From: a virus
Reading direction: 5' to 3' (one strand)
IMG/VR virus record: IMGVR_UViG_3300031974_003279
Span: 1-58,025 of that record
Length of the DNA stretch: 58,025 nt
Positions within the stretch are counted from its first letter, which is position 1. Each line of letters opens with the position of its first letter. Positions 1 to 58,025 of the stretch are shown here, piece by piece. The position numbers and the translations under genes are program-made. Below the pieces are notes generated by a model. That model was not told the DNA's origin and ran no database searches. It saw only the letters and a list, made by a program, of their open reading frames with translations.

Positions 1-2
1 CA

Positions 3-1460
3 GACTACAAGAGACTGCTGCCAAATCAGTATGGTGGTTCAAGCTATGCAGATAGATCTCGTAATCAGTATGTAGTTGCAAGTAGATACTTCGACATTGA
101 AGAAAGTCTTACGACTGTTGATTACACTAGGGATGTAACATTTGGGGACTCGTTTACTACGGTACATCACTATCAAAGAAGCTATCCTGCTGTTACAGAC
201 ATTACAACTAAGTCTGGTCACAGAGACCTCTATCAGTACTACAGTGAGAGTCAGGTAGCAGAACCCTTGCGTGTCTATGCTGGTACAGTCACTCGAAAGC
301 CTACTCTAAAGTTTGAAGAGTCTGAGATATACAATGCAGCGTACGACAGAAAGCACGATGCTCGTGTATTCTTTGCAGAGCCTTTGACGGTTATTGATAC
401 TACAGATAAGTTCAATGAGGTTAAGTACTCTGATGCAAAAATTCCTGGTGAGTCTGTTGACTCTTGGCTTAATTACGGCGAAGGCAATGTAGGGTACTTG
501 GATGGTGGCCTTGGGGAAATAACAGCTATTCATACTGGGCCAAAAGATGACCTTTGGATTTGGCAGCAGCATGGTTACGGTGCATATGCAATCAACCCAT
601 CGGTAATACAGCCAGACACTGCAGGTAATGCTGTGTTTATGGGAACCGGTACAGTTCTTCAAAAGTTTGCATACGTATCAAGAATAACAGGTCTTCAACA
701 TACTCGAGCAATAGTTCAGAATCCCTACGGATTTATTTGGTATGATGCTGCAAGAAAAGCCATACAGTCCGTATCTAACGATCGTAAAGAAATTGATCTA
801 TTAGGAATCAATAGCTACATTAATAGTTTGGGTACGTTTTCAAATAACCCCGTCACAGGATCTGGTGTTGTGGCTTCTTATTGTAGTGAGACTAATGAAG
901 CAACTCTGTTTTTTAATTCTTCGACGACTACTGGTGATGGTGTAGTTTACAACTACATTAAGCAAGCCTGGTCTCATTTTGTAGATGGTCAACCAAGCAT
1001 GCATATTGACTACCATGGTCTTCCTATACTACCTAAAGCTGGAAGCAGAGAAGTCTACAGATTTGGTGATGGTGATCAAGGGTCAATGTTTGGAACGGTC
1101 TACCCATCTTCGGTAACTGTAATTATTTCAGATCCACCGGGTGTAGTTAAGTTCCTTGACAACCTTTTTTGGAACTCTGAGTGTTACAACACAGCTGGTG
1201 TAGATCAGGCTGATAAGACTGTCAATAAGATACGTATCTACAATGATCACCAAGACTCTGGGTTGATTGACCTTGGTCGTCCCGATCTCGTAAGACTGCT
1301 TAGGGAATGGCGTTATGTTGTACCAGATGCTGGTAGACTTGAGAGATTCCAGAGTCAGTATTTCTTTGTTCAGCTATATACTGACAACGCAGAGAATCTA
1401 AAGTTGATCTTACAAAGTCTAAGATACAGGTATAGGTTACACCCTATGCCGTTCATGTAA
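3..1460 (+). CDS. Tail stabilisation-like protein (P22 gp10 type), 5'-truncated by window edge
   Basis: The reading frame is open from the first bases of the window, so this is the C-terminal ~485 residues of a larger protein. A TTG inside the frame at 267 is not a convincing start. The visible part is rich in beta-strand, aromatic and Tyr/Trp-Asn repeats (for example NPYGFIWYDAARKAI and GDGVVYNYIKQAWSHF), as in propeller-like tail accessory proteins of podoviruses. In crAss-like genomes a P22 gp10-like stabilisation protein lies just upstream of the large internal virion genes, and this gene has that position. The assignment rests on composition and context, not on a catalytic motif. Another tail-hub or adaptor protein is possible. 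It ends at TAA and an 80-nt gap with a promoter-like element follows. Confidence 0.55.
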   Translation, partial: DYKRLLPNQYGGSSYADRSRNQYVVASRYFDIEESLTTVDYTRDVTFGDSFTTVHHYQRSYPAVTDITTKSGHRDLYQYYSESQVAEPLRVYAGTVTRKPTLKFEESEIYNAAYDRKHDARVFFAEPLTVIDTTDKFNEVKYSDAKIPGESVDSWLNYGEGNVGYLDGGLGEITAIHTGPKDDLWIWQQHGYGAYAINPSVIQPDTAGNAVFMGTGTVLQKFAYVSRITGLQHTRAIVQNPYGFIWYDAARKAIQSVSNDRKEIDLLGINSYINSLGTFSNNPVTGSGVVASYCSETNEATLFFNSSTTTGDGVVYNYIKQAWSHFVDGQPSMHIDYHGLPILPKAGSREVYRFGDGDQGSMFGTVYPSSVTVIISDPPGVVKFLDNLFWNSECYNTAGVDQADKTVNKIRIYNDHQDSGLIDLGRPDLVRLLREWRYVVPDAGRLERFQSQYFFVQLYTDNAENLKLILQSLRYRYRLHPMPFM

Positions 1461-1500
1461 TCGTTACTTTTTTTGTTAGACTGACCTATACTAAAAGGCA

Positions 1501-1508
1501 TATCTTTG
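1501..1508 (+). promoter_or_regulatory. Bacteroidota-type -7 promoter element (TATCTTTG)
   Basis: TATCTTTG is an exact match to the TAnnTTTG -7 consensus of Bacteroidota housekeeping promoters. It sits 33 nt before the ATG of the transglycosylase gene, in the only sizeable gap of the + block. A TTTG lies upstream at 1472-1475, but the 25-nt spacing is longer than the usual ~19-21, so the -33 element is doubtful. It could drive the four large virion genes. Confidence 0.4.
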
Positions 1509-1540
1509 GTATACAGTAGGTACCTATTACAAAAAACGTA

Positions 1541-4360
1541 ATGAAGAAAAAGCCATCCTTTAAAGATCTGACTTTTGATGAGGACGGTACATTTGGTTTT
1601 CCAGATGTCACTGTAAACTATATGCTTACCGGCGGTATGGTTGATCCCATGGCAGAAGACGACGCTATGCTCGAAGGACGTCTTCGTGAAGAACGTCAAA
1701 GAATCAAAGATGAGCGTAATGCCGCTATAAAAACAGGCATTGGTATCGTTGGCGGTCTTGCAGGAGCTGCGGCTGGTATTCCTGGAGTTGGTTCTGCTGT
1801 AGGTAAGTTCTTTAACTCAGACAGTGAAGATCCTGCTGCATTGGGTTCTGGTATCTTAGGTGGCTTTAGTGCACTTACCGGAATGGTTGCTGAGATGGGT
1901 GGTAAGGTAAAAGGTAGCTATTCTAAAACAGGACTCTTAGAACTTAACGGAGACTCCCATGACGAACCCTCTGGTGGCATTGATATGACTGAACCAGGGT
2001 CATCGACATATACTCTTGTTGAGGGTGGTGAGACCATGTTCAATGATTTTGTTTATACCAATAGCAGAGCTGTAGGTAAGGGTACGGCTAAACGATTTAA
2101 GCTACCTAAGTTTATTGAGGGCTTGACGTTTGCTGATGCAAGTAAAAAGCTTGCCGAGGATTTCAACATGAATCCCAATAACCCTAATTCCAAGAAGTCA
2201 TTTGAACAGATGATGGCTCGTTTGGAAGAGGCACATTTGGCCGACGTTCCTGAATCACGTCCAGAAAACCAGGCGGCATCTGTAGCTAACTCTACTATCC
2301 AAAATGCAGCTGCGTTTAGGTATGGTGGCGATTATACAATGTTGGCAAATGGTGGTACCGTAGATCCCGAGATGAAGTTCCGGAATAAGTACAATACCGA
2401 TCTGACAAAATCAGAGCAAACGGCTTTTAACAAATGGGCTCAAGAAGAGTCTGAGCGTCAAGGTAGGGACATCCTTATGGATAAAGGTGCTTATGATGTC
2501 CAAGGCTTTTGGAAATCTGGAGACTACAAAAACATTGATAAAGACGGTCACGGCACTGACAAATGGAAGAAACCAAATCATCCAACCTTTAGTAATGAAT
2601 CGATCTACCACAATGTAGATGGATATGTTGGAGGTGTGTGGGGCAAAGATGGTTCTTATATGCCTTCAGCACATACTAGCGGAATGTACGGTGCTGACTA
2701 TTATGATAGGATGTTTTCAAGTGAAGCCGATAGACCCGAGCATTTACATCCGTTTTCAAAACAACAGATGACGGGTTCCAAGGTCAAAGGTATGATGCTT
2801 GAGAATGGAGGTGATACCGATCCACCAGAGCCGCCTCATAATGAAATAATGAAGCGTCAGATCTATGCTGAGTCTCGGTTTGACCCAAAGGCTAAGTCAC
2901 CTGCAGATGCTAAAGGGCTCGCTCAATTTAGAGACATTACTGTTGAAGAATTAAAGCGACTAAAAATTGCTGACGATTCATTTGATCCTTATGATGTGGA
3001 TGACGCAATCATGGGTCATAAAGCCTATATGGCCAATCTTGAAGGAAGACCTTGGATAGCTAAAGGAGACTCCGAAGCTCAGATTGCAAAAGCCTTGGCT
3101 GCATATAACTTAGGACCTAAGGCAACGCTTAAAGAGCTAGAGCGGATCAAAAAGAAAGGTATAGATATTTACAAAGGCAGTGATTGGTCTAAGGAGCTCA
3201 ATAAAGAAACTCGTGACTACATCCAGAGAGCGTTGGGTTATGATGAAGACTTTAATAAAGAGTACGAACAAGCTGTAAAGAGCGATAAGTTTAAGGACAT
3301 CGTAGATAAGATCGATTACCAGTTTGGTGGTAATAAATACAATGTTCTTAGAGAGCAGTATTCTAAAGCAATGTCAAATGTACCTGGGACAATAAACCCA
3401 ATGGGCGAACTTACCCGGGAAGCATATACTGACTTTAGCAAATCATTTGATCCAATTACTCAGCTTTCAGAAGAGATGACAGGAAGACCTGTTCCCAAAA
3501 TGGGTTCCGGTAAAACAAGCGGGTTTACTCCTATACCAGAAAATCTTTTAAACGCAGACATCCCTCTTCCTGATGAGGCAGAAGACAAATCAGTAATTCC
3601 CCGAGCAATTCTTTCTGAGGATATGATTGACGACTCTGAAGCTATGAAAAAGCTTCAGCAAGCTGATGAAGCTAGTGCTGAACCAGGACCTAAGCCATTG
3701 AAAAAAACTGAAGAGTCAAATAAGTTCCTTGAGAACTTAAGGTATGCTCCATTACTAGGCTCTTTAATTCAGACAGGGAAAACTCTTTTTGATCGTCCAA
3801 CTAAGAAGGATACTTATAAGTATGACATTCAGAGTACTGACAAGGCCAACACTATAAATGTAGATCCTATGATTGCATCTATTCAGGAAGGTCAGTCAAC
3901 TACCGAGCAGGCACTCAAGAGTCAGCTGTCCGATCCTTCACAACTTATGGCCTCATTGATTTCTTTGGGAGCAACAGCTATGGGTAGTCGATCTGATGTT
4001 GCAATGAAGAAGCAGATGTTTGATATTTCTCAGGAAGACAGAGCTGCAGAAATGGATCTCAAAGCAGACATGTCTAATCAAAAAGCACGCATGGAAACTG
4101 ATTTCCAAAGCGATGCAGATATGGCAGCTTATTCTGATCTGAGTAATCAGGCAATGACTGCTTTGTTTGAAAACATTGGTGCAGTTGGCCAGGAGGCAAG
4201 TAACAAAGCTCTTATCGAAAAAATGAACCCATTCGATGACGAGGGTAGAGTTGTTAAACCAGAGCTACTGCCTTACATGCCATTCATTCAATCATTGATG
4301 GCACTACAACAGAATCCTACCGGGGCTACTAAGACTTCTAGCTCTAAAACGACATCTTAA
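1541..4360 (+). CDS. Virion protein with lytic transglycosylase (SLT/GH23) domain
   Basis: 939 aa. The transglycosylase domain spans about residues 432-545. It shows the SLT signature YAESRFDP with catalytic Glu444, followed by AKGLAQF and AYNLGP, the usual GH23 order. The enzyme would cleave peptidoglycan glycan strands, most likely to let the ejection apparatus cross the cell wall. The N-terminus has a Gly/Ala-rich hydrophobic stretch (about residues 67-92) that could touch membrane. Around residues 136-165 is a HDEPSGGI...VEGGE motif that I associate with Bacteroidota-phage virion proteins (from memory). The C-terminal third is Gln/Met-rich and helical. A short motif, ML-x-(N)GG-x-x-DP, recurs at residues 28, 267 and 419. 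ATG start with no Shine-Dalgarno; the next gene begins 2 nt after the stop. Confidence 0.85.
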   Translation: MKKKPSFKDLTFDEDGTFGFPDVTVNYMLTGGMVDPMAEDDAMLEGRLREERQRIKDERNAAIKTGIGIVGGLAGAAAGIPGVGSAVGKFFNSDSEDPAALGSGILGGFSALTGMVAEMGGKVKGSYSKTGLLELNGDSHDEPSGGIDMTEPGSSTYTLVEGGETMFNDFVYTNSRAVGKGTAKRFKLPKFIEGLTFADASKKLAEDFNMNPNNPNSKKSFEQMMARLEEAHLADVPESRPENQAASVANSTIQNAAAFRYGGDYTMLANGGTVDPEMKFRNKYNTDLTKSEQTAFNKWAQEESERQGRDILMDKGAYDVQGFWKSGDYKNIDKDGHGTDKWKKPNHPTFSNESIYHNVDGYVGGVWGKDGSYMPSAHTSGMYGADYYDRMFSSEADRPEHLHPFSKQQMTGSKVKGMMLENGGDTDPPEPPHNEIMKRQIYAESRFDPKAKSPADAKGLAQFRDITVEELKRLKIADDSFDPYDVDDAIMGHKAYMANLEGRPWIAKGDSEAQIAKALAAYNLGPKATLKELERIKKKGIDIYKGSDWSKELNKETRDYIQRALGYDEDFNKEYEQAVKSDKFKDIVDKIDYQFGGNKYNVLREQYSKAMSNVPGTINPMGELTREAYTDFSKSFDPITQLSEEMTGRPVPKMGSGKTSGFTPIPENLLNADIPLPDEAEDKSVIPRAILSEDMIDDSEAMKKLQQADEASAEPGPKPLKKTEESNKFLENLRYAPLLGSLIQTGKTLFDRPTKKDTYKYDIQSTDKANTINVDPMIASIQEGQSTTEQALKSQLSDPSQLMASLISLGATAMGSRSDVAMKKQMFDISQEDRAAEMDLKADMSNQKARMETDFQSDADMAAYSDLSNQAMTALFENIGAVGQEASNKALIEKMNPFDDEGRVVKPELLPYMPFIQSLMALQQNPTGATKTSSSKTTS

Positions 4361-4362
4361 CA

Positions 4363-7188
4363 ATGGCAATCAATCGTTTTTCCAAGGGACGAACCTTTGC
4401 AAGGTTTACTCCAGACACTCTGGAGAAAATGTCCATACTTCCAAACTTTTACTCTGGACTTTATAGTCAGAGAGAGCAAACTAAAGGGTTGTTAAGAAAC
4501 TTAGGTATTCGCCCTGCAGCAATGGATGCAGAGGCAGCTAATAAGATCACATCTGATTTTAGCGATAAGCTTCAGGAAGATTCAAAACAGTTTTTGAAAA
4601 CTGGTTTTTCTGACCCGTCCAGTCGGGAAATGATCTCTACTCTTGTTTCTGACTATCAAGATTTGCAGAAGGGTGATATTTTTCATATCAACGCTCGCGG
4701 TGATTACTTTAGGAATGTCAACGAACAGTTTAAAAAGTACAAAGAAGACGCAGATAGTGCCGGTGAGTTAAGTTGGATTGAAGACCAACAAAGTGACTGG
4801 ATGAATCAGTCTATGAAGACAAGCCTTAAGGACGAAGAAGGTAATTACTTAGATCTACCGACTCCGGATTACACTGGTTATGTTGATCTCTACGAAAAGT
4901 TTTCAGAGATGGCTGAAGATGTCGATGTCCTCAGCAACTATAAAATTACTGAAGATGGTATAGTAACTATAGAAGAGCGTCCCGAGAATGCTTTTAACTC
5001 TATGCTTTTTGCATTCTTGGGTGACCGCGGTAACATGGAGTACATTCAGAAGTACGAAAAGCTTTATGGTAATAGCGGTATTGCAGAGACTGAGGATAAA
5101 ACGGGTTATGAGTTTTTAAATAAGGACGGTAGTTTTGACACTAGTACTCTTATTGGAGGTATTGCTCAGCAAGTTTTTAATGCAAAGTTTGGACGAAGTA
5201 CATCTCTAACTCAGTTCAAAGGGGGTGACTCTTCCTCGTTTGGTCCAAACGGCTCTTTTGCTAGCGCACCTTTGTTTGATATAAGTGAGTCCAAGGATGA
5301 TGAGACCAGGTTTTACAATTCTATGGAAGTATTCCAAAATGGTCTTAATGAACAACGTCTTGCATATAAGGTAGCAGATGAGGCTCTTACCAGGTCTACT
5401 ATGCCTGCAATTGAACAGGTTAAAAATAATTCTAACGTAGATATATCAAATACAGTTAAGACAGAAGAGTATCCTGAGTTTTTATCTGACATATCATCAA
5501 ATCTTAAATTAGCACCTAAGGACCAGTTGGCAGCTATTACAAAAACTCTTAAAGATTATGGTTTTTCTGAAAGCGATGCTAACACTTTAAAAGCAGCTCT
5601 TTTATCAGAAGACTTGCAGTCTCGTCAACTTCGAGGAGCTGTTGGTCAATGGGGTATTTTGAACGATGAAAAAAATCAAAAGCTTGATGTTCTGACCGCT
5701 ACAGAAAATGCTAGTGGTGCATTGCTTAGAAAAGTTGATGAAAAGTGGGTACCAATATCTGTTAACACTCCTGGTTATTTTGGTGAAGGTGAGGTTACTT
5801 ACAATAATGTCATTGATCTAGAAAAGCATAAGGCTGACGCAAGTTCTCAGTTTGTGCAACATCTTAGAGAGGCATACTTAGAAGGTGGTAGGGCTAGTGT
5901 TGAAGCACAAATGTTTAAAGCAGAGCCTCCCAATGAAGAAGCCTTTGAAAAAGAGCTTTATAAACTAGAAAATGCTCTTAACAGTCTTGTATGGAATTTA
6001 GATTACTCTAAAGACTCTGCTCCAGACATTAACGATGTTCGATTAGCTATTGAGGAGATTAGTTTAGGGTTGGACTACATAAACTTAGAACCTTATAGCA
6101 GTGGTATGGGGTTGGCTTTTGGATCTACAATTGGCACTTTATTTCAAGATTATGCTGGACCATTTTTTAGATCGCTTTTAGAAACACCAAAAAGAATGAT
6201 TCTTGGTGAAGAAGGTCCTTCACAAGCTGACTTGGAGTTAGGAGCGTTGATAGAAGGTAGAAAAGGTGCAAACATGGCCTTTAGAGATCTGATCTATCCT
6301 ACAAAATATGCGGCTGAAGCAATTTATAAAAATCAAGAAGCCGCTCAAGTTGTAGGAGATAACTACTATGTAAAGAGTGCTCTTATAACTGTTCAAGATA
6401 CACCTGGTGGAAAAAAATTGAACGAAGCTCTTAGTGGATTTAAGAATGCATTTCTTCAGCAAATATCTCCTGAGATGATGGTTAACTTACAAACTGTCAA
6501 TGGAACTTCTTATTTGCAAGAGTTAGAGAAAAAAGGTATCGGTATAGCTAATATTAACGAAATTGATATTAGCGAAGCTACTGTACAACTAGGGGCTCAT
6601 ACCGGTACCGATGGTTTTCCAGTAACAACTCTTGTGGTTAGCGGTAGTGTAAATGTTGCTCAAACAGGTGCTGGTACAAAGAAGAAAACTCTTCCTCAGG
6701 TGCACTTTGATCTTTCTGAATTACCTGTTTACAATCAGCAATTGGATGCACTCAACAGTTTAATTTGGCTTACATCAAACAAAGCTGCTTCAAAAGGGTC
6801 GACTTTAGGTACAAAGTTCGATCAAGGTCAGGCACAAGTTGCATCATTCTACAATCAAATGGTTGGAAAAGATGTGATTCAGAATAATGCAGTTATTCAA
6901 AAAAGATTGACAACGCCACCCGAAAACAAAGATTCTTACTTTAACGTAGAGCTTGACGCTGGTGAGTATTATCCCAATTTCCAAATGCCGAGTCTTCAAG
7001 TTTATGCTGTACCGCTACTAGAAAGAAACGAAAAAGGTAAGTTGGTTCGAGTTCCTGATAAATATACTTGGAATGTTCTTGGAGCAGGAGCCCTAGGATC
7101 TGCTGGGTCTACATCAGTTGAGCAACTCTCTGCTCTTTATGGACAAATTGGAAAGTATCTTTACGACAATACGCACGGACGCAAATAA
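4363..7188 (+). CDS. Large virion-cluster protein, unknown function
   Basis: 941 aa, no enzymatic motif recognised. It starts 2 nt after the transglycosylase stop and ends 11 nt before the giant RNA-polymerase gene, so it is almost certainly co-transcribed with them. The sequence is acidic and mixed helical, with a Gly-rich hydrophobic stretch near residues 575-600 (GLAFGSTIGTLFQDYAGPFF) and a beta-rich Thr/Val/Gly segment near 745-800. Similar size and place in podoviruses belong to internal (ejected) virion proteins, which is the inference here. A tail or neck structural role cannot be excluded. Confidence 0.6.
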   Translation: MAINRFSKGRTFARFTPDTLEKMSILPNFYSGLYSQREQTKGLLRNLGIRPAAMDAEAANKITSDFSDKLQEDSKQFLKTGFSDPSSREMISTLVSDYQDLQKGDIFHINARGDYFRNVNEQFKKYKEDADSAGELSWIEDQQSDWMNQSMKTSLKDEEGNYLDLPTPDYTGYVDLYEKFSEMAEDVDVLSNYKITEDGIVTIEERPENAFNSMLFAFLGDRGNMEYIQKYEKLYGNSGIAETEDKTGYEFLNKDGSFDTSTLIGGIAQQVFNAKFGRSTSLTQFKGGDSSSFGPNGSFASAPLFDISESKDDETRFYNSMEVFQNGLNEQRLAYKVADEALTRSTMPAIEQVKNNSNVDISNTVKTEEYPEFLSDISSNLKLAPKDQLAAITKTLKDYGFSESDANTLKAALLSEDLQSRQLRGAVGQWGILNDEKNQKLDVLTATENASGALLRKVDEKWVPISVNTPGYFGEGEVTYNNVIDLEKHKADASSQFVQHLREAYLEGGRASVEAQMFKAEPPNEEAFEKELYKLENALNSLVWNLDYSKDSAPDINDVRLAIEEISLGLDYINLEPYSSGMGLAFGSTIGTLFQDYAGPFFRSLLETPKRMILGEEGPSQADLELGALIEGRKGANMAFRDLIYPTKYAAEAIYKNQEAAQVVGDNYYVKSALITVQDTPGGKKLNEALSGFKNAFLQQISPEMMVNLQTVNGTSYLQELEKKGIGIANINEIDISEATVQLGAHTGTDGFPVTTLVVSGSVNVAQTGAGTKKKTLPQVHFDLSELPVYNQQLDALNSLIWLTSNKAASKGSTLGTKFDQGQAQVASFYNQMVGKDVIQNNAVIQKRLTTPPENKDSYFNVELDAGEYYPNFQMPSLQVYAVPLLERNEKGKLVRVPDKYTWNVLGAGALGSAGSTSVEQLSALYGQIGKYLYDNTHGRK

Positions 7189-7199
7189 AGCGCACAACA

Positions 7200-10100
7200 A
7201 TGGCTAAGAAAGTTCTTGACTCTCTCAACGAATTACTGAATGAAGGAGCTGTTACTCAAACTAACAAGGTTCCTAACCGAGAAACAGATCAGCAAGATCC
7301 TGTATACTCTGGACCACTTTTAGAAGTTCCATCCACACCGGCAATCTCTCCGGTAACCATTGATGTAAAAAAAGTTTTTCAGTTTGCTCCGGATGAGTTC
7401 AAACAAGTTCCGCTTTACTCAACTGACAAATATCTTCAAGATCTAGGTGCTGCCTACCAAGGCAACTTTAAAAGAAACATGTACGCTATTCCTAGGATTG
7501 TAGGAACGGCTCTTACCGAAATGGGTCAGTTTTTAGCCGCCCCTTTAGATTGGGTAATTGGAACTGGTGGTGCTGCTTTTGGGGTTGAAAACGATCCTTA
7601 TGCAGAAAACCAAAACATGATCAGCTTTTCAAAAGCTCTTCGTGATGCTCAAGAATGGTCCAATGATCTTTTTCCAATAATTCATAGAAGTGATTTTCAC
7701 TCAAAGCCTTTCCATGAGCAGATAACATCTTCTGAGTTTGTTGGAGAAGAGGTTGCTCAAGGTATTGGATTTTTTGGAGGCATGTTGATACCAGGTGCAG
7801 CTCTTAGTAAGATGGGTAAGTTTGCTGCCTTTAGCCGTGGTATTAGAAAGGCAAACTATGCAACCATTGAGGCAGCTAAGAAGAGTCCGGTTCTTCGAAA
7901 GCTTATGGAAAAGACCCGTGGTGTTGATCGTAAGAATTGGATGCTTACTAAGGAGTCAGGGGACGCTCTTTCTTTAAACACATTTACAGCTTACCAGACT
8001 TTAATCGAAGCAAACGCAGAGGCTTCTTTTGCTAAGCAAGAGGCTTACGATAAGTTGTACGCTCTCTATAAAGATGGTGAAATCAATCCTACTACTGGAC
8101 AACCTTGGACAATGGATGAGGTTCGAGAGTCTGTAGATCAGATTGGTAAGGATATTTATTACTACAACATTGGTATTCTAGGTATTTCAAATACCATTAT
8201 GAATAATATGTTGTTTGGTGCTCACAAGCCATCTGGAGCACGCCTTGCTGCTTTGACAAGAGGTACATCTAAAGCAGACTTGTCTAAAGCCAGGCGTGTA
8301 TACAATAGATCTAAAAAGATTGCTTCTGGTGCAGGTAAGGGTATTGCTAGCGAAGGTTTCTTTGAAGAAGGTTCTCAAACTGCAGGTGAGTTAGCTGCTC
8401 AAGCTAATCTCCTTAAGGACAACGACAAAGATGTATTTGATCTTTTCACAGGTTACTTCCGTAACTATGACAAGATGCTTACAACTACCGAAGGTCAGAA
8501 AGCAATTTTGCTTGGTAGTCTTTTGGGTGCACCATCTTCAATGTACTCATCATGGAAAGAATCAAAACAAGCCGACAGTGTATACGAAGCAATTAGAGAC
8601 GCTAGAAACAATGCCGTAAATACTGTTCTTAAGCCACTCATTGGTGATCTTTATGAAAGGAACGAAGACGGTTCCTACAAGAGAGTTCTTAATAAAAAGA
8701 CTGGTAAGAACGAGCTTGTACCTAAGATATCTGGACTACTTGCAAACAGTAGAGGTTTGGCTCATTTGCAAAAGCTTTCTTCTGAGTTACAAGAACTTGC
8801 TGTAACAGATCCAGAACTCTTTACTGAAGTAGTCAAAGAAGAGGTTATACCTCAGCTTATAAAGTCATACGTAAAGTTTGATCAAACTATGGAGGTCTTG
8901 TTCGAAGACCTTTCTAGAGAGCTCAAGCTTATCCGAGAGAAATACTCTGACTTTAATTATATAGTTACGCTTGAGGACATTAAGGAGATTGCTAAGCAAA
9001 TGAGTAATGATCGCAAGGGTATTCAACCTATTGCTGATCTGTACACATTTTCTGAAACTGCAATGTCAGATCTTGAGGCCGTGGACTCCAAGGGTGAGCC
9101 GGATCTCAACACGCGTCAAAAGGTTACTATGTTTCAAGAAGAGGTCATTTTTGATGGCTACTTGAATCAAACCAATAGACTTCGTGCAGCAAAAAAGGCG
9201 TTGGCTAAAGCTGAGGAAGAGGGTGCTTCTGAAAAACAGATTGAAAGTATTAAGAAGCAGATTGAGATCATTGAGTCGAACATTGCTCTCTTTACTAACA
9301 TGTCTCGCGAAGAGTATGATAAGCTCTACCAGCAATACCGGGAGGACTCTAATAAAAGAGTTCGTTTGCAGGAGATTGAGGCAATTCAATTCCAAGAAGC
9401 TGGGGAAGAGACTGCTGCAAAGACTACGCTTACCGAAGATGCTCAGAAGTTTTGGAATCAACACCATACCTATGATGTATACGGTCGTCCTTCGCAGGAA
9501 CAAGGTCAGGACGATTCTAAACCTGCAATTCTAACTACATCTTCATTCAAGCTTGTTGATGAGAGCGGTAAGACTATTGAGACGTCTTTGGAGTTGTTAC
9601 CTCCAACCGATAATGGCACAGGTACGGACCAACCATTGGTTCTTCAGTCTCCTACCGGTCAGCAGTACGGAGTAAAGTTTGTAAATGATAAGCCGGTTAT
9701 TACACGCTTGGATACCGGCAAGCCTGTTGGTGCAAGTCTTGTTGAAGAGATTGCAGATCTAGAAAGGCAAATTTCAGAGCTGGATGAACAAATCGATAAT
9801 GCCTCAGGTGTACCATCGATTCCACAAGAGGTCATTGATATACAAAATCAAATTCGTGACTTAAGGGATCCAGATGGGAGTGTACCTGACTCTAAATTAG
9901 CAGAGTTTAAAAGGCTTCAACGACTAAAAAACTTTGTTGAGTCTGGTAGTGTTGCTTACAGGTTTTTAAGAGCACTTGATTCTCTTAAAAAAGGACTGAG
10001 CCCCAAAGAGCTTGCGTATCTTGAGGCATATTCTCGCATTTCTAAAAGCTTTGAAGAGCTTATTACTAATCTAAATGAGAGCGGTAAATTTACTACTGAG

Positions 10101-13100
10101 TTAAAACCAAATGACTTTACCGAATGGTCAGATAAGCAAGGTCTTATTTTAAATGAGCAGTTAGATATTGCTCAGCAAGAAATAGATACAGATCGTGATA
10201 TAGGATCAGAGGCTGCTTTAAAAGATGCTGGGTTTGAAGATAAGGTTTCTTACTCGGCAGATGATCTAAATGACTATGTAGAGAAGCACGGATCAAAGCA
10301 AACCAAGTTTATATGGAGTCTGATAAAAGGTGTTGTTCAAAAATTAGGTGTTACAACTCAAATAAGGTTTAGGCCTGATTATGAAGGAGGTGACAATATT
10401 GGCTTTTATTCTCCAACCACTAATAGTATTCAACTAAGGGCTGAGTTATTCAAAAATCCAGAAACTGCTGCTCTAGTAATAGTTCATGAATTGGTTCATG
10501 GTGCTACTAATCGTATTCTGGAAGCTGTAAAAAAGAATAACTCTGAAGTCTTAAGTCTTCTAACTAAGAAACAGATCAATGCAGCTAAAAAGCTATCTAA
10601 GTTAGTAAAAGAACTACAGGCTGACCCAGACACAAAAGATTGGTACGGTTCTACCAATGAAGATGAACTTCTTGCTGAGTTAGCTAATTCAGGATTTGTA
10701 GATGCTATAAAGGCTAAAAAGGTAAAACCAAGTATTCTAAAAAGGTTTATAAACTTTTTAGCAGACCTCTTTGGATTTCCTAGAGCTGACGACACTGTCT
10801 ATAGTGAAGCTTTGCAGGCTCTGGAAGACCTTATTGCTAACCCTTTGGATTTTGAAGAATTAGGTTTAAAAACTTATGGTACAGGAGTAGCGAGTCAAAT
10901 GTCCCTCCCGTTTGGAGAACCTACAGGACAAGTTAATGAAGCTAAAGTAAAAGATTTAGAATCTTATTTTTCTGAGAATACTAGATCTACACGAGATTTT
11001 AGGTATAAGCCAGATTTAGATGGAGAGGGTGAGCTTGCTCTTAGGGAGCAAAGAGAAAAACTTATTGAGTTAGGTGCAGAAAGAATATCTGCCCATGGGA
11101 TGGCTAAGGGTAATATAGGAACTCAGTTTAAAGAGTTAATCCAATTACTTACAGAAGGTATAGATTCAACAAGAGGTGGCGGTATGCTTTATACCGCTCC
11201 TTTAGTTTTGTCAGATGAAGTAAAGAAAGCCGCTGAAGCTATAGGAACAGCTAGTGGTACTGCTTATATAGATGGTGGTTTTATAGTTTTAGCTAAACCA
11301 GGCGTCGATAGACTTACAAATGCTAACCAGATTGCAGGAGTTTTAGTAAATGAGGCAGTTGCAGATACATTACCAGAGTTTGTAAGTAAGCTACAAGAAG
11401 CATTTCCTGGTTTACAAATAGACTCTTATTCTAATGCCTCAAAAGTAGTTTCAGAGATAATGGCTTCTGGGCAAGCTGTTGAAACTAGGTCATTGGTTCC
11501 TGGTAAGCAAGAGCTTATTAAAAAACGTCAGGAGTTACAGGATAGACTTACTGAACTAAAGAACTCTGCCGGTAACCAAACCGCAGATCTAAGTAACGCT
11601 AATCTTATTCTTGATCAGACTTCAGAAAAGAGAGCTCTTCAAAATCGTCAAAACATTGCGAATACAGTAGCTGAACAGATGGCTACTGCATTTAGAGAAT
11701 ACCTTGTGTCTGTAGATCCGGGTGATACCGTTGAGGATCTTGAAGATAAAGTCAACAAGTTCATCAGTGAGTTCAGAAGCATTTCTAAAGATCTTGAGGA
11801 TGGAGTGGGTGCAAATGAACTTAAGCAGTTTCTTGAAAACATACTCAGTAAAAATGATGACTATAAGCAATTGACCATAAAGGCGTTTAGTCTTAGAGAA
11901 AGAGCCAGTCAGCTTCTAGATATAGTTCTTCAAACAACTGAAGCAAGCCCCGAAGAAAAAATAGACTTTAAGCAACGCATGCAAGCCGCTGAGACTTTTT
12001 CTTTTGCTGCAGTTGAAAACTTTGTAAACAAATATCCATTCTCAGGTCAGGAAGAATTAAATGATCTTGAAAAAGTATTTAATGAGTACTCAGATGTAGT
12101 CGATAAGCTGTATGAGTTTTCTATTGATGAGCGCATGAACTCTGCATTTTCCATACTAATGAGTGCAGTTGCTGAAAATGCTCAAAGAAATGACTTTGGA
12201 GTAATCGATGTCGAAAGCCTTCAAAAGATTGTAAAAGGGGTTGTTACTAAAGAAGAACTCGATGAATTCTTTAGTGGGCTTGGGGTTGAACCGCTTAACG
12301 ATCCTAGCAATCAAGAAATCATTGACGAAGGTCAGCGTAAAAGACGAGAGTTTTCAGAAAGCGCTAAACCGTTTATTGGAGATGACCCTGCTTCTGGGGA
12401 CAGTCTTATCAGACCAGGTTTGTCTGAGGAAGAGAACGAAGGAGACTTAAACCAGTATGAACGACGTTCTGGAAGTCTGCTTGATGAAGAACAAGGTCAT
12501 TTTGATTACTTGGTGAACGTAAGAGCGTTTCATGCCTTAATGCGTACTGACTACAGTATAACCAACAACGTTCATTTTATAAGCCCTAAAGGCTTTGAAA
12601 ACGGATCGATTGCTGAAAGGTTTGGAGATGACTTTGCAAGAGTTCTTAAGAGTCAGCTTTTGTTTTTCTACGGAAGTTTTAGAAAAGTTAGTAGGTCAGG
12701 ACAGAAAGAGGGCAAACCAATTCCTTTGTTTGCAACTCTTGACTACATTGAAAATACCTTTGGGAAGGACTCTAAGGAGTACAATGCAGCAATGAATGAC
12801 TATAAAATAGTCATGGTTGGTGACAACGTAATTGTAGAAAACAAAGAAAACCCCAAGGAAAAAGGCGCATTCCTATTTAAAGATCCAAGAAGGTTTGACG
12901 GAAGCAAGCACAAAGTAATTTATGCCAGTGCTGCCAGTATAAACGATCTTACAGGTTATCCCGGGAAACCAAGTTTTCTATACAAGCAGGTTGGAGATAA
13001 GCCTGTTGAAACCCGGTATAGAGATTTTGATGAGAGTCGTGTTGACGAGTATGTTAAGGCATATGCCAACATTCGTAAAAGCGCCGACAGAAGACCTCTA

Positions 13101-16100
13101 AGAATGACCTCGTCTTCACGTACGCCAGGACCACTGCGTGAAGCAAATAAGAATGACTCTAATCGTATTTCTTACGAAACTCTGTTTGAGGATCTTAACA
13201 CAGGAACAACTGTATCTAATTTCATTCAGGGTATTAATGAGATGCTTCCACCTGAGCATCAAGGAAAGAGCTTTTCCGAACTAAGGGAGGCTGGTATCAT
13301 TACGCTTACAAACAAAAGCGGTAAGGATCCAAGAGGTGTTGCTAAAGGTAAGCTTAAGCCCGGTTTTCATTACTTGACCATTCAAGGAGTGACAACTGTT
13401 CTAATGACAAAAAAGCTTTCTCCGGAAGACATCAATAAAATAGTTGACATCATTACTTGGATTGGTAAGAACCAAAAGACCGCTGATCCTGCAACAGTTG
13501 ACAACCTTATTGATTTCATTAGAAGTACGTTCCATGTTTCAAGCTTGGATGTTACGTTCGCAACGGCAGAGCAAGGCATTGAAAGAAATGATTTTAGTAT
13601 TGCAAGACCGTTTAGAGGATCTGATTATCAAGTAGCATGGTCTAATAAGTATGATCCAACAAATCCTAACTCTTGGATACTATCGCCAGAAGTTGTAGAA
13701 GACAAAGAGTTTCTTTCAAGTTTAAGGACATTCTTGGCCGGTAAAAACTACAGCTCACTTTATGCAGACAATTCAAAGACTGTTGTTTTTTACGATGATG
13801 TCGAGATTAAAGGTGACAAAGTAACATTTGGTAAAACCCTTAATCGTACGGAGTATGTAAATAAGATGGGAGACAGGCTTGTCACCATCTTTAAAAAACC
13901 AACTGGTACAAAGTACAGTGATCGCCTCATTACATATGAGGCCAGTGCTCAGTTTACCCCTGAAGTATCTGAAGAGTTTAGGGTTCGTCAAACTGATGAT
14001 CCTTCGGTTGAGAATACATCCGACCCTTCTGATGTTGCATCTCAAGAAGAAGCATTTCCAACTAATGTTGAGTCTAATAAACTTACCGAAGAAGATCTGG
14101 ACCGTATCATAGGTGCGTTTACTCCGGATCAGCTATTGGATATTCTTGATGACATTCTGGAAAACGATGTCTCTTCAGTAGAGTTGCCTGAGGTATCCTT
14201 TGACTTTTATGACTCTATTAAAAAGACGTCCGGATACATCGATCAGTCATATTTAAAGCATTTACACGAAGCCTATTTACTTATAGATAACCCTACTACA
14301 GAAAATGTAAAGGATTCGTTAAAGCTTATTCTCAAGAGCAGGTTTGCTAAGGGCACACCAACAGATCTGAATCTAAAACCTTACTCTTATCAAGGCGGTG
14401 TTCGTACTAGGGTTCTTCCAAAAGCACCTCTACCAGTCTATGTTGATGAAGCAATGGCCTGGTTCAAAGAGCGTCATCCTGATGCTGAGGTTACAATTAC
14501 TGAGGATGGTGAAACCTTAGGAGCCCTGCTTCAAGGAGGTAATGTTGTCTTTTCCAAAACAGAACCAGACGCTTTGTACCACGAAGCCTGGCACCGTACG
14601 TCCATGTATTTCTTGAGTCCGGAGCAAAGAGCTGCCGTGTACCAAGAGGTTCGTGAAAGACTTGGAGAAACTGTGGTACCCGTAAGTAGTCCATCGGGGG
14701 TTGTGTTTGTCAAGGGTACTGAAATGACGGACAAGCAAGCTGAGGAATACTTGGCCGATGAGTTCCGTAAGTATCGCATTTTTGGAGAGTTCTACAAGTT
14801 TCCACCAAAGGCTAAAAAGCAAAAGTCTTTGTTTGAGCGCATTGTAGACTTCTTTGTGAACATGATCAACTGGTTGACTGGTCAGCCAGGATCAACTATG
14901 GAAGATCTTTTCTTCTATGCAGACAACGGTGTATTTAAAAACGCCAAGGTAAAGACTCACATTGGTGAGTTCTTTATGATCCCAGGTATGAGTAGTAGCG
15001 AGACCCTGTTGACTATTTCTGAGTTCAACAGGATGTTTATGAAATATTCTTGGTCTCGAGCTAACCTTGAGAATGAAGAGCGTAGCATTATTGCTGCAGC
15101 ACAATCTACAGGAAAGTTACCTCTATCTGATTTTTGGGATGCTTACGAAGCGGGTCAAGTTCCAAGTGAGGATTTAGCGACTATAACAACAAGAATTCAA
15201 GCATCTCTTCAAAGACTAAGAAAAGCTCCTGAAGGCAGTGATCTTGAGTTCGAACAAGCCAAGGTAAATAATAATGAACTTAACTGGTTAATTTCTAAGA
15301 TCCGAGAGGAGCATGCAAACTACTTAACTGGTATTGGTTATAAAGTAATTACGGAGAAAAATAGCGTTGACGATGTTGAAGAAAGCGATGGTTTACAGGG
15401 TCTGCAAACTAATCTTGAAGACGCATCCGATCTAAACCCTGATCAACTTACTGAAGAGTTTACCAAAGACAAGGAGGTTGCTAAAAATTCAAACAACTGG
15501 AATCGATCCAAGAACGCGATCAAGACAACACCTCCATTAGTAAAAGCATTCTTTGAAGGACTTGTTACTATTGATGAGGTTAGAAGCATGGCTCAGTTTT
15601 CTTTGGAAGGCAATGCTTCAGAAATGATGAAAGCTGTTGTTCAGAAAGTTCATGGGTTACCTATGTCTGAGGTTGGGGTAGTTCTCCAAAAAATGTCATC
15701 CCAATCAAAGGTCTATGCTGAGATTAATCGAAGGTGGCGTGATTTAACAGCAGCAGCTCAAAACTCTAAGTCTGCAAATGTTGCCCTGAATTTGGTATAC
15801 ACTTCTTTAAAGCTTACCAAACAAGAGTTTGCAACAGTGTCTCCTACAAGCTTTGTTAATCAAGTGGCAGAAGCTCAGCGCAGAGATCACTTCAACACGT
15901 TCAACTCAATGTTTTTGAATTCGGATTTAATATCCGTAGACGAGGGTCTTTACGTTCTTGTCAATACTCCAGAAACATTTCAAAGTGAAAAGGTTGGTTT
16001 TGATAGAGTAGTTGACTACTTAGATACAGCTAGTCCTTCCCAGGTACTTGACTTTACAGAAAGACTCTTTGGACCAGTGCTTAGGGAATCTCTTGATGAC

Positions 16101-19100
16101 TCAATTGACTTTGGAGAAGTCGATCCGATCATTTCCCAACTTACTGGAATGTTGTTCGACCTTTTCGAAGACGCTCCTCGTAAGTATAAACTTGAGTCAG
16201 GAAGAATCAGCTTTGCTCAACTTCGTGGTACCAGAGAGTATATTTCTTTGATAAGCACTCTTGCTCACTACAAGTATGCTTACAGAAATTTAACTGGTGA
16301 CATGAGTGTTGCCCGCTTAAAGCAATCCGGTGAGGAAACCAGACAGCATGCAATCGGTGAAAATACTCACCTAACAAACATACTGAATGACATAGAGGGT
16401 ATTCAGAACTATGTGAACCTTGAAAGCGCTTACGAAAGATTTGTTGAAATCATGGTTGACCATGGGTTCTCTAACCCTAACGCTAGGGACAGTAATGGTA
16501 GGCCTGTGATCAGTATTCTTCCAGAGTTTGCCAATCACTTTCTAATAAATGAAATTGTCTTTGTAGTCAATCAATACCTTGAAAGCGGTGGAAGGATTCC
16601 ATATATGCTTACTGAGCGTATCATTAGTGGTAACAAGGACGAATCTGTAAATCACAGTAAAGCTTTTGAAGCATTGAGTCCGTCAGAACTCATAGCAACT
16701 CACATTAAAATCTTGACCCATGGTGACTTTTTAATGACCGGGTCGGGTGGAAGAAAGCGTGAGAGTACAATTGTACTAAGAAGTGGTGCTGACAAAGCGA
16801 CTCTTGAGAACGATCCTGAGTCAAGTCAATTTACAAGAAGATTCTTTTCTGTAAGTGACTCTCCAAATAGACCTTATGTAACCATAGAAGATCATCTAAA
16901 GGCTTTATTTGTTGATGAAACAGTTCGTGTATTGGAGCAAAGATTCCTGTATGAAGCTGGTCATCAATTGCCAAACTCAACTAGACAAAACATTGAGTCT
17001 TTTGGTGATAACTACAACTACGTTCATTACCAGGACATTTATGAATTGATTACTGAAGCAGATTCAGGATTCAATAAAAGCTTGGACGAAGCAGTAAAGG
17101 ATCTTATTAAGGATCCTGCAAGTATTTCAAATATTCAAAACATATCGAAAGGCTTGGTTTCTAAGTTTGAGAAAATTATTGATCTATCGATCAATCAAGT
17201 TCTTGATACTAGAGCAAAAAGCATTTTGTCTCGTCTACCAAAAGACTCTAAGCAAAGTCCTTACAACACGGTTATAGAAGATTTGATTTTCCTAGAAGAA
17301 GATCAGAATGCTTTTGCTCCAAGTTGGGTAATACTTACTCCGTTTGAAAATGTTGTTATCGATGACAAAGGCTTTTATTCTGAAAACGAGCCTACTGTTG
17401 ATGGAAAAGTAGCAACTCTAGACACATCAAGAATTTATTCTAAAAATTCAGAGGAGTTTTCTTTATTCCAAGAGCTGGCTGTTAACAGAGGTAAGTATGT
17501 AATAAACTCAGATCTATTTGGGTTTTCGGAAGATCAAGAAGAGAGCGATAATGCGCTTGACGCAGGCTCTGATAGATTTACTACGTTCATAGACCACGTT
17601 GCTGAAAAATATGGTTGGACTCCTGAAGATCTTTCGAATATAAAGGCAACTCTTCTTATTACTGAAGAGCAAGCTGTTCAAGTAATGAGAGAGGTTGTCG
17701 GTATGTTTAAGGTTTCAACTACCGAAATGGCTGCTTTCTCAATGGGTAGCTACTCAGTATTTAAATCTGTTGCAGATGCAACCAGACGTTTTGAGGTCAA
17801 CGGTTCTAACAAGAAACAAATCAATCTCGAGAATGCAATTGCAGATCGTTTTGATGGTCGTGTTAGAAATCCTAAGTATATGAGATTGAATGTCGTTGAA
17901 GACATCATATACGACAAGAGTCCTAGCAAAGTGTCAGGACCCGAAGAGTTGATCGGTAAAGACAAAAAAGGTGCCTTTAAGAACCTTAATTCACCGGAGA
18001 CAAAGCTGGCCCTAGACCGACTTCAAGAAAGAGTTAACAACCTTCCTAAAGACGATAAGTCTAAGAGAGCTGCTCAAAAACTAATGGATACCATTAGATC
18101 CATGCAAGATGGAGGTTTTGAAGGTACTGATGCACAATCTTTAATCAGTCTTGATTTTTATAGAGAGTTCTTGACAGTAGCTGGTTTGTGGGGACCTACT
18201 GATCTTGAGAAGATTTACGTTTCTCAAATGTATCACCTAGTCAACGAGGCTATTAAAGTAAACCAACTTGTACCAGAGGATGAAAAGTTAAAGATGCCTG
18301 ATGGAACTGTGGTAGACGAAGGTATTTTTAAAACACATCCTTTGTTTGTAAAGCATGGTGAACCAATGGTGGTTGATGGAATCTTTATCCCACAGTTCAA
18401 TGGAAGGCCGGTCAATATTAACTCCAACACTGGGTTTAAATCGTTGAAGCCTCAGGGCACCGGACGCCAATTAACTGGGGATCGAATTACATTCTATCTT
18501 TTGAAAACTGCACTTACTCCGATAATGCCTAGTGAGTACAGTATTCCAGCTAACGCCACTACTCCAGATGCAGAGAATGTAAACATGATCAAGTTTTTCT
18601 GGAAGAACACTATTGAGGAGCAAGCAGATATTATTGTATTTGAGTCTTCAAACAAAAGACTGCTTCCACTTGGTATCAACTCTGTGAACATGGTCAACTT
18701 TGGAATGCAGATTTCAGAGTCCTTTGATACAAACCAAGAGGCAGCTATTTCAAAACAGTTACTTGGTGTCTCTGGGATGGATGCTTTCCAAAACCAACTG
18801 TTTACTGAGCAAGAGACCGAGTTGTTTAAGAACCTCCACGATGTATTTGATAATACTGTAGACGCTCTTACAATAAACAATGCAGTTGCATACTTTATGA
18901 AGCTGGGACTTGGTGTTGACTTTGCAAACAAGAATCTTAAAGTCGTTGATGCTGAGCGATTTAGCACAGCTATGGCTAGCATGTCAGACGTTGGTAAGAT
19001 TGATAAAGGGTCCTTGGAGCAGATCAAGAGGTTTGTTACCAGCCCTGAAGAAAATCAGCACATTGATACTTTGATTCCAGGTACACAGTATAGAAATGTG

Positions 19101-22100
19101 TTTACGTCAGCTATTGAAAAGCATGTGATCACTTTGAGAGATCGTTCTGCAAAACAGATCGTACAAGAAGCTGACATCAGCCAAAGCCTTAAGTTCTGGA
19201 GAATTGAGAACGGTGAACTTAAACCACCTCAAATAAAACTACCTGTTCCTAAGTCATTACACGCTTGGATCATTGACACGTTTGGTAACAGTGACTTGGC
19301 TAATGCAGACCAAGAAGCCAAAAATCTGAATTTCTACATTGCTTTTTCAAAGTTCAGGGAGGCGTATAGAAACAACGACCCTAGGATACCTAAGCAAATC
19401 AGACAGAGTCTGATCAATCGTACTCCTATGGACAACCGTCACTCTGCTACACCTGTAGAGATAGTTGACTACTTGCTTCCTTGGGAAGGTCACAAGATAA
19501 CTGTGCCCATGGAGCTCGTGTTTATTTATGGTTTTGACTTTGACTACGATAAGTTGACATCTTACTATCAAACTCCGGTTTATGATAGAAAAAATAAGTC
19601 GTTGACTTTTGTTAAAGAGTTAGAGTCTGAGCAAGATCTCAAGGAAAGGATTTTAGAGGAGGCCAAAAAAGGTCGTTTCAAATTAGCCAATCAACTCTTG
19701 TTCAACTTACAGAGTATTAATGAGATTACTGCAGGGCAATTAAAGCATGCGATTAAGGTCTTTAAAAGAGCTCGTTCAAAAAGCCTTTCTGCTCAAAGTA
19801 AAAAACAACAACGTGCACTTAAGAAGGACGAACAGGATTTGGGTAAACGTATTTATGCTATAGATCAAAACATCGAAAAGTACACTAGAGCTCTTGATCA
19901 GGTAGCAAGCAAAGGTGGTGCTGAGCAGGCTATACAGAGGTATCAAAAAATGATCAATAAGCTTGAAGAACAAAAACTTCAAGCTGAGTTGGACTTAATA
20001 TCTGTTGCTTATGAGTTTGATGATATAAGTCAAATTAATCAACTAAGATCTGAGATTAGCTCAGCAGTTGATTTATACTTCAGCAATCAGCAGAATAACC
20101 CTTACCGCTTAGACATCTTTCAGGAAAAAACTACACTTACAAATAAGTTGTATGACAACCTGTATAAGATGATGATGGTTGAGCCAGCTGCAATGCTTTC
20201 GATGATTCCTACCGGAACATCTACTGTTGAAGAATTAGCTGAGCAATATCTAATTGAGTCAGAGTCAATGCCATCTGACAAGTGGTCAGATCTATTTGAT
20301 ATAGAAAAGAATGCTGTAAAGCGTTCCACAATCCTTGCCTCGGATCGCAGTATTGGAACTTTTGCATACGCCACTCCGATGTTTTCGAGACTTCAAAAAT
20401 CACCTGTTCGCTTTGATTCTAAGTACTCACTGCCTTTTGAAGGTATGGACGGTACAGTCATTATTGGAGGTATGTATGATACTGAGGGAGATATTGCTTC
20501 CCTGATGGGTTCAGAGTTTTTGAACACAGCGTTAGATTCATCTAAAAATCCAAAGCCTTTCTTTGCAGGTCTTGATGATTTTGCAGCATCGGTTATTTAT
20601 TCAATGCTGATGCTAGGTACTGAGAACCTTAACGGTACCATGAGAGGAAACATTAGCCCTAGTTTAATTATGGCTATGTTGAATCAACCTGCGGTAAAAA
20701 AGTTTCTAAAACTTTACAGAAGTAACGTTCAGAACAAAACCAAATACGCTTCTAAAAGAGAAGCCAGGAATGCTGCTTTCCATCAGGCACTGGCTCTACG
20801 AGGAGTTAGTTTACATGTTCATCACAATCCAGCTATGGGTGAAGCTGTATTACCAGTGGACCCTGCGCAGGAAAATCCAGTAGATGTGTTGGGATGGTCT
20901 GATGCTTTTTCAGGAGCTAGTGAGGAAGCAAGATTGACTCTTGCCGAAGAAGAATTCAATCTTCGCAGTCAGAGAATGTATGACACCTCAGACGAAACTG
21001 CTGACGTTGTACCATTCTTATTTCAGCTTGTACAAACCTCACTTTATCCTAGAGATATAGTTAAAGGAAGAACTCCTTGGGCTAGTCGACAAAGAGCTGT
21101 TAGACAAAATCAGGACTCTTACCTAAAAGCTATGCAAAGCATTACGAAGGTTTCTTCAAAAATGCTAAGAGCACCTAAGGATGAATCAGTTTCAACTACG
21201 TTTAATCAGCGAACTGACGAAGTAGCAATACTTGATGCATTTGTTACAATGATGGTTTATTCTGATAAGATGACTGACTTTATGCTTGCGTTTAGAAAAG
21301 ACTCAAGTCTTGCAAAAACTGTTCATCAGTTAACGCAGCATGAAGAAACTCGTAGAAAATTAATGGATCCTAAGAAGGGTGGGTTATTTCAAACTCAAGA
21401 TGTAGTAAACTTTTATAGGTCTAACTATCTAAAGTCCTTCATTTTAGTCAATGAGTTGACAAACTCCTTCTTGAAGACTAGAAGTTTGTTTTATGATCCT
21501 GAAATTTTTGACAGAGAAGATCACGAGTACTTCTTCAATATGTTTGGGTACCAAGTTACTTACGATGCAGTAGCAGAATACTTTCCGAGCTACTTGGTTC
21601 AGAAGTTCATTCCAGAAACAGACGATCTTGCAAGAACACTTTTGTTTCAAAAGCCGCAGTTCCAAGACAGTCTCTTAGGATTGTATAGAGAGTTTACAAG
21701 ACAGTTAAAGGAAGAGTACAAACGAGCCGGTGGTCAAAAACGATATGAAGATGACATAGTTATCAAAAACATTAAGGTCGTTCCTAATGCTAGAGACTAT
21801 GTGTTCAAGCAGACTCGAGATATTCAGTCACTCATTTTGACAAATCGAAGGATTCAAGGTAAAGACCTAGAGTTACTTCAAGAAAGAATTGCTCAGCTTA
21901 CTGATCCAAACGCTACTCTGAATCCAGATCTTGTTGCAGCAGCCAAAGAATTTTTTGATGCAGCATCGATTGCATCACTGTATCAAAATGCAAATAATCG
22001 ATTTAGTCAAGTTGGAAAGGCTTTGGTAAACTATCCTTTCTATAATGACATGCTTGAAAAAGCAGTTGCTCGTTTTAAGGAAGTTTCTAAAGGGCGACAG

Positions 22101-23387
22101 TTCAATAAGGCTATGTTCTTAAGAGAGTTTGCTCAGAGTGTAATCGTTGCAAATGCGACAGATCCAGATTATGTACCAGCTAAGGTTTCTTACAATAGTC
22201 TTCCTGCCTATGTTAAAAAGTCAATTCTTCCTGTTAGACGTAGTGAGGATGATGAGTTGATACAGAACAAACTAACTATTTCATTCGACAATCCCAACCA
22301 AGAACCAGGTAACTTAAGGTACATTAGAACTGGAGGAAACTACTTTGGTGACAACTATGTGGCTATAACCGTTCCTTTCTTGACACTAAGAGACTCTCTC
22401 AAGTCATTTAAGTCTAATAGAAGAGAGACAATGGGTGAGACTCAATTCATAAAACCAGATCCAGAAAGGGCCAATATTACCTTGATCTATAAGCGAGAAA
22501 AGCAATCCGGGGATGGTAACGGTTACAACTGGACTTATGTTGGAGGGCAACCCGTAGGTACTTTTTATGCGGTTAGACCAAACAACTTCATGAACCGTAG
22601 ATCTCAAGCTATTTCTGAAGAGTCTAGAAATACTAAAAGGGTTAGAGAGACTCTGGAAAAAATTGACGCAGGTGTTAAAAGAAAACGAGTTCTTCCTGGA
22701 GGTTACGACCCGAACTCAGGACAAGTTACTGATTTTGCAATGTTCAGTGATCGCTCAAAGCTTATTGCCGGTCTTAAAGCTTCTTTGACTCTTACGGTAG
22801 GTCAAAAGCCAGCCGAAAAGATTCTTAAGGACTTGACAGAAAGCGATATTGTCAGAGGTCTTAGTAAGATATTTGAGATAGCTAAGGATGATCTCTTAAT
22901 GCCAGAGTTTCCCCAGGATCCTAACCATCCTTTCAGAAAGATCCTTATGAAGATCGATGACATGCCAGCAAGTACTCCGACGTTCGATCTTTGGAGCCCT
23001 TATCGGAATGCCTTTGTACCTCACGCGGGTACAGCTGCTGCCAAGGCTGTTGAGATCTTCAATGCTACGGTTTCTCAAACAGGTAAGGGTACTATTATAG
23101 ATCCGGTTACAGGTAAAAAAGAAGACATACCTGTTCCAGTCTTTGAGAGAAATGAAGAAAAGCGTCTTATAAATCAAGATGAGCTCGCAGTCAATAAGAA
23201 TGCTTTAGTGGGTAAGTCCCAGGAAGATAAAGCCTTGTTCTCAGAGCAGGAATCTGCAGCAGTGGTGGATGCTTTTTATAACTTTGAAAAGTACTTCCCA
23301 GGAGTTTCATTCCCTAATAAGCGTTTGAGATTGGCATTCCTAAGAATGGTAGACAACGGAACGATTGAAATTAAATGTAGGATATAA
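7200..23387 (+). CDS. Giant virion protein with RNA-polymerase DPBB domain and two zincin-like domains
   Basis: 5395 aa, one uninterrupted frame. Near the C-terminal quarter, NRTP (4073-4076) is followed 37 residues later by DFDYD (Asp4113, 4115, 4117). That is the order and spacing of the beta'-type double-psi beta-barrel of RNA polymerases (NRxP ... DFDGD), with the three metal-binding Asp of crAss-like and QDE-1-type single-chain enzymes. Two HExxH sites are present: HELVH (1096-1100), followed by an acidic DELLAEL helix, and HEAWH (2461-2465), followed by EEYLADEF near 2515, as in gluzincin-like metallopeptidases. Coiled-coil-like Glu/Lys-rich stretches lie near 660-760 and 870-930. By analogy with phage phi14:2 gp66, the polymerase part would be packaged, ejected and used for early transcription. 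The zincins might process the precursor (inference). The stop overlaps the next start (TAATG). Confidence 0.85.
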   Translation: MAKKVLDSLNELLNEGAVTQTNKVPNRETDQQDPVYSGPLLEVPSTPAISPVTIDVKKVFQFAPDEFKQVPLYSTDKYLQDLGAAYQGNFKRNMYAIPRIVGTALTEMGQFLAAPLDWVIGTGGAAFGVENDPYAENQNMISFSKALRDAQEWSNDLFPIIHRSDFHSKPFHEQITSSEFVGEEVAQGIGFFGGMLIPGAALSKMGKFAAFSRGIRKANYATIEAAKKSPVLRKLMEKTRGVDRKNWMLTKESGDALSLNTFTAYQTLIEANAEASFAKQEAYDKLYALYKDGEINPTTGQPWTMDEVRESVDQIGKDIYYYNIGILGISNTIMNNMLFGAHKPSGARLAALTRGTSKADLSKARRVYNRSKKIASGAGKGIASEGFFEEGSQTAGELAAQANLLKDNDKDVFDLFTGYFRNYDKMLTTTEGQKAILLGSLLGAPSSMYSSWKESKQADSVYEAIRDARNNAVNTVLKPLIGDLYERNEDGSYKRVLNKKTGKNELVPKISGLLANSRGLAHLQKLSSELQELAVTDPELFTEVVKEEVIPQLIKSYVKFDQTMEVLFEDLSRELKLIREKYSDFNYIVTLEDIKEIAKQMSNDRKGIQPIADLYTFSETAMSDLEAVDSKGEPDLNTRQKVTMFQEEVIFDGYLNQTNRLRAAKKALAKAEEEGASEKQIESIKKQIEIIESNIALFTNMSREEYDKLYQQYREDSNKRVRLQEIEAIQFQEAGEETAAKTTLTEDAQKFWNQHHTYDVYGRPSQEQGQDDSKPAILTTSSFKLVDESGKTIETSLELLPPTDNGTGTDQPLVLQSPTGQQYGVKFVNDKPVITRLDTGKPVGASLVEEIADLERQISELDEQIDNASGVPSIPQEVIDIQNQIRDLRDPDGSVPDSKLAEFKRLQRLKNFVESGSVAYRFLRALDSLKKGLSPKELAYLEAYSRISKSFEELITNLNESGKFTTELKPNDFTEWSDKQGLILNEQLDIAQQEIDTDRDIGSEAALKDAGFEDKVSYSADDLNDYVEKHGSKQTKFIWSLIKGVVQKLGVTTQIRFRPDYEGGDNIGFYSPTTNSIQLRAELFKNPETAALVIVHELVHGATNRILEAVKKNNSEVLSLLTKKQINAAKKLSKLVKELQADPDTKDWYGSTNEDELLAELANSGFVDAIKAKKVKPSILKRFINFLADLFGFPRADDTVYSEALQALEDLIANPLDFEELGLKTYGTGVASQMSLPFGEPTGQVNEAKVKDLESYFSENTRSTRDFRYKPDLDGEGELALREQREKLIELGAERISAHGMAKGNIGTQFKELIQLLTEGIDSTRGGGMLYTAPLVLSDEVKKAAEAIGTASGTAYIDGGFIVLAKPGVDRLTNANQIAGVLVNEAVADTLPEFVSKLQEAFPGLQIDSYSNASKVVSEIMASGQAVETRSLVPGKQELIKKRQELQDRLTELKNSAGNQTADLSNANLILDQTSEKRALQNRQNIANTVAEQMATAFREYLVSVDPGDTVEDLEDKVNKFISEFRSISKDLEDGVGANELKQFLENILSKNDDYKQLTIKAFSLRERASQLLDIVLQTTEASPEEKIDFKQRMQAAETFSFAAVENFVNKYPFSGQEELNDLEKVFNEYSDVVDKLYEFSIDERMNSAFSILMSAVAENAQRNDFGVIDVESLQKIVKGVVTKEELDEFFSGLGVEPLNDPSNQEIIDEGQRKRREFSESAKPFIGDDPASGDSLIRPGLSEEENEGDLNQYERRSGSLLDEEQGHFDYLVNVRAFHALMRTDYSITNNVHFISPKGFENGSIAERFGDDFARVLKSQLLFFYGSFRKVSRSGQKEGKPIPLFATLDYIENTFGKDSKEYNAAMNDYKIVMVGDNVIVENKENPKEKGAFLFKDPRRFDGSKHKVIYASAASINDLTGYPGKPSFLYKQVGDKPVETRYRDFDESRVDEYVKAYANIRKSADRRPLRMTSSSRTPGPLREANKNDSNRISYETLFEDLNTGTTVSNFIQGINEMLPPEHQGKSFSELREAGIITLTNKSGKDPRGVAKGKLKPGFHYLTIQGVTTVLMTKKLSPEDINKIVDIITWIGKNQKTADPATVDNLIDFIRSTFHVSSLDVTFATAEQGIERNDFSIARPFRGSDYQVAWSNKYDPTNPNSWILSPEVVEDKEFLSSLRTFLAGKNYSSLYADNSKTVVFYDDVEIKGDKVTFGKTLNRTEYVNKMGDRLVTIFKKPTGTKYSDRLITYEASAQFTPEVSEEFRVRQTDDPSVENTSDPSDVASQEEAFPTNVESNKLTEEDLDRIIGAFTPDQLLDILDDILENDVSSVELPEVSFDFYDSIKKTSGYIDQSYLKHLHEAYLLIDNPTTENVKDSLKLILKSRFAKGTPTDLNLKPYSYQGGVRTRVLPKAPLPVYVDEAMAWFKERHPDAEVTITEDGETLGALLQGGNVVFSKTEPDALYHEAWHRTSMYFLSPEQRAAVYQEVRERLGETVVPVSSPSGVVFVKGTEMTDKQAEEYLADEFRKYRIFGEFYKFPPKAKKQKSLFERIVDFFVNMINWLTGQPGSTMEDLFFYADNGVFKNAKVKTHIGEFFMIPGMSSSETLLTISEFNRMFMKYSWSRANLENEERSIIAAAQSTGKLPLSDFWDAYEAGQVPSEDLATITTRIQASLQRLRKAPEGSDLEFEQAKVNNNELNWLISKIREEHANYLTGIGYKVITEKNSVDDVEESDGLQGLQTNLEDASDLNPDQLTEEFTKDKEVAKNSNNWNRSKNAIKTTPPLVKAFFEGLVTIDEVRSMAQFSLEGNASEMMKAVVQKVHGLPMSEVGVVLQKMSSQSKVYAEINRRWRDLTAAAQNSKSANVALNLVYTSLKLTKQEFATVSPTSFVNQVAEAQRRDHFNTFNSMFLNSDLISVDEGLYVLVNTPETFQSEKVGFDRVVDYLDTASPSQVLDFTERLFGPVLRESLDDSIDFGEVDPIISQLTGMLFDLFEDAPRKYKLESGRISFAQLRGTREYISLISTLAHYKYAYRNLTGDMSVARLKQSGEETRQHAIGENTHLTNILNDIEGIQNYVNLESAYERFVEIMVDHGFSNPNARDSNGRPVISILPEFANHFLINEIVFVVNQYLESGGRIPYMLTERIISGNKDESVNHSKAFEALSPSELIATHIKILTHGDFLMTGSGGRKRESTIVLRSGADKATLENDPESSQFTRRFFSVSDSPNRPYVTIEDHLKALFVDETVRVLEQRFLYEAGHQLPNSTRQNIESFGDNYNYVHYQDIYELITEADSGFNKSLDEAVKDLIKDPASISNIQNISKGLVSKFEKIIDLSINQVLDTRAKSILSRLPKDSKQSPYNTVIEDLIFLEEDQNAFAPSWVILTPFENVVIDDKGFYSENEPTVDGKVATLDTSRIYSKNSEEFSLFQELAVNRGKYVINSDLFGFSEDQEESDNALDAGSDRFTTFIDHVAEKYGWTPEDLSNIKATLLITEEQAVQVMREVVGMFKVSTTEMAAFSMGSYSVFKSVADATRRFEVNGSNKKQINLENAIADRFDGRVRNPKYMRLNVVEDIIYDKSPSKVSGPEELIGKDKKGAFKNLNSPETKLALDRLQERVNNLPKDDKSKRAAQKLMDTIRSMQDGGFEGTDAQSLISLDFYREFLTVAGLWGPTDLEKIYVSQMYHLVNEAIKVNQLVPEDEKLKMPDGTVVDEGIFKTHPLFVKHGEPMVVDGIFIPQFNGRPVNINSNTGFKSLKPQGTGRQLTGDRITFYLLKTALTPIMPSEYSIPANATTPDAENVNMIKFFWKNTIEEQADIIVFESSNKRLLPLGINSVNMVNFGMQISESFDTNQEAAISKQLLGVSGMDAFQNQLFTEQETELFKNLHDVFDNTVDALTINNAVAYFMKLGLGVDFANKNLKVVDAERFSTAMASMSDVGKIDKGSLEQIKRFVTSPEENQHIDTLIPGTQYRNVFTSAIEKHVITLRDRSAKQIVQEADISQSLKFWRIENGELKPPQIKLPVPKSLHAWIIDTFGNSDLANADQEAKNLNFYIAFSKFREAYRNNDPRIPKQIRQSLINRTPMDNRHSATPVEIVDYLLPWEGHKITVPMELVFIYGFDFDYDKLTSYYQTPVYDRKNKSLTFVKELESEQDLKERILEEAKKGRFKLANQLLFNLQSINEITAGQLKHAIKVFKRARSKSLSAQSKKQQRALKKDEQDLGKRIYAIDQNIEKYTRALDQVASKGGAEQAIQRYQKMINKLEEQKLQAELDLISVAYEFDDISQINQLRSEISSAVDLYFSNQQNNPYRLDIFQEKTTLTNKLYDNLYKMMMVEPAAMLSMIPTGTSTVEELAEQYLIESESMPSDKWSDLFDIEKNAVKRSTILASDRSIGTFAYATPMFSRLQKSPVRFDSKYSLPFEGMDGTVIIGGMYDTEGDIASLMGSEFLNTALDSSKNPKPFFAGLDDFAASVIYSMLMLGTENLNGTMRGNISPSLIMAMLNQPAVKKFLKLYRSNVQNKTKYASKREARNAAFHQALALRGVSLHVHHNPAMGEAVLPVDPAQENPVDVLGWSDAFSGASEEARLTLAEEEFNLRSQRMYDTSDETADVVPFLFQLVQTSLYPRDIVKGRTPWASRQRAVRQNQDSYLKAMQSITKVSSKMLRAPKDESVSTTFNQRTDEVAILDAFVTMMVYSDKMTDFMLAFRKDSSLAKTVHQLTQHEETRRKLMDPKKGGLFQTQDVVNFYRSNYLKSFILVNELTNSFLKTRSLFYDPEIFDREDHEYFFNMFGYQVTYDAVAEYFPSYLVQKFIPETDDLARTLLFQKPQFQDSLLGLYREFTRQLKEEYKRAGGQKRYEDDIVIKNIKVVPNARDYVFKQTRDIQSLILTNRRIQGKDLELLQERIAQLTDPNATLNPDLVAAAKEFFDAASIASLYQNANNRFSQVGKALVNYPFYNDMLEKAVARFKEVSKGRQFNKAMFLREFAQSVIVANATDPDYVPAKVSYNSLPAYVKKSILPVRRSEDDELIQNKLTISFDNPNQEPGNLRYIRTGGNYFGDNYVAITVPFLTLRDSLKSFKSNRRETMGETQFIKPDPERANITLIYKREKQSGDGNGYNWTYVGGQPVGTFYAVRPNNFMNRRSQAISEESRNTKRVRETLEKIDAGVKRKRVLPGGYDPNSGQVTDFAMFSDRSKLIAGLKASLTLTVGQKPAEKILKDLTESDIVRGLSKIFEIAKDDLLMPEFPQDPNHPFRKILMKIDDMPASTPTFDLWSPYRNAFVPHAGTAAAKAVEIFNATVSQTGKGTIIDPVTGKKEDIPVPVFERNEEKRLINQDELAVNKNALVGKSQEDKALFSEQESAAVVDAFYNFEKYFPGVSFPNKRLRLAFLRMVDNGTIEIKCRI

Positions 23388-26300
23388 TGAAGTGTAGTAT
23401 TCCAGAACTCAGTCAAGACGAACAAGATCAGCTGAGGAAAAACGCACAGAACCATCAGCACTTTTTTGGTCATCCAGATACGATGATAAAAAATACGCCT
23501 CTTGAAAAGGCGGCTGCGTTCATTCACTACATTAATGATATACCAGAGGTAGTATCGCGTCGTAAAGAAAAGAATGGGTTTGTAACTTATGTTAACAGAC
23601 TTGGCGTTGAGTTGGTGTCTGCATCTAAAAGTAACCGTAGACGTAGTGTTTTTGACAAAGGCACGGGTACAACAGCTTCTTCCTTAGAAGCGTCCCGGAA
23701 TATGCTTACCGGAGGTGCCTTTGATGACGTCCTCATGAGAGATGCATGGGGTTGGTTGATGAGACGTCTTTCTGATTTTACTGAGGTTTCTCAAAGAGGT
23801 GACTATAAGATCAACGAAAGACTTGATCCGGAAGGCAAGCCTTACTCTGGTGGCACCTATCAACTTGCCATGATACCTTCAGAGGTTTTACGTTTTTTGT
23901 TTACTGAGGAATCAGGTGCAGATTTTAATCTTAGAATCAACATATTCGGATTACCTGAGCTAGCAGAAGATGATGCTGTAGGTGATCCTAAAACAGGAAC
24001 ACTTTTATACTACTTGCTACAGCAAAGCAGGAATGGTCGTTACAAAAACATGAAGTACGACTTTGAAGCCGCTGGAGAAACGGCAACTGCTTCTTTGACC
24101 TTTGATGAAAAAGTATTTAGAGAGATTGCCGAGTATGTTCACATGACTTTTTATAGTACCCTGCGAACATTTTCTAAAACTGAGGCACCGTATAAGTCTC
24201 AGTCAAAGAGTGATCCAAAAGATCGAATTTTTTCTGACCTTATTATTGGTACTCAGGTCTTTACATTCTCACCTCAAAGAAATACTGGTGGTTTTGCAGA
24301 CTTGCTTTTTATGTATGGAGATAAGAAGCATACCATCATTACAGATTTTAAGACCAAGAGTATTCTTCTCAATGATAGAAAAGGCTCTGGCAGTCCTGTA
24401 AATAAATCAAACCAAACCAGATACAACCGACAAGTTCAAATGTATCTGGATGGTATTCGCTATGTTGGGGGTAATCCTTTGGTTGGTCAACTTGCACCGG
24501 CAACCATGCTTCTTACCAGAAGTAATATTGAAGCTAACGGTGAGTCTACCTTTATAGTAGGTGGTTTGATTCACGCTCAATCTGGAGAAAACGAACTATC
24601 GAAACGATACGGTATATCTGTCTCTCCATTTAGCTCTGCTTTAATTCCTCAGCTTGAGGAGCAAATGACAATTCTTTCTGACTTTATTGAACAGACTCAG
24701 TTAAGAACCAGTGAGACTCGAGCAACTCTTAAGTCAGCAACAATATCAGATGACCCTGAAGTAAGAAAAGATATTTGGGACAGAGTGCGTAGTAATGCAT
24801 TGCTTTTATCTAGCATTCGTGGACAAACTTCAGAGATCCACGAGCATGCATTTAAGCAGATGACTTTGCATTTTAACATTTCGTCTTACATGTCAGCGGC
24901 TTTGAATTTAGATGCCCAGATAGAACCTTTTCAGAATGACCTGGAGGAGTATATCGATACAACTCTTGTTGATCTTAGAAGAACCGTAAATCCCAAACAG
25001 TACTTAGAATCAATGCTTGATGAGTTTTTGATTTATCAAGACATGATGAAAGAGTATGACTTGGAGATCAATGCCCTTAAGGCTGTATTTAACTCTCAAG
25101 TCCAGAGTTATTATGTAGACGGCCTTATAAAAATGTTCAGCTATTTAGAAGGTACGTCAGGTTTAAAAATGCGTGACACTTTTGAGCAGATCTTAAAACA
25201 GATACCTTCAGAATATTATCCGAATCAACAGAAAGATGCATTCATCGACACATATTTTGACTTTATTGATGATAATGATATTCAAGGACTTATAGGCTTT
25301 ATAGATAACAAGTTCAGACCAATGTTTGAAGAGTACTATACGAGTATTTCTTCAAGGCTAGACGCCATTTCTACTCGCAACAGCGAACTTAATTCTGAGT
25401 TGGTCATTGCTTTAGTACCACCAACATCTGTTGAAAAGCAGACAGGTACTGCTAAAAAGAAACTTGTTGTAGAGTCACTTGGATTTTGGGATCGTTGGGC
25501 CACAAGATCAGAACTAATCGACAATCCTTTGTTCAAGATCTTCAATAAAGTAAAAGACTTCGCAGAGCAAAAAACTTTGAGGCAGTATGAAGAACGAATG
25601 AAGTCTTATCAAAAAACACACGATGACTTCTTGACTTATGTCAATAACTCAAAAATGAGTTATAAGGAGGCAGTGGGCTTACTGGTTGATACAGAAATTG
25701 GTATGCTTCACAAGCGTTTTGTTGATGATTTCTACGCTCGTAAAGAAGACGCTTTGCAAAATCAAGATGCTGCTTGGATGCGGGGGTATTACGAAATACG
25801 GGATAAAGCTGCTTGGCTCGAAGAGTACGAAGCCAAAAGAGATAATTACTTTCAATGGCTTGACTCTCAGGCAAAACTCTATGAAGACGAGTTAGCCGCC
25901 AACCCTGAATACTACCCTGACGTTGGAATTGATCCTAAGTTCGTTGAGCAAAGAAAAGACGAGTTTCTACAAGCTTACAACCTTAATGCTAAAGAGGGTA
26001 ATGCTTGGGTCAATCGCCGGAACTTAAAATATCTGGAGCCCAAGAAGGTTGTACACGAAAGGTTTGCCAGCGAAAAGTATGAAAAGATACGCTCTACGGA
26101 AGCTTTGTTCAATATGTATGAACAACTACGCAGTTTACCTTTAGAAGCAAAGTCTATCATAGGTCAAGGAAAAATGTATATTCCTGAAGACTTTTTTCCA
26201 AACATTGCAGCAACTACTGGTGAGTTGGCACTAAAAATACCTCAGACAGGTATACTTAGCACAGCTGGAAAAATGGTTGCTAATGAGTTTAGAATTGCAC

Positions 26301-28330
26301 CTATTGATGAAACCTTAGGGGTATATAATGAAGATACTTTTGGCAGGAACACCATTCCTTTTAGTGGAGTAGTTCCGTTGGTAAACCACGACGGGAATAT
26401 TTACTCTGAGGAAAACATAGAGATTCTTAAAAAGAACGCTATTTACAAAAGCTATGATCTCTATAAAGTCGGTAATGATTTTATCAATAGCATGTATACC
26501 TATTCAATGAATCAGTATACTGAACCCATGGTTGATGCTCTTATCAACTTTGCAAAAGATGAAGATCGTTATGTAGAAGAGAGAAAAATTCGTGGAGTTA
26601 CTGCTTTGACCAAGACAGGAACTACTCGCGTTAGAGGTGGTGATACTGAGTCTGCAAAACTGTTAGAAAAGTACATGCATGCCAACTGGTATCAGACTCG
26701 TTTTAAAGGTCTTGCTGATGGTACAACCCCTGATTTTGTTATACCTGGGCTTGAGGGCGATCCTTCAAAAGGTAAGGGTCCTGTTACTTTAGTATCTGCT
26801 ACGTTAGGACTTAGAAATGTTTGGTCAAGAAACATTCTGGGTCTTGCATTTATTCCTGGAGTAGCCGCAGGTCTTACTGGACTTACTAATGCTTTCATAA
26901 ACTCTATGGAAGGCTATTACTTTAGCAATAAAGCTTTTAGAAAGTCTTTTAAAAAGTATTTCAACGTAGTAAAAGATCGTCAAAGCAGAGGTATGATGCG
27001 TGCGCTTGCATTAAAATTTGATGCAGCGTCTATAAAAACTGCAAATTACAGAGGTATGAAAGGAGCTCGTCTTCAAACTAAAGCTGTTTCTGATTGGACT
27101 CTGTATGGACCTCTAAGATCCCCTGACATGGTCATCGGTGATATAATTACGGATTCAGTGGTAAACTCTTGGGGAATTCAGTCTACTGGAAATGATGCAG
27201 ATTCTAGAAAAGCTGCTGTAATAGCTAGACTAGAAGATCTTCCTGAAGGCGCAAAACCTTTATCAGAATTCATATTTATTGATCCAAGTACTAATGAAGT
27301 TACGTTTGATGAAAATGTAATTGGTCAGAATCAAGTAGGTCAAATTAGAGAGATCATTCGTAAAGGAATTGCTGAAACTTATGGACAGCTTCCTGAAGGT
27401 TCTTACATGGGTGCTCAACTTACTATAATAGGTACGCTTGCAACTACATTTATTAGCTGGATGCCAGCTATTATAAATAAACGTGTAGAACGAACAAAGG
27501 TTGCTGATATAGGTAGTCCAAAACTAAATTTCATGACCACTGGTCGCTGGAGATCTATTGTTACCTTGTTAACGAGTGACCGACTTAAAGTAAACGATGA
27601 CAATACAGTAGAAGCAACTATTGAGGATCTTGAACCTAAAGACATGCTTTCTACTATGAAACATGTTACAGGTAACATAATCAAGAACTTTGTATCTACC
27701 GCTTATTTTTTCTTACGATTTGCAGCGTTTTCAAAAAATGCTGATGAAAATATAAAAAGGCTAAAGACTGAGTTCTATAGATGGAAACTTGACAACCCTA
27801 AAGAAGTTGAAAAAATGGGTCGACCAGTCGAGTTTGCAGCAGAAGGTAAGGAGTCTGATTATGATGATTGGTTGTTTGATAAATGGGTTGAAAGTCAAAA
27901 AAGAGCACTTAAGTCAGCCACAGTTGAATTATGGACTCTTGCTACAGTAATGCTTCTTTTGGAGTCAGTAAGAAGCTTTGATTATGATGAAGATGGTGTG
28001 GCTGATTATAAGCAATACTGGGCTAGTAGACAGCTTGTAAAGCTTCTTGCTAAGACTCAAGCAGAACTTATTTTCATGCTTAACCCTTCTGAATGGGAGC
28101 GGTTCTTTACTCAACCAGTTGCAGTTACCGGTATGATCTCAGACCTAATAAAGGTTTTTGAGAACGGCTACGATGAAATAGTCACTGATCGCTTTGGGTA
28201 CAGAGAGAATTCTGCAAATGATAAAACTCCTTTGTTTTACTACTTTGCCAACTTTGCACCTGGCTTTAGACAACTTCGTAAAATAATAGAGCCGTTTGAG
28301 CAGGACAAGCAGAGAGGTATGTTAGATTAA
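23387..28330 (+). CDS. Giant virion-cluster protein with PD-(D/E)XK nuclease domain
   Basis: 1647 aa, translationally coupled to the polymerase gene by a 1-nt TAATG overlap. Residues ~300-360 show a RecB-like PD-(D/E)XK layout: GGFADLLFMYGD (Asp305), then a strand ending in TDFKTK (Asp320, Lys322), then a Gln/Tyr helix (RQVQMYLDGIR). The middle is helical. The C-terminal half contains hydrophobic segments near 1147-1170, 1340-1362 and 1514-1530 that could insert in membrane, and a DYDEDGVADY loop near 1532 that resembles a calcium-binding EF-hand loop. The last gene of the virion block, it ends at TAA 84 nt before the oppositely oriented genes. Probable role: an ejected protein; whether the nuclease acts on host DNA or in packaging is not known. 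Confidence 0.7.
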   Translation: MKCSIPELSQDEQDQLRKNAQNHQHFFGHPDTMIKNTPLEKAAAFIHYINDIPEVVSRRKEKNGFVTYVNRLGVELVSASKSNRRRSVFDKGTGTTASSLEASRNMLTGGAFDDVLMRDAWGWLMRRLSDFTEVSQRGDYKINERLDPEGKPYSGGTYQLAMIPSEVLRFLFTEESGADFNLRINIFGLPELAEDDAVGDPKTGTLLYYLLQQSRNGRYKNMKYDFEAAGETATASLTFDEKVFREIAEYVHMTFYSTLRTFSKTEAPYKSQSKSDPKDRIFSDLIIGTQVFTFSPQRNTGGFADLLFMYGDKKHTIITDFKTKSILLNDRKGSGSPVNKSNQTRYNRQVQMYLDGIRYVGGNPLVGQLAPATMLLTRSNIEANGESTFIVGGLIHAQSGENELSKRYGISVSPFSSALIPQLEEQMTILSDFIEQTQLRTSETRATLKSATISDDPEVRKDIWDRVRSNALLLSSIRGQTSEIHEHAFKQMTLHFNISSYMSAALNLDAQIEPFQNDLEEYIDTTLVDLRRTVNPKQYLESMLDEFLIYQDMMKEYDLEINALKAVFNSQVQSYYVDGLIKMFSYLEGTSGLKMRDTFEQILKQIPSEYYPNQQKDAFIDTYFDFIDDNDIQGLIGFIDNKFRPMFEEYYTSISSRLDAISTRNSELNSELVIALVPPTSVEKQTGTAKKKLVVESLGFWDRWATRSELIDNPLFKIFNKVKDFAEQKTLRQYEERMKSYQKTHDDFLTYVNNSKMSYKEAVGLLVDTEIGMLHKRFVDDFYARKEDALQNQDAAWMRGYYEIRDKAAWLEEYEAKRDNYFQWLDSQAKLYEDELAANPEYYPDVGIDPKFVEQRKDEFLQAYNLNAKEGNAWVNRRNLKYLEPKKVVHERFASEKYEKIRSTEALFNMYEQLRSLPLEAKSIIGQGKMYIPEDFFPNIAATTGELALKIPQTGILSTAGKMVANEFRIAPIDETLGVYNEDTFGRNTIPFSGVVPLVNHDGNIYSEENIEILKKNAIYKSYDLYKVGNDFINSMYTYSMNQYTEPMVDALINFAKDEDRYVEERKIRGVTALTKTGTTRVRGGDTESAKLLEKYMHANWYQTRFKGLADGTTPDFVIPGLEGDPSKGKGPVTLVSATLGLRNVWSRNILGLAFIPGVAAGLTGLTNAFINSMEGYYFSNKAFRKSFKKYFNVVKDRQSRGMMRALALKFDAASIKTANYRGMKGARLQTKAVSDWTLYGPLRSPDMVIGDIITDSVVNSWGIQSTGNDADSRKAAVIARLEDLPEGAKPLSEFIFIDPSTNEVTFDENVIGQNQVGQIREIIRKGIAETYGQLPEGSYMGAQLTIIGTLATTFISWMPAIINKRVERTKVADIGSPKLNFMTTGRWRSIVTLLTSDRLKVNDDNTVEATIEDLEPKDMLSTMKHVTGNIIKNFVSTAYFFLRFAAFSKNADENIKRLKTEFYRWKLDNPKEVEKMGRPVEFAAEGKESDYDDWLFDKWVESQKRALKSATVELWTLATVMLLLESVRSFDYDEDGVADYKQYWASRQLVKLLAKTQAELIFMLNPSEWERFFTQPVAVTGMISDLIKVFENGYDEIVTDRFGYRENSANDKTPLFYYFANFAPGFRQLRKIIEPFEQDKQRGMLD

Positions 28331-28387
28331 TTTGTACTTTTGTAAAACCATAGTGTGTTTGTTTGTTTGTTTTTTTAAGGTTGCTAG

Positions 28388-28407
28388 GCGCCCCATCATC
28401 GGGGCGC
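28388..28407. terminator. Hairpin between the convergent gene blocks
   Basis: A perfect 7-bp GC stem (GCGCCCC / GGGGCGC) with a 6-nt loop lies 57 nt after the + block stop and 8 nt before the stop of the - block. The + strand upstream is T-rich with a GTTT repeat (28360-28376), and a short TTT follows the stem. It likely serves as a terminator for the + block and perhaps for both; the T-tract is weak. Confidence 0.6.
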
Positions 28408-28414
28408 TTTGCGT

Positions 28415-29248
28415 TTAGAAGATGTACCGTATGGTATTTACTGGCCAGAAATCTGAGTAGGCCTGCTTGAACCAACGCACATACTCCCGCTTGTTTTCGA
28501 TAGGGTACCGCATGACACCCCGGTTGTCTTTTAACTCGTAGGCATACTTCATCAAGCTCTTGACTTTATCTGTAGCCTTAGCCATTTGCTTTTCGTGGTT
28601 GGTCATAAAGATCACCTCGCACTTAGTCGGCTTGCTGTGTAGCTGTACCTTGTGGAATAGATTCAGGTACTCTTCACCCCAGTTGTCTGCTACGACTACC
28701 GGTGAGTAGTTGATGTGTACCTCCCAACCAAGATCCATAAGTCGATTGATGTCTCTGATGCGACTCATTATGTCCTGCATCTTAGGTTCCAGCACGTCAG
28801 AGTATACCTGAGGCATAAGACTTACGCGTACCCGTGGTGGCTTGTTAAAGTCACGCACATCAAGGGTGAGTAACCCAGGGTACTTTGTAGCCATTGTAGA
28901 ATTGACTGTAGGATGATCGTCGTACATTTTGAGGTACGATCTCAAGCCTCCTGGTATGTGACGTTGCATAAGTACTAAATCGCTGTTACAAGCGATATCT
29001 ACCATCATCCATTTGGGATCTTGTTGGTCCGGTACCTTATGGTAGGTCTCAGCCCACCTGGCAACAGACGCAAAGATTTCTTCGACGTTGTGGTTTACGA
29101 ATACACGATTACCGTTATGTCGTGCCATGTAGCAGTAGCTGTCCAGACAACCTCCGAAGCATCCGTAGATAAGGTTGGGTGCGATAGCATTTGCGCTGTT
29201 ATCATTTGGTTTGGTCTTAAGGGTTTTAGTGTTTTGGTGTTTGATCAT
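28415..29248 (-). CDS. Radical-SAM-like protein (spore photoproduct lyase-like), unusual Cys spacing
   Basis: 277 aa. Residues 28-46 read YGCFGGCLDSYCYMARHNG, resembling the [4Fe-4S]-binding loop of SplB-type radical SAM enzymes, which end in CxYCY. Here the cysteines are Cys30, Cys34 and Cys39 (CX3CX4C), two residues more than the canonical CX3CX2C. The length and the later TLDVRDFNKPPRVRVSLMP strand fit a partial TIM barrel. If active it would generate a 5'-deoxyadenosyl radical; the substrate is unknown, with DNA lesion repair or nucleotide modification as the nearest analogies. Last gene of the - block; the metallophosphoesterase upstream is separated by a terminator hairpin. The first ATG is used; a later start would run into the Cys loop. 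Confidence 0.6.
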   Translation of the reverse strand: MIKHQNTKTLKTKPNDNSANAIAPNLIYGCFGGCLDSYCYMARHNGNRVFVNHNVEEIFASVARWAETYHKVPDQQDPKWMMVDIACNSDLVLMQRHIPGGLRSYLKMYDDHPTVNSTMATKYPGLLTLDVRDFNKPPRVRVSLMPQVYSDVLEPKMQDIMSRIRDINRLMDLGWEVHINYSPVVVADNWGEEYLNLFHKVQLHSKPTKCEVIFMTNHEKQMAKATDKVKSLMKYAYELKDNRGVMRYPIENKREYVRWFKQAYSDFWPVNTIRYIF

Positions 29249-29267
29249 AGTGCTTATTTAAACATAC

Positions 29268-29293
29268 AAAAAAGCCCCACATAAGTGAGGCTT
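29268..29293 (-). terminator. Intrinsic terminator after the metallophosphoesterase gene
   Basis: Stem AGCCTCAC / GTGGGGCT (one G-T pair) followed on the - strand by six T. It lies 35 nt past the metallophosphoesterase stop and 20 nt before the start of the radical-SAM-like gene. Confidence 0.75.
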
Positions 29294-29327
29294 AGTTGCT
29301 GATTTATAGCTAACAAATATGATCACA

Positions 29328-30629
29328 TCAGCAAATGATCTGTAGGATTGTTTTACCAGGTTGAGTCTTCTTGGCACTCTTGGCATTGTATGCTTCCAAC
29401 TCAGAGTTGATATTGTACCCAGGGTAATTCTTTACATGTGCGTCCTGATGATCAAGGATCTGCACGAAGCGGCGTCCATCTTTTACAACGTAGGCATTTG
29501 CCTGCGCTCTACTAAAGAGACTTAGTGCTCTCTCATTGTACGTATTGGAACCGGACAGTGATCCAGCACGTGCCGCAAACCCGTGGGTATGAGATATATG
29601 AATGTGTCCGGCAATGATGTAGTCTATCGGGGTACCTTGGAGATGGAACCTACCAATAGTAGACTGAGTCTTGTGCTGGTTGTCTGTGATCTTGGCGATG
29701 TCGTGAGTAATCAACCAGTTCTGGTCATTTACTTTGACAACGACCTCCATCTGATCGATCGACTTAAAGTGAATACCGTCAATACCGGAGGCAGCAATGA
29801 TCTGCTTTACACCACCCATCACGATCAAATCATAGTTCTCTGAGGCAACCTCGTCTGAGAAGCCTAGCTCTTGACCGATGCGGGATTCATTACCAAGCAC
29901 GCTTACTATATCGATACTGAATCCATGGGTACGTATCTCTGTAAGCGCTTGCACAATGATGTGCTGCAGTAGCAGAGCTGCTTTGGATCTATTGGTAGCC
30001 TGGTTCAGCATTTCGTCCAGGCGCCTATCTGAATTCAAAAGGTCCCCAGTGAAAGCACAGAGAACCTTTGATACGCGCATGGTCTTGAACCAATTGATAC
30101 AGTCGTGTACATACTGTCGTAATCTACTCGACAAGACATTGAAGTCATACTTGTTGTGCGGTAGATTGATCAGCTCGTTGGCATGTATGTCCGTAAACTG
30201 CATGATACCTATCCCAGTATGATCCGGATCATCTTCTATGACTCCGAACTCAGGAAGGTTTTGAGCAAGCTTGGTACCGTAGTCTTCGTAGACTTCTATA
30301 AGAGCGCTTGAGAATTCACCAATGGCATTCTCTAAACGAGCGTGCTCACGAAATGTCTTGTTGGCTATCCGGTTTTGGTCCCGGGCTTTTTGCAGCTTGG
30401 TCTCGGACTTGACGATCTGCTCACGGTACTCTTTGTCTACCTGACGATCCTGAAGAACCATGCGCACGATCCGCTTAATGGACTCGTACGAAGCTTTGTC
30501 AAGCCAGTCCGGGTAATCGTCAATTAGCCTATCGGCAACCTCTACCATGGTCATAGTGAGAGGATCGTAGTGGTAATCGTCGATCTTCTCTCGTACGAAA
30601 CTGGTTATGGAGCCGCCGTGACTACCCAT
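29328..30629 (-). CDS. Calcineurin-like metallophosphoesterase
   Basis: 433 aa. The metallophosphoesterase motifs appear in order: TDIHANE (D-x-H), FTGDLLNSD (GD), LGNES (GN, with Glu-Ser where GNHE is common), ITHD, and AGHIHISHTHG (GHxH). This is the dinuclear-metal core of the SbcD/Mre11-like superfamily, able to cleave phosphodiesters. The N-terminal ~60 residues are helical and HTH-like, and residues ~75-115 are coiled-coil-like, so it may bind DNA or a partner. The start overlaps the stop of the preceding 57-aa gene (TAATG), and a terminator follows. Crass-like phages often carry such an enzyme near their lysis or replication genes. Substrate unknown. Confidence 0.85.
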   Translation of the reverse strand: MGSHGGSITSFVREKIDDYHYDPLTMTMVEVADRLIDDYPDWLDKASYESIKRIVRMVLQDRQVDKEYREQIVKSETKLQKARDQNRIANKTFREHARLENAIGEFSSALIEVYEDYGTKLAQNLPEFGVIEDDPDHTGIGIMQFTDIHANELINLPHNKYDFNVLSSRLRQYVHDCINWFKTMRVSKVLCAFTGDLLNSDRRLDEMLNQATNRSKAALLLQHIIVQALTEIRTHGFSIDIVSVLGNESRIGQELGFSDEVASENYDLIVMGGVKQIIAASGIDGIHFKSIDQMEVVVKVNDQNWLITHDIAKITDNQHKTQSTIGRFHLQGTPIDYIIAGHIHISHTHGFAARAGSLSGSNTYNERALSLFSRAQANAYVVKDGRRFVQILDHQDAHVKNYPGYNINSELEAYNAKSAKKTQPGKTILQIIC

Positions 30630-30802
30630 TAATTAGAGACTGGTTCTTTTCTTCTCCATTGAAATACAAGGCTCCATACCGCAATCTGAATACAGAACTC
30701 GTAAAGATCACCTTCTTCGTCTGGATGAGGTACAGCAGAAATGTCTACACCAACTCCAAAAATGCGGTAATCGTTATTGTCAATGTAAAATCTAAACAAC
30801 AT
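30629..30802 (-). CDS. Small conserved-looking protein, 57 aa
   Basis: A short frame with ATG 2 nt after the spanin stop and TAA overlapping the metallophosphoesterase ATG, so it fits tightly in the operon. The protein reads as a beta-strand start (MLFRFYIDNNDYRIFG), an acidic loop (PHPDEEGDLYEF), then an aromatic C-terminal strand or short membrane-facing helix ending WRRKEPVSN. No function recognised. Its coupling on both sides is the main reason to call it a gene. Confidence 0.75.
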   Translation of the reverse strand: MLFRFYIDNNDYRIFGVGVDISAVPHPDEEGDLYEFCIQIAVWSLVFQWRRKEPVSN

Positions 30803-30804
30803 AA

Positions 30805-31374
30805 CTACTTCATTATTAGGTTAAATACCCATAGTGCCATTACTACAAGTGATATAAACATAGTTAAAGTCAGCCAAGGAGGCAAACAATACCATGGTGA
30901 TCTTGTTACGTCGGACAATTGATTTTGTAGAGAATCTACCTCAGCTTTGTGGTAGTTTGTTACAGAGTCAAGCTTCAGTTGGAAGGTCTGATTCAGCTCT
31001 TTCTTGGACTCAAATACTCGTTCGTTGACCTGCTCTTGAGTAAAACCTTTTACCACAATGGTACCGTCTTGAACAGTGACTGCTACGCTTTTACTCTTGA
31101 GGTTTACGATCTCAGCATTCTTTGCCATAAGTACTGAGTCACACAATAGCTTGAGTGACAAACGGATCTCGTGCGTGTCTGCTTTTACAACGGTTCGCTC
31201 TACAAACACACTGTCTTCCTGGATAGAAACAATTGAGTCTTGCAGTTGCGTGATCAAAGTATTCTGCACAGAGTCTTGTGCTTCGTACTGTGATACAGTC
31301 GACTCAAACTTTTTCTTAGTTACGCAGGAGCTTACTGCCAGGTACGCCAGCAGCAATACAAAACGTCGTTTCAT
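30805..31374 (-). CDS. Unimolecular spanin-like lysis protein
   Basis: 189 aa. The N-terminus is a lipoprotein signal (MKRRFVLLLAYLAVSSC) with a VSSC lipobox, so Cys17 would be lipidated and held in the outer membrane. The middle is polar and coiled-coil-like. The C-terminus has a single transmembrane helix (about residues 166-187) ending in Lys. An outer-membrane lipid anchor plus an inner-membrane helix in one chain is the u-spanin architecture, which fuses the two membranes in the last step of lysis. The gene directly follows amidase and holin, sharing TAATG with the holin. It ends at TAG. A plain lipoprotein with a membrane tail is the alternative. Confidence 0.75.
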   Translation of the reverse strand: MKRRFVLLLAYLAVSSCVTKKKFESTVSQYEAQDSVQNTLITQLQDSIVSIQEDSVFVERTVVKADTHEIRLSLKLLCDSVLMAKNAEIVNLKSKSVAVTVQDGTIVVKGFTQEQVNERVFESKKELNQTFQLKLDSVTNYHKAEVDSLQNQLSDVTRSPWYCLPPWLTLTMFISLVVMALWVFNLIMK

Positions 31375-31649
31375 TAGGATACTTTCTTAGTGAACTTTTC
31401 AAATAGAACTTCAATAGTCTTCAAACCTCCGAACCCAATAAGGAATGCGGCACCATGGCCTGCAGAGTCAGGGAGTGATGCCCAGTCTAGAACCAATGGG
31501 GTCAAATAATTGGCTCCCATTGTACCACCCACTACGGATATGACTTGTTCTTTTAGACTTTTACCTTTTCGGGCTGTGATCAGTGATCCGAAAAAGCCGC
31601 TTATTACTAAGCCAATGTTTATACCGAATTGGGTGAGGTCGAACTTCAT
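31374..31649 (-). CDS. Holin-like small membrane protein
   Basis: 91 aa from the ATG that overlaps the amidase stop (ATGA). A longer start at 31685 is possible but would lie deep inside the amidase. Three hydrophobic segments are visible (about residues 7-24, 35-52 and 64-80) with a basic loop (RKGKSLKE) after the first and a basic tail (EKFTKKVS), as in holins. It would form the inner-membrane lesion that releases or activates the amidase. Placement between endolysin and spanin supports the role. Confidence 0.75.
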   Translation of the reverse strand: MKFDLTQFGINIGLVISGFFGSLITARKGKSLKEQVISVVGGTMGANYLTPLVLDWASLPDSAGHGAAFLIGFGGLKTIEVLFEKFTKKVS

Positions 31650-32053
31650 AGCGTAAACTTGTCTGACACTTTGAAGCTTGGACAAGCTTTTGAGCTTACT
31701 TCATTATGTCCAATTAATTTTTCAATGGTTGGGTATGATTTCTTGAGTTCCAGAATCAAAGCTTGCATAGCAGCTTCTTGAGTTTCTGTAAGAGTATCCT
31801 TAGGATTTCCTTCGGAATCAGTACCTCCTATGTAGCAGATACCGATCGATTTCCGGTTGTAACCTTTAGCGTGTGCACCAATCTTTTCAATGGGTCTTCC
31901 AACGTTCATGGTACCATCCAGCGTAATAACAAAATGGTATCCTATGTCGCTCCAGCCCCTGGCTTTGTGCCACTTACGGATTTCTGAGACAGATACATCA
32001 CGTCCCTCCGGCGTTGCAGAGCAGTGAACAATGATCGTATCTACGGGTCTCAT
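31646..32053 (-). CDS. Endolysin, N-acetylmuramoyl-L-alanine amidase (T7 lysozyme-like)
   Basis: 135 aa, a complete Amidase_2 domain. Zinc ligands and catalytic residues match T7 lysozyme: His10 (VHCSA), Tyr39 (GYHF), His116 (GHNE), Lys122 and Cys124 (SSKACPSF). It hydrolyses the bond between MurNAc and L-Ala in peptidoglycan. There is no signal peptide, so export must depend on the holin encoded next. It heads the lysis cassette; the uracil-DNA glycosylase gene upstream is separated by a terminator. Confidence 0.95.
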   Translation of the reverse strand: MRPVDTIIVHCSATPEGRDVSVSEIRKWHKARGWSDIGYHFVITLDGTMNVGRPIEKIGAHAKGYNRKSIGICYIGGTDSEGNPKDTLTETQEAAMQALILELKKSYPTIEKLIGHNEVSSKACPSFKVSDKFTL

Positions 32054-32116
32054 TTTATCAAAAGGTTTATCAAAAATACGACTATGTCACGTAGTCCATC
32101 TAACTAAAAATGTTAC

Positions 32117-32143
32117 AAAAAAGCCCTGTTTCCAGGGCTTTAG
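32117..32143 (-). terminator. Intrinsic terminator after the uracil-DNA glycosylase gene
   Basis: Perfect 8-bp stem AAGCCCTG / CAGGGCTT with a 4-nt loop, followed on the - strand by a T run. It separates ung from the lysis cassette. Confidence 0.8.
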
Positions 32144-32147
32144 TGCA

Positions 32148-32885
32148 TCAGAAGGGAGCTTCATCAGTTCCAACCAATTCTTCAGGTTGGTTTCGCATAT
32201 CGAAATGCCATTTGATTGGCTTACGATTTAGGTTGTAAGCAGGATCTGTCAGAACAGTATTAGCATGTACGAAACAGTCTGATCCAACGATACCTACGCC
32301 ATCGTGTTTAGCTCTTGCAGGGTGTGATGTTTCGATCACAGCTGTAAGAGATCTTGCATAATGGCTGATCGTGTTGCGTGCTACGGCACCCATAGCAATA
32401 ATTGGTATACCTGGGTTCATGTAAGCAATGCGATCAATAAGCATGCTGACAACAGGTTGCCACCAAACTAGGTGGCATTTACTGTTGTGGTAGCCTTGCA
32501 TTACAGTCATGGAAGAGTTGATGGGCAACACGCCTTGCATACACCAGGACTCAAGAGTCCAGTCAAGTGTAATACTTGCAAGGCATTCACCGCTGCGTTC
32601 TATCTCGTTCATGATGTTTTGCAGACTGAGAGTCATCCCAATAGACTCGGGTATACCAAAGGCAATACCTGTAGCCTGTTCGGTTTCAGGGTAAGGGTCC
32701 TGACCGATAACAATACAGTTGACTTCGCTGGGATTCATGAACTCAAATGGCTTCCATACATTACGAGGTCTAGGGCAGAACTTGTGCTCGCCGAATTCCA
32801 CATGGTCTCCTTTGAGTTTCTTGTCAAGCTCAGCCCAAGCAGCTGAATTGAATACATCTTGGAACAGTTCAGTCCACTTGATCAT
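32148..32885 (-). CDS. ung: Uracil-DNA glycosylase, family 1
   Basis: 245 aa from MIKWTELF. An upstream ATG at 32921 would add 12 residues and deepen the overlap with the preceding gene to 53 nt, and family members begin near this Trp, so the shorter start is preferred. Family 1 motifs are present: GQDPYP (residues 61-66, catalytic Asp63), VLPINSSMTV (the LLLNxxLTV region) and SHPARAK near the C-terminus (HPS loop with catalytic His; Ala replaces Ser). It excises uracil from DNA, so the phage probably keeps uracil out of its genome. A terminator follows. Confidence 0.92.
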   Translation of the reverse strand: MIKWTELFQDVFNSAAWAELDKKLKGDHVEFGEHKFCPRPRNVWKPFEFMNPSEVNCIVIGQDPYPETEQATGIAFGIPESIGMTLSLQNIMNEIERSGECLASITLDWTLESWCMQGVLPINSSMTVMQGYHNSKCHLVWWQPVVSMLIDRIAYMNPGIPIIAMGAVARNTISHYARSLTAVIETSHPARAKHDGVGIVGSDCFVHANTVLTDPAYNLNRKPIKWHFDMRNQPEELVGTDEAPF

Positions 32886-33768
32886 CCGGTCCGTCTGACC
32901 GTTCGGTAGAAATGGTGACATTGTCTTTAGGGTTTACTTTTTTAAGGTTTGGCATTTGTAATGTTTCGTCAAATGTCTCGTCTCCATTAGGAGCGTGACA
33001 TAGTTCTGCGTCTTTTGATATCTCCGTACCAATTTGCTCAGATAAAACCGCTCTAAGATTTTCTGATTTTTCGAAACGCATTTTCCATATATGTGCACGA
33101 TCTGTATTAGGTGCCCATTGATAAACTTTCTGTCTGTAATCCTCTGGGAACTCAGACCATTTACCAGATAGATACAATGAGAAGATATCATCATACTTTT
33201 CAGGTATCTTGAATACATACATGTCATGATATTCGTCAGCTTGAAAGTGTTCTACATAGTTTTCGTGCTTAGTAAGATTCAAGTACTTGTCGTTTGTACT
33301 TAGTAATCCATACACATCTTTGTTGAACATAGCCGTACGAAATAGTACATATATGTGACCGTACTTGATCTCATCAAGCTCTACTTTATGATAAATGTTA
33401 GCAAGACAGAGACCTACACCAAGCATAGTCTTGAGTCTGAAGGTTTCTGTAAGCAACATTGGACCTAAGATGTAATAGGCAAGACTTAGTCTATGAGATC
33501 TTATGTACCATAAGGACGCAGAAGGATTGTTCTTCGTTCTAATGCTAACACTCTCAATAGAGCCTGCCATATAGTAACGGGTTTTCCTAGAAGCATACTT
33601 GTTGATACTTTCATCTAGTATATAAACTTTGCCTTTCTCCATTTCATAAGGAGTACCGTTATTGTCAAAGACAATCTTAGATACTTCTCCTGTATGGGTA
33701 TACTCAATGCCAATTGGTGTGTCGTCAATAACAACACGAGTAAAGTCGGCATTAGGAATTATTCTCAT
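32869..33768 (-). CDS. Hypothetical protein, 299 aa
   Basis: Not recognised. ATG overlaps the stop of the upstream nuclease gene (ATGA), and its own end overlaps the start of ung, so the three are coupled. The N-terminal ~100 residues look beta-rich (VVIDDTPIGIEYTHTGEVSKIVFDNNG), the middle helical (MLLTETFRLKTMLGVGLCLANIYHK), and the last ~30 residues are acidic and probably disordered. It may assist the DNA-processing enzymes on either side, but that is only from position. Confidence 0.75.
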   Translation of the reverse strand: MRIIPNADFTRVVIDDTPIGIEYTHTGEVSKIVFDNNGTPYEMEKGKVYILDESINKYASRKTRYYMAGSIESVSIRTKNNPSASLWYIRSHRLSLAYYILGPMLLTETFRLKTMLGVGLCLANIYHKVELDEIKYGHIYVLFRTAMFNKDVYGLLSTNDKYLNLTKHENYVEHFQADEYHDMYVFKIPEKYDDIFSLYLSGKWSEFPEDYRQKVYQWAPNTDRAHIWKMRFEKSENLRAVLSEQIGTEISKDAELCHAPNGDETFDETLQMPNLKKVNPKDNVTISTERSDGPDDQVD

Positions 33769-34889
33769 ACGATATGTCCGGTTTGATCGTTAGCCGTAAA
33801 CTGAGGATGCATTCTGTAGTCCTGCGTATTCTGCAAGTGAAGCATCTGAGCCATGATTGTTGGTACCGTAGGGAACTCTCTTGAGCCATGCTTACGAGAT
33901 AGTCCATGCATCATGCTGAACTTTATAAGCTTCTGTGATGGCACGATCCAACGTATTGGAGACTCTATGTTTTCACTCTGAACAACAAAGTCAAATGGAC
34001 TGTCCACCAACTTGTACTCGTCGCTGAGATTCTTTTCTGCAAGTACCTCATATAATGAAGACTGGATGAATTTGTACCCTGCATAGTAGTGGTAGTCCCA
34101 GCTGGTTGCATATACACTGTACTTTAGATCGACGATCTTTACAGTCTTTTCAACTGTGTTGACTATGACCATGTCAAGGATACCACGGATAGTGATTTCA
34201 TCATCTGGATTGAACTCGTAATCATATGATAACTGATCGACCAACACACCAAAGAGATTGGCCATAGTTGTAGTATGCTCCAATGGTACCTGCCAGTAGA
34301 CATGTACATTAGGATCGTCATCGATCTTATACCAGTGGTTAAGCATCCGACGAGTTTCTGTAGCACGATCTTCGATCTGATCTACTACAGCCTGCTCCAT
34401 AACAATACCGCCGTTTGCAAGCTTCTTTTCAATGGTCATGTTTTCCAACACAAACTCTCCGAAAGAATGATTCTCTGAGAAAGCAATGGCTTTCTTCATA
34501 CGACTCTCTTCTTTCTTGAGCTGACCAAAAAGCATCTTGCCCTCTGCATCCAATTGATTCATACAGTTCAGAGCATCCTGACCAGTCCAAGCTTCTTTAC
34601 CAAGAAGAGATAGCCTCTGAGCCAAGGTCAACTCTTGACCTGTCAGCATCTCGCACTTACGTACAACGACAAAGTCAGGCACTGCACCGTACTGAACGAT
34701 GTGTTCGAAGACATTACCTTTCTTGATGGACTGGTAGTCATCCATCTTGTCACGTTCTTCTTGAGCGGTATCTGGATCAAGTCGTCTAAGCTTACCTTCA
34801 GCTAAGCTTACAAGATCTGACTGGTGGATACCACCTTTTGGGTCCTCGCACACTGTGAGAGGCATCCCGGGAAATGAGTTTTTACTCAT
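33765..34889 (-). CDS. PD-(D/E)XK nuclease (RecB/Cas4-like)
   Basis: 374 aa. The catalytic layout is clear: GILDMVIVN (Asp239) on one strand, KIVDLKYS (Asp254, Lys256) on the next, then YAGYKFIQSSLYEVLAE, the Gln/Tyr helix of the RecB-like group. The first ~200 residues are helical. Such enzymes act as DNA exonucleases in recombination and replication; crAss-like genomes often have one beside rIIA/rIIB and the primase. The start follows the rIIB terminator by ~20 nt. No cluster Cys are obvious, which argues against a true Cas4 iron-sulphur protein. Confidence 0.85.
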   Translation of the reverse strand: MSKNSFPGMPLTVCEDPKGGIHQSDLVSLAEGKLRRLDPDTAQEERDKMDDYQSIKKGNVFEHIVQYGAVPDFVVVRKCEMLTGQELTLAQRLSLLGKEAWTGQDALNCMNQLDAEGKMLFGQLKKEESRMKKAIAFSENHSFGEFVLENMTIEKKLANGGIVMEQAVVDQIEDRATETRRMLNHWYKIDDDPNVHVYWQVPLEHTTTMANLFGVLVDQLSYDYEFNPDDEITIRGILDMVIVNTVEKTVKIVDLKYSVYATSWDYHYYAGYKFIQSSLYEVLAEKNLSDEYKLVDSPFDFVVQSENIESPIRWIVPSQKLIKFSMMHGLSRKHGSREFPTVPTIMAQMLHLQNTQDYRMHPQFTANDQTGHIV

Positions 34890-34910
34890 GGTTAAAATAT
34901 TTTGGTTAGT

Positions 34911-34935
34911 AAAAAAAGCCCCAGTTAAGGGGCTT
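34911..34935 (-). terminator. Intrinsic terminator after rIIB
   Basis: Stem GCCCC / GGGGC with an AGTTAA loop (+ strand), followed on the - strand by seven T. It lies 9 nt beyond the rIIB stop and 22 nt before the nuclease start. Confidence 0.8.
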
Positions 34936-34943
34936 TAGTTCGA

Positions 34944-36410
34944 TCAGAGAATGCTCTTACGAGACAGTACTTTGTCTCGAATGTTGAGCATCAGCTCTTT
35001 GATGTCTGCTTTGTTGAGTACTTGGTTGAACTGATAGTTAACCAATTCCTCAGCGCTGGTATTCTTGACCAAGTCTTTGATGTAATCCTTGGTTACTTGA
35101 CAGTAATCCTTGGACTGCTCAGACTCAAGCGTCATGTTGGGGCTGATGATCGCACCCTCTTTGTCGCGCTTGACCAGGTCAAATGGCAGGTACTCACATA
35201 CACGCATCTTGTAACCGGTACCATACTCATAAGGCACAGCCACAATGTTCTGCGGGTTGATCAGACACATGATCTGCTTGTCGCCGAAGCCTTGGATACC
35301 GAATCGTTCGGAACCAACATGCAATCCGCGAGAGCAGGATACGTTTGGATCTGCATCACAGTCCTGACGAGGCATGCTTACAGGTGTACGCATACGGATC
35401 GTCATAGTGTGAGTATGTGCGTCAGTGAATACTTCATTCTCTGCAGGACGCATCTTTGCATTGGACAAAGTCTCGAGCACATCGAAGTACGTACCTTCAT
35501 ACTGATAGCGAACCTCTTTAGATAAGGTTCTAACATACTCACTAGATGCATAAGAGTCGTGAGGCCTGTCGCCTACCATTTTATTGTACAACTTCTTAGC
35601 ATACTTTCTAACATTGCCGTACGAATTATTGATAGGATAGACGGTCTTGTATCTCTTGTACCGCAGCTGGCTTACAGATGGTGCACGAGTCTTGGAGTTG
35701 TTGATATACAACTGCTCCATACCATTGTCAAGAATGACACGCCATACATGCATCTGATGCTCGAACAGACCGTGACCACGGAAGTTTTCTTTCAGATCAT
35801 ACATTTGATCAAGAGTCTCCTCGAAGTCAATAGTAGGTGCTTTGTCCTCTGATTCAGTATGCTTGTGCACAACTGAACGATATGCTACGAAGAAACCTTC
35901 GGGAGTCAAACTCAAGTTCAGATCCGTGATAAATCTGAAGGCACCCTCGCGTGCCTCAGGGTCTGGGTTCAGGATCAGCCAGCGCCAGAAATTAAATAGA
36001 GACTGCATGTCTTCGTCTGTTTGACTACGACGAATGATCTCACGAATGATGACCTCCGGCATGGATACATCGATGCCATCAAGGCATACACGACCTTCGA
36101 TCAGACTGATCTCTGGATACCTGGCTTGGATTTGCTTGATCTTGGCCAGCAATGCAGACATCTCAACACTCTTCGAAATACCCTCTGACATCTCTACTGG
36201 AGAAATGTAAGTGGTGATCGTGTTTCTAAATATGTCTACATGATCCGGATCTATAGGATCAAGCGCATCAAACCATTGGACGAAATCATCGACTTCGTCC
36301 TGGTTATTCATTGTCAAACGATGCATTGGTTCAGAGGAGAAAGCTACTGTGATCTTGTCTCCTACAACGGTCAGCTTTTTACGCTGTTTTACTTCTGTCT
36401 TAATCGACAT
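34944..36410 (-). CDS. rIIB-like protein
   Basis: 488 aa. The region around residues 130-180 (SLFNFWRWLILNPDPEAREGAFRFITDLNLSLTPEGFFVAYRSV) matches the characteristic rIIB pattern of a W-x-x-L-x-x-NP helix followed by LPLTxDGxFVAYK. T4 rIIB works with rIIA at the inner membrane and protects against exclusion by other genetic elements; the mechanism is not settled. The gene directly follows the rIIA gene, whose stop overlaps its start by 11 nt, so the pair is co-translated as in T4-like phages. The C-terminal part (GLHVGSERFGIQGFG) carries the usual conserved Gly-rich stretch. Confidence 0.85.
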   Translation of the reverse strand: MSIKTEVKQRKKLTVVGDKITVAFSSEPMHRLTMNNQDEVDDFVQWFDALDPIDPDHVDIFRNTITTYISPVEMSEGISKSVEMSALLAKIKQIQARYPEISLIEGRVCLDGIDVSMPEVIIREIIRRSQTDEDMQSLFNFWRWLILNPDPEAREGAFRFITDLNLSLTPEGFFVAYRSVVHKHTESEDKAPTIDFEETLDQMYDLKENFRGHGLFEHQMHVWRVILDNGMEQLYINNSKTRAPSVSQLRYKRYKTVYPINNSYGNVRKYAKKLYNKMVGDRPHDSYASSEYVRTLSKEVRYQYEGTYFDVLETLSNAKMRPAENEVFTDAHTHTMTIRMRTPVSMPRQDCDADPNVSCSRGLHVGSERFGIQGFGDKQIMCLINPQNIVAVPYEYGTGYKMRVCEYLPFDLVKRDKEGAIISPNMTLESEQSKDYCQVTKDYIKDLVKNTSAEELVNYQFNQVLNKADIKELMLNIRDKVLSRKSIL

Positions 36411-38994
36411 CTTCTTGTTTGTTTAGGTTGTTAATTAAAGTTTCGATAGATTGTCCATCGCGGACATCTGTTCTAGACGTAAAGAACTCTTTACGGTACG
36501 GGCCATTGATGTACTTATATGGCTTTAGCTTAAGCATGATCAGGTCAAGATCATTCTTATTAAAGTGCATCTTGCGATCGTTATTAAAGATAAGACTTCC
36601 TGCAAGAAGTTCAAGCTGTTTTAACTTGAATATCAGATCAATATCGTGCTTGATCGCAGACTCTTCTGCAAGCCATTCAGGATGATACTTCTTGATACAC
36701 TCGACAATTATTTCACGTTTATTACTAAGGGTCTCAAATGGCTTTGAGTATCCATACTTTTTTGCGAAATAATTTTGGAAGATGTCATCCAAAGACTTTG
36801 ATGACTTAGTAACGATCAAATCATCTATATACTCTACAGAAGTTTGATCATTTATCAGTTGTCGAACAGCTAATACTTCCTTGTAAATAGGATGCTCTAT
36901 TACATAGCTGTAATAGTAGTACGTCAAGTATGCATTCTTGAATCGTTCTACTAACCGACCATTTGTACCGATAAGGTCATCGTAAGTCATGAAGCCTTCG
37001 CCAGGTGCAGCCTTATAGTTTTTGGTATCAACTTGTATCATAACCAAGTTATAAAAACCTAAGCTTTGCAGCGTACCTTCAAAAGCCCAACTATTTATAG
37101 GAACGTCTGCTTTTCTGTAGAACATTGCTATAGCACCTGTCTCTTCGCAAGCTTCTCTGAGTTTCCTGCATGAGAACCTGGTTTTCTTAGAGTCATATGT
37201 ACTTCTTGAATTGAATACAGACTGGATACGACCACTCGGTATTACAGTATTTCTAGGCTTAACATGACCCTGAAACACACCTTCGAGGAATGTATCCTTA
37301 TCAAATTTTACATCGTTGAGGTCAGGGTATTTGATCCCATAGTCATGAGCCAACAATGATGCAATATTGTAAGACGTAAGGAAAGCTCTTTTACTGAGTT
37401 TTATAGCAGTAAGAATGATCTCTTTAGCGTCTTCACACTCGACATCAAAAGACTTTTGCCACACGTCCATAAAGATGTGCTCAGGCATTACCATAGTAGC
37501 ATGATACCTATGCAAAGGATCTTTCCGAAGAGTGCTCTTACGTATCTCATCATCTGTTGAGATTTCAAGAAACATCTTCTGACTTTCTCTAAAGCGAAAA
37601 GTAGTAGTTGTGTGATAAGAATACCTGTGTTCTTTGTATGATGCCAGATTTACTAAGGTATCATTGACAGGGAAAGTCTGATTTCCTGACTCAAGTATCT
37701 GTGATACCTGACCAGTGTCTTTACTGCTGTACTGAATAAAGATACCTTTGCGATATCGGAAAGCATCTATCAAAGCTTCAGCAAAGTAAAGGTATCTGGA
37801 CTGCAGGTCTCTCAGACTTGTAGACCAATCAGAGCCTTCTATGCCAACCTGATTTCTTACACCAAATCCTGAGAGTGATGACTCAAATGGTTCATGCTTT
37901 TCAGTAATGAAATCAAGATCACCGACATAATACTTTACAAAAGTCATATCATCTATCTTCATGTTACCATCGATCTTAGACTCCGGCAATGACTTAAGCA
38001 GATACCTTTCAAAGTCCATATCAGTTTGAAGCCTGTATGGCTTCTGATCGGTTTCTCCGACAACTTTGTGGAACTCTTTCATACACTCATCAATACGATC
38101 GCGAATGATCTTCTTAGTACTGATGTTGTACTTAACACTCTCGCGAGTCAAAGTCACAGGTAACTCTCCGATCTTGAACTTAGCAGCAAGACTGAAATTA
38201 CCATTGAATGCAATTGGAGCCATGTCGATAGCTTTCCAATCGATAGGATATCGCACCTCACCAATGACCAGCTCGAGATCTGATCTCTTTGTAATGGCGT
38301 CATCGTCACGACGAAAGATGAAGTTCTTACCCTCAACGATCTTAAAGTCATTAAGCCGACCAAGGTTCATGACCTGCGAGTTATCTACCACATACAGATG
38401 TGAGAAATACTTTAGCTGGTTGTGAATACCTTTCTCGAACAGCACCAAGTCGTCGATAGATGCAATGAACATCTTGACTGTGGTACCATTGCGCTCTGAT
38501 GTAGGCATCGGATCATCCAACGGGTCGAGTACAGGAAAGCCGTCGTCACCCTTGCGGATCATGTACTGATACTCTATACCATCGTACCGAGTGGTGAGAT
38601 AGTACTCATCGACATAAGACAGCGGTGACTTTGAACCGATACCGAAGTAACCGACCAGGTCATTGGTGTCTGTCTTAGTTGACTTGAGATACTTTGTGTA
38701 CACATTCTTGATACGGTCAGGGCTCATACCTATGCCGTTGTCAACAAAGCTTACAGAGTAGCCTTCTGAAGGAGTGTAGTCGAACATAACCATGATGGGT
38801 TCTTCGACACCAGCCTCCTTGTGAGCATCCCAACTATTGGTAGCTGTCTCGCGGATGATCGATTCGATCGGGTTTGAGTACGGTGACTGCAACAAGTCGA
38901 ACAACTTGTGCTGATCAGTCTGACTGATCTCCATACGTGTTGACTCATCATCACCGATCGTTACGATGTTGAGGTCTGTTTTTATCTCTTTCAT
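36400..38994 (-). CDS. rIIA-like protein, GHKL ATPase
   Basis: 864 aa from MKEIKTDL, whose ATG overlaps the preceding stop (ATGA); a longer start at 39057 would lie inside that gene. The N-terminal ~200 residues form a GHKL (gyrase/Hsp90/MutL) ATP-binding fold: helix RETATNSWDAHKE (Glu49, Asn53), VDNGIGM (85-90) and GYFGIGSKSPLSY. The remaining ~650 residues are not recognisable but are long and helical, as in phage rIIA. It pairs with the rIIB-like product encoded next. In T4 the pair associates with membrane and is required against the Rex exclusion system; here a defence-related or replication-membrane role is inferred. Confidence 0.88.
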   Translation of the reverse strand: MKEIKTDLNIVTIGDDESTRMEISQTDQHKLFDLLQSPYSNPIESIIRETATNSWDAHKEAGVEEPIMVMFDYTPSEGYSVSFVDNGIGMSPDRIKNVYTKYLKSTKTDTNDLVGYFGIGSKSPLSYVDEYYLTTRYDGIEYQYMIRKGDDGFPVLDPLDDPMPTSERNGTTVKMFIASIDDLVLFEKGIHNQLKYFSHLYVVDNSQVMNLGRLNDFKIVEGKNFIFRRDDDAITKRSDLELVIGEVRYPIDWKAIDMAPIAFNGNFSLAAKFKIGELPVTLTRESVKYNISTKKIIRDRIDECMKEFHKVVGETDQKPYRLQTDMDFERYLLKSLPESKIDGNMKIDDMTFVKYYVGDLDFITEKHEPFESSLSGFGVRNQVGIEGSDWSTSLRDLQSRYLYFAEALIDAFRYRKGIFIQYSSKDTGQVSQILESGNQTFPVNDTLVNLASYKEHRYSYHTTTTFRFRESQKMFLEISTDDEIRKSTLRKDPLHRYHATMVMPEHIFMDVWQKSFDVECEDAKEIILTAIKLSKRAFLTSYNIASLLAHDYGIKYPDLNDVKFDKDTFLEGVFQGHVKPRNTVIPSGRIQSVFNSRSTYDSKKTRFSCRKLREACEETGAIAMFYRKADVPINSWAFEGTLQSLGFYNLVMIQVDTKNYKAAPGEGFMTYDDLIGTNGRLVERFKNAYLTYYYYSYVIEHPIYKEVLAVRQLINDQTSVEYIDDLIVTKSSKSLDDIFQNYFAKKYGYSKPFETLSNKREIIVECIKKYHPEWLAEESAIKHDIDLIFKLKQLELLAGSLIFNNDRKMHFNKNDLDLIMLKLKPYKYINGPYRKEFFTSRTDVRDGQSIETLINNLNKQEDVD

Positions 38995-39464
38995 TCTAAG
39001 ACAATTAAGGATTTGATTTGGCCTTTGAAAGTCATTGGTACGACTTGCATAGTGCATGCATCATCGACGCTATCAGAAGCACTGATCAATACCTCTGACA
39101 TTATTTGATGACTGATTGCTCGCGTCTTATAGATACGAGATCGAAAGTCACTTTTGATCATAGCATCAGTTGCATTGTAGATAAGCAGTGCTTTACTAAA
39201 TGATCGACGAGCTTCGATCAGACTTTCGTCTTCATCATTTACGTATTTGTTTGTTAGTGTACCAGTAAATGAATTTGACAGCAGTGTTGGTATCAACTGC
39301 AGACTGAAAGAAATGAAGGCTTTGTCTTCTTTACCAAGCTCCAGAAAGTCATATGCTTTCTGACTCAATTTGATTTTATCACCGTTTACTGACAGTGAAT
39401 AATCGCCGGCATCATTCTCGGGCTTGGTTGCCGAGGTCTTGCCGACTCCGTAGGATAACTCCAT
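38991..39464 (-). CDS. Hypothetical protein with MELSYG N-terminus, 157 aa
   Basis: Not recognised. It begins inside the 3' end of the primase gene (53-nt overlap) and ends in the rIIA start (ATGA). After MELSYGVGKTS comes KIKLSQKAYDFLELGKEDK, which resembles the RIELNKKCQELLGLK segment of the 186-aa protein at 41273-41833, also starting MELNFG. The C-terminal half is helical with many Ser/Ala. It may be a small DNA-replication accessory protein. Confidence 0.7.
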   Translation of the reverse strand: MELSYGVGKTSATKPENDAGDYSLSVNGDKIKLSQKAYDFLELGKEDKAFISFSLQLIPTLLSNSFTGTLTNKYVNDEDESLIEARRSFSKALLIYNATDAMIKSDFRSRIYKTRAISHQIMSEVLISASDSVDDACTMQVVPMTFKGQIKSLIVLE

Positions 39465-40443
39465 GTGCGTTTAAGGATTTAATTAAGGTTCTGGTTTCGC
39501 CATACCAACAGAATGAAGACGGATCCTTGATCCTGTCATCGTCCATCCTTGGCAGTATGATTTGTTTGTAGCCTCGTTGGCTTGATAGTTCTGCAGACGC
39601 CTCAACACCGCTGGTGTCTGTGTCGAACAGAATAAAGATCTCGTCAAATCGTTTCTCGAAGTCATCTAGTTTACTGGCCGGGAACGGTGCGGTCTCGCTG
39701 TTAGGTGCGACACCTGGTATACCGGTCCAGCTTTCTACACAGAGACTGTCTTTGAGACTTGACTGGAGTATGAGTTGACCACCTTTCTCAGGCAATCGGG
39801 ATTCGTTCTGCAACCAATCGTTATTGGTTGAGCTACGCCATTTGTATTTCTTACTTGCAAATGGTTGGTAGAATTTGACATGAGGCCCATGGGTGTGCCA
39901 TATGTATGCAAACTTGTGCGTTGGAAACGCTTTACCTGCTACATACAGTTTACCGGCTGATTGAATACCAGCCTCTGACACAAGTCCAAGGTTACAACCA
40001 GATCTTAGCCAGTACCAACTGTCTTCATTTGTCCAGCCACGTAGTGTGTACTGCAAATGAATCTGTAGTGACGGCTCAGCTACAGGTTTCTCTCTCTCCA
40101 TCATAACGATGTGAGATTTATTATCTGTAACGTTCTGTGAACCAGCACCAAGGTTCAGGCAAAAATCTCTGTTGATTCTCGCAAGTGCGTTTGGGAAATT
40201 CTCGTTGTGCAAGTACATCACGAGATCGAAACAGTCACCGGATACAGATCGACTACCATAGTCTTTGAAATAGATACTACCATCCTGCCGGACAATGGTC
40301 CAGAACGATGGGTTCTTCTCGCCAAAGGGCGATATTATGGTTACGTTAGGTCGAAAGTCTGTTACATAGCGACGGAATATCTCGAGCGGACTAATGCGTT
40401 TGAGAATGTTTTCTTTGCTTAACTCGTAGTAGGTTCCATACAT
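39412..40443 (-). CDS. TOPRIM DNA primase (DnaG-like)
   Basis: 343 aa. The C-terminal TOPRIM part shows ILQSSLKDSLCVES, then FDEIFILFDTDTSGVEAS (metal-binding Asp near residue 271) and KDPSSF, matching the primase order (SlkD, DxD, KDP). The N-terminus resembles a CHC2 zinc-binding domain in layout (SPFGEKNPSF ... IYFKDYGSRSVSGDCFDLV), but the Cys and His ligands are replaced, leaving one Cys. It would make RNA primers for the phage fork with the DnaB-type helicase and PolB encoded upstream. Starts ~16 nt after a terminator hairpin. Confidence 0.85.
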   Translation of the reverse strand: MYGTYYELSKENILKRISPLEIFRRYVTDFRPNVTIISPFGEKNPSFWTIVRQDGSIYFKDYGSRSVSGDCFDLVMYLHNENFPNALARINRDFCLNLGAGSQNVTDNKSHIVMMEREKPVAEPSLQIHLQYTLRGWTNEDSWYWLRSGCNLGLVSEAGIQSAGKLYVAGKAFPTHKFAYIWHTHGPHVKFYQPFASKKYKWRSSTNNDWLQNESRLPEKGGQLILQSSLKDSLCVESWTGIPGVAPNSETAPFPASKLDDFEKRFDEIFILFDTDTSGVEASAELSSQRGYKQIILPRMDDDRIKDPSSFCWYGETRTLIKSLNAHGVILRSRQDLGNQARE

Positions 40444-40458
40444 GATAATAGATTAGAC

Positions 40459-40484
40459 AAAAAAGCCCCGAATTAACGGGGCTT
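40459..40484 (-). terminator. Intrinsic terminator after the Pro/Ala-tailed protein gene
   Basis: Stem GCCCCG / CGGGGC with AATTAA loop (+ strand), then six T on the - strand. It is 20 nt past the upstream stop and 16 nt before the primase start. Confidence 0.85.
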
Positions 40485-40503
40485 AGTTAAACCGACTGCT
40501 TTG

Positions 40504-41259
40504 TTAAGCAGTTGGCGGGGTTGGGGGTGCCGGTGCAGAGGGCACTGCAGGCGGCGGTGGAGCGGCTGATGCTCCGGGTGCAGCAGGTGCGGGCGGCGCA
40601 GGGGCAGGCCCGCTAGAACCAGCTGCGGTATTGCTTTGGCCGACATTTGCAACCATTCGCAATTTGTTTTCATCCAACCGACTTGCCTCACGAGCAATGG
40701 TCATTGGTTCGATGAACAATCCATACCGAGGGATCTCCGTATAAGGACCCTCAGTCTTGTAAGTCAACGCAACACGAACAGGTACGTCCTTGTGGTCTGC
40801 CAATTTCTTGACAACCGCTTGAGCGTACTCAGCGTAGCTATTTACACCGGTAATGTAGGTCTCCTGCTCTGGAAGGAAAGCACCCATAACGTGCTTGATC
40901 CGAGAGTTGAACTCATTAAAGGCATTCTGTACAGCTACATCGGGAGGCATGACCTCGCCTTTGTTGACAGTGACTGCTTTACCGTCAGCCATAGTCACGG
41001 TGCGCTTGTACCGCAGTGGTGCGGTGTTGCGCATCTTGACTTGCTCAGGGTTCACAGGCCAGAGAACCTCACGATTCTCACTGCTCACTGTGGCATTGCC
41101 AGCTTGCACAGTCTTACGAATATACAGCATTAGCAAGGAATCTTTGTCCTCGCTAAGCTTTTCGAAAACTGCTTCAACTGTGCAGTTGTCATGTACACCG
41201 GCTTTGAACTGCTCAGTGGATTTACCCGCGTCTTGGGTATTCTGGTTTATACCATACAT
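40504..41259 (-). CDS. Replication-cluster protein with Pro/Ala-rich disordered tail
   Basis: 251 aa. Residues 1-200 look like a compact mixed alpha/beta domain (VHDNCTVEAVFEKLSEDKDSLLMLYIR ... VPVRVALTYK), and the last ~45 residues are almost only Pro, Ala, Ser and Gly. A folded domain followed by a low-complexity tail is common for phage single-stranded-DNA-binding or annealing proteins, and the gene lies between helicase/ATPase and primase genes, but no OB-fold motif is certain. The tail DNA is locally GC-rich (40504-40625) compared with its AT-richer surroundings. Confidence 0.7.
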   Translation of the reverse strand: MYGINQNTQDAGKSTEQFKAGVHDNCTVEAVFEKLSEDKDSLLMLYIRKTVQAGNATVSSENREVLWPVNPEQVKMRNTAPLRYKRTVTMADGKAVTVNKGEVMPPDVAVQNAFNEFNSRIKHVMGAFLPEQETYITGVNSYAEYAQAVVKKLADHKDVPVRVALTYKTEGPYTEIPRYGLFIEPMTIAREASRLDENKLRMVANVGQSNTAAGSSGPAPAPPAPAAPGASAAPPPPAVPSAPAPPTPPTA

Positions 41260-41272
41260 AGATCAGATAGAT

Positions 41273-41833
41273 TTAGGGATTGATTACTGTTTCTGGCTCA
41301 GGCTCAGGCAAGATAGGCAGATCGTCTACCTCTTTCTCAGCATAAGGATCACTGCTCATAACAGGTGCATCCTCTGCTTCACGCATAACGCCTGATAGCT
41401 GCAGTACTCCGTCGAATGGAGTCTGGATGTCTGTTGAAGACAGCTCGATCTCTACAGCTTCTGTGAACTCTCCGAGGTTGAAGAAGTCTACAAGCAGCTC
41501 GTAGAACATCTTGTTGGAGATAACACCATTCTTCTTGAACTGAATAGTAGCTTTCTCATCAACTACGTCCAGTTTACCTGTGCAGTTAGCAAGGAAGATA
41601 GCTTTGATCTGACCATCTTCTTCACCACGGATAGGAAGAACGTACTCTACAACGTCCTTTGCATCCTTGGCTTTGAGACCAAGAAGCTCTTGACATTTTT
41701 TGTTCAGCTCGATACGAGCGCCTGAACGCTTTCCTTCACGTGCGTGCATTGTCATAACAGGGGTGTCCGGATACTTATCCGACTTACGCTTTACACCATA
41801 GCCACCTGTTTTGGCTCCGAAATTAAGCTCCAT
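41273..41833 (-). CDS. Hypothetical replication-cluster protein with acidic tail, 186 aa
   Basis: Not recognised. It begins MELNFGAKTGGYG and continues with a basic stretch (HAREGKRSGARIELNKK), then a mixed alpha/beta body, and ends in an acidic Pro-rich tail (EVDDLPILPEPEPETVINP). Acidic C-terminal tails are typical of single-strand-binding and replication hub proteins, which fits its place 13 nt upstream of the Pro/Ala-tailed gene. Part of it resembles the 157-aa protein at 38991-39464. Confidence 0.7.
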   Translation of the reverse strand: MELNFGAKTGGYGVKRKSDKYPDTPVMTMHAREGKRSGARIELNKKCQELLGLKAKDAKDVVEYVLPIRGEEDGQIKAIFLANCTGKLDVVDEKATIQFKKNGVISNKMFYELLVDFFNLGEFTEAVEIELSSTDIQTPFDGVLQLSGVMREAEDAPVMSSDPYAEKEVDDLPILPEPEPETVINP

Positions 41834-41853
41834 AGCTTATTTAGTTGTTTAAT

Positions 41854-41875
41854 GCCGCCCTAGCGGAAGGACGGC
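41854..41875 (-). terminator. Hairpin after the P-loop ATPase gene
   Basis: Seven-base-pair stem GCCGTCC / GGGCGGC (one G-T) on the - strand, 26 nt past the ATPase stop and 20 nt before the next ATG. The sequence that follows is AT-rich but has no clean T run, unlike most other hairpins here, so termination may be weak or the hairpin may have another role. Confidence 0.4.
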
Positions 41876-41901
41876 GAAGTTAAGAAAATACAGATATCCG
41901 C

Positions 41902-42624
41902 TTATCCGTTGAGTTCGAAGTCGTTGATCGATTCTAACAACGCTTTCATGTCGTTAGGTACAGTCTCGATGTCCTCGTCGAATACACCGGGAGGCATCTT
42001 GGCTGGAGAGTAACCGTCATTGCAGATACGAAACTTGAAGCGATCTGACTTAGCTGTCTCTGCTTTCGTAGATACCTCTGTGTATACTACGTAGCTGAAG
42101 TAAGACGGCAAGTCAACCTTCTCGTCAAGCATTCTGCCTGCGGTTATACGAATCTTACGCTGAGGTCCGACGTTGGTCTCGACAGTGTCATCGTGGAATA
42201 CGTAGATAAGCCATAGGTCGTCACGCATGTACGGAGTCTTACCAAACAATGATTGGTAGACGTCTGCTGCGAACTGCTCGAAACGCGAGTAGGCTTGCTT
42301 ACCGTTTGCTTTACCACGAAAATCACCTGACATCAGGTAGTTCGTCATGTAGTGTGAGTAATCTTCGATGATCACATACTTGATATGCGACCAGTCATTT
42401 GCTGCACCAAGCCAGGTAGGCAGAGTACCAAGATCTGGTACCATCCAAAAGTTACCGTTGGGGTTAGTGCTTTGATCGAACTTGGTATAGTTCTTCTTAG
42501 CTCCACCGAAAGACAAGTTCATCTTGTACGGTGAAATGATCACAGTCTCCTCAGGAGGTAGATTTCTGAAGGAGTAGGTTTTGCCGGAGCCAGATGCCCC
42601 GACCAAAGCAATTGAGTTTGCCAT
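41902..42624 (-). CDS. P-loop ATPase (AAA_24/Sak4-like phage nucleotide-binding protein)
   Basis: 240 aa from MANSIALVG. The frame runs further upstream into the helicase gene, but this ATG lies 10 nt after that gene's stop and just before the Walker A motif GASGSGKT (residues 9-16), so it is the likely start. A Walker B-like strand is YVIIEDYSHY. The family includes Sak4-like single-strand-annealing recombinases and other phage ATPases that act on single-stranded DNA. It sits between the DnaB-type helicase and the acidic-tailed protein, so a role in recombination-dependent replication is likely. Confidence 0.85.
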   Translation of the reverse strand: MANSIALVGASGSGKTYSFRNLPPEETVIISPYKMNLSFGGAKKNYTKFDQSTNPNGNFWMVPDLGTLPTWLGAANDWSHIKYVIIEDYSHYMTNYLMSGDFRGKANGKQAYSRFEQFAADVYQSLFGKTPYMRDDLWLIYVFHDDTVETNVGPQRKIRITAGRMLDEKVDLPSYFSYVVYTEVSTKAETAKSDRFKFRICNDGYSPAKMPPGVFDEDIETVPNDMKALLESINDFELNG

Positions 42625-42634
42625 AGATGTTGAT

Positions 42635-43774
42635 TTAGATTTCGATGGGTAATGACTTGGCAATCTGATACCAAGCGTCTTGGTTGACATCCTTTGACAG
42701 ATGCCAAAAACATTCTGTAGTACCGTCGTAGAACAGACCTGTTGTAATGTTCGACACACCGTAGCGAGACTTAAGAATACTCAACTCTCTGAACCGAGGG
42801 TTGATCTTCTTCATGTCCCAGCCGAGGCAGAAGTCTTCTTTAGCACGAGCCGGATCGAACAAGCCAAGGATGTAGTCGACGTCACGACCAACGGCTTTGT
42901 TGTCACCGAGACCAGATAGTGTAGGACGCATGAAGTTATCTTTTGCTTCCTGACTGGAACTCTGCTGTTGTACTGAGAATAAGCTTGGGCCAAACATGTT
43001 ACGGATCGTCAACAGATGTATTGACAATTGCTCCATAGCTTCACGCTTGTCCTTGTGCTTACCTTGGGATATCAATGCTTTGTGGTCAAGGATACCGATC
43101 ACATAGCCATCTTTCCATTCGTCAGTAAACTCGTAGTAGTCAAAGACTTGTTTCTCAGTAACGACAAACTCGCCTTTAGACTCGTCAAAGTCTTGACTTT
43201 CCACGGTCTTGTATACATTCTTACCGATCTCAGGATTCTGGTAGAAATCGTACAAGGTCTTGTATACACCGTAAGGAGAAACCTTGCTGGTCAATATCTC
43301 TACATGCTTGTAGAACCAATCAAAGTATTCCTCGAATGACTTAAGCAACTCCAGCTGTGTGCTGTTGATACGCTTACTCTCAAAGATGCTGAGCATTGTT
43401 TTCATACCGATACGAGGCGCAGTGAATCCAACAGATGGATCGTAGCCACCAGACGATACGAATAGATGGTGTGCAAGTATCTGCAAAGCTTTTACCTCTG
43501 CAGCCATCTCCAAAGACCAATAGAATATCTTCAGCTTTGGAGGTTTTTCGTCGTTGCGTTTGCTGTAAGCCCACTCGATGGCGTTGTGTAGCACAAGCCA
43601 GTCAGTGAACTGAGACTTACCGACACCAGAGTTAGCAGTCACAATAGTGTATGTCTGTCGCTCGATACCGGGTAGGTAGAACTGCATGTCGCCATTGAAC
43701 TGGAACGGTATGCAGTTGTGTTCTTTGGTGAGGTTGTCCTCAACACGTCGTATGGCACGTTGATATGGATTCAT
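42635..43774 (-). CDS. DnaB-like replicative helicase
   Basis: 379 aa. The RecA-like motor is evident: Walker A ANSGVGKS (residues 47-54), a motif-1a-like IFYWSLEMAAE, Walker B GILDHKALI, a switch region LFSVQQQSS, then GLGDNKAVGRDVDYILGLFD and ILKSRYGVSN near the C-terminus, as in SF4 helicases. There is no room for a full DnaB N-terminal domain, so this is a short phage form. It would unwind DNA 5' to 3' and recruit the primase. The start overlaps the upstream stop by 1 nt. Confidence 0.88.
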   Translation of the reverse strand: MNPYQRAIRRVEDNLTKEHNCIPFQFNGDMQFYLPGIERQTYTIVTANSGVGKSQFTDWLVLHNAIEWAYSKRNDEKPPKLKIFYWSLEMAAEVKALQILAHHLFVSSGGYDPSVGFTAPRIGMKTMLSIFESKRINSTQLELLKSFEEYFDWFYKHVEILTSKVSPYGVYKTLYDFYQNPEIGKNVYKTVESQDFDESKGEFVVTEKQVFDYYEFTDEWKDGYVIGILDHKALISQGKHKDKREAMEQLSIHLLTIRNMFGPSLFSVQQQSSSQEAKDNFMRPTLSGLGDNKAVGRDVDYILGLFDPARAKEDFCLGWDMKKINPRFRELSILKSRYGVSNITTGLFYDGTTECFWHLSKDVNQDAWYQIAKSLPIEI

Positions 43775-44319
43775 TACACTTGAGTTTCAAAGTCGTTACG
43801 CCTTGAACTATCGCCATTGCGGAACTCTTGTTGAACTGTGTAGACCCAACCTACAAGCATGCTGTCGTAGTCAGTACTGATACCGTCTGTCTCACGAATG
43901 AAACGCGATAGCCGCTTGATGTAACGACTATCACTAACAGAGTCCAAATACTTACGACTGGCTTCCAGTATTGTGTCACCATTTACCTCAGGGTTCTCTC
44001 TAACATACCATTCGAGAAGATTCTTGACGTGTGCTTCCGGTGACATCTTACCTGGATACTTTGCCCACATACCTACCATTACCTGAGCAATGGTTTGAAT
44101 GTCGTCGTATGCAGGAGACAATGTCGATAGACCTTTAGATGTAATATCCAAGTTATCGTCAATGTAATCTTCATCAACAAGTGTGTTGATCTTGAGAGCT
44201 TTTGCGTTTATCATACCGAGGTACTCCTCACCACCTTGCGCAATCAATGCAAGGGCTAAGAATTCATCGGCTGATAGGTTTGACTCGATGAGTTGATTTA
44301 CATCTATCCTTATAATCAT
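43774..44319 (-). CDS. Hypothetical protein coupled to the DnaB-like helicase, 181 aa
   Basis: Not recognised. It is almost wholly helical and acidic at its N-terminus (MIIRIDVNQLIESNLSADEFLALALIAQG), with a winged-helix-like start. Residues ~80-140 (KYPGKMSPEAHVKNLLEWYVRENPEV) look like a phage replication-initiator or helicase-loader domain, but no ATPase motif exists. The TAATG coupling to the helicase gene suggests the two proteins work together, perhaps as loader and helicase. Confidence 0.7.
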   Translation of the reverse strand: MIIRIDVNQLIESNLSADEFLALALIAQGGEEYLGMINAKALKINTLVDEDYIDDNLDITSKGLSTLSPAYDDIQTIAQVMVGMWAKYPGKMSPEAHVKNLLEWYVRENPEVNGDTILEASRKYLDSVSDSRYIKRLSRFIRETDGISTDYDSMLVGWVYTVQQEFRNGDSSRRNDFETQV

Positions 44320-44337
44320 AGGGTTTAAGGTTGCGGT

Positions 44338-44631
44338 TTATTGTAACACATCTAAGACTGCGATCACACGTCGGATCTCGTAATAGATGCCTGTTTGTTC
44401 TTGACTACGAGTTCGGTTTATCAAACTCTCTGTGTTAAAGTCCTTAATAAACTCCTGGATTTGCTTTGGATCTGTCCAAGTGGCTTTGATCCACTTGGCT
44501 TTCAACGTTGCCACCTGTACGTCATCTTCATCGTCTAAGATTTTGATTGCTCCGATGAGTGAGGATAGGTAAGAGCGCCAATATGTACGCCGCTCCTCCA
44601 AGGAGTAGTATTTATAAGGCCTAATGTCCAT
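44338..44631 (-). CDS. Hypothetical protein, 97 aa
   Basis: Small helical protein, basic-aromatic at the start (MDIRPYKYYSLEERRTYWRSYL), no recognised domain. It follows the SF2 helicase terminator by ~30 nt and precedes the 181-aa gene by 18 nt, so it opens the helicase transcript. Confidence 0.7.
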   Translation of the reverse strand: MDIRPYKYYSLEERRTYWRSYLSSLIGAIKILDDEDDVQVATLKAKWIKATWTDPKQIQEFIKDFNTESLINRTRSQEQTGIYYEIRRVIAVLDVLQ

Positions 44632-44652
44632 AGTGTTAGATAGTTAAGATAC

Positions 44653-44677
44653 AAAAAATACCCCAATTAAGGGGTAT
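44653..44677 (-). terminator. Intrinsic terminator at the end of the SF2 helicase gene
   Basis: Stem ATACCCC / GGGGTAT with AATTAA loop (+ strand), followed on the - strand by six T. The stem overlaps the last codons of the helicase gene. Confidence 0.85.
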
Positions 44678-45917
44678 CTCTGTTCATTAAATTGTCGACC
44701 GATCCTTGCGGTAAGGCCTCAATATTTTTCTTCAAGTAGACTGCGTCTGCTGAATTCGGGAGCACAATGATAAAGATCTCTGGGAAATCAGAACGCATGC
44801 CACGACCCATCTTTTGAATCATAGTGAGCGATTCTTTGTCAAGCTGTGCGATAATCACGTAGTCAATACCTACCAGGTTCATGCCCTCGACGAGCATCTT
44901 GTTGACATACAGTGTATCGATCTCACGTTCTTGGAACTGCTCAATACGTTCGTTTCTTTCCTTGGTCTTGATCTTTGAGTGCACTGCAGCTTTGCCACCG
45001 ATGCGGTCAGCTTGTGCTACAGAACTGCAGAAGACTATCCCGCGTTTGCCGGACATCTTGTTGACCAGTGACTTGATCTCGTAGTCCTTGGAATCACCAA
45101 TGAACTGTTTGCGTGCACCACCGGCTCTCTGCCATTTGACAAGCGCCCACTTTTGTTTCTGAGCATAGTAGATCTGTTCGTTGTAATCTACTTGTTGCTG
45201 CAGGTGAGTAAGCTTCTCGAATGGAGTAGCCTTGACGGCAAGCTTGATGACCTTCACACCTTTCAGGTATGCAAAGTGTTGACCATAGTTACAGACCACG
45301 GTCTCCATGTTTTCAAGCTTTTGCTTAGGGCCCTTGGTGATTTCAATGATTTCACTGCGTGTGTAGTTGTCAAGGTCAGAGTTGACGATCCAGATCTTTG
45401 GCTCTGGTAACACAGAGTCATTGATGGCTTTTGCAATGTCATACTTGATGCGCATTGGTCGATACCGAGTGAGAATCTTACTGTATCTCTTGGGTGGCAT
45501 GGTCGCAGTCAGCAAGACAGCACGATGGATGTACTTGTCAACGTCAGGCCAGATGGTAGGCATCAGCATGTGGTGAGCTTCGTCGAATATCATCAGGTAC
45601 TTTGACTCAGCATCTTGGTTACCTAGATGTTTCATCAGAGAAGCGTACGTTACAAGCGTGATCTTATCGATCATACCCGAGTCGTCCCACTTTTCAAACT
45701 CGTCCAACCAGTTTTGTTTGTGCGCTACCTCCCAGTATACCAGTATGACTGGTAACTTATCTGTACCGAAGGCCTTGAGACAATCAATAGCTTGCTTGGA
45801 TTTACCTACACCGGTAGCGTATTCAAACAGAGTGTATTTTTCTTCACCCTGAATGAACTTGTCAACGCCTTTGGAATGTAAATCTTTGAGCCTTTCTACA
45901 TTCTTAACGAAACTCAT
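44667..45917 (-). CDS. SF2 DEAD/DEAH-box helicase
   Basis: 416 aa. Superfamily 2 motifs in order: ATGVGKSK (Walker A, residues 34-41), IFDEAHH (DEAH box), LLTATMP (motif III), and MGRGMRSD (motif VI, arginine finger). The compact two-domain layout recalls T4 UvsW and other phage branch-migration helicases, which process recombination intermediates and R-loops. The start shares ATGA with the stop of a 51-aa membrane protein. Annotations such as DNA repair helicase would be equally compatible. Confidence 0.9.
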   Translation of the reverse strand: MSFVKNVERLKDLHSKGVDKFIQGEEKYTLFEYATGVGKSKQAIDCLKAFGTDKLPVILVYWEVAHKQNWLDEFEKWDDSGMIDKITLVTYASLMKHLGNQDAESKYLMIFDEAHHMLMPTIWPDVDKYIHRAVLLTATMPPKRYSKILTRYRPMRIKYDIAKAINDSVLPEPKIWIVNSDLDNYTRSEIIEITKGPKQKLENMETVVCNYGQHFAYLKGVKVIKLAVKATPFEKLTHLQQQVDYNEQIYYAQKQKWALVKWQRAGGARKQFIGDSKDYEIKSLVNKMSGKRGIVFCSSVAQADRIGGKAAVHSKIKTKERNERIEQFQEREIDTLYVNKMLVEGMNLVGIDYVIIAQLDKESLTMIQKMGRGMRSDFPEIFIIVLPNSADAVYLKKNIEALPQGSVDNLMNRDTP

Positions 45918-46069
45918 TTGTCTTTGAGCTCCTTAAGAAGTTTCTCCATACCCTCGATCTGGGTCTTCTGGTTCTTGATGACCTCGTCGATTCGTAACAT
46001 CCATGATCCGAATAGTCTTCCAATCATGAGAGCTACACCTAAGATAAAGGCATATATAGCTAGTTCCAT
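45914..46069 (-). CDS. Small single-span membrane protein, 51 aa
   Basis: A hydrophobic N-terminal helix (about residues 3-24, MELAIYAFILGVALMIG...) is followed by a charged coiled-coil-like tail (VIKNQKTQIEGMEKLLKELKDK). Its TGA overlaps the helicase ATG (ATGA), and a terminator lies just before its start, so it opens that transcript. Function unknown; it could tether the helicase or the replication complex to the inner membrane. Confidence 0.75.
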   Translation of the reverse strand: MELAIYAFILGVALMIGRLFGSWMLRIDEVIKNQKTQIEGMEKLLKELKDK

Positions 46070-46089
46070 AGTTAAAGTGTTTATGATTC

Positions 46090-46113
46090 AAAAAAAGAAC
46101 CCCGAAGGGTTCT
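46090..46113 (-). terminator. Intrinsic terminator after the zinc-finger gene
   Basis: Stem GAACCC / GGGTTC with a short CGAA loop, followed on the - strand by seven T. It abuts the zinc-finger stop and precedes the 51-aa membrane protein start by 20 nt. Confidence 0.8.
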
Positions 46114-46355
46114 TATACTATCGACTGATGATAGTTGCAGTATACCCGATCATCGTCATCGAGATCTATGGGTAAAGGTTTTCGAGGTCTGTCTTCACTA
46201 CAGCACTCCCATGCAGCAGAGTCAAACAAACGGCAGGTACCACAACCTCTGGTATTGGGGTTGTAAGCACATACACTTTCATGAGCTTCGATTTCTTTGC
46301 GTCGTTCACTGAAGACTTGCTCGCAGTGTTCGCAGATCATTACAATCTTACTCAT
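46113..46355 (-). CDS. Small zinc-finger protein, 80 aa
   Basis: Contains ICEHCEQVF, then HESVC (a C-x2-C ... H-x3-C finger), followed by CGTCRLF and WECC further on, so one or two zinc sites are likely. The C-terminal acidic stretch is LDDDDR. The ATG overlaps the preceding stop (ATGA). No specific family is identified; a nucleic-acid-binding or adaptor role is plausible. Confidence 0.75.
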   Translation of the reverse strand: MSKIVMICEHCEQVFSERRKEIEAHESVCAYNPNTRGCGTCRLFDSAAWECCSEDRPRKPLPIDLDDDDRVYCNYHQSIV

Positions 46356-46531
46356 GTGTGAGACATCTTAACAACCTTGTACGTGCAGTTGTGGTTAGAG
46401 TTTGCTGTAAATATATCAGCCATCTTTTGAGCAGCAGCTTCTGTATCATACTCCATAGGTATACCTTCGGAGTCGTTCACCAGGACAGTGCATTGCGCCA
46501 TCGGGTTGAACTTTAGAATAACGAACCGCAT
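46352..46531 (-). CDS. Hypothetical protein, 59 aa
   Basis: Starts at MRFVILKFN, whose ATG overlaps the upstream stop by one base (TGATG); the frame runs further upstream but inside the membrane-protein gene. It reads as a small alpha/beta protein (VILKFNPMAQCTVLVNDSEG ... KMADIFTAN). Function not recognised. Confidence 0.7.
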   Translation of the reverse strand: MRFVILKFNPMAQCTVLVNDSEGIPMEYDTEAAAQKMADIFTANSNHNCTYKVVKMSHT

Positions 46532-47283
46532 CAGATGTTGTTGTGGATCTTGAACCAATACTTGAATGGCACTGCATTCTTACATTGAGATGGCAACATG
46601 ACCTTTGAGTAAGCCCAAGAGTTCAGACAGATGGTATACTTAGACAGCATAGCAAGACCGCTGGATTTCCACATAACATGTCTTGACTTGATCACACCGG
46701 TGTAGTTACGAGTATAAATACCATAGTCATGTGTAACTTCATATGGTACCAGTGCTCCAGACACACGGTTGGATTCATTGGTCAAGCCTTCTTTAACGTA
46801 ACCTTCTCGTACAAGAGACGCTCTCAAAGTATGCTTATCAGAAAACCCAATAGCTTCGTAACATATTCCGTCTTCATCAGACAATCCGAACAGTATGTTG
46901 ATAGTACCTTCAGTTAATGGATACGAGTAGTTTTCTGTATCGTAAGCATAACAAATACCTTCGCCCTCTTCGTACACAAAATCTGCTGCCATGGATTTAG
47001 GCTCCATCAAAATCAGGCTGGCTAGTCTTTGCCATTTCAACGAGATATACACATAGATGATCGCAAAGAGATTAGGTAGCTTACTGTTCTTGATGAACCG
47101 TACTTGACAACCTCGCTCTTTGTACACAGTGTACATCAGCCAAACGTAGAATGCCCACAGACCTATCGTACCGATGTAGGCAGTAGGGAACATTATGGTA
47201 GCTACGGTCAAGCCAATAGGTACAAGCTCTTGTAGTCCGAAGAGCGCTCTGATATCCCAGAGCAGTTGTTTAGGTTTTTTCAT
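46531..47283 (-). CDS. Membrane protein between PolB and the zinc-finger genes, 250 aa
   Basis: Two adjacent transmembrane helices (about residues 19-55) and a probable third (about 70-92) lie in the N-terminal third. The C-terminal ~150 residues are soluble and beta-rich, with many Tyr and Gly (ICYAYDTENYSYPLTEG...). It is coupled to the DNA polymerase gene by a 1-nt overlap. Function unknown; it could anchor replication at the membrane or alter the infected cell surface. Confidence 0.75.
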   Translation of the reverse strand: MKKPKQLLWDIRALFGLQELVPIGLTVATIMFPTAYIGTIGLWAFYVWLMYTVYKERGCQVRFIKNSKLPNLFAIIYVYISLKWQRLASLILMEPKSMAADFVYEEGEGICYAYDTENYSYPLTEGTINILFGLSDEDGICYEAIGFSDKHTLRASLVREGYVKEGLTNESNRVSGALVPYEVTHDYGIYTRNYTGVIKSRHVMWKSSGLAMLSKYTICLNSWAYSKVMLPSQCKNAVPFKYWFKIHNNI

Positions 47284-49199
47284 TAGAATAGCTGTGTTTG
47301 CTGGTTAAATAAACTCATCAAGCGCCTTGCTTGACCAAGGTAATAGTTATAATTGATTTCAGCTGAGCTGGTATCAAAGTTTTCGTCAAGATCATTTATC
47401 AGTCTTACCTCTGATAAACTCAGCATGTTGTGCAGACTACCTTGTCTGTTCTTGTAGAGTCTACCACCCTTACCTATCTTGCATGCATAGAAACGGTTTT
47501 CTTTCTGAGTTTTCTCAACTGCCTGTACAGGCATGCCGTCTTGCATCTTGATGTAGTGGTACTCACCGGTCTGTGCTCCGCCAATCTTCTGAGAGATCGC
47601 GTAGTCAAAGATGTCATCAGATGAGCGTATTGCTTGCTCCAATGGGATACCATTGTAGAAGTGCTCATGAATAGCCTTGGCTACGATCTGCTGCGTAGGT
47701 CGCTTACCTATTGGAACGCTACGCTTGAACTCACCCTTTTCTTTAAAGTGTGGTCCATCAGGTGATTCAGAAACAAACATGGTGTAGTTGTTCACATCAC
47801 GCATGAGTGCTTTCTCAATGCTTGCAAACTCTAGGATAAGACCAAAGGTTTGTTGCCACTGGTCACAGATCTGGTTGTAGCTATCCACTGTGTCAGGTGT
47901 GAGCCATACAGTTACACCGTCAGTGTTTGCATAGAACACTTGGATACCTGCTTCTTCGAACTGTTCGATCAGCATGCACAACAGCAGTTGACCGTTGATG
48001 GTCGTACGATACAGACACATTCGATCATAGAAGGCTTCTTTGTCAGAGCCCATCTTACCGAAGATAGCATTAGCTGCAATCTTAAGTGCATACTTTTCGA
48101 TCTTGTCCTTGGATGCCATACGCTGTTCAACTACTCGAGTGTATACATCAAGGAATGTCCTACCCAAATGCTTTGGATAAGTCTGCATCTTGATGATCAT
48201 GTTCGGGTAGTACGACTTTACGTCGGCATCATACATCCAACGATCCGGTGTTGACAAGAGCATCTCTGATGTTGGGTGTTCTGAGTGCAAACCGCCCATA
48301 GCAAATGTGTACCTGGTCTTACCGAACATAAACTTATAGGTGAACTTGACGTCTTGCTTAGCAATGTCAGATCCATCTGAAGCTTTGAATGTAGTTCCTG
48401 TAAGCATGTCGTACAGCCTTCTGAATTTGGGAGTCACAAACGAGATGTCTTTACTGACAACATCAGCCATCTGAATCTCACGGTAGTACGTACGGCCCTC
48501 GTCAAACTCTCTGCGTGTCATACCGGATGCTTTGCAGTACATGTCTCGTATGAGACTGGCACCCATGACAGACTGAGATGCATTGTACACATGAATGTTG
48601 TACTTAGCAGATACATTGTAACGTTGCTGTACTTCACCATACATCTTGTTGTACAGAGCTGCAGTTATGTCACAGTCGTTGAGGTTGTATGACCGGAGCA
48701 AAGTGTCCATCTGATCTTCGGGTACATCTTCGTACGGACTGAACGGCAGGTCAAGTATCAAAGGCCAATTCAATGATATTGCAATGGCTTTGAGGCTTAC
48801 CCTGTCGACAGTGTTGAAGATCTTCAGCAGATCGTATGACTTCATTGTTCCGAACTTCCGTAAGAACCTGAGCTCTTCCTGAATGTCTTCGTTACGAATG
48901 ATACTCTGAGCAAACTCCCACACTTCATGTACTGTAGGGTCTTTCAGCAGTATGTAGTTGATCACATGGTCGTCGAAACCATGGCCATTGTACGATATCC
49001 ATTGAACAATATCATAGTTTACATTCCTGCCATTAGAAAAGCCGGTATCAATGTCATGAAGAAATTCTTTGAGTCCTTGCTTAGGTCTTGAATCGCGACC
49101 CTTGCATCGGTACCACATCTGTTCTTCTTTGTCTACACGTGACACACCCATGGAGAACACGTTCATGAATGTCTCTACGTCATATGCTAGTCCTACCAT
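47283..49199 (-). CDS. Family B DNA polymerase with 3'-5' exonuclease
   Basis: 638 aa. Exonuclease motifs: YDVETF (Asp7, Glu9), NGHGFDDHV (Exo II region) and YNLNDCDIT (Exo III, Tyr-x3-Asp). Polymerase motifs: A, DADVKSYYPN (Asp326); B, KIAANAIFGKMGSD; C, YANTDGV (Thr426-Asp427), where the usual DTD is NTD. This is a compact enzyme, near the size of protein-primed and crAss-like PolB. No terminal-protein TPR insertion was identified by eye. It is the main replicase of this phage; the dNMP kinase gene lies upstream past a terminator. Confidence 0.92.
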   Translation of the reverse strand: MVGLAYDVETFMNVFSMGVSRVDKEEQMWYRCKGRDSRPKQGLKEFLHDIDTGFSNGRNVNYDIVQWISYNGHGFDDHVINYILLKDPTVHEVWEFAQSIIRNEDIQEELRFLRKFGTMKSYDLLKIFNTVDRVSLKAIAISLNWPLILDLPFSPYEDVPEDQMDTLLRSYNLNDCDITAALYNKMYGEVQQRYNVSAKYNIHVYNASQSVMGASLIRDMYCKASGMTRREFDEGRTYYREIQMADVVSKDISFVTPKFRRLYDMLTGTTFKASDGSDIAKQDVKFTYKFMFGKTRYTFAMGGLHSEHPTSEMLLSTPDRWMYDADVKSYYPNMIIKMQTYPKHLGRTFLDVYTRVVEQRMASKDKIEKYALKIAANAIFGKMGSDKEAFYDRMCLYRTTINGQLLLCMLIEQFEEAGIQVFYANTDGVTVWLTPDTVDSYNQICDQWQQTFGLILEFASIEKALMRDVNNYTMFVSESPDGPHFKEKGEFKRSVPIGKRPTQQIVAKAIHEHFYNGIPLEQAIRSSDDIFDYAISQKIGGAQTGEYHYIKMQDGMPVQAVEKTQKENRFYACKIGKGGRLYKNRQGSLHNMLSLSEVRLINDLDENFDTSSAEINYNYYLGQARRLMSLFNQQTQLF

Positions 49200-49215
49200 A
49201 GAATATTTTTTAGTT

Positions 49216-49241
49216 AAAAAAGCCCCGCGTGAGCAGGGCTG
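49216..49241 (-). terminator. Intrinsic terminator after the dNMP kinase gene
   Basis: Imperfect stem AGCCCTGC / GCGGGGCT around a 4-nt loop, followed on the - strand by six T. It lies between the dNMP kinase stop and the polymerase start. Confidence 0.75.
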
Positions 49242-49246
49242 TCGGT

Positions 49247-49930
49247 TTACATTTCCAAGACCATCATGATCGATTCTGCAATCTTACGAATCTCATCTTT
49301 ATGTTCCTGAGAATCTTTGTCCTTGTCGTTCAAGTACAAAACATCGTAAGGTATTGAATACACTTCGTGTTCTGTCCTGTGACTGTATGGTTCTAGGTGT
49401 ATACCAGGTCGTTCGAGACGAACAGTATACTCTCTACCACCAATTGACTTGATCCATTTTGTGATATGCGTATGTTCTTCTACAAGTCTGCAGTCTGGCA
49501 GGAACACGATGCAATCTCTTGCGTACGGTGCTGCAAAAGCTTCAGTGATGCGACCGATCGTAAGGAACCAAGGATTGAACTGATCATGTACTGCGTCACT
49601 CAAATAGATAAGCAATTCACGCACAGTTGGATTCAATCTGTCCTTGAACATGTACGTCTTCTTTACAAGATCGTTGACATGCGGGACGTAGTTCTTGGCA
49701 GGAGAGTTCTTGACTTCCTGATCTTCGAGATCCAAACGTTGAACAGGTTGGAAGAACTCCATAAAGAGATTCTTCAGCCATTGAGAATACCTTACGGTTC
49801 TCATTACTGTGTTTGGATGACCTTCTTCGCCACGCTCTTTGTAGATTTCTTCGAGCTGTTCAGCGATTGATCTTGCGATCACGTCTTTACCGGTGCCTTT
49901 CAGGCCCGATATGTTTACTACCATTTTCAT
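49247..49930 (-). CDS. Deoxynucleoside monophosphate kinase-like protein
   Basis: 227 aa. The N-terminal P-loop is GLKGTGKD (residues 9-16), the form seen in phage dNMP kinases and adenylate-kinase-like enzymes. Further on, RELLIYLSDAVHDQFNPWFLT and DCIVFLPDCRLVEE resemble the substrate-binding and Asp-containing strand of that family. It would phosphorylate dNMPs for phage DNA synthesis, fitting its place next to PolB. Confidence 0.78.
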   Translation of the reverse strand: MKMVVNISGLKGTGKDVIARSIAEQLEEIYKERGEEGHPNTVMRTVRYSQWLKNLFMEFFQPVQRLDLEDQEVKNSPAKNYVPHVNDLVKKTYMFKDRLNPTVRELLIYLSDAVHDQFNPWFLTIGRITEAFAAPYARDCIVFLPDCRLVEEHTHITKWIKSIGGREYTVRLERPGIHLEPYSHRTEHEVYSIPYDVLYLNDKDKDSQEHKDEIRKIAESIMMVLEM

Positions 49931-49956
49931 AGGCGGTTGTTTGATTTTAGAGTTTA

Positions 49957-50112
49957 CTAGTTAAAGTCTGATATGATATCCACTGCTGCAGCCATCTGAC
50001 AACTCACTGAACAGTAAGCTGATATTATCTGTGGATGGATAGGATCACCACAGTAATGGCATTTTCTTGGATCGTCGGGCGTTTTGCCCAAATCAGATTG
50101 CATGTTTTGCAT
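49957..50112 (-). CDS. Small zinc-ribbon protein, 51 aa
   Basis: A short frame ending at TAG. Residues 18-38 carry CHYCG and, 13 residues on, CSVSC (C-x2-C ... C-x3-C), a treble-clef or zinc-ribbon arrangement as in many small phage proteins. The start ATG lies just downstream of a strong terminator; a second in-frame ATG is three codons later. A longer overlapping frame in another register runs through the terminator and is rejected. Confidence 0.65.
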   Translation of the reverse strand: MQNMQSDLGKTPDDPRKCHYCGDPIHPQIISAYCSVSCQMAAAVDIISDFN

Positions 50113-50133
50113 GACTTTGGTTTTTGATTAGAC

Positions 50134-50159
50134 AAAAAAACCCCCAATGAAGGGGGTTT
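50134..50159 (-). terminator. Intrinsic terminator upstream of the zinc-ribbon gene
   Basis: Stem AACCCCC / GGGGGTT with AATGAA loop (+ strand), then seven T on the - strand. It would end the transcript that carries the structured element at 50195-50274. Confidence 0.85.
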
Positions 50160-50194
50160 AGGCCGTTTTCTACTATTGAGATATGAAACACTGT

Positions 50195-50274
50195 TTGACC
50201 ACAGAGGGTTGGAGTCTCGCGCATAGCAGACTTTGTTATTTCCCACAACCGACGGCAAACCGGCAAAGGGTCAA
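50195..50274 (-). ncRNA. Structured tRNA-sized element, closed by TTGACC/GGTCAA
   Basis: No convincing coding frame fills 50160-50281. An 80-nt segment is closed by a perfect 6-bp inverted repeat (50195-50200 with 50269-50274). Inside is a 5-bp stem with a 7-nt loop (50223-50239) and, on each side, a possible 3-bp arm, giving a cloverleaf-like outline. The T-loop-like sequence on the - strand, TCCAACC, is close to but not the canonical TTCRANY, and position 33 of the anticodon-like loop is not U. It could be a degenerate tRNA, a tRNA mimic or another small RNA; the orientation is inferred from the terminator at 50134-50159. Confidence 0.35.
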
Positions 50275-50281
50275 TACCAAC

Positions 50282-50821
50282 CTACATAATCTTACCGTGC
50301 TTTTTACTGCGGGTTGTATTTCGTAAAGCAATCAATGCTACCAGCACATCGAAACCATGCTCATCACCATAGTCTTCCTTGGTTGCTTTGGCTTGAAGCC
50401 ATCCGACTGTGTCAAGCACGCGAATGATAACATCACCGAGCTCCCATAAGATACCATCCTTGATGACTTTGATCTTTTCGTGAACTATGGGATTCTCCAA
50501 AGTCTCAGTAATAGGTATACCTACGTTCTGATCTTTCTTGATTGCATCTTCGATGTCAGATATCATAGATAGTTCTGCTCGAATCCTGTACTCAATAGAT
50601 TCTCCGGGTGTACTGAACTCAAGTACCTCTATGTTGCGAAGAGCTTCAAGGCATTCTGATACTTCGCTGGTCATCAGTGCCAGATTGGTTGCAAGACGTT
50701 CGGGTGTAAGTTCATCACGAACACCATGATAGAAGCCATTGGCTTTTGATGTAGCGTAACAAACTTTGGCACTCATGCCATCTTCCAAAATGTCTTTTCG
50801 GATTTGATCTTTAGATATCAT
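50282..50821 (-). CDS. MazG-like nucleotide pyrophosphohydrolase
   Basis: 179 aa. Helical all-alpha NTP pyrophosphatase signature: LALMTSEVSECLEALRN (the E-x-x-E metal helix) and, in the second half, GILWELGDVIIRVLD (E-x-x-D). The enzyme hydrolyses (d)NTPs to monophosphates; in phages it may remove non-canonical nucleotides or lower (p)ppGpp signalling. It has an insert (~residues 70-120) between the two helices. Starts ~20 nt past a terminator. Confidence 0.8.
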   Translation of the reverse strand: MISKDQIRKDILEDGMSAKVCYATSKANGFYHGVRDELTPERLATNLALMTSEVSECLEALRNIEVLEFSTPGESIEYRIRAELSMISDIEDAIKKDQNVGIPITETLENPIVHEKIKVIKDGILWELGDVIIRVLDTVGWLQAKATKEDYGDEHGFDVLVALIALRNTTRSKKHGKIM

Positions 50822-50840
50822 AATGATATTGGTTTAGTTC

Positions 50841-50866
50841 AAAAAAACCCCACATGTAGTGGGGTT
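50841..50866 (-). terminator. Intrinsic terminator after the 114-aa protein gene
   Basis: Stem AACCCCAC / GTGGGGTT with a 5-nt loop, followed on the - strand by seven T; 6 nt past the upstream stop. Confidence 0.85.
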
Positions 50867-50872
50867 ATGAGA

Positions 50873-51217
50873 TCACTCTTCGATCTCTACTTCAGTGCCA
50901 AACCACTCATCGTGACGGTCTTCAGCAATTTCGAGTTCGATTCTAGCAAGTCGAAGATCAACTTGTGCTCTGTGAATCTTCTCGATCATCTCAGTTGCAT
51001 TCTCGTTTGAGCTTGCAACAGTCAGGTCAAGAGTATTCGTTGGTCCGAAGTCGAGCATCTGCTCGATGATCAGCTCTTTGTCACTGACCTCTGCACGACA
51101 GCGTGTGAGGTGTGCTTCAGATGCATTGCGGACTGCGCTACCAAACCGGCTTGCGCGATCTGCTCTTACTTCGGTGTTTGTGCGGACGATGCCGGCTACG
51201 AAAGGACTTACCTTCAT
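50873..51217 (-). CDS. Hypothetical coiled-coil protein, 114 aa
   Basis: Not recognised. The second half is strongly helical and charged (MIEKIHRAQVDLRLARIELEIAEDRHDEW) with an acidic end (TEVEIEE). It is the gene nearest to the best Bacteroidota-type promoter in the window (51300-51330), about 80 nt upstream, so it is probably expressed from its own signal. Confidence 0.7.
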   Translation of the reverse strand: MKVSPFVAGIVRTNTEVRADRASRFGSAVRNASEAHLTRCRAEVSDKELIIEQMLDFGPTNTLDLTVASSNENATEMIEKIHRAQVDLRLARIELEIAEDRHDEWFGTEVEIEE

Positions 51218-51299
51218 GGGATATTTGTTTAAGGTTGTTCGGTTAATTTACTGGTGTGCTTAACGAATCTGTAAGGTTACAGATTACGTGGTAGGAAGA

Positions 51300-51330
51300 T
51301 AAAGATACACCTTTTTATCTGTTAATCAAA
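51300..51330 (-). promoter_or_regulatory. Bacteroidota-type promoter (TTTG-N19-TATCTTTA)
   Basis: On the - strand, TTTG (51327-51330) is followed after 19 nt by TATCTTTA (51300-51307), matching the host consensus TTTG-N19-21-TAnnTTTG with one mismatch at the last base. It lies in the 195-nt gap 51218-51412, which otherwise shows only a short inverted repeat (CTGTAA / TTACAG near 51270-51283) and no coding frame. Confidence 0.55.
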
Positions 51331-51412
51331 GAGTTATGCGACTTTAGTAGTGTGTTTGGACCTCAACTGGTCAATGTAAGTCGGCTTAACTGATTAGGCG
51401 AATTGGTGTTTC

Positions 51413-51595
51413 TTACAGAGTTTGTAATTGCTTACTTGATCGTATCATATTCTGCATACGCTCAAGCTTTGTAATTTTCTGTTGGATCCGAATAACGGTC
51501 GGGTGAGAATTACAGAGCTTTCTCTTGGCTACAGACAATCTGTTGTAGCAGTTCTGAATTGATACTTGAGTTCTGCGCAAACATCTCTCTTGCAT
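51413..51595 (-). CDS. Small basic helical protein, 60 aa
   Basis: MQERCLRRTQVSIQNCYN... is Arg/Lys/Gln-rich and would form one or two helices, perhaps a short coiled coil. It follows a terminator by ~25 nt and is the only frame in this stretch. No domain recognised; being short and basic it might bind nucleic acid. The call is less certain than its neighbours because neither end is coupled to another gene. Confidence 0.5.
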   Translation of the reverse strand: MQERCLRRTQVSIQNCYNRLSVAKRKLCNSHPTVIRIQQKITKLERMQNMIRSSKQLQTL

Positions 51596-51620
51596 GACTT
51601 AAGGTTTTAAATGATTAGAC

Positions 51621-51650
51621 TAAAAAAGAACCCTCATTCATTTGAGGGTC
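51621..51650 (-). terminator. Intrinsic terminator at the end of the 85-aa gene
   Basis: Stem GGACCCTCAA / TGAGGGTTC with a 5-nt loop, then six T on the - strand. The stem overlaps the last codons and stop of the 85-aa gene. Confidence 0.75.
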
Positions 51651-51891
51651 CTGGAGGGAAACCAAAGTCTTCAAGTTTGTACCTGATTCTGTAGTCATTC
51701 CAAGCGTCTCCAACTGGATACAGTCTGAAGAAGTCTTCCAAGGACAGCTTAGCGTACTTGTACTTTTCTTCAAGTGATTTGTTGTACTCTTTCTCAACGT
51801 CATGCCATACATAGCAGGGCATGCCATTGTCTTTGAGCTTTACAACATATCCTATCTTATGAAGATCCAGCTGAGATTCGTCGTCTGTCAT
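51634..51891 (-). CDS. Hypothetical protein, 85 aa
   Basis: Acidic and aromatic, with MTDDESQLDLHKIGYVVKLKDNG (a beta-hairpin-like start) and a helix LSLEDFFRLYPVGDAWNDYR. Its start lies inside the upstream 65-aa gene (35-nt overlap), so the two are likely co-translated. Not recognised. Confidence 0.65.
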   Translation of the reverse strand: MTDDESQLDLHKIGYVVKLKDNGMPCYVWHDVEKEYNKSLEEKYKYAKLSLEDFFRLYPVGDAWNDYRIRYKLEDFGFPPGPSNE

Positions 51892-52054
51892 CTTTGACCT
51901 GTTGTAAAAGGTTCAGCTTGAACTTAGAAACTATCTCTGTGTAACGAGATATCTCACCATCCGCCATCACCTTGAGGTTAGCTTCTTCTTTGATGAGTTC
52001 TTCCTTGGTCAACGTAGTTAGCCAAGTCTTGTACTCTTCGCCGATTATATCCAT
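51857..52054 (-). CDS. Hypothetical protein, 65 aa
   Basis: Entirely helical: WLTTLTKEELIKEEANLKVMADGEISRYTEIVSKFKLN. A coiled-coil or helical hairpin is likely. It begins 10 nt after the upstream stop and overlaps the next gene. No family recognised. Confidence 0.65.
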   Translation of the reverse strand: MDIIGEEYKTWLTTLTKEELIKEEANLKVMADGEISRYTEIVSKFKLNLLQQVKDDRRRISAGSS

Positions 52055-52063
52055 GTTAGAATC

Positions 52064-52369
52064 TTATAATCCATAGAGGTAACGATGAGGATGTTCATCT
52101 GATTCGATAAACTCCTCATAGTACTCTTCATCTGCTTTAATCTTGGCTTCACGAAACTTAGCTTCGATGTTACCAGGCTTGAAAGCATCTTTTTCTAAGA
52201 TAGGATATTCTCTCAACTTGATGATCTCCTCGACACACTCCCTGAGTTTGCTTTTAGGAATGGTTTTCAAGAACATTCGTACGATGCATTCCAAGTGGAA
52301 GTCATCGAGATCGTTTACTGGAATGCGTTCACCATCACGCGTTTTCCAAAGCAGTTGTGTTGTTTCCAT
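52064..52369 (-). CDS. Hypothetical phage protein of the LWKTRDGExIPVxDLxDxHL type, 101 aa
   Basis: The frame opens at 52423, but METTQLLWKTRDGERI at 52369 is the better start, because small phage proteins of unknown function commonly begin with this W-K/T-R-x-G-x-x-I-P-x-x-D/M-x-D-x-H-L pattern (recognised from memory). The rest is helical and acidic (KADEEYYEEFIESDEHPHRYLYGL). Function unknown. Confidence 0.7.
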   Translation of the reverse strand: METTQLLWKTRDGERIPVNDLDDFHLECIVRMFLKTIPKSKLRECVEEIIKLREYPILEKDAFKPGNIEAKFREAKIKADEEYYEEFIESDEHPHRYLYGL

Positions 52370-52464
52370 AGGCTTGATGTTTATTTCCGTCTTTAAGGCT
52401 TGTTTGGTTCGATAGTGATGCACTTATGCATCATCTCTATTTAAGATTTTACCCTATTGCTTAA

Positions 52465-52719
52465 TTAAGGTGCCTTCTTGTTAAAGATTGCTGACTTGAT
52501 CTCGTCATGTGTCATGTTCCGGTTGGATATGACTACAAGCTTACCACCATGTTTGCTATCACGTATCCCTCTGATGCGAAATTTGTGATTCTTACAGTCT
52601 GTCTGCAGTGCACCACCTTTGAAAGGCACTGCCCAGCCGCCAAGTATGTTCAACTTCGTCTCGTACAAGAAAGAGTGTATGTCTTTCTTTGGCGATATAC
52701 GCAAATAATAAACTCCCAT
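52465..52719 (-). CDS. Hypothetical protein, 84 aa
   Basis: Starts at MGVYYLRISPKK; an ATG seven codons upstream lies only 1 nt from the T run of the preceding terminator and is less likely. The protein is basic and beta-rich (VPFKGGALQTDCKNHKFRIRGIRD...LVVISNRN). No family recognised. Confidence 0.65.
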   Translation of the reverse strand: MGVYYLRISPKKDIHSFLYETKLNILGGWAVPFKGGALQTDCKNHKFRIRGIRDSKHGGKLVVISNRNMTHDEIKSAIFNKKAP

Positions 52720-52738
52720 TTGATTGGTTTTATGGTTC

Positions 52739-52763
52739 AAAAAAAGCCCTAATTAAAGGGCTT
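52739..52763 (-). terminator. Intrinsic terminator after the 87-aa gene
   Basis: Stem AGCCCT / AGGGCT with AATTAA loop (+ strand), then seven T on the - strand; 26 nt past the stop. Confidence 0.8.
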
Positions 52764-52788
52764 CTTCATGACATTAACCGCTCGTTGT

Positions 52789-53052
52789 CTAATCCTTGCG
52801 GTCAATATTATTGCGTACTACATAATCGTAGACTTGCAGATAACTTTTGTTTCTGCATTTCTCGATTGCTTCGTACAGATCTGAGTTACGAACCTTGGCT
52901 TTGAACCTGTAGGTTCCTGTCTCTACTCTGATGATTAGCTTGAGATCAAACAGACATGTTACCATCAAGCTGTTGTATGGTACATTGTAATGCTTGAACG
53001 TGTCTCTGCTGGTAGCGTAACGCTTCAGCTTTATGAAGGTCTTATTGCTCAT
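52789..53052 (-). CDS. Hypothetical basic protein, 87 aa
   Basis: Basic, beta-rich start (FIKLKRYATSRDTFKHYNVPYN) and a helical end (SDLYEAIEKCRNKSYLQVYDYVVRN). Its ATG lies inside the end of the XRE-regulator gene (11-nt overlap), so it is expressed with it. It might be a small regulator partner, but nothing specific is recognised. Confidence 0.65.
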   Translation of the reverse strand: MSNKTFIKLKRYATSRDTFKHYNVPYNSLMVTCLFDLKLIIRVETGTYRFKAKVRNSDLYEAIEKCRNKSYLQVYDYVVRNNIDRKD

Positions 53053-53308
53053 CTCTCAAGGTAGTTTTAGGACGCTTCTTACGTAAGATGAATTCATAAC
53101 CAAGTGCTTGAAAAATTCGAAACATGCTTGGAGTCCATATGCTGTGAGTGTAGCGCTCCCAGTCACCGATCGTAGATGCAGCTACTCCGGACATTTCACC
53201 AAGTTTTTTCTGAGTGAGTCCCTTGAGGCATCTAGCGGTACGCATCACATCAGCGATTTGTTCCGCATCTGTGATCCGTTTTTCATCGAGGTTGAATAGA
53301 TCATTCAT
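53042..53308 (-). CDS. XRE/Cro-type helix-turn-helix regulator
   Basis: 88 aa from MNDLFNLDE; the frame extends 13 codons further but into the upstream terminator. The HTH is GLTQKKLGEMSGVAASTIGDWER, the Cro/C1 type, followed by a fourth helix (SMFRIFQALGYEFIL). It would bind operator DNA, probably as a dimer, and could control early phage genes. No integrase or repressor-lysogeny module was seen nearby, so a lysogeny switch is not implied. Confidence 0.85.
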   Translation of the reverse strand: MNDLFNLDEKRITDAEQIADVMRTARCLKGLTQKKLGEMSGVAASTIGDWERYTHSIWTPSMFRIFQALGYEFILRKKRPKTTLRDEQ

Positions 53309-53326
53309 AGGTTTAAATTTTAGTTC

Positions 53327-53358
53327 AAAAAAGGCCCCGAGTGTCATGTCTCAGGGCC
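53327..53358 (-). terminator. Intrinsic terminator upstream of the XRE regulator
   Basis: Long stem GGCCCTGAG / CTCGGGGCC (one mismatch) with an 8-nt loop that can itself pair, then six T on the - strand. It ends a ~65-nt segment that starts right after the next terminator (53399), so there may be a very short RNA between them. Confidence 0.8.
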
Positions 53359-53398
53359 AGGGTGTAAACAGTAAAACCTATCTAAAACCGCTGTCTAC

Positions 53399-53419
53399 AA
53401 AAAAAGCCCCGAAGGGCTT
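53399..53419 (-). terminator. Intrinsic terminator after the two-span membrane protein
   Basis: Stem AGCCC / GGGCT with a CGAA tetraloop, then seven T on the - strand; 4 nt past the stop. Confidence 0.75.
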
Positions 53420-53422
53420 GTA

Positions 53423-53659
53423 TCACTTGAAGAAGTGAAGTAGTGCGATACCGATGGCAAACATCAGATACGTGATCATGTACGGAAAGCTTTTCAAGAA
53501 GTAATGAGTAGCTTCATGTAAGCTTCTTTTAGTCCTTGAAACTCCTCGTGCATAGTAATCAAAGACTGCAACCTGATGCAGTATACGAATACCGCTCATG
53601 ATGATCAGCATCAAGCCGATGTACTGCAGGATTGTTTTGTGTTCGAAGTGCTCTAACAT
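53423..53659 (-). CDS. Small membrane protein with two transmembrane helices, 78 aa
   Basis: Helices at about residues 12-33 (YIGLMLIIMSGIRIL...) and 59-77 (MITYLMFAIGIALLHFF) are separated by a basic loop (YYARGVSRTKRSLHEATHY). Function unknown. It begins 10 nt after the 110-aa gene. It could be a second holin-like protein, but it is far from the lysis cassette. Confidence 0.7.
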   Translation of the reverse strand: MLEHFEHKTILQYIGLMLIIMSGIRILHQVAVFDYYARGVSRTKRSLHEATHYFLKSFPYMITYLMFAIGIALLHFFK

Positions 53660-53668
53660 GTCGAAGAA

Positions 53669-54001
53669 TTAATCAATGATTATTTTCATCACGTCAACCG
53701 AAGCTTCTTCACATACGTCATGCTTTGACAATGTTAGAACTATTTTAGTCAAAAGATCTCTTCGCAACACTTTCTTAGATACTAATGTACCTATTGCAAA
53801 TGATGCGAAAGCAACTTTACGCTCAAATTGACTTGGCTCAATTTCAACACCATGTGTTTCTAATTGAACCATGTTGATCATTTTAAGCATTGCTTCTGCA
53901 ATACCGTCTTCATCATCAAGAGCGGTTTTTACAGAACGTTGCAGGTTATTAACCCACTCGTCTTGAAGACCTAGGACTTCTGAAATTGATACGTTTTCCA
54001 T
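53669..54001 (-). CDS. Hypothetical protein, 110 aa
   Basis: All-helical, acidic N-terminus (SEVLGLQDEWVNNLQRSVKTALDDEDG) and a hydrophobic helix (ASFAIGTLVSKKVL) that looks buried rather than membrane-spanning. Starts ~27 nt past a terminator. Not recognised. Confidence 0.65.
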   Translation of the reverse strand: MENVSISEVLGLQDEWVNNLQRSVKTALDDEDGIAEAMLKMINMVQLETHGVEIEPSQFERKVAFASFAIGTLVSKKVLRRDLLTKIVLTLSKHDVCEEASVDVMKIIID

Positions 54002-54027
54002 AACTGTTTAATTAAGATTGGTTATAC

Positions 54028-54053
54028 AAAAAAACCCCAATTGCTTGGGGTTG
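54028..54053 (-). terminator. Intrinsic terminator after the MYG1-like gene
   Basis: Perfect 8-bp stem AACCCCAA / TTGGGGTT with TTGC loop on the + strand, followed on the - strand by a T run. Confidence 0.85.
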
Positions 54054-54057
54054 TGGT

Positions 54058-54945
54058 TCACTCAGGGTAGATGTTTGAAAGAGTCAGTCGAAGGCAATCT
54101 AAGTTTGGATAAGATGCCAGAAACTTCGAAGCATGCAAGAAGCTGTGGTTTACACTGTGTGCTTCACTGATCGGATACTTCTTTGAGTCTCTGCTGATCA
54201 ATGTATAACCGGGACCTCTTGAGTTTTCAGTTACAAAATAGTGAAACTTGCTTGGTACGATCTCTTGCCATGGACCATCCAATGGAAGGAAGTCACGCAT
54301 GCATGCAACCGAAGGATATCTGTTATCGAAAGTAATACCATCGGTCAACCATTGGTCTTTAGCTTTTCTAATTCCCAATGCAATGTGCATGAATGGTATC
54401 ACCCAGTCTTGAGTCACTTTGAATACAGCATCATCGAAATCCATTCTGATACTGTTCCAAGAACGTATCTGTGCATTCAGTGTAGGAACACCATACATCA
54501 TGTCTCTTGGTGACTTGTCTTTTGTAAGACCGATGTCAACCTTTGACACATAGCTACAGATGTGTGTCTGCAAATACTGCACTGCTTCCAACATTGAGGA
54601 ATACAATCCATATCTTGGACTGTGCTTGTCTTCCATCCATATCGTTAGCTGCTCAATTGCATAGTTTGTAATGAGCATGCAGGTGGCAGGAACGTCTATA
54701 CTCTGATGATGATCAAAGTTCATGTAGCTTCTGTCATGTTGGTTACCAATGTCAAGAACAAGAACCTCTTTAGATTTGAGCTCAATCGGGGTTACCTTGG
54801 CAACTCTCTTTACAGGTAATGGTGGGAATCCCTTAGCATCTTCCAAAAGAGACATGCGCAGTTGATTGACAATTGCTACTGAGAGGACGTCATCTGCATG
54901 ATATCTTCCCTTGTGAGTTACTATGTACTCGATGTCTTTAAACAT
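54058..54945 (-). CDS. MYG1/UPF0160-like protein (DHH-type phosphoesterase fold)
   Basis: 295 aa from MFKDIEYIVTHKG; a longer frame runs through the upstream terminator. The N-terminus matches the MYG1 pattern THKGRYHADD (His11, His16, Asp18), then LVLDIGNQHD (Asp65) and FDHHQ (Asp78-His79-His80), the metal-binding motifs of the DHH-like superfamily. Eukaryotic MYG1 is a 3'-5' exonuclease; bacterial relatives are poorly studied. The protein is a little shorter than cellular MYG1. It is a rare gene for a phage in my experience and may act on RNA or small nucleotides such as those made in defence signalling (speculative). Confidence 0.7.
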   Translation of the reverse strand: MFKDIEYIVTHKGRYHADDVLSVAIVNQLRMSLLEDAKGFPPLPVKRVAKVTPIELKSKEVLVLDIGNQHDRSYMNFDHHQSIDVPATCMLITNYAIEQLTIWMEDKHSPRYGLYSSMLEAVQYLQTHICSYVSKVDIGLTKDKSPRDMMYGVPTLNAQIRSWNSIRMDFDDAVFKVTQDWVIPFMHIALGIRKAKDQWLTDGITFDNRYPSVACMRDFLPLDGPWQEIVPSKFHYFVTENSRGPGYTLISRDSKKYPISEAHSVNHSFLHASKFLASYPNLDCLRLTLSNIYPE

Positions 54946-54964
54946 GTTGAATAGGTTTTGATTC

Positions 54965-54991
54965 AAAAAATAACCCCACCGAAGTGGGGCA
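54965..54991 (-). terminator. Intrinsic terminator after the 73-aa gene
   Basis: Stem CCCCAC / GTGGGG with CGAA loop (+ strand), then six T on the - strand; just past the stop and 20 nt before the MYG1-like start. Confidence 0.8.
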
Positions 54992-54995
54992 TACA

Positions 54996-55217
54996 TCAGA
55001 GTTCTAAATCCAATTGTTTTGATGGTTCAACTACCTCAATGAGGTTTAACACGTGGCTCATTAGATGACACTTGTAGACAAGAGTGTATCCGTAGTTTGG
55101 ATCGGATTTATCCACTACACGGCATGTTATCTTGTACTGATTATTCTCATCAACTTTCGTTTGGCCAATGAACTCAAGACGTTTTTGATTACACCTTTCA
55201 AATTGCGATTGTTCCAT
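54996..55217 (-). CDS. Hypothetical protein, 73 aa
   Basis: Small alpha/beta protein, MEQSQFERCNQKRLEF... then beta-strands YKITCRVVDKSDPNYGYTLVYKCHL. Not recognised. It starts 21 nt after a long imperfect terminator hairpin. Confidence 0.65.
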   Translation of the reverse strand: MEQSQFERCNQKRLEFIGQTKVDENNQYKITCRVVDKSDPNYGYTLVYKCHLMSHVLNLIEVVEPSKQLDLEL

Positions 55218-55237
55218 GTTAGATAGGGTTTAGGTAC

Positions 55238-55279
55238 AAAAAAACCCCCTACTAACTGCAATAGTTAGATAGGAGGTTC
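55238..55279 (-). terminator. Long imperfect terminator hairpin
   Basis: A two-part stem, AACC(T)CCTA ... CTAACT pairing with AGTTAG ... AGG-GGTT across about 36 nt, followed on the - strand by seven or eight T. It closes the repeat-rich region 55280-55540 on its downstream side. Confidence 0.75.
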
Positions 55280-55283
55280 GGGT

Positions 55284-55540
55284 TGACACACACACCAACA
55301 AATAGTGTAACGTCTATACCACTCCGGTATAGGTATAGTATGGGCTTTTAGAGTGTTTTGATTACGCGAGATTACTGACTAAAGCGTAAAACGACCCAGT
55401 ATATACTGACTAGAAGCGAAACAACTGAGTGAGCGGCTAAGTTAGTAGTCGTTTGTTATAAAGTCAAGTGTTTACGTAAACTTTTTCTACCCAAACAACT
55501 TAAACTGCTCTGTAGATGCATGTTACGCCTCTGGCGTCGA
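55284..55540. other. Non-coding region with repeats and palindromes (candidate origin or control region)
   Basis: No credible gene lies in about 300 nt. A repeat TACTGACTA-(G)A-AGCG-AAA occurs at 55373-55395 and 55404-55425, exactly 31 nt apart (three helical turns), and a weaker ACTGAGTGAGCGGCTA follows at 55424. Between and beside them are perfect 12-bp palindromes: CAGTATATACTG (55397-55408) and GTTTACGTAAAC (55470-55481), plus hairpin arms CTATACC / GGTATAG near 55315-55335 and ACGCC / GGCGT near 55524-55537. Iteron-like repeats with palindromes fit a replication origin or a binding site for a phage regulator. Terminators flank it on both sides. Confidence 0.45.
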
Positions 55541-55542
55541 GC

Positions 55543-55569
55543 AAAAAAAACCCCGTGTGTACGGGGTTT
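55543..55569 (-). terminator. Intrinsic terminator after the 274-aa gene
   Basis: Perfect 6-bp stem CCCCGT / ACGGGG with GTGT loop (+ strand), followed on the - strand by eight T; 8 nt past the stop. Confidence 0.88.
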
Positions 55570-55576
55570 AGGGGTG

Positions 55577-56401
55577 TTACGGCTGCAGTAGGTTGCCCAT
55601 AGCAGGCATTGGCATTGACCCAGATTGTACCTGAGGTGTTGCCGTTTGCTGCGCAGCTGGAGCTACACCAAGCCTGTTACGGTTTGTCAGTTGCTGACGT
55701 ACTCCGCGACCACGACGAGGCTCACTCTCAGCTGCTACACCTGCGCTGCTATTCTGCCTGGCTTCGATGCCTGACATGGTGTACTCGTCACCGTACTCAG
55801 CGAATGGTGCCCAACTGACGAGTGGGACTTTTTGCTGAAGGGTGTCGAATGACAGAGAGTTGTTGATGTACTTGTTCAACTTGTCTTCTGTCAGAGGGCC
55901 TTCGCCGTCCATCCACACACCGTTGTTATCATCATAGTAGGTGCGGAAGTGCTCCTGAATCTCAGCCTGAATGACCTCGGGCTTGCGCTCGATTTGCACA
56001 AACTTTACGGCATACAAGTCATAACCATTGATGTGGTGGTCAGCTTGAACTGGCCACTTACACATTACACCCTTGATTGCAGGACTAATTTCCATGTAAT
56101 CCTTGGGTGCATCAGTGTCTGCTCCGAAAATACGGAACGAACCATCAGCCTCCATGACTCGAATCCCAAGCTGCGCACCTCGACTGCCTTTGTAGAAGAT
56201 GGGTTCAGGAAATGTTACAAGCATGTGCTGTATAAGCTCCTTACCACCAAAATCACTGTTGGCACGTCTGACTGCAATCTGATGATTGGTTGCAGCTAGC
56301 GCTTCTGGGTTGACCGTAAAGTATTTTGCAAGTGGGTCATTCACCTGCTGTTGGCTGTTCTTGTTAGCGGTAGCCTTACCGCTGTCGGCTTTTCCTGCCA
56401 T
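55577..56401 (-). CDS. Hypothetical protein with disordered tail ending GNLLQP, 274 aa
   Basis: Starts at MAGKADSGKATANKN; the frame runs upstream but through the terminator at 56458. The body (about residues 20-195) is mixed alpha/beta (LIQHMLVTFPEPIFYKG ... GIRVMEADGSFRIFG). The last ~70 residues are Arg/Gln/Pro/Ala/Gly-rich and disordered, ending MPAMGNLLQP. The neighbouring 142-aa protein ends SNLLQS. A folded body with a flexible tail ending in a shared motif recalls single-strand-binding proteins with interaction tips, but no OB-fold is certain. Confidence 0.7.
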   Translation of the reverse strand: MAGKADSGKATANKNSQQQVNDPLAKYFTVNPEALAATNHQIAVRRANSDFGGKELIQHMLVTFPEPIFYKGSRGAQLGIRVMEADGSFRIFGADTDAPKDYMEISPAIKGVMCKWPVQADHHINGYDLYAVKFVQIERKPEVIQAEIQEHFRTYYDDNNGVWMDGEGPLTEDKLNKYINNSLSFDTLQQKVPLVSWAPFAEYGDEYTMSGIEARQNSSAGVAAESEPRRGRGVRQQLTNRNRLGVAPAAQQTATPQVQSGSMPMPAMGNLLQP

Positions 56402-56457
56402 AGCTATATATTTATTTGTTAGCAACACTGTTACAAGATGGGCGGGGTAAAACTTTG

Positions 56458-56490
56458 AAAAAAAAAGCCCAACACTAATATGTTGGGCTG
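56458..56490 (-). terminator. Intrinsic terminator after the 142-aa gene
   Basis: Perfect 9-bp stem AGCCCAACA / TGTTGGGCT with a 6-nt loop, followed on the - strand by nine T; 14 nt past the stop. Confidence 0.9.
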
Positions 56491-56503
56491 TAAGGTGCAA
56501 ACC

Positions 56504-56932
56504 TTATGACTGCAGCAAGTTGCTGCCACCAGGCTTACGAGAGAATCTGCGCTTACGGTTGCTATTGCCACCAGCAGCACGAATCTCGTTAAGGTGACGA
56601 CCTCTCTCAGTAGCGGCCTTCTTTCCTTCAAGAACGCTGTTGAAAACATCAAGCATTGCGGCATCTTCTTCACCAACCTTATGTAGACGAGCCTCGCCGT
56701 CATCACCAAAGGTTACAGTAAGAACACCGTCAGGCATCTTGAAAGGCGATGTTAGTTCGCCATGCTCCTCAATATACTTTTGCATAGCATCACGTATCGC
56801 TATAGTGACAAACTCAGAAATGCCATTTTCAATTTTGTAGCGATCTCTGCCATACTTGACTTTGACTACTGCATTTGCTTCTGACGTTTGTGTTGCACTC
56901 TCGATATAGAGAGCTTTGATCTTATCTGACAT
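56504..56932 (-). CDS. Hypothetical protein with basic tail ending SNLLQS, 142 aa
   Basis: The body (residues 1-105) is alpha/beta with a motif like VVKVKYGRDRYKIENGISEFVTIAIRDAMQKYIEEHG. The tail (residues ~110-142) is basic and Gly/Asn/Arg-rich (NSNRKRRFSRKPGG), as in nucleic-acid-binding proteins, and ends SNLLQS like the 274-aa neighbour. Both proteins may bind nucleic acid and share a partner through the tail tip (inference). Confidence 0.65.
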   Translation of the reverse strand: MSDKIKALYIESATQTSEANAVVKVKYGRDRYKIENGISEFVTIAIRDAMQKYIEEHGELTSPFKMPDGVLTVTFGDDGEARLHKVGEEDAAMLDVFNSVLEGKKAATERGRHLNEIRAAGGNSNRKRRFSRKPGGSNLLQS

Positions 56933-56939
56933 GGTATGT

Positions 56940-57149
56940 GTGTGTTTGTTATGTGTCAGTTATTGCACAAGTCCCGCCTTGTGCCGTGCGGTTAGGGTCT
57001 CAGTTTTTATCCAGGATTAACCCATTACCTTAGCCTGGCAATCTAGAGAACCGTGACCCTTCCGTTAGGTTGGGAATCGGGTTCTCCCGTATGTAGTGCC
57101 CATGCACGCCACGCGGCATGTAACAGTCTCAGACCCATGGGCTAGAGGA
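56940..57149. ncRNA. Multi-hairpin non-coding region (possible structured RNA)
   Basis: No credible frame. Several hairpins stand in 200 nt: CACAAG-(6)-CTTGTG (56964-56981), CCAGG / CCTGG (57009-57013 with 57032-57036), CGGG-TTCT-CCCG (57076-57087) and CATGC / GCATG with inner GCG pairs (57099-57118). GGGTCT (56993-56998) can pair with AGACCC (57129-57134), closing the group. The density exceeds that of the coding flanks. It lies between the 175-aa and 142-aa genes and would be transcribed on the - strand with them; function unknown. Confidence 0.35.
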
Positions 57150-57677
57150 TTACTTGGACAAATGTTCAAGTTCACTCGCTCGTTTCCTGGCTTCATGCAA
57201 TGCAGGACTCTGTCCTGTACAATCACCAATGGGATGTAGGAAACCACTTAGATTATCTCCAGGCGTATCACTAAATCTAGCAATAACTGTCGTTATATCA
57301 TAGTCTGTGTCTGTACAGGTGTACAGATCATAGTTATTGTCTTTGAAGCTAAACTGACCTAGGAATACACAATTATCACAATCGTGTTCGTACTGAGGTA
57401 GATATCCAAGCTTGATTGCCCTTCGTTTAGCCTCGAGCAAATTGGGATGGCCGTACTTACCTTCTACTGCGAGACGCAAACCACTAGTATACTCGTAACC
57501 CTTATTTCCGAATCTGGATATCACTGTTTCATCACCGATCTCCTGCTTACAGAAATACAGATCAAATACGGTTGTTTTGTAGCGTTTGCTTGTCTCGTTG
57601 TCTTTAGGTAAAGTCAGAGTCCCGAGGAACTTACAGCAATCACAATCGTGCTCGAAACGAGGCTTTTCTTTTGCCAT
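57150..57677 (-). CDS. Tandem-repeat Cys-rich (probable zinc-binding) phage protein
   Basis: 175 aa made of two copies of one domain: FEHDCDCCKFLG ... FDLYFCK ... TVISRFGN ... EAKRRAIKLG (residues 8-91) and YEHDCDNCVFLG ... YDLYTCT ... TVIARFSD ... EARKRASEL (residues 94-172). Each copy carries C-x2-C and a later Cys after DLY, so one zinc per copy is plausible. The FEHDCD-CxFLG ... DLYxC pattern is one I have seen in other phage and plasmid proteins without known function. Internal duplication is clear from sequence alone. Confidence 0.75.
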   Translation of the reverse strand: MAKEKPRFEHDCDCCKFLGTLTLPKDNETSKRYKTTVFDLYFCKQEIGDETVISRFGNKGYEYTSGLRLAVEGKYGHPNLLEAKRRAIKLGYLPQYEHDCDNCVFLGQFSFKDNNYDLYTCTDTDYDITTVIARFSDTPGDNLSGFLHPIGDCTGQSPALHEARKRASELEHLSK

Positions 57678-57742
57678 GTGTGTGTTGTTTAGTTATGACA
57701 TTAGAACTTTGGCATTTTGATCAGGTAGATTGCCTACTACCA

Positions 57743-57828
57743 TAGTGCAACGCCAGGATTCGAACCTGAAGGGCCCCGAAGGGCCCAGCCGGTATCGCTG
57801 CGGTTCATTCTTCATCACCCAGTGCACT
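57743..57828 (-). tRNA. tRNA-like element with canonical T-arm (class II-like, degenerate)
   Basis: On the - strand, a T-arm is clear: TCAGG-TTCGAAT-CCTGG (57753-57769). Before it stands GGGCCC-TTCG-GGGCCC (57771-57786), like a long variable arm, then a 4-bp stem with a 7-nt loop (57786-57800). AGTGCA / TGCACT (57823-57828 with 57744-57749) could close it as an acceptor stem of 6 bp. There is no encoded CCA, the D-arm is poor, and position 33 of the anticodon-like loop is A, so it is probably not a normal decoding tRNA. The 5' strand overlaps the 33-aa ORF. An attachment-site-like tRNA 3' fragment is another possibility. Confidence 0.4.
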
Positions 57829-57906
57829 GACAGCAGCTGCCATGCAAACCAGGAAGAATATGGCGCGAGCACCAATATTCAGAAGAATCATGATGGTTTC
57901 ATTCAT
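57805..57906 (-). CDS. Possible small membrane peptide, 33 aa
   Basis: An ATG-to-TGA frame beginning MNETIMILLNIGARAI and continuing into a single hydrophobic span (about residues 5-28), with an acidic end (LGDEE). It follows the truncated gene at the window edge by 15 nt, which fits an operon. Its end overlaps the 5' strand of the tRNA-like element, so the two calls compete. Function unknown. Confidence 0.45.
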   Translation of the reverse strand: MNETIMILLNIGARAIFFLVCMAAAVSALGDEE

Positions 57907-57921
57907 GATGGTTGATTTTGG

Positions 57922-58025
57922 TTATACGTCTTCTATCATTATCCTAATTCTAACGGTATCACCGTTGGTCTTCCAGATGGTAATCTTCTCAGCGTACCAG
58001 CCTTCATAATATCGAGTGTGAACAA
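57922..58025 (-). CDS. Hypothetical protein, C-terminal fragment at window edge
   Basis: The last ~34 residues of a gene that continues past the window: ...YYEGWYAEKITIWKT, then NGDTVRIRIMIEDV and TAA. The beta-strand-rich, alternating pattern looks like a real protein end. Not identifiable from this piece. Confidence 0.6.
   Translation of the reverse strand, partial: VHTRYYEGWYAEKITIWKTNGDTVRIRIMIEDV

Follow-up and report, generated by a model that had tools for sequence, protein, structure and literature searches.

The RNA polymerases of crAss-like phages reach lengths of up to ~6000 aa and have been called a hallmark in a review of these phages (PMC10136315). In phage phi14:2, the genes following the muzzle gene run g070, g069, g068, gp67 (1797 aa), gp66 (2180 aa) and gp65 (1421 aa), where gp66 is the polymerase of known structure (6VR4), and gp67 and gp66 are separate genes that overlap by one base. 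In virions of crAss001, polymerase and cargo proteins have been detected by mass spectrometry and are thought to exit partly unfolded through constrictions under 50 Å (PMC10172136). Fusions of crAss-like polymerases to large proteins were noted by the authors describing gp96 of Thermus phage P23-45, a 5002-aa protein in which a tail tape measure and a two-barrel vRNAP are united (PMC10770324). Zincin-like peptidases fused to N4-like virion polymerases have been proposed to process such chains, although N4 packages its own polymerase uncleaved, peptidase domain included (PMC5512222). A beads-on-a-string model, with small domains as the beads, has been put forward for N4 (PMC12633501).

Here we analysed 58,025 bases from a metagenomic virus record (IMG/VR), hereafter the window, which encode a giant protein, P0001, with a calculated mass of 608 kDa. 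An earlier note had reported a protein of 5395 residues with NRTP at position 4073 and DFDYD at 4113-4117, and we found all three in a frame of 5395 codons with no internal stop (Table 1). On the plus strand, the genes are ordered as the C-terminal part of a muzzle protein, cargo protein 1, P0003, P0001 and P0002, with the ATG of P0002 overlapping the P0001 stop by one base. The muzzle fragment matches phi14:2 gp71 (E 2e-37), and P0003, by its position, corresponds to gp68. The next three phi14:2 proteins, gp67, gp66 and gp65, are all homologous to parts of P0001 or P0002, in the same order. P0001 sits in a Crassvirales virion-gene block, adjoining muzzle and cargo genes and gp67 and gp65 homologues as expected for a Crassvirales virion RNA polymerase. 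Elsewhere in the window, on the minus strand, we observed matches to the spore photoproduct lyase family (28415-29248, Pfam E 5.8e-17) and the MYG1_exonuc family (54058-54996, E 7.9e-9), as well as an 885-aa protein with a gyrase B/HSP90-like GHKL ATPase domain (36400-39057, HATPase_c_3, E 7.8e-9).

Table 1. Features of P0001 and the neighbouring virion genes, in window coordinates
Feature	Position	Strand	Residues and motifs	Evidence
Crassvirus muzzle protein, C-terminal part, cut by window start	3..1460	+		Pfam crAss_MUZ 1.7e-31
Crassvirus cargo protein 1 with lytic transglycosylase domain	1541..4360	+		Pfam crAss_CARG1 8.7e-14, SLT 1.4e-10
P0003, directly upstream of P0001	4363..7188	+	941 aa	gene order
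P0001 giant protein, gp67-like half fused to gp66-like virion RNA polymerase	7200..23387	+	5395 aa	
gp67-like N-terminal domain	7494..9464	+	conserved EGFFEEGSQ at 385-393	BLAST 99-495; profile 173-755
First zincin-like domain	10347..10796	+	1050-1199; HELVH 1096-1100 and downstream ELLAEL	gp65 profile E 8e-7
Second, junction zincin-like domain	14442..15041	+	2415-2614; HEAWH 2461-2465 and EEYLADEF 2515-2522	profile
gp66-like polymerase part	15072..23384	+	about 2625 to end	profiles; inferred border
Polymerase core	17631..20744	+	3478-4515	window-free core profile E 1.7e-24
TFYLLKT	18489..18509	+	invariant K3769	invariant alignment column
NRTP, invariant R-x-P	19416..19427	+	starts at 4073; R4074 and P4076	
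DFDYDK catalytic metal-binding loop	19536..19553	+	4113-4118	motif, profile, alignment, 6VR4 match
P0002 gp65-like protein	23387..28330	+	1647 aa	gp65 profile E 5e-21, residues 532-1632

We then asked how firmly the two motifs identify a polymerase. Because a shuffled copy of P0001 would contain D[FYW]DxD 0.18 times on average, the motif alone is weak proof. Scans of pieces of P0001 against Pfam and PHROGs gave no significant match, which, like the motif frequency, would be compatible with NRTP and DFDYD being a chance match within an unrelated tail or cargo protein. Single-sequence searches with the C-terminal part also yielded no real match, either by tblastn against phages (using the C-terminal 1995 aa) or by phmmer against the PDB, and a related-locus search seeded with this part found none. 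Relatives were therefore sought via the gp67-like N-terminus. An alignment of the P0001 N-terminus with phi14:2 gp67 led to 15 IMG/VR loci, one of which is phi14:2 itself; 13 of these relatives, each with a DFDxD protein and phi14:2 included, make up our core set.

A core profile built from these 13 relatives, with the window left out, matches P0001 over residues 3478-4515 (E 1.7e-24, calculated for a nominal 100,000 sequences) and does not match reversed or shuffled P0001 controls. In P0001 and all 13 relatives (14/14), R-x-P lies exactly 39 residues ahead of DFDxDK, a distance that runs from R4074 to D4113 in P0001. R4074, P4076, the three aspartates, K4118 and the upstream lysines K3769 and K3819 are invariant in the alignment, with K3769 a candidate for the beta-side barrel lysine. 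This homology of the core and the exact spacing of its motifs are the decisive evidence that P0001 contains a crAss-like RNA polymerase, whose catalytic loop spans 4113-4118. Furthermore, a wider polymerase profile matches residues 2415-2740 and 3509-4775 (E 8e-53 overall). Our first PDB search with a polymerase alignment was not independent, since that alignment contains phi14:2, and it was repeated with a profile of the window and five fused relatives from which phi14:2 and its near relatives were left out. The only significant PDB match of this profile is 6VR4 (E 3.5e-53). The polymerase of P0001 has nevertheless diverged very far (tree branch 4.2); it escaped detection by a profile of split gp66-type proteins, and its gp66-like N-terminal stretch, about 2740-3480, is poorly matched.

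We predicted the structure of residues 3400-4560 with AlphaFold from an alignment that contained phi14:2, and obtained a model of only modest confidence, with a mean pLDDT of 54. In the PDB this model matches 6VR4 best (E 9e-13), followed by multisubunit RNA polymerases, and its best matches in a viral library are crAss-like polymerases. The alignment to 6VR4 extends over 1045 columns. The structural match anticipated around residues 4050-4130 is thus predicted by a model that finds 6VR4 first, and the C-terminal half of P0001 would be a gp66-like polymerase with two double-psi beta-barrels in one chain and its metal-binding loop at DFDYD. A chance occurrence of the motifs is refuted by the core profile and contradicted by motif spacing, fold and gene order, leaving it a negligible probability.

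The length of P0001 finds its main explanation in the other half of the chain. Residues 99-495 match phi14:2 gp67 (E 3e-28), and a gp67 family profile matches residues 173-755 (E 4e-42). At the opposite end, residues 5320-5393 match the C-terminal 74 residues of the fused relative L025. Judged by sequence homology, P0001 is a gp67-like part (residue 1 to about 2625) joined to a gp66-like part of about 2770 aa, as compared to 2180 aa for the polymerase of phi14:2, where the two parts are separate genes rather than one chain. We infer the border near residue 2625 from the end of the gp67-like ORF in a relative, L013. Long stretches in both halves are unmatched and would represent insertions or divergence past detection. 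By comparing P0001 with gp66 only, the earlier note had counted ~3000 N-terminal residues as extra; this overstated the excess, which is mostly a fused gp67 homologue plus insertions.

Among the IMG/VR loci, gp67-like and polymerase parts also lie in one frame in L006 (3883 aa), L003 (3987 aa), L017 (4082 aa) and L016 (4304 aa). Like P0001, these proteins combine a gp67-like N-terminus, the junction region and the polymerase; unlike P0001, all are shorter and their gp67 half lacks the gp65-type zincin-like domain described below. Two separate genes are found in L004, L005, L007-L010, L012 and L014. We rejected L013 as a further true split. Its gp67-like ORF occupies another frame than its polymerase ORF (15679-15922), but no stop interrupts the polymerase frame for a good distance upstream of the first ATG, indicating a frame change, whether error or real, in a fused gene.

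Annotated Suoliviridae carry single polymerase ORFs of 4272-6386 aa, including those of cr55_1 (KNV27_gp070, 4551 aa), cr53_1 (4645 aa), cr50_1 (4774 aa), cr118_1 (KNV30_gp14, 4946 aa) and cr272_1 (KNV61_gp23, 6386 aa, with DFDID at 4401), the last of which is open with TAG read as glutamine. Like P0001, these giant ORFs contain a HEAxH domain and then a gp66-like polymerase with R-x-P and DFDxD, and they have cargo and muzzle genes upstream and a large gene following. Their N-terminal part is beyond the reach of the gp67 profile, so any homology of that half to gp67 is putative. The cr272_1 ORF (NC_055903.1 53236-72396) is annotated only as "hypothetical protein", and the annotations of its relatives read DNA helicase, exonuclease V, DprA-like or nuclear pore-like protein.

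These relatives bear on whether the two halves of P0001 form one frame merely because a stop codon was lost through an error of assembly or sequencing. The window is a metagenomic virus record, and the frame change at the L013 junction shows how such a frame can get split; independent relatives and annotated Suoliviridae nonetheless carry fusions of this kind in a single frame, and we consider an artefactual join very improbable. Nor is P0001 the largest such polymerase, a place ruled out by the 6386-aa ORF of cr272_1. The earlier suggestion that it may be one of the largest also gives way to the upper length of ~6000 aa cited above, and its size is unexceptional for the crAss-like group. Both gp67-gp66-type fusion and giant size are already present in known crAss-like phages, of which P0001 is a divergent example. 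A tree of the polymerases places the window alongside L003, L013 and L017 and apart from both the Suoliviridae clade and that of phi14:2, though its very long branch makes this placement unsure.

Two HExxH motifs, at residues 1096 and 2461, mark what look like zinc-peptidase domains. In both, the motif and a downstream glutamate (HELVH/ELLAEL and HEAWH/EEYLADEF) are conserved in alignments with relatives. By contrast, phi14:2 gp67 contains no HExxH. The first domain matches cr55_1 gp071, a large gene in the gp65 position (E 1.5e-8), and a gp67-like protein of a bajarodcaudo virus (E 9e-12). This HELVH-type domain belongs to gp65 in most relatives, and in cr55_1 it is accordingly in the gene following the polymerase, whereas in the window it sits within the gp67 half of the giant protein. 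Because it is present in P0001 and absent from P0002, the gp65 homologue, which has no HExxH domain, the gp65-type domain has changed its host protein in the lineage of the window. The same change has occurred in the bajarodcaudo virus. P0002 has a PD-(D/E)XK-like motif (GFADLLF..IITDFKT) at residue 302, and similar motifs are found in cr55_1 gp071, after its zincin-like domain, and in the bajarodcaudo gp67-like protein. These distributions suggest that nuclease and zincin-like domains move among gp65- and gp67-type proteins. We found no paper tying crAss-like polymerases to zincins, in a literature search of partial coverage that is not proof of novelty.

The second domain is part of a region matched by profile over residues 2415-2740 (E 1e-21), and HEAxH lies shortly before the polymerase, both in the window and in L003, L006, L017, cr55_1, cr50_1, cr118_1 and cr272_1. 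This recurrent position, together with the role proposed for zincin-like peptidases in N4-like virion polymerases (PMC5512222), raises the question of whether P0001 is a self-processing polyprotein, in which the embedded zincin would cut between the gp67-like and polymerase parts so that gp67- and gp66-like proteins would be separate in the mature virion or infected cell, as they are in phi14:2. Several lines of evidence argue against such processing. First, L016 is fused and yet its junction motif is degenerate, reading HEAFE (fused protein residues about 1997-2177). Second, neither the HExxH-free gp67 of phi14:2 nor the unprocessed N4 polymerase fits this scheme. Finally, a model of the junction domain has a pLDDT of 45, and a fold search with it gave no significant match and did not confirm a zincin fold. 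We therefore regard self-processing as unlikely, if worth entertaining. Still more doubtful is an extended version, in which P0001 would be packed as one chain to fix the exit order and then cut to free the polymerase, the gp65-type peptidase having moved in for a job done from a separate protein in relatives.

Similar combinations of parts are seen in more distant systems. P23-45 gp96 combines a two-barrel virion polymerase with a large virion protein bearing a metallopeptidase domain (PMC10770324), an architecture comparable to that predicted for P0001; its polymerase, however, is N-terminal within the tape measure (DFDGD at 779), and it comes from a different phage group. The virion RNA polymerase of N4 (about 3,500 aa) offers, with the polyvalent MPTase proteins, a further parallel, namely a giant ejected polymerase that has a zincin-like domain (PMC5512222, PMC12633501), as is predicted for P0001, although the N4 enzyme is T7-like rather than two-barrel.

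Homology, the order and collinearity of the genes, the conservation of catalytic residues and the recurrence of the fusion in relatives lead us to conclude that P0001 very probably serves a divergent crAss-like phage as its catalytic virion RNA polymerase, synthesized in a single chain with a virion protein that is separate and directly upstream in phi14:2. By analogy with the proteomics annotation of phi14:2 and mass spectrometry of crAss001, P0001 would be packaged in the particle and ejected. The 608-kDa chain may be packed in the head near the portal, alongside cargo protein 1 and the gp65-like protein, and threaded through the tail partly unfolded, before refolding inside the cell and transcribing early genes. 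Being one chain, the gp67-like and polymerase parts would be assured of equal copy number and of their order of delivery.

Together, these findings partly explain the length variation of crAss-like polymerases, through fusion of gp67-like and gp66-like parts and through domains that appear to move among the gp65, gp66 and gp67 positions. Such movement and fusion make the gp65, gp66 and gp67 proteins look like parts of one ejected machine. Furthermore, the naturally fused and split relatives allow the ejection and cleavage of giant virion polymerases to be compared.
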